Below are positions 1 to 23,760 of a DNA stretch of 23,760 nt, in pieces; position 1 is the first letter of the stretch; every line of letters begins with the position of its first letter. Location: positions 1 to 23,760 of IMG/VR virus record IMGVR_UViG_3300040806_001126; one strand, written 5' to 3'. Origin of the DNA: a virus. Under the pieces are notes generated by a model. That model ran no database searches. It was not told the DNA's origin and worked only from the letters and a program-made list of their open reading frames with translations. A program made the position numbers and the translations under genes.

Positions 1-2
1 AT

Positions 3-2465
3 ACATATTTTGCTCCAGTATTAAGCAAACCAAACTTTGCTACAATAGAAAGTATCTTTGGCGAAAATGACACAGGCGTGTCAGGATATGTTGTTGATGC
101 ATTAGTAGGCGGATCACCAGCAGTACCAGCAGTTGGGGATAGTTCTCTTATAACTAATCAAAACGCAGTAATGCCAACATTTATCGGCGACGGTTCTACA
201 AATACTATTCCAATTGGAGAATATATTAGTCTTAACGAAAGCGATATATTAATATTCCGTCCAGTTAACAGTGATGGTGCAGTAACAATTACGGATCCTA
301 ACATTGTTGATACTAACATGTCCGGCGGAAGTTTAAGTGCAATGGAAGGTGCATATGCAACTGCAACAGGATTAAATGCAGATGATATAACAATTGACGG
401 TAGCGAGTTTGTAACACCTGATCAAGTTCCTGCTCCTGAGGAGAATATACCAGGACAAGTATTAGACGGATTTAGTATTAAAGTTTTCAATACTACTGAC
501 ACGGGTGCTGCAACAGTACAGTCAAAAGTTATTAAGTCAGACGGGTCAACAATGATATTTGATATCGGACAAAATGTCCTAGAAACAAAATCAGTTTCTG
601 TGTATGTTGATAGCATTAGACAAGAAATAGATACAGATTATGTTATTGATATTAATAATAACCAAGTACAATTTACAATAGCACCGGATACTGACGAAGT
701 AATTGAAATACTATCTATAGGAATTGGCGGTATAGAAATATTAGATTACCAACAATTTATTGCTGATGGCGATACTAGTTTGTTCTTAACTAATGCAAGT
801 TATACTGATACAACAAATATTTTTGTTACTGCTAACGGTGTCGAAGTTGATGCTACATTTAATGACAGCACAGATACACTAGATACTGTAGGAAGAACTT
901 TGGTAGAATTTGTAAGTGCTCCTGCTCGTAACACAACAATTAAAATTTTAGCATTAGGAGTTGCAACTGAAGTAGACTCGAGTCTTGAAGCAGTAGTTCG
1001 AGTTAACAGACAAACAATTGTACATGATGGTAGTACAAGAAGTTATGACTTAGATAAGTTTGTAGAGTTAAGCAAACAGAGTTCAGTATCATCAATGATT
1101 GTCGAACTTAACGGAACTAAATTACAAGGTGTTGATACAATTTATAATGTGTATGACGGAACAGTTAATTCGTTTACACTTGGTGTAGACCCTGAGGAAC
1201 CTGCAGGTTCAATTCTACCGATTAACATTAAAGTGTTTATTAACGGAATACTAAGAACATTTATTCAAGACTACACATACGATGGTGCTGGAAAGTTATT
1301 AACAATAGAAAAATCAGTATTAACTGTCGGCGACATTATAAAAATTGAAACTAACTTACGAAGCAAGTACAGCATTGAAGAAAGTAATATTGTTATAGAC
1401 GAAAGTGTATCGCTAACAGCCAATGACAAAATTGAAATAACTTGGTTTAGCGAATATCCTTCTATGAAGATATTATCGGATGAAATAACAGGCGGAAAAG
1501 TTGTTTACCAAATACCATTTAACCCATTATCGGTTAGTTATGTTTGGGTGTATTTAAACGGACAAAAATTAGTACAAGATATAGATTACTCTATAGAGTT
1601 GCCAAGAGGAGTAATGTACATCTACCGTGACACAACACCTAGTGATAGAATATCAATCACAGTTTTTGGCTCTAACATTTACAGACAGCCTAGTGCATAC
1701 GAACTATCTAAGGATATGTTAAATGTTTATAGGTTTAATAGATACGTATCAACATCTGATCAAGTAATAACACAAGTATTAAATTACTACGATGACACAA
1801 TCAGTGTAAAAGACGGAACTCTACTGTTTGATCCTATTAGAGAACGTAATATTCCGGGTGTTATTATAATCAACAACGAACGAATTGAATATTTGAAAAA
1901 AGCCGGAAATACTTTATCACAATTACGTAGAGGAGTTCAGGGAACAGCAATTAAAGAGACTCACCCAGCAGGATCGTACATAGTTGATGCAAGTATAGAT
2001 GAAGCAATTCCATATACTGAAACACAAGAAAGAGCTGATTTTGTAAGTGATGGTAGTAGTTTAGTAGTTGGACCTCTAGATTATGTACCAACAAAGGCTG
2101 AATCAACAACATGGACAGCAACAACTATTCCAGCAGATTACGGAAGATGTGATATTATTGAAGTCTTTGTTGGTGGAAAACGTCTTCGTAAAGCACCTGT
2201 AACAGTATTTGATGAATCATTAGGTGCAACAAGCCCAGCAGGTGATAAGGTACTCGAAGCAGAGTTTGCTGTGGACGGAACCAACCCTTATATTAGAATA
2301 ACAACACTAGTACCAGCAGGAACACGCATTACAGTAATTAAACGTGTAGGTAAGAGCTGGTATGATAGAGGAAATACAACAGTAACTTCTGGTATAACGC
2401 TATTAGAAAATGAATCTTCAATTAGTCAATTCATTGCTGCTAGGACAACCAGATTACCTGAATAA
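3..2465 (+). CDS. Large repeat-built virion structural protein, 5' partial
   Basis: The reading frame is open from the first complete codon at base 3, so the true start lies upstream of the window; the GTG at 78 is internal and has no ribosome binding site. The 820 visible codons form a chain of similar beta-rich modules. A motif of the type F-x-x-D-G-S-T recurs (Asp codons at 189, 540, 765, 1026 and 2049), each followed some 25-40 residues on by a strand such as VWVYLNGQKL, VSVYVDSIRQ, IKVFINGILR or IEVFVGGKRL. A segment near 1855-1990 (IPGVIIINNERIEYL, then LSQLRRGVQGT and HPAGSYIVDAS) matches, from memory, a block common in large structural proteins of marine T4-like phages. There are no signal peptide, membrane segments or enzyme motifs. 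It is followed directly by other virion-type genes. Likely a baseplate or fibre-network component; the exact T4 counterpart cannot be assigned. Confidence 0.75.
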   Translation, partial: TYFAPVLSKPNFATIESIFGENDTGVSGYVVDALVGGSPAVPAVGDSSLITNQNAVMPTFIGDGSTNTIPIGEYISLNESDILIFRPVNSDGAVTITDPNIVDTNMSGGSLSAMEGAYATATGLNADDITIDGSEFVTPDQVPAPEENIPGQVLDGFSIKVFNTTDTGAATVQSKVIKSDGSTMIFDIGQNVLETKSVSVYVDSIRQEIDTDYVIDINNNQVQFTIAPDTDEVIEILSIGIGGIEILDYQQFIADGDTSLFLTNASYTDTTNIFVTANGVEVDATFNDSTDTLDTVGRTLVEFVSAPARNTTIKILALGVATEVDSSLEAVVRVNRQTIVHDGSTRSYDLDKFVELSKQSSVSSMIVELNGTKLQGVDTIYNVYDGTVNSFTLGVDPEEPAGSILPINIKVFINGILRTFIQDYTYDGAGKLLTIEKSVLTVGDIIKIETNLRSKYSIEESNIVIDESVSLTANDKIEITWFSEYPSMKILSDEITGGKVVYQIPFNPLSVSYVWVYLNGQKLVQDIDYSIELPRGVMYIYRDTTPSDRISITVFGSNIYRQPSAYELSKDMLNVYRFNRYVSTSDQVITQVLNYYDDTISVKDGTLLFDPIRERNIPGVIIINNERIEYLKKAGNTLSQLRRGVQGTAIKETHPAGSYIVDASIDEAIPYTETQERADFVSDGSSLVVGPLDYVPTKAESTTWTATTIPADYGRCDIIEVFVGGKRLRKAPVTVFDESLGATSPAGDKVLEAEFAVDGTNPYIRITTLVPAGTRITVIKRVGKSWYDRGNTTVTSGITLLENESSISQFIAARTTRLPE

Positions 2466-2468
2466 ATA
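2462..2468 (+). promoter_or_regulatory. T4-like late promoter box (ATAAATA)
   Basis: An ATAAATA box overlaps the stop codon of the upstream structural gene. It resembles the T4 late -10 element TATAAATA. Transcription from it would start around 2474, which fits translation of the next gene from 2494 rather than from the in-frame ATGs at 2410 or 2473. Based on sequence match and position only. Confidence 0.5.
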
Positions 2469-2480
2469 CACTATGAAACC

Positions 2481-2487
2481 AGAAGAG
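2481..2487 (+). promoter_or_regulatory. Ribosome binding site deciding the start at 2494
   Basis: AGAAGAG lies six bases before the ATG at 2494. The in-frame ATGs at 2410 and 2473 have no comparable site, so this element selects the shorter product. Confidence 0.55.
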
Positions 2488-2493
2488 AACGAT

Positions 2494-3141
2494 ATGCCAA
2501 AGGAAAACATGCAAAACAAACAAACTGCTAAACCTGTCGTAAATGAGACCGGAGGGTTCCATTTTGAAGGACACATTAAGATTTTTGACCCTGAAACAGG
2601 TGAAGTTTTTCAGGATAAACGTAACGCCATACACTATGAAAATATGAGTGTTGCTATGGTTAACAGCCTTTCTAACCAAGGGCTAGGAACTGTTTACGAA
2701 ATGGCATTTGGATCAGGTGGTACAACAGTTGATCCTACAGGATTAATTACATATCTTACGCCTAATACAGTAGGTGTGAATTCAAGTTTATATAATCAAA
2801 CATATACAAAAGTTGTTGATCAAAATGCAACAACTAATACTGATCCGACTCGAAATAAAATGGAAATAAGACATATTAGTGGATCTACTTATAGTGATAT
2901 TATTATTTCGTGTTTGCTTGATTATGGTGAACCGGACGATCAAGAAGCATTTGATAACAGTGTTAACTTAGACGGAAATTTTGTTTTTGACGAACTTGGT
3001 TTAAAAAGTTATGACCCAAGTGGATCTGGAAAACTTTTAACACATGTTGTGTTTCACCCTGTTCAAAAATCATTAAACAGATTACTACAAATTGACTATA
3101 CAGTTAGAGTTCAAAGTCTAACTGGATTTAGTGAGGTATAA
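2494..3141 (+). CDS. Conserved marine-phage virion-type protein (215 aa)
   Basis: The start at 2494 is preferred over upstream in-frame ATGs because it has an AGAAGAG site and lies downstream of the late-type box at 2462. The N-terminus carries GGFHFEGHIKIFDPETGEVF, then RNAIHYENMSVAM, then a Gly/Thr-rich stretch (FGSGGTTVDPTGLITYL). From memory this pattern belongs to a small family found beside tail genes in marine T4-like phages, with no assigned function. The protein is probably mostly beta, has no cysteine cluster or catalytic motif, and ends near YTVRVQSLTGF, like a compact virion protein. It sits between the large repeat protein and the first fibre gene, so a baseplate or fibre-attachment role is plausible. 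That role is inferred from position only. Confidence 0.7.
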   Translation: MPKENMQNKQTAKPVVNETGGFHFEGHIKIFDPETGEVFQDKRNAIHYENMSVAMVNSLSNQGLGTVYEMAFGSGGTTVDPTGLITYLTPNTVGVNSSLYNQTYTKVVDQNATTNTDPTRNKMEIRHISGSTYSDIIISCLLDYGEPDDQEAFDNSVNLDGNFVFDELGLKSYDPSGSGKLLTHVVFHPVQKSLNRLLQIDYTVRVQSLTGFSEV

Positions 3142-3144
3142 TAG

Positions 3145-5286
3145 ATGCCATATATTGTAAATTTTACAGATAACGAAAATAAAAGTCCAATAACGGTATT
3201 CGATAATACTTCAAGTCAAGACACAAGCATAACATTTCCAGGACGTAACGTTACAGGGTACGGACAAATTATCGCAGAGAACTTTTTAAAACTGTTAGAA
3301 AACTTTGCAAGTGCTAGTCAACCAGTTAATCCTATTGAAGGACAACTTTGGTATGATACAACTAACGGTGTGTTACAATTGTATGATAACACAAACTGGA
3401 AAGCAGCATCAAACATTCAGAAGAGCCCAACTGAGCCATCAGTAGAGACGTCTAAAATCGGCGAGCTTTGGGTTGATACAACAAATCAGCAGTTAAGAAT
3501 CTATACAGGTACACGTTGGCTGCTAGTTGGTCCGAGTGAAAGTGCAATTGATGGGTTACGATATGGACCAGCAATTGAAAAAATCGTTGACCAAGACAAC
3601 ATTGATAAAAATGTCTTGATACTTTATATTGCTGACAAAGCAGTAGCAATTGTTTCCAAGGATACTTTTACTCCTAAAATTCAAATTGCAGGTTTTGATA
3701 GAATTTTTTCAGGAATAAATGTTGCAACACCAGCAAACTCAGATGAAGAAGCAGCATTTGCAGGTATTTTCCAAGGAGGCTTTTTACCTAAATTAATTGG
3801 AACAGCAAAAAATGCAGACGCATTAAACGTTTCGGGTATTGAAGTAAGTGCAGGAAAATTTTTAAGAAGTGATACTACAAACACAACAGAAAAAAGTTTT
3901 AATGTTAGAAATAATCAAGGACTGGTTATAGGTATTGATGGAAACTTTCAATTAACAACTTCGTCCACTGCTGCGAAAATTTATAACTCGGCAGCAGGTA
4001 GTTCATTAGATTTACAGGTTAACAGAAACGGTGTTCCAAGCACCATTCTACGAATTTTAGATAACAAGGTTGGTATTAATGTAGCATCGCCCGACAATGC
4101 ATTAGACGTTGACGGAAATGTTAGTTTAACAGGAGCAGTAATAGTTGAAAATACAAATGATTCTATTAACTTAAACACAGGAAGTATTAGAACTTCCGGC
4201 GGCGCAGCAATTAGTAAAAACTTAAAAATTGGAACTACTTTGGATGTTGCTGGTTTAACGAAATTATCTAATGTTGTTCCAAATGCTAATGATACATATG
4301 ATTTAGGTAACGGTTCATTAAGATGGAAAAATATTATTGCTAAGAAAATTACAGCAGATACTATCGAAGGAACAATTCAAGGTAACATTACAGGTAATGC
4401 TAATACAGCAACTAACTTAAAACTTCCTACTAACTTCTCAATGACAGGAGATGTTGTAGCATCTGGGTTTACATTTGACGGTATTGGCGATCCTAAAATA
4501 TTTAATACACAATTAACAGCGAATATTATTAAGGCTAAGCCTAACCCAACACCAAATACTTCAACTGTAGCAGATCAAATATTAGTATATAGGGCATCTT
4601 TAGAAACAGGTGGAAGCTCTGGACTACTAAAACAATCTAGAGATACATTTGTTGGAGATCTAGGAGTTCCAATAGGAACAATTATGCCGTATGCAGGCCC
4701 TAATGCACCATATGGATATTTGTTGTGTGATGGCGGCGAAGTTGAAATTAAAAAATATAATGATTTATACGGAATTGTCGGTACAACATATAATGGATCA
4801 GATCCATTAAATGGTATAGGTACATTTAGATTACCAGACTTACGTGGTAGATTTCCGTTGGGTAAACATAACATGGATAACAATATCCAAGTTCCTTCAA
4901 CTACAGGATTTGTAGATAATGGAGGCGGCACACCTAGCCCAGCAAGAGTTGAAGGTACTGAAGCAGAAACTCTAGCAGCGGCAAGCGGCGCAAGTTCAGT
5001 AGAATTGACATTAACAAATTTACCAGAGCACTCACATAATATGACAAACTCGACAGGATCACAATTCTTTGGAGTAAGATTAGATACTGTAAGACCAAGC
5101 GGTGCTGAAACTAAAAATGGTCCGAATAACCCAGGTGAAGCACAATACCTTCCAGACACAGGCGGAGTTAAAATTCCTTCCGGAGCAACACTGGCCGATC
5201 CTGTAGGTATTATGAACCCATTCCAGACACTCAACTATATAATTAGATCTGGACCACCAGCGTTTACAACCATAGGAGCATCGTAA
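3145..5286 (+). CDS. Tail fibre protein with C-terminal tail-collar domain
   Basis: This 713-aa protein is the first of four fibre paralogues. Residues 1-140 form the shared head domain, with two WYD/WVD repeats (GQLWYDTTN at 66, GELWVDTTN at 106) and LVGPSES at its end. The middle has fibre repeats, including YDLGNGSLRWKNI and GNANTATNLKLP. From residue 508 comes a phage tail-collar domain: PIGTIMPYAGPNAPYGYLLC, then a TFRLPDLRGRFPLG block near 560-570. The tail has a LPEHSHNM motif with HSH at 629-631, as in the metal-binding tip of T4 gp12-like short fibres, and ends with a NYIIRSG-type strand. It therefore probably makes a trimeric fibre whose tip contacts the host surface. GAGG eight bases before the ATG supports the start. 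It lies three bases after the preceding gene and one base before the next fibre gene. Confidence 0.88.
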   Translation: MPYIVNFTDNENKSPITVFDNTSSQDTSITFPGRNVTGYGQIIAENFLKLLENFASASQPVNPIEGQLWYDTTNGVLQLYDNTNWKAASNIQKSPTEPSVETSKIGELWVDTTNQQLRIYTGTRWLLVGPSESAIDGLRYGPAIEKIVDQDNIDKNVLILYIADKAVAIVSKDTFTPKIQIAGFDRIFSGINVATPANSDEEAAFAGIFQGGFLPKLIGTAKNADALNVSGIEVSAGKFLRSDTTNTTEKSFNVRNNQGLVIGIDGNFQLTTSSTAAKIYNSAAGSSLDLQVNRNGVPSTILRILDNKVGINVASPDNALDVDGNVSLTGAVIVENTNDSINLNTGSIRTSGGAAISKNLKIGTTLDVAGLTKLSNVVPNANDTYDLGNGSLRWKNIIAKKITADTIEGTIQGNITGNANTATNLKLPTNFSMTGDVVASGFTFDGIGDPKIFNTQLTANIIKAKPNPTPNTSTVADQILVYRASLETGGSSGLLKQSRDTFVGDLGVPIGTIMPYAGPNAPYGYLLCDGGEVEIKKYNDLYGIVGTTYNGSDPLNGIGTFRLPDLRGRFPLGKHNMDNNIQVPSTTGFVDNGGGTPSPARVEGTEAETLAAASGASSVELTLTNLPEHSHNMTNSTGSQFFGVRLDTVRPSGAETKNGPNNPGEAQYLPDTGGVKIPSGATLADPVGIMNPFQTLNYIIRSGPPAFTTIGAS

Positions 5287-5287
5287 A

Positions 5288-7177
5288 ATGGCATATCAAA
5301 TTAATAAGACAGATGGAACTATTGTAGCAACAGTAGCAGACGGTCAAGTTGATGTGCTGTCAACTGATATTACGCTCATTGGAAAAAATTATAGCGGATT
5401 TGGCGAAGCACTTAATGAAAATTTTATTAAAATGTTGGAAAATTTTGCTAGTACTACAAGTCCAACAAGTCCTGTTAAAGGACAAATTTGGTTTGACTCG
5501 ACAGAAAATAAATTAAAAGTTTATAGTGGAACAGCATTTGTTCCAGTTAGTTCTGCAACAATTTCAAATACACAACCGTCAACATTAGGTGTTGGTGACC
5601 TTTGGTTTAATGACACAGATAAGCAGTTGTATTTCTTCGATGGTAACGATACAATATTATTAGGCCCTTCATATTCTACATCACAAGGAACTAGCGGATT
5701 TATTGTTTCGAATATTTTAGATACACTTAACCAGACTCGTGTTATTACAACTCTTTATAATAATGGATCATTGTTAGGAATATTTTCTAAAGATTCGTTT
5801 ACTCCAAAGAATAATATTCCAGGATTTAGTGGATCTATTATTCCAGGATTTAATCAAGGTACACTTGCAGATTTAAAATTTGATGTTACTGCAACAAATG
5901 CAGAAAATTTAGGTAATGTAGCATCAACTACATATGCACGAAGAGATACTTCAAACTCTTTCTCAGGGCAGGTAAGAATTAACACTGACTTAGGGTTAGT
6001 ACTTGGAGCAGGTGACCAAGGTAACCTTTATGTTGATGCAACAGGTAATGTTTCTTTATTGAACTCCGCTTCGGACAAAACATTAGTATTCCAGGTAAGA
6101 AAAGGAACAGCCGTTGAAAATGCTATGATCATCGATGCTGGCGCACGAAACATAAAAATGTATCCTTCATTATCAGATAGTTCAGTTGAAATGGGCGGCG
6201 CCCTAACAGTAAACGGTGATACTATTATTAGGGGAACACTTACAATTGATGATGGTAGTTTAATTAGTATTGCTACAGAAAATCTTACAGTAGAAAATAA
6301 AAACATTGTTCTTGCTGAAACAGGTAGTGACCTAGTTAATAGCGATACTATTGCATCCGGTGGCGGACTTATACTTAGAGGAACACAAGGGGTATCTGCT
6401 GATGCAGTTTATGATCACGTATTTGTATGGGCAGAGAACGATACTGCCGCAGCAGGCAGACTTCCTGACTTAAAATCAAGAGCATGGAATAGTTCGGATC
6501 ATATAAACTTAAGAAGCGGAAAAGATTTTAGAATTGATGGATCTACGATAGTTGACTCAAATACATTTTACGGAACAGCAATTCCAAATGTTACTGCCTT
6601 TGGTACACAGAATGTGGTTAACGTTGGACCAGGCATTCCGCCAGTCGCACAAACAAGAATACAAGATAACAGAATTTCAACACTGGCAAGTAATGATGAT
6701 TTAGAACTATCACCAGACGGAAACGGTAATGTTGCATTAATAGGAAGTCCAAAAATTACAGGACTTTTGGATCCTACGGATCCACAAGATGCTGCTTCAA
6801 AGGAATACGTTGATAACACTATTGAAACTAGAAGTTTAGCGTTTTCCATGGATTTAACTGATGGTAAACCTAACACATATATTGCAACCAGTATACTTGC
6901 AAACTTAGCGCCGCCAGCAGAATATAGAAACGGTGTAACTGCAAGGATATTATGTACAGTAGTTTCAAACTCAGTAACCAGTCTTAGTATTAACCCGCTG
7001 ATTACTGAATCAACAGCAGAATTTAACACCCCATCGGGAACAGCATTTGCGGTTACTGACGTGGCAATTGCAACAGCATCGGTGCCTGCACCGATCATTA
7101 CAACAACACGAGTGATAAAAACATTCCAACTAGCAGCAGGTGCATGGACGTTTATATCAGAAGTAACTTTACCATAG
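5288..7177 (+). CDS. Tail fibre paralogue 2 (shared head, distinct tip)
   Basis: This 629-aa protein opens with the shared head: MAYQINKTDGT, NYSGFGEALNENF, GQIWFDSTENKLKVY, GDLWFNDTDKQLYFF and LLGPSYS, all in the same order as in the neighbouring fibres. The middle is a long low-complexity beta-rich shaft. Near the C-terminus is ITGLLDPTDPQDAASKEYVD, a version of the common phage fibre block that precedes a tip or trimerisation segment. The last 110 residues differ from those of the other three fibres and have no collar domain. The start is supported by AGGAG at 5274-5278, inside the previous gene, with nine bases of spacing. The shared head suggests attachment to the same virion site as the other fibres, with a different receptor-facing end. 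The specific role in the virion is inferred. Confidence 0.83.
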   Translation: MAYQINKTDGTIVATVADGQVDVLSTDITLIGKNYSGFGEALNENFIKMLENFASTTSPTSPVKGQIWFDSTENKLKVYSGTAFVPVSSATISNTQPSTLGVGDLWFNDTDKQLYFFDGNDTILLGPSYSTSQGTSGFIVSNILDTLNQTRVITTLYNNGSLLGIFSKDSFTPKNNIPGFSGSIIPGFNQGTLADLKFDVTATNAENLGNVASTTYARRDTSNSFSGQVRINTDLGLVLGAGDQGNLYVDATGNVSLLNSASDKTLVFQVRKGTAVENAMIIDAGARNIKMYPSLSDSSVEMGGALTVNGDTIIRGTLTIDDGSLISIATENLTVENKNIVLAETGSDLVNSDTIASGGGLILRGTQGVSADAVYDHVFVWAENDTAAAGRLPDLKSRAWNSSDHINLRSGKDFRIDGSTIVDSNTFYGTAIPNVTAFGTQNVVNVGPGIPPVAQTRIQDNRISTLASNDDLELSPDGNGNVALIGSPKITGLLDPTDPQDAASKEYVDNTIETRSLAFSMDLTDGKPNTYIATSILANLAPPAEYRNGVTARILCTVVSNSVTSLSINPLITESTAEFNTPSGTAFAVTDVAIATASVPAPIITTTRVIKTFQLAAGAWTFISEVTLP

Positions 7178-7194
7178 GGAACTAGGAGCGTAGA

Positions 7195-9294
7195 ATGGCA
7201 TATGTAATTAATAAAAGCGATGGAACAGCACTAACAACGCTGCAAGACGCTACCGTTGATAATTCAACCAGCATAACATTAGTTGGTAGGAATTATATAG
7301 GATACGGAGAAGCGCAGAATGAGAATTACCTGTTCTTGTTAGAAAACTTTGCCCACGACACTGCACCATCTCGTCCAATAGCAGGACAACTATGGTTTGA
7401 CAATACCATAAATGCAATGAAATTGTATGATGGTGATAAATGGATAGTAGCAGGCGCAGCAGAAATAAGTGCAACTGCACCAACAGAACCAGCAAGCGGA
7501 TCGTTTTGGTTTAAATCAACTGCCGGCACATTATATACTTGGGATGGATCTCAATGGGTATTTATAGGTCCTGAAACTTCTGAAGGTTACGGTGTAACTA
7601 GAGCAAAAAGTACAACATTAATATCTGATACAGGGCTAACATATCCTGTGATAGAATTAACAGTTAATGATGTAGTGATTGGTATGATAACATCATCGCC
7701 GTTTACAATTAATACAGAAGCAAATCCTCGTACAGGGTTTACTACCCTCGATGCAGGTCTAACACTTAGTAGTACAACATACGTTAAAGGTACACTGCAT
7801 GGAAATGCAGATACTGCAACAAAATTAGAAACAAGAAGAAATATAAACAGTGTATTGTTTGATGGAACAGCAGATATTACTATCAAATCAAGCACCACAC
7901 ATAGACATATTTCCGGAGATTACATTGTAGGTTCAGATTTTGATGGCTCTTCAGAAGGCGTCACATGGAGTGTAGATGCAACATCTGCTAATACACTAGG
8001 TAAAGTTGTTGCAAGAAATTCATCAGGAGGCTTTGCAGCAGGACTAATTACTGCTGATTTAGCAGGAGATGTAACAGGTAATATTTCAGGAACAACAGGT
8101 AATTTTAGTGGAACAGTAACGGCAGCACGTTTTGTTGGAGCAACGCTTTCTGGTAATGCATTAACAGCAACTGAATTTGAAACTTCAAGAAACATAAACG
8201 GAGTCCCATTTAACGGTGGTCGAGATATTACAGTTCCGGCAGCAGCAGGTACGTTGACAGGAAATAGTATAGCAAACAGTGTATTATTTTCTTCATTGAC
8301 TACACTAGGAACACTTGTAGATTTATCAGTCACTGGTGCAATAACAGTTAATAGTAATTTAACAATTTCAGCAACAGGTGCACAATCAGAAGTACAGGGA
8401 AATAGATCATTATCATTAGAAGCCAATGACGGATCAAATATTGCTTCCGCAGTAGTTATTTCACCGGATGTTTCAGTGTTAGCAGGAACAGGTTCCAATG
8501 GCGGATTGGTACCAGGAACAACAGGAACAGTTGATTTAGGTAAATCAAATTTAACATGGGATAATGTTTATGGTAACTTATTCATAGGTGACCTACAAGG
8601 CAATGCTGATACAGCAACACTGGCAACAACTACTATAAACATTGCAGGCGGATCAACAGGATCTTTTCCTTACCAGACTGCGTCTGGCGCAACTTCGTTG
8701 CTTCCTGCGGGAGCCGCAGGACTTGTATTACACACATCAGGTGCCGGCGGAACACCGTATTGGGCAGCACCATCACTATCAGATTTAACCCCTGGGGATT
8801 ATATAACAGGAAGTGCATACGACGGTCTTGCAGCAAAAACATTTGCAGTTGATGCAACTACTTCAAACACAGCAAGCAAGGTTGTAGCAAGAGATTCAAG
8901 CGGCAATTTTGCAGCAGGAACGATAACTGCAAGTCTAAATGGTAATGCAACTACTGCAACGCAAGCAACAAACAATGTTTTAAAAGTTGGCGATACGATG
9001 ACAGGATTCTTAACGTTGCATGCCAATCCTACTACAAACTTACATGCTGCTACAAAAAAATATGTTGATGACACAGTTGCAGCAGGAGTTAATAATAATT
9101 TATGGGCAGGAGCAACCACGCTTGCAAATGTTCAGGCAACTTACAGTGCGTATCCTGTAGGAACTAGAGTAGCATTTTGGGAAGAAAGAAATTACAGTAG
9201 GCCTGCAAACTCAAACGGTGGTAGCGTTGCAATTAGTGATAGATACAGACGAGTGGTTGAGAAGAGAGCAAGCACCTGGGTTAATGTAGGATAA
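7195..9294 (+). CDS. Tail fibre paralogue 3 with repeated shaft modules
   Basis: This 699-aa protein has the shared head (MAYVINKSDGT, NYIGYGEAQNENYL, GQLWFDNTINAMKLY, GSFWFKSTAGTLYTW, FIGPETS). The shaft contains four GNAxTAT motifs at residues 203, 320, 469 and 583; the first two are followed by RNINSVLFDG or RNINGVPFNG. A longer module, GDYIxGSxxDG followed by VDATxxNT and KVVARxSSGxFAAG, occurs twice (residues 238-291 and 531-583). Near the end is VGDTMTGFLTLHANPTTNLH followed by AATKKYVDD, the common phage fibre block, and then a tip of about 65 residues containing NYSRPANSNGG and ending WVNVG. AGGAG at 7184-7188, six bases before the ATG, supports the start. There is no collar domain. 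Assignment as a tail fibre is strong; its receptor is unknown. Confidence 0.85.
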   Translation: MAYVINKSDGTALTTLQDATVDNSTSITLVGRNYIGYGEAQNENYLFLLENFAHDTAPSRPIAGQLWFDNTINAMKLYDGDKWIVAGAAEISATAPTEPASGSFWFKSTAGTLYTWDGSQWVFIGPETSEGYGVTRAKSTTLISDTGLTYPVIELTVNDVVIGMITSSPFTINTEANPRTGFTTLDAGLTLSSTTYVKGTLHGNADTATKLETRRNINSVLFDGTADITIKSSTTHRHISGDYIVGSDFDGSSEGVTWSVDATSANTLGKVVARNSSGGFAAGLITADLAGDVTGNISGTTGNFSGTVTAARFVGATLSGNALTATEFETSRNINGVPFNGGRDITVPAAAGTLTGNSIANSVLFSSLTTLGTLVDLSVTGAITVNSNLTISATGAQSEVQGNRSLSLEANDGSNIASAVVISPDVSVLAGTGSNGGLVPGTTGTVDLGKSNLTWDNVYGNLFIGDLQGNADTATLATTTINIAGGSTGSFPYQTASGATSLLPAGAAGLVLHTSGAGGTPYWAAPSLSDLTPGDYITGSAYDGLAAKTFAVDATTSNTASKVVARDSSGNFAAGTITASLNGNATTATQATNNVLKVGDTMTGFLTLHANPTTNLHAATKKYVDDTVAAGVNNNLWAGATTLANVQATYSAYPVGTRVAFWEERNYSRPANSNGGSVAISDRYRRVVEKRASTWVNVG
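7906..8067 (+). repeat. Fibre shaft module, copy 1
   Basis: This segment encodes residues 238-291 of the third fibre. It shares the pattern GDYI-GS-DG-VDAT-NT-KVVAR-SSG-FAAG-ITA-L-G with the segment at 8785-8943. The likeness is clear in protein and partial in DNA, so the duplication is not recent. Confidence 0.75.
8785..8943 (+). repeat. Fibre shaft module, copy 2
   Basis: This segment encodes residues 531-583 of the third fibre and is the second copy of the module at 7906-8067. Both copies lie between GNAxTAT motifs, which suggests a shaft built from repeating units. Confidence 0.75.
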
Positions 9295-9297
9295 ATA
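9291..9297 (+). promoter_or_regulatory. Possible late promoter box (ATAAATA)
   Basis: ATAAATA overlaps the stop codon of the third fibre gene. If used with T4 late spacing, transcription would begin at about 9303, exactly on the ATG of the next gene, giving a leaderless message. That is unusual, so the box may instead serve genes further downstream or may be fortuitous. Confidence 0.35.
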
Positions 9298-9302
9298 TTG
9301 AT

Positions 9303-9809
9303 ATGAATAGAGTAACGGCACTAGCACAATTTAATAAACTTAATAGAAAATTTACTACTGTTCTTGGGATGGTAGATGATATCTCATTATTAAATAATGA
9401 TTTGTATCTTTATAGACAAATTGATATTGATATTGATCAAGAAAATGTTAGAGGCGATTACGACAACTATACAATATATGATGTAAATGCAACTCCGTTG
9501 ATGACGGAAGATGCACTTAACACTCTAGCAAGAAACAGAATTACAGACAAATATCCTTTAGAAAATCAATTAAGTATCTTAGGAGCAGCGATTGAATCCA
9601 TTGCAGACAATGCTGGTGTTGCAGTAGAAGAGTTAAAAGAAATGAATGACTTTATTACTGAAACTAGACGTGCTAATGGTATTAGAAAAACTTACTTTGC
9701 AGCCAACAGTCAAGTTGATTACAAAACAACAGAAGAAATTGAAGCAGAAATTGCTGAAAAATATGAAGGTGCTATTCAGGAGTATGGTGATGACATACGA
9801 GATATCTAA
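9303..9809 (+). CDS. Possible tail-fibre accessory protein (168 aa)
   Basis: I do not recognise a named domain. The protein is charged and mainly helical in appearance, with a central run (YPLENQLSILGAAIESIADN, then ELKEMNDFITETRRANG) and an acidic C-terminus (TEEIEAEIAEKYEGA). Similar small proteins sit next to fibre genes in marine T4-like phages, and some phage fibre genes are followed by assembly chaperones, so a fibre chaperone or accessory role is possible. This is inferred from position and general composition. The start at 9303 is not well supported: the only upstream AGGA (9288-9291) is 11 bases away and overlaps the ATAAATA box. The next in-frame ATG (9369) has no ribosome binding site either. 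The 3' end overlaps the dioxygenase gene by 20 bases. Confidence 0.65.
   Translation: MNRVTALAQFNKLNRKFTTVLGMVDDISLLNNDLYLYRQIDIDIDQENVRGDYDNYTIYDVNATPLMTEDALNTLARNRITDKYPLENQLSILGAAIESIADNAGVAVEELKEMNDFITETRRANGIRKTYFAANSQVDYKTTEEIEAEIAEKYEGAIQEYGDDIRDI
9779..9782 (+). promoter_or_regulatory. Ribosome binding site deciding the start at 9790
   Basis: GGAG (within CAGGAG) lies seven bases before the ATG at 9790. The alternative ATG at 9784 would be only one base away and the GTG at 9787 only four. The site lies inside the upstream coding sequence, so the two genes are translationally close. Confidence 0.55.
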
Positions 9810-10263
9810 TTACTTGGATAAAGACACAGCAATCAAGGCTAGAGAAGTTGCGGAAAGTCTAGAAGGTCCGAGATGGGTTAAACGTTCTAAACTTACCCCG
9901 CCTAGACAAATTGATGAGTCATCTTGTTCTTATGAATTTTGCGGACATAGACAAATGCCAAAGCATGTTGTTGAATTTTTAAAATCAATTGCTCCTTATT
10001 TTGAAGAGCATAGACTTGCAGAAGTTGCAATTAACAGATATAATGTGGGAGACTACTTAGGGAAACATAGAGATTTCGATTACTATAGAAAAAATTTAGT
10101 AATTGCATTACAAGACAGCGAAGACGGAGTGTTTATAGATGAGGATGATTCATTTGTTAAGGATTCTATCGGACAAGGCATTTGCATTAATGGAATAGGT
10201 CCAGTGCATAGTGTTGCACCAGTTAACAACAAACGATATTCATTAGTATATCTTTACGAGTAG
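9790..10263 (+). CDS. 2-oxoglutarate/Fe(II)-dependent dioxygenase (157 aa)
   Basis: The protein fits a compact 2OG-Fe(II) oxygenase of the prolyl-hydroxylase-like type. The iron ligands are visible as the HRD motif (His93, Asp95) and His140 in GPVHSVAPV. Arg149 in NNKRYSLVYLYE, nine residues after the second histidine, fits the 2-oxoglutarate-binding basic residue. The segment INRYNVGDYLGKHRDFD is typical of the strand leading into the first ligands. Such enzymes hydroxylate proteins, nucleic acids or small molecules using oxygen, iron and 2-oxoglutarate; the substrate here is not shown. The ORF stays open upstream to 9646, but that part lies out of frame over the preceding gene, so I place the start at 9790, guided by GGAG. 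Its position inside a fibre cluster suggests a fibre or other virion protein as substrate, which is an inference. Confidence 0.85.
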   Translation: MTYEISNYLDKDTAIKAREVAESLEGPRWVKRSKLTPPRQIDESSCSYEFCGHRQMPKHVVEFLKSIAPYFEEHRLAEVAINRYNVGDYLGKHRDFDYYRKNLVIALQDSEDGVFIDEDDSFVKDSIGQGICINGIGPVHSVAPVNNKRYSLVYLYE

Positions 10264-10268
10264 GAATT

Positions 10269-10733
10269 ATGGCACATATTTTAAAAACAGCATTAAGCAC
10301 AGACAATTTAACAGCACTTGATACATTAAGATCTAATGTTACCTTTGTGTCCAACAGTATTAGACTAGGTGTGAATAATTACGGAAGTTTAAGCAAATAC
10401 GAATATTCAAAATGGAAAACTTGGAATAGAACACAGCGTTCTACTTTTAAAAATTGTTTTGCAGCAGCAGATATTAATACAGCAGTAATAGGATATTTTT
10501 TAACATTTCCTGCTAATACAGGATTTTTAGACGATATGAATGCTTGGGAAAATGCAACAGCGGCAGGTACTATTGTTGCATATAGTTTAACAAATAACAG
10601 TAATATAACTATAGACGGAACAGCATTAACACTACAACGAGGGCAAGGAGTAGAATTTTCTCTAACTAATAGGCATTCTGTTAGTACAAATGCAGCTCAG
10701 AGCAATTGGGTGTGTCTGATGCTGATGAAGTAA
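10269..10733 (+). CDS. Unknown protein in fibre cluster (154 aa)
   Basis: I do not recognise this protein. The first half looks helical and contains YEYSKWKTWNRTQRSTFKN, rich in aromatic and basic residues. The second half looks beta-rich, with NNSNITIDGTALTLQRGQGV followed by EFSLTNRHSV. There is no signal peptide, membrane segment or metal-binding cluster. It starts five bases after the dioxygenase stop codon, and that stop provides part of an AGGA site at 10262-10265, only three bases before the ATG, so translation probably depends on coupling. The tight link to the dioxygenase and its place between two fibre genes suggest a late virion-related role. It could be a small decoration, adhesin or accessory protein; none of these is demonstrated. 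Confidence 0.65.
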   Translation: MAHILKTALSTDNLTALDTLRSNVTFVSNSIRLGVNNYGSLSKYEYSKWKTWNRTQRSTFKNCFAAADINTAVIGYFLTFPANTGFLDDMNAWENATAAGTIVAYSLTNNSNITIDGTALTLQRGQGVEFSLTNRHSVSTNAAQSNWVCLMLMK

Positions 10734-10738
10734 AAACG

Positions 10739-10745
10739 ATAAATA
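10739..10745 (+). promoter_or_regulatory. T4-like late promoter box (ATAAATA)
   Basis: The box CGATAAATAC lies in a 35-base gap, 23 bases before the ATG of the fourth fibre. Transcription would start near 10751, just ahead of the AGGA ribosome binding site at 10756-10759. The arrangement is complete and well spaced. Confidence 0.65.
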
Positions 10746-10768
10746 CAAGTGAACTAGGAAAAACATAA

Positions 10769-12538
10769 ATGGCATATCAAGTAGACAAATTTAACGGAAC
10801 GTTTTTAACGTCAGTAGCCGACGGAACAATAGATACAACCACGGATTTAAGATTTGTGGGTAAAAATTATGCTGGATATGGTGAAGTTCAAAACGAAAAT
10901 TTCTTACATTTATTAGAAAATTTTGCAAATACTACAAGTCCTCCTAAAGTACTAGAGGGACAAATTTGGTATGATAGCGGAAATAAAAAATTAAAATTTT
11001 ATGACGGAACTAAATTTAAATCAGCGAGTGGCGCAGAAATAAGTGCCAGTGCACCTTCCGGATTAGGAACAGGTGATTTTTGGTGGGACACAGCAGCCAA
11101 GCAGATGTATGCATGGTCAGGCGCAGAATTTGTTTTAATTGGTCCTGAAGCATCACCGGATCTTGGAACAAGTGGTGTTGTTGCACAAGTTGTTAAAGAT
11201 ACTGGTAATACAAATCACTCTATATTAAAAATATTAGCAGGTGGAAAAACTGTAGGCATTGCTTCTCAGACAGCATTCACACTTAATTCAACGACTAACC
11301 CAATTGATGATTTTACAGCAATTAAGAAAGGAATAACGTTAGCAAATACAGACGGCAACGGTATTAGCAGTAATGATTATGTTTATTGGGGTACTTCAAG
11401 TAATGCATTACGACTAGGTGGAATTGAAGCATCAAATTTCTTGCAGAAAGGAAATATTTCGTTCGATGCAGACTATACTGTTTCATTCCCAGATAACGGT
11501 TTTACATTAGGTGACCAAAACGATCTTAGATTCTTCATTGAAAGTGGCGATCAGATTGTTATGGAAAGCCTTACTGGAAATCCAATCAGCATGTATATCA
11601 CTGACGGTGCAACTAGAAACATCTCAGGAGAGTTTACTGTAACTGGATTTAGACCGGGAACTGATAACATTTACAATTTAGGTGAAACTGGCAAAAAATG
11701 GTTGAATGTTTATGCAACAACAGTAGTTGCTAATTTAACTGGTAACGTAACTGGAAACACAACAGGAACTCATACAGGAGATTTATTCTCCAACAGTGCT
11801 CAGAAAATGATTGATGCAGCAGCAGAAGAAATTGGTTATGCTACTGCAACACTAAGAGGAACATTGTTTGGTAACGTTAGTGGTGACTTATCAGGTAATG
11901 CTTCGAACTCTGCATTGTTAACTAGTTTAGCACCTTCGGAAACAGTTCCGGGAGGAGTTGCTTCAATTCCAGTTAGAAGTGCAAGCGGTAATATTATTGC
12001 AACTCAATTTGTTGGTACTGTAGACAAGGCTGATAGATTAAAAATTGATGATACTGCAACAGATAGCGATCCTAATTACAAGAGTGCAAAAACTACACCA
12101 AGTAATAATTCAATTGCTGCTAGAACATCAGCAGGAAACTTGAATGCTAATTTATTCCAAGGAACAGCAACAAGTGCTAGATATGCTGACTTGGCAGAAA
12201 AATATTTAACAGACGACGAGTATGATGCTGGCACAGTGATGTCAGTAGGCGGACTTATGGAAGTAACTGCATCATCAGAAGGCGATAAAGCAATAGGTGT
12301 TATTTCTAAGAGCCCGGCGTTTATGATGAACTCACATTTATCCGGTGGACAGTTTGTTGCCCTTAAAGGAAGAGTTCCTGTAAAAGTTATTGGCACAGTG
12401 GCTAAGGGTGATAGATTAATTGCAGCAGCAGACGGAACTGCAAAAACAGTTTCAGAATCAAATGCTGACGTATTTGCAATAGCACTTGAAGGAAGCGACG
12501 TTACAGAATTAAAATTAATTGAAGCAGTGGTACTTTAA
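10769..12538 (+). CDS. Tail fibre paralogue 4 with RYADLAEKY C-terminal domain
   Basis: This 589-aa protein begins with the shared fibre head (MAYQVDKFNGT, NYAGYGEVQNENFL, GQIWYDSGNKKLKFY, GDFWWDTAAKQMYAW, LIGPEAS). The shaft includes NIYNLGETGKKWLNVYATTV followed by NLTGNVTGNTTG repeats. From residue 471 a distinct domain begins with RYADLAEKY and continues with DAGTVMSVGG, GVISKSPAFMMNS, LKGRVPVKVIG and VAKGDRLIAA. From memory this C-terminal block is common to many phage tail fibres and may be a trimerisation or intramolecular chaperone-like end; I cannot tell whether it is cleaved. The gene has its own late-type promoter box 23 bases upstream and AGGA nine bases before the ATG. The next gene begins two bases after its stop codon. 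Confidence 0.86.
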   Translation: MAYQVDKFNGTFLTSVADGTIDTTTDLRFVGKNYAGYGEVQNENFLHLLENFANTTSPPKVLEGQIWYDSGNKKLKFYDGTKFKSASGAEISASAPSGLGTGDFWWDTAAKQMYAWSGAEFVLIGPEASPDLGTSGVVAQVVKDTGNTNHSILKILAGGKTVGIASQTAFTLNSTTNPIDDFTAIKKGITLANTDGNGISSNDYVYWGTSSNALRLGGIEASNFLQKGNISFDADYTVSFPDNGFTLGDQNDLRFFIESGDQIVMESLTGNPISMYITDGATRNISGEFTVTGFRPGTDNIYNLGETGKKWLNVYATTVVANLTGNVTGNTTGTHTGDLFSNSAQKMIDAAAEEIGYATATLRGTLFGNVSGDLSGNASNSALLTSLAPSETVPGGVASIPVRSASGNIIATQFVGTVDKADRLKIDDTATDSDPNYKSAKTTPSNNSIAARTSAGNLNANLFQGTATSARYADLAEKYLTDDEYDAGTVMSVGGLMEVTASSEGDKAIGVISKSPAFMMNSHLSGGQFVALKGRVPVKVIGTVAKGDRLIAAADGTAKTVSESNADVFAIALEGSDVTELKLIEAVVL

Positions 12539-12540
12539 AA

Positions 12541-13437
12541 ATGGCTGATATTCTTGCAAGCGATGTCAACGCTATTAGAACAAAAATATCTCAAGTACTC
12601 GGAACAGGCGTAGCATCCAAAGGCTATGGACAAACAATTTACAGTAATAATGTTACCGCCGGATCAGAAATTCTAAAATCTCAATGGGATGCATTACGAT
12701 ATGATATCGTTAATGTATTCCAACATCAACAAGGTACTGTACCGGCCATTGCAACAATTACTTTGGGCGATGTTATTACTGATGATGCAGGAGATGCTTT
12801 ACAAAATTTTAATTATTATGCTGATCTTGCATCAGATAATAGATTCGATGTTGCTTCAGGTGAATATAATATTACATCAATTGCAGATGATGATACATCA
12901 TCTTCTTGGAGCAATAGTGCATCAGCAACACTTACAATGACATTTTCAGATTCAGACGAAGCCAGATACTTTTTTAATTCAGGTGGGAAGATTAGAGTAA
13001 CTTCTTCTCTTGCATTAGGTGCATCGCCAACTGCACAATCAAATGCTTGGAACAATATTTTAGCAAGTGTTGGAAGTCAGGATTTTGCTGGAAATTTAAT
13101 AGCCGCAACTGGTTTTTATACATTAACAAACACATACCAAGAATATTATCAATCTTCTATTAGTACCCCTTATTCAGCAAACAATTATCAATTAGCAGCA
13201 AAATGCAATGTTGCTGATAACTCATTAGGTACTGCAACAGAAGTAACTATTCGGGTAACATTAAATGATTCATATGTAGATCCAGGTGCTCCGGCTCCAG
13301 GCGATTTAGTTGAAGGTACATTATCCATAGAATTTGAAGAACTTAAAGCCACTGGAATATTAGAACCAGGCAACATTCCTGGGTCCTTTGCTGTTACATC
13401 TCCTACTTACGTTATGTCTTCCATTATAGTCAGTTAA
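12541..13437 (+). CDS. Putative virion structural protein, paralogue A (298 aa)
   Basis: The protein aligns by eye with the next gene over most of its length. Shared landmarks in order are an N-terminal segment with KISQVLGTGVASKGYGQTIY, WDALRYDIVNVFQHQQG, the motif ARYFFNSGGKIRVTSS, a Trp/Asn stretch (SNAWNNILASVG), an NTYQEYYQSS segment, and a C-terminal LEPGNIPGSFAVTSPTYVMS. From memory the YFFNSGG-type family is found among virion proteins of marine T4-like phages, without a defined function. The protein looks beta-rich, with no enzyme motif and no membrane segment. No clear ribosome binding site precedes the ATG, which is two bases after the fibre stop codon, so translation is probably coupled. 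A fibre or baseplate decoration role is inferred from context. Confidence 0.73.
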   Translation: MADILASDVNAIRTKISQVLGTGVASKGYGQTIYSNNVTAGSEILKSQWDALRYDIVNVFQHQQGTVPAIATITLGDVITDDAGDALQNFNYYADLASDNRFDVASGEYNITSIADDDTSSSWSNSASATLTMTFSDSDEARYFFNSGGKIRVTSSLALGASPTAQSNAWNNILASVGSQDFAGNLIAATGFYTLTNTYQEYYQSSISTPYSANNYQLAAKCNVADNSLGTATEVTIRVTLNDSYVDPGAPAPGDLVEGTLSIEFEELKATGILEPGNIPGSFAVTSPTYVMSSIIVS

Positions 13438-13451
13438 GGGTTTGATAGTCG

Positions 13452-13458
13452 ATAAATA
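13452..13458 (+). promoter_or_regulatory. T4-like late promoter box (ATAAATA)
   Basis: CGATAAATAG lies in the 36-base gap between the two paralogous structural genes. Transcription would begin near 13464, where a GAGG ribosome binding site (13464-13467) precedes the ATG by six bases. The leader would be very short. Confidence 0.6.
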
Positions 13459-13473
13459 GTTTTGAGGTAAAAT

Positions 13474-14472
13474 ATGGCAGGTGTAAACCAAAAAATAGAC
13501 AAAGATGACTTTAATGATATTCAGTCTAAAATTGAAAATGTATTAGGAACAGGTTCCGGACAATCTGGGTATGGACAGCCAGTATTAAGTGAACCAGTCA
13601 CTGTCTCGGACACAGTAACTATCAATGAATATGCTGCATTACGTTTTGATATTATTAATGCTTATCGGCATTTATTTAATGGTGCTCCTAGTGGAGTCGA
13701 CGATCAAACGTTAGGCACATCTATTCGATATAGCCTATCAGATGCTCCTATTAATTATTGGTTAACGATTACTAATTCAATCGTAACAAATAAAGGATCA
13801 GCAGCAGTTTCCGGACAAAGAAGAACTGTTAATCATGGAACGGAATCAGAAACATGGCCAGGAGCACTCGGAACAAATTGGTCGGATGCATTGTACGCTA
13901 CGGTTACTGTAGAATTTACTAATTCAGAATTCGCAAGATACTTTTTTAATGCAGGTGGCAGCATAGATTTTACATCGACTAGGACTGGCGGATCCTCTAC
14001 TAATCAAAATGCATCATGGACTTCATTATTAAGTACAGCAGGAACTAGATCATTTGGCGGAAACTTTCCCGGTACAGGAGTAAACCCAAATGACGGATCA
14101 AACTATTTTAGATTAAACAATACTAATCAAACTTGGAGCACGGTAACTGCTTCATCTCCTTACGCTCTTAATAGTTGGAGAATTACGGCTGCAACCAACG
14201 ACAGTCCTTCAGTTACTGATAATTCCGCTGGATCTTCGAGAAAACTTATATTCCGGCTTGAATGGATTGATGATCACTTTCCGTTGGGCGGAGACTCGGA
14301 AACAGGAACTCCAGTTCAACCAGGAACATTTGGTCCTGATGTTGTTGACGGATCAATAGCATATACGGTGATCACTACAGAACCCACTGGCGTATTAGAA
14401 CCATCAGGAGCAGGAAATTTCACAGTAGAATCCCCAACTGTAACAATTTCTCCAATTCGGCAATCGCCATAA
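13474..14472 (+). CDS. Putative virion structural protein, paralogue B (332 aa)
   Basis: This is the second member of the pair. It keeps the same landmarks as its upstream neighbour: KIENVLGTGSGQSGYGQPVL, YAALRFDIINAYRHLFNG, ARYFFNAGGSIDFTSTRTGG, NASWTSLLSTAGTRSFGGNF, LNNTNQTWSTVTASSPY and LEPSGAGNFTVESPTVTIS. It is 34 residues longer; much of the extra length appears to lie in the middle (around GVNPNDGSNYFRL) and in the segment before the C-terminal LEP motif (FPLGGDSETGTPVQPGTF). It has its own promoter box at 13452 and a GAGG site, whereas its paralogue has neither, so the two may be made in different amounts. The structural role is inferred from family and position. Confidence 0.74.
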   Translation: MAGVNQKIDKDDFNDIQSKIENVLGTGSGQSGYGQPVLSEPVTVSDTVTINEYAALRFDIINAYRHLFNGAPSGVDDQTLGTSIRYSLSDAPINYWLTITNSIVTNKGSAAVSGQRRTVNHGTESETWPGALGTNWSDALYATVTVEFTNSEFARYFFNAGGSIDFTSTRTGGSSTNQNASWTSLLSTAGTRSFGGNFPGTGVNPNDGSNYFRLNNTNQTWSTVTASSPYALNSWRITAATNDSPSVTDNSAGSSRKLIFRLEWIDDHFPLGGDSETGTPVQPGTFGPDVVDGSIAYTVITTEPTGVLEPSGAGNFTVESPTVTISPIRQSP

Positions 14473-14497
14473 ATCTTGTTTTCCTTCTCAAGTAGTA

Positions 14498-14504
14498 ATA
14501 AATA
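14498..14504 (+). promoter_or_regulatory. T4-like late promoter box heading the modification cassette
   Basis: TAATAAATATAA lies in the 60-base gap at 14473-14532, the longest non-coding gap in the window. Transcription would start near 14510, ahead of AGGAGG at 14523-14528. No other ATAAATA box was seen downstream, so this may drive the whole string of genes to the window end. A five-base inverted repeat (AGTAG at 14491, CTACT at 14512) flanks it and is probably chance. Confidence 0.6.
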
Positions 14505-14522
14505 TAATATGCTACTATAACC

Positions 14523-14528
14523 AGGAGG
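14523..14528 (+). promoter_or_regulatory. Strong ribosome binding site (AGGAGG)
   Basis: AGGAGG lies four bases before the ATG at 14533. It is among the best matches to the anti-Shine-Dalgarno sequence in the window and marks the start of the cassette. Confidence 0.7.
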
Positions 14529-14532
14529 TATT

Positions 14533-14883
14533 ATGCAAGAAGAATTTAAAAAAGCACTGGATTTTTCAAATTACAGACAAACTTTTTCAATCCAAAGAAA
14601 AACACTTAAAGAAAATATTGAAGCCAAATTAACATATGGTGTTAATGGGGGTATCTTTAAAATTGATAGATCATTATTAAATTTTGTAGAAATGCTAATT
14701 TTTAGATCTAGAGCAGAAAATGTTGTATTGCTTGATGTTAATGATACACCAATATTAATAGAAAATTTAGTTGTGTTCAAAGAAGAAATTTTTGATAGAT
14801 ATTTTACTGCCACACTAGAATATCACGAAGAATATCAAAAATTAAAGAAAAGCCGTTCCATAGAATCATTATTGGAATCATAA
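14533..14883 (+). CDS. Small conserved marine-phage protein (116 aa)
   Basis: The protein has FKKALDFSNYRQTFSIQRKT, then KLTYGVNGGIFKIDRSLLNF, then ENVVLLDVNDTPILIENL, and a charged, probably helical end (EEYQKLKKSRSIESLLES). From memory a similar short protein is widespread in marine T4-like phages, with no known function. It has no cysteine pair, signal peptide or membrane segment. It is the first gene after the late-type promoter box at 14498, has the strong AGGAGG site, and ends one base before the first glycosyltransferase gene. Being first in the string does not show that it takes part in glycosylation; it may be a structural or scaffolding protein that happens to lead the transcript. 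Confidence 0.75.
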   Translation: MQEEFKKALDFSNYRQTFSIQRKTLKENIEAKLTYGVNGGIFKIDRSLLNFVEMLIFRSRAENVVLLDVNDTPILIENLVVFKEEIFDRYFTATLEYHEEYQKLKKSRSIESLLES

Positions 14884-14884
14884 A

Positions 14885-15748
14885 ATGAAAAAAGGAATTG
14901 TACTTTTTGCGCACAACAATAGACAGATTGATTACGTTAAGATGTCTATCATATCTGCAAAACTAGCCAAGAAAAATCTAGGAGTACCTGTGAGCTTAAT
15001 TACAGATCCTTCAACTGTGGAATGGATGAAAGAGTCTAATATTTTTGAAGTAGCATCAACAGTATTTGAAAATATTATTATTACACAACGTCCAGATGAT
15101 GAAAATACAAGAGTAATATTTGACGGAACAGCAAAAATTTCCTCCCCGTTTAAGAATGCTAACCGTAATTCAGTATGGGACTTAACCCCCTATGATAGAA
15201 CACTACTTCTTGATACTGATTACTTTGTACTTGGTAATAGTTTAAATGAATACTGGGATGTTGACAGTGACATACTGATTGCAGAAAGTTATAATGATAT
15301 ATTTGGACAGGAACGTACTGGATATTTGGATAAGCATGTATCAGAAACAGGAGTTAAGATGTTATGGGCTACTACGGTAATGTTTACTAAAAATGAAAAT
15401 ACTAAATTATTCTTCAATCTAGTAGAACACATTAGACAAAATTATAAACAATTTGCAGATTTGTTTAGATTTAATAGTTCTATTTACAGAAATGATATTG
15501 CATTCAGTGTAGCAAGACATATCATGTACGGTTTCGAAACAGACAAAGATTATTCATTACCACCGGTTTTATCAGTTACAGATAAAGATTATTTGTATGA
15601 TATTGATAATAACGGAAATTTAATTTTTTTAGTTTCTCCAAAGTTGGACGGAACTTATTGTGCAGCAAAGATAAACAACAATGATATACATATAATGAAT
15701 AAACAAAGCATTTCAAGAAACACTGATAAACTAATGGAGTTAGCATGA
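14885..15748 (+). CDS. GT-A type glycosyltransferase 1 (DTD motif)
   Basis: This 287-aa protein fits a GT-A fold nucleotide-sugar transferase. It opens with KGIVLFAHNNRQIDYVKMS, a beta-alpha unit of the kind that binds the nucleotide. It reaches the metal-binding motif in YDRTLLLDTDYFVLGNS, with DTD at residues 110-112. The overall layout recalls GT8-like enzymes, but donor and acceptor cannot be read from the sequence. There is no membrane segment, so it should act in the cytoplasm. No clear Shine-Dalgarno site precedes the ATG (only TTGGAA about ten bases upstream), and the gene starts one base after the preceding stop, so coupling is likely. It overlaps the next gene by ATGA. The second transferase downstream has the same architecture and is probably a distant paralogue. 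Confidence 0.78.
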   Translation: MKKGIVLFAHNNRQIDYVKMSIISAKLAKKNLGVPVSLITDPSTVEWMKESNIFEVASTVFENIIITQRPDDENTRVIFDGTAKISSPFKNANRNSVWDLTPYDRTLLLDTDYFVLGNSLNEYWDVDSDILIAESYNDIFGQERTGYLDKHVSETGVKMLWATTVMFTKNENTKLFFNLVEHIRQNYKQFADLFRFNSSIYRNDIAFSVARHIMYGFETDKDYSLPPVLSVTDKDYLYDIDNNGNLIFLVSPKLDGTYCAAKINNNDIHIMNKQSISRNTDKLMELA

Positions 15749-16587
15749 ACTTTGGTTATTTAATAATTGTATCTGACGAAGAAACAAGTAACTATGCTAG
15801 ATTAGCATATGCTCTAGCACTTAGTATTAAGAACACACAGAAAGAAGGGTATGATAAAGTAGCACTTGTAATAAATGATAAGGAAAAAGTAAAAGATTTT
15901 AATTCAACCTGGGTGTTCGATCATATCATAGAATGGGATAAGGAAAAACATTGGGATGGAAGATCTCATATGGACGAACTCACGCCATTTGATTGTACAG
16001 TATGTCTTGATGCAGATATGTTATTTCTTAGAGATTACAGTCATTGGGCAGAATACTTTATTGAAAACTGTGAACTATATGTTGCAAATAAATCTTTTAC
16101 CTATAGAGGAGATGTTGTAACAAATGATTATTATAGAAAATGTTTTACAGCAAATGATTTACCTAATTTATATTCCTTTTATACATTTTTTGTTAAAAAC
16201 AGTCCTTTGGCAACAGAATTCTTTAATTTGCAAAGAGCAATAATAAAAAACCCTATAGAATTTTCTAATAATTTTTTAGAAAAACATAAGCCAAAAGTAG
16301 TCGGAACAGACGAAGCATTTGCACTGGCTGCAAAAATTTTAGATATTAAAAATGAAATTGCTTATCCTTTAGAGTTTCCACGTGTTGTACATTTGAAAGG
16401 CATGATACAAGATTGGCCGCACCCGGCTGAAACTGTTACTGATCATGTTGGATTTTACTTTAACACTCAAGGTAAATTAAAGATTGGAAATTATCAACAA
16501 AATGACATCATGCATTATGTTGAAAAGGATAGAGTAACATTAGAAACAATTAACATATTGGAGGAGATAGCATGGAAGAAAAAATAA
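15745..16587 (+). CDS. GT-A type glycosyltransferase 2 (DAD motif)
   Basis: The 280-aa product starts with FGYLIIVSDEETSNYARLAY, followed by a Rossmann-like stretch (KVALVINDKEKVKDF) and the metal-binding motif FDCTVCLDADMLFLRD, with DAD at residues 89-91. Later segments VGTDEAFALAAKIL and PRVVHLKGMIQDWPHP fit the acceptor side of a GT-A enzyme, where a distal histidine often helps bind metal. It resembles the preceding protein in architecture. The start is supported by GGAG five bases upstream and by ATGA overlap with the previous stop codon. It is soluble, with no targeting signal. Two adjacent enzymes of this type could add successive sugars, but the sugars and target are unknown. Confidence 0.78.
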   Translation: MNFGYLIIVSDEETSNYARLAYALALSIKNTQKEGYDKVALVINDKEKVKDFNSTWVFDHIIEWDKEKHWDGRSHMDELTPFDCTVCLDADMLFLRDYSHWAEYFIENCELYVANKSFTYRGDVVTNDYYRKCFTANDLPNLYSFYTFFVKNSPLATEFFNLQRAIIKNPIEFSNNFLEKHKPKVVGTDEAFALAAKILDIKNEIAYPLEFPRVVHLKGMIQDWPHPAETVTDHVGFYFNTQGKLKIGNYQQNDIMHYVEKDRVTLETINILEEIAWKKK

Positions 16588-17213
16588 CACTCCCAGACTT
16601 TGATGAATGGCTAGAAAATTATAAACCAAGGGAAATAAAGTATAATGCTGCCTTTAATGCTGATACAGGAAAAATATTAACAGTAGGTCCTGATCATACA
16701 GTTACTAATAAAGCATATAAGAATATTATTAATGTTTCTAATGAAGTTGCTGAAGATATAATTAGTGGCAAGATTAGAATGAGCAAATGTTTTGTTGATG
16801 CTGCACTAGGCGAATTAGAAATTACAGAGGTTAAAGATCTTTATAGTATTGACGATGTACTACATAGAATCATAGAAAAGAAATGGTCAGAAGTTGAAAA
16901 GCCTGATATTTTCTTAACATATAATAAATCCAAAGGTTTGTTAACAGTTAGTTTGTCAGAGGAGTTTGGCGGAACACATAAACTAGATAAAAAGTTTCAT
17001 CCTATAACAAAAAGAAAAATATTCTGGGACGGCCAAACTGAATTAAATTTTAGCATAACCGATTATAACGATCCTCATATTGTTTATAAGAATATTGGTG
17101 TTACTATATCAGAGTTAAATGGAAAAGCAGTTGCTATTTCTGTAGACTGTCCTGAAAAGTTTAGTGTCTACACTAAAAGATTATTTAAAAATTATGTAAT
17201 AGAGGTAGTATGA
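16572..17213 (+). CDS. Unknown protein inside the glycosyltransferase cluster (213 aa)
   Basis: I do not recognise this family. The first half contains LPDFDEWLENYKPREIKYNA, NADTGKILTVGPDH and a helical stretch ending in SIDDVLHRIIEKKWSEVEKP. The second half looks beta-rich (GLLTVSLSEEFGGTHKL, TELNFSITDYNDPHIVY, VTISELNGKAVAISVD), as in small sandwich domains. It has only two cysteines and no DxD, HxD or radical SAM motif, so an enzymatic role is not visible. GGAGGAG five bases before the ATG is strong, and the start overlaps the previous gene by 16 bases; the end overlaps the next gene by ATGA. Enclosed between transferase genes, it could be a substrate, adaptor or virion protein modified by its neighbours. 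That is speculation from position. Confidence 0.7.
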   Translation: MEEKITLPDFDEWLENYKPREIKYNAAFNADTGKILTVGPDHTVTNKAYKNIINVSNEVAEDIISGKIRMSKCFVDAALGELEITEVKDLYSIDDVLHRIIEKKWSEVEKPDIFLTYNKSKGLLTVSLSEEFGGTHKLDKKFHPITKRKIFWDGQTELNFSITDYNDPHIVYKNIGVTISELNGKAVAISVDCPEKFSVYTKRLFKNYVIEVV

Positions 17214-18118
17214 AAGTAGTAGAGTTTGATGTATTTTTTCTGAGCTACGACGAGCCAACAGCAGATTTGCATTATGCTGATCTATGCAACAAGGTTCCTT
17301 GGGCAAAAAGAATACACGGTGTAAAGGGTTCGGATCATGCACACAAGGCAGCGGCAGAACAATCAGAAACTGATTGGTTTCTTTCAGTAGATGCTGATAA
17401 CATAGTATATCCTAGTTTCTTTGATATTGATCTCGATATGAGCAATAAAGAAATACGTGCATACAGTTGGTGCGGAAAGAATAATGTTAACGGATTGCGT
17501 TATGGTAACGGCGGATTAAAGTTGTGGAATAAACAACATGTTCTTGATATGAAAACTCATGAGAATTCTGAAAGTGAAAGAGCCCAAGTAGATTTTTGTT
17601 GGGAAACAGGATATAGAAACTTTCCTAGAACATACAGCGACAGTATAATTAATTCTTCGCCCTTCATGGCATGGCGTGCAGGATTCCGCGAAGGAGTCAA
17701 GATGACTCTAATGGATGGACTAAAGGTTCCGCCGCAAGAAATTAAAAATAAAATATGGTGGCATAATATACATAGACTTACGCAATGGAGTACGGTTGGA
17801 AGTCATGTAGAAAATGGATTGTTTACAGTTTATGGCGCAAGATTAGGAACTTATCTCACAAATTGTACGGATTGGGATCACATACAGGTTAGAGACTTTG
17901 AATCTCTTCGTGAATTGTATGACGAACAATGTAAACTGTATGAAGAGGATGGGGTTGGTTTAGAACAGGAAGTCAAGCGTTTAGGAAGTGAACTTAAGAA
18001 TCAACTAGGATTTAACTATCCTTACATGGATGCATCGATGAGCAAATACGTGTTAGACTTATATGAACAAACTATTGAATTAGGAAATACATATTATAGG
18101 AATCCAAATGATCTATGA
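17210..18118 (+). CDS. Glycosyltransferase-like protein, marine phage family (DAD motif)
   Basis: The 302-aa protein begins with FDVFFLSYDEPTADLHYADL, continues with PWAKRIHGVKGSDHAHKAAA and reaches TDWFLSVDADNIVYPSF, with DAD at residues 61-63. This is the layout of a GT-A core: first strand, ribose-binding helix, then the DxD strand. Further on, YGNGGLKLWNKQHVLDM and SSPFMAWRAGFREGVKM are shared in form with the next gene. From memory this family recurs in marine myoviruses, often labelled glycosyltransferase, without biochemical proof. The C-terminal 60 residues are helical and charged. The start has AGAGG four bases upstream and overlaps the previous gene by ATGA; the end overlaps the next gene by 11 bases. 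Confidence 0.73.
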   Translation: MKVVEFDVFFLSYDEPTADLHYADLCNKVPWAKRIHGVKGSDHAHKAAAEQSETDWFLSVDADNIVYPSFFDIDLDMSNKEIRAYSWCGKNNVNGLRYGNGGLKLWNKQHVLDMKTHENSESERAQVDFCWETGYRNFPRTYSDSIINSSPFMAWRAGFREGVKMTLMDGLKVPPQEIKNKIWWHNIHRLTQWSTVGSHVENGLFTVYGARLGTYLTNCTDWDHIQVRDFESLRELYDEQCKLYEEDGVGLEQEVKRLGSELKNQLGFNYPYMDASMSKYVLDLYEQTIELGNTYYRNPNDL

Positions 18119-19136
18119 TTTGTTTTATGTTAGCCAAGGTGAAGCAGAACACTGGTTAGAATTCAAGTCTAGGTTTCCTAATGCTCAATTGATTGAAAAC
18201 ATTGAATCTTTAGATCAAATAAAACAAAAGACATTAACCAGAATGTTCTGGGTGGTGTGGGATGATGTAAAAGTAAGAGATGATTTTGATTTTGAATATC
18301 GTGCCACTAAGTGGGACTTAGAATATGTTCACGTATTTAAGAACGGCAATCACTTCAACGGTGTTACACTTATGCCTAAAAATGCTCCAGCATCCAATAA
18401 AGAATTTAAGTTTCGATTTTTTATCAACAAGAAAGAAATAGATATAGTAGCCAGCGATCCTAGACGTATAGGAAGTAGTTTTGATATTGTGTTTATTTCT
18501 TATTACGAGCCGCATGCAGACGACAATTGGCAAAGACTAAAAAGTAGATTTCCAAGAGCAAAACGAATTTCAAACATTAAAGGAATCCACCAAGCACACC
18601 TAGAAGCAGCAAAGATTGTCGAAAGCGAAATGTTTTGGGTAGTAGATGGTGATGCACAGATAGTTGAAGAATTTAATTTTGATTATCAAGATCCAGAAAT
18701 TTATACTGTACACGTATGGCGTAGTGTTAATCCGGTCAATGGATTAGAGTACGGCTATGGAGGTGTAAAATTATTGCCAACACAGATGACACTAGATATG
18801 GATATGTCTAAACCAGATATGACTACTAGTATTAGTAATAAATTTAAAGCCGTAGAAGAACGTTCTAACGTAACAGCATTTAACACAGGACCGTTCGAAA
18901 CTTGGAAAAGTGCATTTAGAGAATGTGTAAAATTAAGTAGTAAAGTAATTGACAGACAAAATGAAGACGAAACAAATGCAAGACTTAAGGTGTGGACAAC
19001 ACATGCACAAGGAGAATTCGGCGAGTATGCAATTCAAGGTGCAAATGCTGGTATGAAGTTTGGACTTTCTAATGATAACGATCTCAGTTTAATAAATGAC
19101 TTTGAATGGTTACAGGATCAATTTGATGCAAGATAA
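18108..19136 (+). CDS. Internally duplicated glycosyltransferase-like protein
   Basis: This 342-aa protein is related to its upstream neighbour and contains two copies of the GT-A-like core. Copy B (about residues 125-224) has FDIVFISYYEPHADDNWQRL, KSRFPRAKRISNIKGIHQAH and MFWVVDGDAQI, with DGD at 180-182. Copy A (about residues 3-91) keeps the same frame (YDLFYVSQGEAEHW, KSRFPNAQLIENIESL, MFWVVWDDVKV), but WDD at 51-53 replaces DGD and the helix after the first strand is altered. Copy A therefore probably lost metal binding and may act in folding or acceptor binding. The C-terminal part has GPFETWKSAFRECVKL, matching a motif in the neighbour. AGGA six bases before the ATG supports the start. 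Confidence 0.74.
   Translation: MIYDLFYVSQGEAEHWLEFKSRFPNAQLIENIESLDQIKQKTLTRMFWVVWDDVKVRDDFDFEYRATKWDLEYVHVFKNGNHFNGVTLMPKNAPASNKEFKFRFFINKKEIDIVASDPRRIGSSFDIVFISYYEPHADDNWQRLKSRFPRAKRISNIKGIHQAHLEAAKIVESEMFWVVDGDAQIVEEFNFDYQDPEIYTVHVWRSVNPVNGLEYGYGGVKLLPTQMTLDMDMSKPDMTTSISNKFKAVEERSNVTAFNTGPFETWKSAFRECVKLSSKVIDRQNEDETNARLKVWTTHAQGEFGEYAIQGANAGMKFGLSNDNDLSLINDFEWLQDQFDAR
18114..18380 (+). repeat. Degenerate core copy A within duplicated transferase-like gene
   Basis: This encodes residues 3-91 and matches the segment at 18480-18779 in order and spacing of landmarks: KSRFP, NI, MFWVV, DF-FEY, VHVF and FNGV. The acidic metal-binding triplet has changed to WDD. Confidence 0.72.
18480..18779 (+). 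repeat. Intact core copy B within duplicated transferase-like gene
   Basis: This encodes residues 125-224 and keeps the DGD triplet and the YGYGGVKLLP segment that is also present, as YGNGGLKLWN, in the upstream gene. Confidence 0.75.
19114..19117 (+). promoter_or_regulatory. Ribosome binding site deciding the start at 19126
   Basis: AGGA lies eight bases before the ATG at 19126. The earlier in-frame ATG at 19096 has no such site and would lengthen the overlap with the upstream gene from 11 to 41 bases. Confidence 0.5.
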
Positions 19137-20490
19137 AGAAAGAATACAGAGCTTTGAACCCATGATGGATGCAATATCGCCAACCTTCTGCATGGCTAAG
19201 TGGCATCACACAACTATCTACTTAGGAACGGGCGAAACACACAGTTGTTATCATCCTGCTCCTCACAAAATTCCGCTGGAGGGACTTGAAGAAAATCCTA
19301 GTCTATTGCATAATACACCTCAAAAGAAAGCCGAAAGGCAGGCTATGATTAACGGAGAGAAACCCAGCGGATGCCAATACTGTTGGAATATAGAATGCAT
19401 GGGCAAGGATTATATTTCAGATAGAAAAGAAAGGAACGCCAGCATACACACACCAGAACGTTTTGATGCAATTAAACAAGATCCAATGGCAGATGTTAAT
19501 CCACAATATATAGAAGTTAGTTTTGGTAATGAATGTAACTTTAAGTGCGGTTATTGTCATCCTAAACATTCTAGCAGTTATTATAAGGAAATTGAAAAGG
19601 AAGGTCCGTATACTATGGTTAAAAACCATAGGAACGATATTGATTGGTTTGAAATACACAAGGATGAAGAAACTAATCCGTATGTAAAGGCTTGGTGGAA
19701 ATGGTGGCCCGAATTGCGTAAGACGCTAACCATTTTAAGAATAACGGGTGGCGAACCATTACTACAACAAAGCACATGGCGCATGTTTGATGAATTAGAA
19801 AAGAATCCATGTCCTAACCTAGAACTTAATATTAATACTAATCTAGGTGTCAAGCCAATTCTTATTGAACGCTTTACAGACAAAGTAAACAGTTTGGTAA
19901 ACAAAGGATGCATTAAGGACTTTAAAGTTTTTACAAGCATGGACACTTGGGGACCGCAGGCAGAATACATTAGAACAGGATTAGATTTAGAACTATGGGA
20001 AAAGAATCTAGACACATACATGACTAAGACTAACATGCCATTGACGTTTATGATTACATTTAACATCTTAACTGTGACTAATTTCAGCAAACTGCTTGAA
20101 AAGATTCTCGAATGGCGTGTAAAGTATAACAGTGATGATCAGACCAAGTGGCAAAGAATTAGATTCGATTCGCCATACCTAAAGGAACCACTACAGTATG
20201 ACATGAACATTCTTCCTAAGGACAAATTCGTTCCATACATGGAACAGCATCTACAGTTTATAAAGGATAACTTGGATGATATGGATAGGCACAAATTTAG
20301 TGTGCTTGAATACGAAAAATTTCGCCGAGTGGTTGACTACATGACAACAACACACTACACACCTGAACGTGTAGCAGAAGGAAGACGTGATTTTCATAAT
20401 TGGTTTACTGAGTATGACAGAAGAAGAGACTTAAATTTTGTAAAAACATTTCCTGAATTGGAGGAGTTTTATTTTGACTGTGCCCAGTAA
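19126..20490 (+). CDS. Radical SAM enzyme 1 with N-terminal auxiliary-cluster cysteines
   Basis: The product (454 aa from ATG 19126) has the radical SAM signature C-x3-C-x2-C in GNECNFKCGYCHP (Cys137, 141, 144), followed by the ITGGEPLL motif (GGEP at 208-211) that contacts S-adenosylmethionine. Before this core lie five cysteines: C22, C41, and C83, C86 and C91 in SGCQYCWNIECMG. This spacing resembles SPASM/twitch domains, which hold an extra 4Fe-4S cluster, but here it precedes the core instead of following it. Similar phage proteins are, to my memory, labelled twitch-domain radical SAM proteins. The enzyme should use a reduced 4Fe-4S cluster to make a 5'-deoxyadenosyl radical; the substrate is unknown. 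SPASM/twitch relatives often modify peptides, proteins or sugars. The gene overlaps the previous one by 11 bases and the next by 17. Confidence 0.86.
   Translation: MQDKERIQSFEPMMDAISPTFCMAKWHHTTIYLGTGETHSCYHPAPHKIPLEGLEENPSLLHNTPQKKAERQAMINGEKPSGCQYCWNIECMGKDYISDRKERNASIHTPERFDAIKQDPMADVNPQYIEVSFGNECNFKCGYCHPKHSSSYYKEIEKEGPYTMVKNHRNDIDWFEIHKDEETNPYVKAWWKWWPELRKTLTILRITGGEPLLQQSTWRMFDELEKNPCPNLELNINTNLGVKPILIERFTDKVNSLVNKGCIKDFKVFTSMDTWGPQAEYIRTGLDLELWEKNLDTYMTKTNMPLTFMITFNILTVTNFSKLLEKILEWRVKYNSDDQTKWQRIRFDSPYLKEPLQYDMNILPKDKFVPYMEQHLQFIKDNLDDMDRHKFSVLEYEKFRRVVDYMTTTHYTPERVAEGRRDFHNWFTEYDRRRDLNFVKTFPELEEFYFDCAQ
20460..20466 (+). promoter_or_regulatory. Ribosome binding site supporting a TTG start at 20474
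   Basis: GGAGGAG lies seven bases before TTG at 20474, an optimal distance, while the in-frame GTG at 20480 would be 13 bases away. The site lies inside the upstream radical SAM gene. Confidence 0.6.
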
Positions 20491-21676
20491 TACTTTTTGT
20501 ATACTACCATGGTTGCACATGTATGTAAATCCAGACGGATCAGTACTGCCTTGTTGTGTTGGTGAGATAAACGAGCCTTTAGGTAACGTAAGATTAAACA
20601 CAATTAAAGAAATTTGGAACGACACTCCTTATAAGCATATGCGTAAAAACATGCTCGAAGGTAAACGCTGTGTAGAATGTCAAGCATGCTATAATATGGA
20701 GGACGGCGGCGCCGAAAGTCCAAGAATACATGCTAATAGTAATCCATACTACGGTGATACCACAGGGTTACTAGCACATACAGAAGCCGATGGAACATTA
20801 CCGGTAATGCATCTTAAACACTTCGATGTACGTTGGAGTAATATTTGTAATTTTAAGTGTCGCAGTTGTAGTAGTACGTATTCTAGTACATGGGCGCAAG
20901 AAGATAATTCAACAAAGTTTGCACCTGAGAAACCTATCTTTATTTTAGCAGATGGAAACGACAACGATAAGTTATATAACCAATTCCTTCCACACTTTAA
21001 AGACATTGAAACCTTTTATTTTGCAGGCGGCGAACCTTTACTTACAGACAAGCACTATGATATACTAGAACACCTTATTTCAATAGGTAAAACAAGTGTG
21101 AAGTTAGAGTATAATAGTAACTGTAGTGTGCTAAAATACAAGTCTAAGAGTGTCTTAGAGCTATGGAAACACTTTGATACTGTACATATAGGTGCAAGTC
21201 TAGATCATTATGGTAGTAAAGCAGAATACATTAGATCCGGTACGGATTGGAATTTAATTAAAAGTAATATACAAAAGATAAAACAAGAATGTCCTCATAT
21301 TAAAATACAAAGTAATACAGTTGTTAGTGTTTTTAACTTATATACATTAACAGACATTCTTGATTATATGCTAGAACAAGACTTGTTTAATATTAACGAT
21401 TATTTTCCACAGATGTATAACATACAATATCCAGAGTATTATACAGCATCAGTATTAGACGATCAGTTTAAAAAAGAAATTATCGAAAAGATACAAAGCA
21501 AAAAATATAATAAGCATATTGATGATATGCTGAACGGTGTTGTAAATTACATAAACAATTCTAAGTTTAACGAAAATACTAGACAACAATTTAAAAATCA
21601 TACACAACATTATGATTTTATTAGAAACGAAAACTTCGTAGAAACATTTCCTGAGCTGGAAAGGTTAACAAAATGA
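20474..21676 (+). CDS. Radical SAM enzyme 2 with N-terminal SPASM-like domain
   Basis: The 400-aa product starts with a SPASM-like segment: FCILPWLHMYVNPDGSVLPC then C, GNVRLNTIKEIWND, and RCVECQACY, giving cysteines at 9, 27, 28, 66, 69 and 72. In canonical SPASM proteins this block is C-terminal; here it comes first. The radical SAM motif is ICNFKCRSC (C125, 129, 132, spacing x3 and x2), followed by FAGGEPLL (GGEP at 185-188). Its FVETFPELE ending matches the FVKTFPELE near the end of the upstream enzyme, so the two are paralogues. Translation appears to begin at TTG, as GGAGGAG is seven bases upstream; GTG at 20480 is the alternative. It overlaps the previous gene by 17 bases and the next by ATGA. 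The two may act in sequence or on related substrates. Confidence 0.87.
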   Translation: MTVPSNTFCILPWLHMYVNPDGSVLPCCVGEINEPLGNVRLNTIKEIWNDTPYKHMRKNMLEGKRCVECQACYNMEDGGAESPRIHANSNPYYGDTTGLLAHTEADGTLPVMHLKHFDVRWSNICNFKCRSCSSTYSSTWAQEDNSTKFAPEKPIFILADGNDNDKLYNQFLPHFKDIETFYFAGGEPLLTDKHYDILEHLISIGKTSVKLEYNSNCSVLKYKSKSVLELWKHFDTVHIGASLDHYGSKAEYIRSGTDWNLIKSNIQKIKQECPHIKIQSNTVVSVFNLYTLTDILDYMLEQDLFNINDYFPQMYNIQYPEYYTASVLDDQFKKEIIEKIQSKKYNKHIDDMLNGVVNYINNSKFNENTRQQFKNHTQHYDFIRNENFVETFPELERLTK

Positions 21677-22899
21677 AAATATATTTTGATACACTAACAA
21701 ACAATGATAGTAATCAAAACAATTTAACGTTTAATGGTGATAATGATTATTGGTTAGTTGCTCCTGGAGCGCCGATCAAACAAAAATGCTTAGAAATGCA
21801 GTTAGATGTTGCTGAGTCTACAAACGTTAACGAAAATGGTATATATTTTGTGGACGTAAGAGGCGACCCTCAATGGTGGGCAGGAGTGTTAACAGACTCA
21901 GGAACTCCTCACAAACACATTCTACGGTGCTTACCTAAACAAATTATAAAATTAGCAAAACAAAAACAAATAAGATTAGTAATAAATGCTGATAGAGAAG
22001 GTGGCCCTATGGTTACACAGCATTGGGATTGCTTTCTATCAACACATACTGCAATGGTTGAACTAGGATTGCCCAAGGACAGCGTTCTAATACTACAGGG
22101 TAACAAGAAGATAGAATTACAATATGATAAATGGCTCAATGATACAGGTGTTGATGAGTTGTATGATGTAATGTATAGCAATCACTTTGGAAACATATTC
22201 GGAGATAATAAATTACCCACTACCCCTGTAATAAAATACGCAATGGAAAATCCCGACAGCAAGGATTACAACAGTCTTAACAGAGTTTATCGTCCACATC
22301 GAGGTGCACACTTATATAGGTTAATGAAGGATGCACATTTAGATAAGGGAATAGTTAGCGGCAACGAAATAAATTTGCAAGACACTGACACTGAAATGCT
22401 TGTAGGTGATTACTCGGATATAACCGATCAGTTTCCTAAATTTATAGATGGAGACTGGAGCAATACAAATGCAGCCAACCAATACAATGTGGATATCTAT
22501 AAGAATAGTTTACTAAGTGTAATTACAGAAACTATATTTCTTGATAACGTAGCATTTATAACAGAAAAAATATTTAAACCTATCACAATGGGTCACCCAC
22601 TCATACTATTTGCTAGCCAAGGAACACTAAGATGTCTAGAGGAGATGGGGTTTAGAACGGACTGGTGTGGAATAGATCCTGCATATAATGATATAGAGGA
22701 TAATCTAGAACGATTTAATGCTACACAACAAGCATTATATGATTGGATAGAGTTATCAGAGACTCACAAGATTGCAAGATTAGAAAAGAGTATGGACACT
22801 ATACAGCACAATTTTGATCTAATAAGGAGTAGTGACTTCTATGCGGATGCAATTAGAGAAGCGGTTGCCAGAACGGAGAAGTATTATGAAACCGTTTAA
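21673..22899 (+). CDS. Probable GT-B type glycosyltransferase (fucosyltransferase-like motif)
   Basis: This 408-aa protein contains AFITEKIFKPITMGHPLILF near residues 294-313. The TEK-IF-P-MG-P-I pattern resembles the donor-binding C-terminal domain of GT10-type fucosyltransferases and related GT-B enzymes, where the TEK lysine and following helix bind the nucleotide-sugar. Upstream segments (KQIRLVINADREGGPM, DSVLILQGNKKIELQYDKW) look like an N-terminal Rossmann-like half. There is no DxD strand of the GT-A kind as in the earlier genes. No signal peptide or membrane segment is visible. GGAAAGG eight bases before the ATG and ATGA overlap support the start. The family call rests on one motif and general layout, so the donor sugar is not assigned. 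Confidence 0.62.
   Translation: MKIYFDTLTNNDSNQNNLTFNGDNDYWLVAPGAPIKQKCLEMQLDVAESTNVNENGIYFVDVRGDPQWWAGVLTDSGTPHKHILRCLPKQIIKLAKQKQIRLVINADREGGPMVTQHWDCFLSTHTAMVELGLPKDSVLILQGNKKIELQYDKWLNDTGVDELYDVMYSNHFGNIFGDNKLPTTPVIKYAMENPDSKDYNSLNRVYRPHRGAHLYRLMKDAHLDKGIVSGNEINLQDTDTEMLVGDYSDITDQFPKFIDGDWSNTNAANQYNVDIYKNSLLSVITETIFLDNVAFITEKIFKPITMGHPLILFASQGTLRCLEEMGFRTDWCGIDPAYNDIEDNLERFNATQQALYDWIELSETHKIARLEKSMDTIQHNFDLIRSSDFYADAIREAVARTEKYYETV
22875..22878 (+). promoter_or_regulatory. Ribosome binding site deciding the start at 22886
   Basis: GGAG lies seven bases before the ATG at 22886. An earlier in-frame ATG at 22832 would add 18 mostly basic residues inside the overlap and would leave the hydrolase block I strand far from the N-terminus. 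Confidence 0.55.
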
Positions 22900-23653
22900 T
22901 CAATACAAGAGATTATTTGTCTTTGGATGTAGTATGACAAATTACGAATGGCCAACCTGGGCAGATATATTATCTCAAGAAATTCCAGAGTATTACAATT
23001 ATGGAAAAAGCGGTGGTGGTAACTTATTCATAGCCAACAGCATTGTGGAAGCAAACCTCACGCACAAATTCACAGAAGATGATTTGGTTATTGTAATGTG
23101 GAGCAGCGTCAGCAGGGAGGATAGATATAAAAATAACAGATGGGAAACACCGGGAAACATATACACCCAAGGCGTGATAGACATGGAGTTCGTACATAAG
23201 TGGGCAGATGATAGATTCTATCTTATGAGAGATCTAGGATTGGTTGAACAGACTAGAGTTTATCTTGAAAACCTTCCTTGCGATTCGGACATGCTAAAGA
23301 TGGTAGACTTTGAGGAAACAAAGATGTCCGACAACATGAAAGGAAATCATCTAGAGGATATATTAAAACTATATTCTTCAACACTCGAATGTGTGAAACC
23401 TGCAGTAGTTGATATAGTATATAAAGGAGTTTGGCCTCAGACTCCGATACGAGGATGGGGAGGCAATGGACAAACAGCAGACTATCATCCGACTCCTATA
23501 GGACACTACAAGTACCTTGAAAACCTATATCCTAATCTTGTTACAGAAAAAATGAAGTTGTATGCAGAAAAATATGAAACTTTAATTAGAGGTATTTCAA
23601 GTCTTGACGAAACACAAAAGTTTTGGTCTGTTAACAATGTTAGGAGATTATAG
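22886..23653 (+). CDS. SGNH/GDSL-type hydrolase-like protein
   Basis: The 255-aa product starts with KRLFVFGCSMTNYEWPTWAD, a block I motif with the candidate nucleophile Ser16. Next comes YNYGKSGGGNLFIANSI (residues 37-53), matching the block II glycine and block III-like region, and then DDLVIVMWSS. Near the end, TADYHPTPIGHYKYL holds Asp199 and His201, a D-x-H version of the usual D-x-x-H block V, with His207 nearby. SGNH enzymes remove or transfer acyl groups, often acetyl groups on sugars. The altered spacing in block V leaves activity uncertain. No signal peptide is present, so it should act in the cytoplasm or on the virion. The start at 22886 has GGAG seven bases upstream and overlaps the previous gene by 14 bases. 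The context points to glycan acylation or deacylation. Confidence 0.75.
   Translation: MKPFNQYKRLFVFGCSMTNYEWPTWADILSQEIPEYYNYGKSGGGNLFIANSIVEANLTHKFTEDDLVIVMWSSVSREDRYKNNRWETPGNIYTQGVIDMEFVHKWADDRFYLMRDLGLVEQTRVYLENLPCDSDMLKMVDFEETKMSDNMKGNHLEDILKLYSSTLECVKPAVVDIVYKGVWPQTPIRGWGGNGQTADYHPTPIGHYKYLENLYPNLVTEKMKLYAEKYETLIRGISSLDETQKFWSVNNVRRL
23641..23646 (+). promoter_or_regulatory. Ribosome binding site for GTG start at 23653
   Basis: TAGGAG lies six bases before the GTG at 23653, inside the end of the hydrolase gene. Confidence 0.55.
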
Positions 23654-23760
23654 TGGCGTGTATTAACAGTGATAATTTGCTATATGTAAAGTCATACAGC
23701 ATACATGATAAGGAAGTTATAAAGATAGAACCTAATGTTGGTTTTCTCGCTAAACAAAAT
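23653..23760 (+). CDS. Start of next cassette gene, 3' partial, GTG start
   Basis: GTG at 23653 overlaps the last base of the hydrolase stop codon and has TAGGAG six bases upstream. The frame stays open for all 36 codons to the window end, giving (M)ACINSDNLLYVKSYS, then IHDKEVIKIEPNVGFLAKQN. Too little is present to identify the protein. Its one-base overlap fits the tight coupling of the cassette, so it is probably another member of the same transcript. Confidence 0.6.
   Translation, partial: MACINSDNLLYVKSYSIHDKEVIKIEPNVGFLAKQN

Follow-up and report, generated by a model that had tools for sequence, protein, structure and literature searches.

The window (the whole stretch of DNA analysed, 23,760 nucleotides of an IMG/VR virus record) contains a string of eleven genes, all on the + strand, of which ten are complete and the last, g11, is cut by the window edge; an earlier note on this DNA had counted ten, with the last one cut. 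Neighbouring genes overlap by 1-17 nt at all junctions from g1 to g11 except g1/g2 (1 nt gap), in keeping with the mostly overlapping junctions described before; the start codons behind the coordinates given here for g1-g11 are our own choices. Upstream lie the genes of the fibre-type proteins f9 and f10 (10769..13437, +; f9 has a PHROG tail fibre match), which head a conserved block, and directly before the string f11 (13474..14472, +), a virion-type protein with its own late box at 13451 and a possible acceptor of modification. The string itself is preceded by the T4-type late box AATAAATA (14497..14504, +) and begins with g1 (14533..14883, +), a conserved protein of 116 aa that is the first core gene and found no match in family searches. 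The 213-aa product of g4 (16572..17213, +) had no family match above cut-off, and g4 is absent or strongly diverged in distant lineages.

The sequence RATAAATA occurs five times on the + strand of the window and never on the − strand, with a gene start following 13-36 nt later in each case, and no copy lies inside g1-g10. It can be seen that the arrangement is that of a T4-type late transcription unit, with a box before the unit and none within it. The one-mismatch form TATAAATA was found 67 times against 80 expected, i.e. without enrichment, and its count was dropped as a promoter signal; the real signal is the position of RATAAATA and its conservation. ATAAATA was present within 60 nt upstream of g1 in 48 of 117 distinct relatives and in none of the control stretches, and was also kept in the aligned upstream stretches of relatives. 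In addition, relatives carry a late box before f9 (75/89) and f11 (27/65), while none was seen before g2, g3, g5, g6, g7 or g8 (0 of 122-147). These results indicate that the genes are transcribed behind a fibre or g1 promoter, and the single late-expressed string proposed earlier is borne out. Sigma-70 and terminator scans stayed at or below chance level.

Four products, g2 (14885..15748, +), g3 (15745..16587, +), g5 (17210..18118, +) and g6 (18108..19136, +), appear GT-A-like by their conserved DxD, which reads DAD in g3 and VDADN in g5. The aspartates are invariant in 90 diverse rows each of g2 and g5 and in 89-90 of 90 g3 rows, and DAD or DGD is kept in 123 of 127 g6 relatives, so the GT-A motifs noted before hold at motif level. 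The g2 and g3 profiles match each other (96.9%, E 1.8e-10), while g6 is a g5 paralogue with extra N-terminal repeat unit(s), the two profiles cross-matching at about 1e-19 to 1e-39. Since none of the four matched Pfam and the AlphaFold2 model of g5 was poor (pLDDT 47, confident only in an N-terminal part of alternating strands and helices), the GT-A assignment is one by motif only. Sequence-profile searches of the PDB with g5, g3, g9 and g10 returned nothing. The most widespread core gene, g5, matched 390 and at least 599 stretches in IMG/VR scans but no cultured phage, and g3 was present in exactly one copy in each of nine large records; tblastn of g2, g3, g5 and g9 against 50,697 phage records gave no match. 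Against 299 genomes the g5 profile gave a single match, a MAG already found earlier in the analysis. A bacterial origin of the MAG matches was considered and rejected for one of them (L125), whose MAG carries T4-type gp23 on two contigs, next to fibre genes; in another (L129) a lone g5 homologue lies on a 21-kb contig.

The next two genes, g7 (19123..20490, +) and g8 (20474..21676, +), encode twitch-domain radical SAM enzymes. Both match the NF033640 profile over their full length, with 315 and 378.7 bits respectively against a curated cut-off of 170 bits. The CxxxCxxC motif is kept in all relatives (140/140 for g7 and 123/123 for g8), and the auxiliary cysteines are N-terminal (C23, C42, C84, C87 and C92 in g7; C9, C27, C66, C69 and C72 in g8), in line with the radical SAM and auxiliary cysteines noticed before in two products. 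In its N-terminal domain g8 shows similarity to BtrN around the auxiliary cluster (E 0.013), and g7 is the most conserved protein of the region, with a median identity of 84.8% to its relatives. As many as about 14 NF033640 matches per genome were found, clustered behind fibre genes. In nine large records, all but one of the 35 twitch radical SAM genes that score above the cut-off follow g3 at a distance of no more than about 45 kb; for 6 of these 34 this requires one 307-kb contig to be read as circular. A scatter of these genes over unrelated contexts, which would have spoken against a common module, was not seen in these records. In bacteria the profile matched none of 289 genomes at E 1e-30, a weak result as the controls gave no matches either.

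At the rear, g9 (21673..22899, +) is, on its AlphaFold2 model (pLDDT 86, two Rossmann-like domains), a predicted GT-B glycosyltransferase, which strengthens the GT-B-like motif reported before. Foldseek matched it to GT-B enzymes at E 1.7e-5 with modest TM, the best being SdgB, UrdGT2 and OtsA, and WaaG- and PglA-type GT-B enzymes were also among the matches. The product of g10 (22886..23653, +) is SGNH-like by motif only: GCSxT, resembling block I, is kept in 43 of 43 relatives and DYHP, resembling block V, in 30 of 43. The earlier SGNH assignment may hold, but the canonical block III GxND was not seen and no family profile matched. The cut gene g11 (23653..23760, +), whose GTG start overlaps the stop of g10, is a GT-B-like g9 paralogue (profile match 99.8%) and is complete in L003/L130, to which the window is 99.94% identical over 18992-23760. 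In the near-identical contig the string runs on into g11 and then a UDP-sugar dehydrogenase, which places a nucleotide-sugar gene just past the window edge; the window itself lacks such genes, as had been stated, but they are present just beyond its edge in near-identical and related contigs. Those of the relatives are of three alternative types, UDP-sugar dehydrogenase, SDR epimerase and RmlB. Finally, a g9-like domain is likely fused to a UDP-sugar dehydrogenase in a viral relative, as a g9-related viral protein carries the name UDP-glucose/GDP-mannose dehydrogenase.

Among 142 distinct relatives the block f9-f10/f11-g1-g2-g3-g5 is nearly fixed. In distinct loci with room, g3 was found upstream of g5 in 102/104, g2 in 97/99 and g1 in 93/95 (the last within 5.5 kb), f10/f11 were no more than 7 kb from g5 in 76/83 loci, and f9 no more than 9 kb in 51/61. 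Independent occurrence of the core genes, named beforehand as grounds for giving up the idea, was therefore not seen. Behind the core, relatives vary, with the three nucleotide-sugar enzymes, extra SGNH and GT-B genes and radical SAM paralogues; the expected conservation of gene order thus applies to the core and not to the rear. In the module a fixed core is joined to a rear that can be exchanged. The carriers are uncultivated, mostly marine, T4-like and often jumbo phages, whose f2 links them to the Rak2/Atu_ph07 group, and 7 of 8 large carriers encode a T4-type gp23 capsid protein.

We suggest, as a reading that stands at even balance, that the string is a late-expressed module for glycan assembly and radical SAM tailoring which acts on the virion fibres of T4-like phages. 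More tentatively, the radical SAM enzymes might change sugars or side chains of the fibre proteins once these have been glycosylated, in a viral pathway that has a constant core and an exchangeable outer part and would be widespread in uncultivated marine T4-like/jumbo phages. Transcription would come late, together with the fibre genes or directly behind them, and the enzymes would work in the host cytoplasm as the cell dies. The pools of the host would provide NDP-sugar donors, as would phage enzymes, here the UDP-sugar dehydrogenase behind g11 and in relatives SDR epimerase or RmlB. The g2, g3, g5 and g6 products would then build a conserved core sugar structure on a protein of the virion, the likeliest candidates being the fibre-type proteins f9-f11 encoded immediately upstream; through radical-based oxidation, epimerisation or cross-linking, g7 and g8 may alter this structure or the peptide site that bears it; and the rear genes (GT-B g9/g11, SGNH-like g10) might attach lineage-specific outer groups. 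The glycan module is supported by the fixed block across very divergent carriers and by the late-box pattern. Nucleotide-sugar enzymes, one of which follows g5 at a distance of up to 9.5 kb in 32 of 66 loci with room, the predicted fold of g9 and the likely viral g9-dehydrogenase fusion also support it, as do two cultured jumbo relatives whose corresponding place behind the fibre genes is taken by another radical SAM cassette. Against it, half of the loci with room are without a recognised nucleotide-sugar enzyme, and in 24 of 85 loci no radical SAM gene was recognised within 6 kb of g5.

The virion is more likely the target than the host surface. It is rather unlikely that LPS or O-chains are remodelled late so as to block superinfection or the loss of progeny on debris. 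Similar pelagimyophage host-recognition gene sets have been read in this way (PMC7029224), and WaaG-/PglA-type matches of g9 and sugar-nucleotide genes of O-antigen type agree with it. Against the virion reading, UDP-sugar dehydrogenase, RmlB and epimerases are equally typical of LPS or O-antigen pathways, and the fibre linkage could reflect position alone. Against the host-surface reading, the promoter is of late and not early type, the coupling to fibre genes is conserved, and the string showed neither a membrane-bound transferase nor a flippase or polymerase. Hydropathy of g1-g10 gave no membrane-segment-like peak (maximum KD19 1.48) and with it no hallmarks of a Gtr-type O-antigen cassette (membrane-bound flippase, bactoprenol transferase), which fits a cytosolic protein acceptor.

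SPASM/twitch radical SAM enzymes frequently modify peptides, and it is conceivable, if improbable, that they act here on fibre side chains while the transferases add single groups, without an assembled glycan. Rhizobiophage relatives have, at the same genomic position, peptide-maturase-like radical SAM enzymes beside a protein whose tail has conserved Cys and His residues. The recurring nucleotide-sugar enzymes indicate sugars instead, and no Cys-rich precursor-like protein is prominent in the marine cassettes: plausible genes of at least 100 aa showed no Cys-rich C-terminal tail, although precursors need not be Cys-rich. Hypermodification of DNA or RNA bases (glycosylated bases, deazaguanine chemistry) is very improbable: DNA glycosylation is known in some phages and the relative L024 has a QueE-like radical SAM protein, but the latter lies separately, some 9 kb downstream and in the opposite orientation, and the string sits in the late fibre block without base-precursor enzymes. 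It is no less improbable that these are loose auxiliary genes without a common target, held together by position alone, as the free exchange of the rear might suggest, given that the core order is nearly fixed despite large divergence and that g7, g5, g3 and g1 are better conserved than the adjoining fibres.

If the virion-directed glycan module is real, the adsorption apparatus of abundant marine T4-like and jumbo phages bears glycans that the phages themselves assemble and tailor by radical chemistry, so that particles would be decorated and fibres diversified by more than simple sugar addition. Radical SAM genes of marine T4-like phages, so far unexplained, would gain a function, and two undescribed transferase families would be added, enzymes without a curated model or a cultured-phage match in the searches made.

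As members of NF033640, g7 and g8 are full-length and over the cut-off, the family being expanded here and clustered behind fibre genes. The best fold match of g9, the SdgB-type protein glycosyltransferase, is a fold resemblance only (13% identity, whole-chain TM about 0.3-0.36), and a literature search for precedents of phage virion glycosylation found nothing directly useful. Vibrio phage KVP40 has distant g8 homologues (24% identity), but its radical SAM genes have nucleotide-metabolism and NAD genes as neighbours and do not follow fibre genes. The Atu_ph07/Phosso cassette shares the position behind fibre genes and several radical SAM genes; it differs in its SPASM peptide-maturase-like enzymes and a cupin/JmjC protein, and no homologues of g2, g3, g5 or g6 were found in it. 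The earlier note knew of no described phage pathway with this combination. The cassette is not unprecedented, since the fibre region of pelagimyophages holds glycosyltransferases, UDP-glucose 6-dehydrogenase and radical SAM cassettes (PMC7029224) and 12 radical SAM genes have been published for one marine genome of T4-like type (PMC5332604). With the host recognition cluster of pelagimyophages and cyanomyophages it shares T4-like marine carriers and these fibre-region enzymes (PMC7029224). In contrast, that cluster is described as hypervariable and typed as GT8 (PMC7029224), whereas here GT-A-like families without a Pfam match stand in a fixed core.

The 23,760-base window is the entire IMG/VR record, and its bases 1–14472 code for proteins of baseplate or fibre type. 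A T7 tail-fibre N-terminal domain was found in f1 and a collar domain in f3; an N-terminal module is common to f3, f4, f5 and f9, and all four match tail or virion PHROGs. Within this block, f7 (9766–10263) is 2OG-Fe(II) oxygenase-like (HxD...H motif, weak Pfam match); it is found in some relatives and missing from others, and could hydroxylate fibre residues. Behind the fibre block, from 14533 to the window end, the + strand carries a cassette of eleven genes, not ten as first counted: g1–g10 are complete and g11 is cut by the window edge. Their junctions overlap, except for a 1-nt gap at g1/g2.

The + strand of the window has five copies of RATAAATA, a T4 late box variant, each 13–36 nt upstream of a gene start; the − strand has none. 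One copy precedes g1, and in relatives ATAAATA was found upstream of distinct genes for f9 (75/89), f11 (27/65) and g1 (48/117), against 0 in control stretches. Before g2, g3, g5, g6, g7 and g8, ATAAATA was found in 0 of 122–147 relatives' copies each. Where g1 lacks a box, the simplest reading would be read-through transcription from the fibre promoters.

IMG/VR scans with g5 and g7 confirmed 390, at least 590 and at least 599 stretches, counts that are not a census; the best 80 per scan were examined. In close relatives the order f9-f10-f11-g1 through g7 is identical. Synteny was counted over 142 distinct g5 loci, very divergent ones included, with loci having enough flank as denominators. 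Upstream of g5 lay g3 (102/104), g2 (97/99), g1 (93/95), f10/f11 (76/83) and f9 (51/61). Downstream, 61/85 loci had a radical SAM gene within 6 kb, 32/66 a nucleotide-sugar enzyme and 38/66 a GT-B-like gene. The rear module may be of a UDP-sugar dehydrogenase type, may carry an SDR epimerase plus a further GT-B-like gene, or RmlB with 2OG oxygenase and SGNH genes, or may place an additional SGNH-like gene between g7 and g8. Two contigs from sample 3300027788 (L098 and L099) are closely alike over g1–g7 and differ in everything behind g7, which represents a natural swap of the rear module. Median identity to relatives was highest for g7 (84.8%), followed by g5, g3 and g1, all above f9 (64%) and f10/f11 (46–49%). 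The block f9-f10/f11-g1-g2-g3-g5 is thus nearly fixed, while the rear genes are exchanged.

The enzyme classes assigned in the earlier note fared unequally. Both radical SAM products, g7 and g8, score above the curated cut-off as twitch-domain proteins, and their CxxxCxxC is intact in all relatives examined. The GT-B-like assignment is likewise upheld for g9, whose confident model (pLDDT 86) has GT-B glycosyltransferases as top structural matches; g11 is its paralogue. One viral model matching g9 carries the name UDP-glucose/GDP-mannose dehydrogenase, which makes it a probable fusion between a sugar-nucleotide enzyme and a g9-like domain. The four GT-A motifs stand as a conserved DxD in g2, g3, g5 and g6 (g2 being related to g3, and g5 to g6). 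Since no Pfam family recognises these four and the g5 model was poor, with no usable fold, we infer GT-A-like enzymes from motif and context. For g10, the SGNH assignment comes down to SGNH-like motifs. The length of g6 (18108–19136) varies through repeated N-terminal units, from 342 aa in the window to 546 aa in a relative (L024:7008–8645), as would result from repeated duplication of the first domain. The absence of nucleotide-sugar synthesis genes holds inside the window and fails just past its edge: a contig 99.94% identical over 18992–23760 runs on through g11, a UDP-sugar dehydrogenase and an SGNH-like gene. In a relative, the dehydrogenase has central and NAD-binding domains above Pfam cut-offs.

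In nine large records, 35 twitch radical SAM genes scored above cut-off, and 34 of them lie no more than about 45 kb downstream of g3 (6 counted only by wrapping a 307-kb contig). Two records without wrapping place 10/11 and 7/7 of these genes inside 40 kb (binomial P 4e-8 and 2e-7), values that describe position and not independent events, because tandem paralogy adds to the clustering. In L024, a QueE-like radical SAM gene (20069–21103) is encoded on the − strand, opposite to g8 and about 9 kb downstream of it, and suggests 7-deazaguanine chemistry in these phages.

T4-type capsid gp23 is encoded by 7/8 large carriers. For the structural protein f2, the cultured phages that come closest, at 54–55% identity, are Sinorhizobium phage Phosso and Agrobacterium phage Atu_ph07, the second of which has been described as near Rak2-like phages (PMC6102473). 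No tblastn match to g2, g3, g5 or g9 was found in 50,697 phage records; g7 and g8 gave distant phage matches only, nearly all in Vibrio phages. Atu_ph07 gp170 (L123:25062–25952) and its Phosso homologue (L124:24345–25265) are 38% identical overall with nearly identical tails, CHSSCHASCHNSRSRR and CHTSCHASCHSSRSRR. Both adjoin radical SAM/SPASM genes that, among NCBIfam models, best match the peptide maturases DynA, PapB and DarE, and the arrangement looks like a phage-encoded peptide-modification cassette behind fibre genes in cultured phages. The fibre/cassette block is also present on contigs PBPT01000016.1 (335 kb) and PBPT01000082.1 (153 kb) of a Neomarinimicrobiota MAG, which has T4-type gp23 on two contigs; this is therefore phage sequence inside a bacterial bin. 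One 21-kb contig from a Rhodobacteraceae MAG (JAESRG010000036.1), which may be of phage or bacterial origin, carries a lone g5 homologue (30% identity) and no other cassette genes.

The gene content of the cassette points to sugar chemistry; its substrate, acceptor and radical chemistry are what we infer. The enzymes may remodel the host surface, as published work proposes for similar clusters (PMC7029224). However, the membrane-type proteins of a classical O-antigen modification cassette are absent, and both synteny and the promoter pattern speak for enzymes that act late, together with the fibres. We therefore favour decoration of the virion, at the fibres, and give it about an even chance.

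The earlier note knew of no described phage pathway with this combination, but similar gene sets are on record. In marine T4-like phages, the fibre region is reported to contain radical SAM cassettes alongside glycosyltransferases and UDP-glucose dehydrogenase (PMC7029224), and 12 radical SAM genes are described from one T4-like marine genome (PMC5332604). Prior description of the core families or layout was not found in the open-licence literature, a limit that makes this weak evidence of absence. As far as these searches go, what appears to be new is the fixed set of core families, their co-transcription pattern, the layout of a core with a variable rear, and the way radical SAM paralogues cluster behind it.
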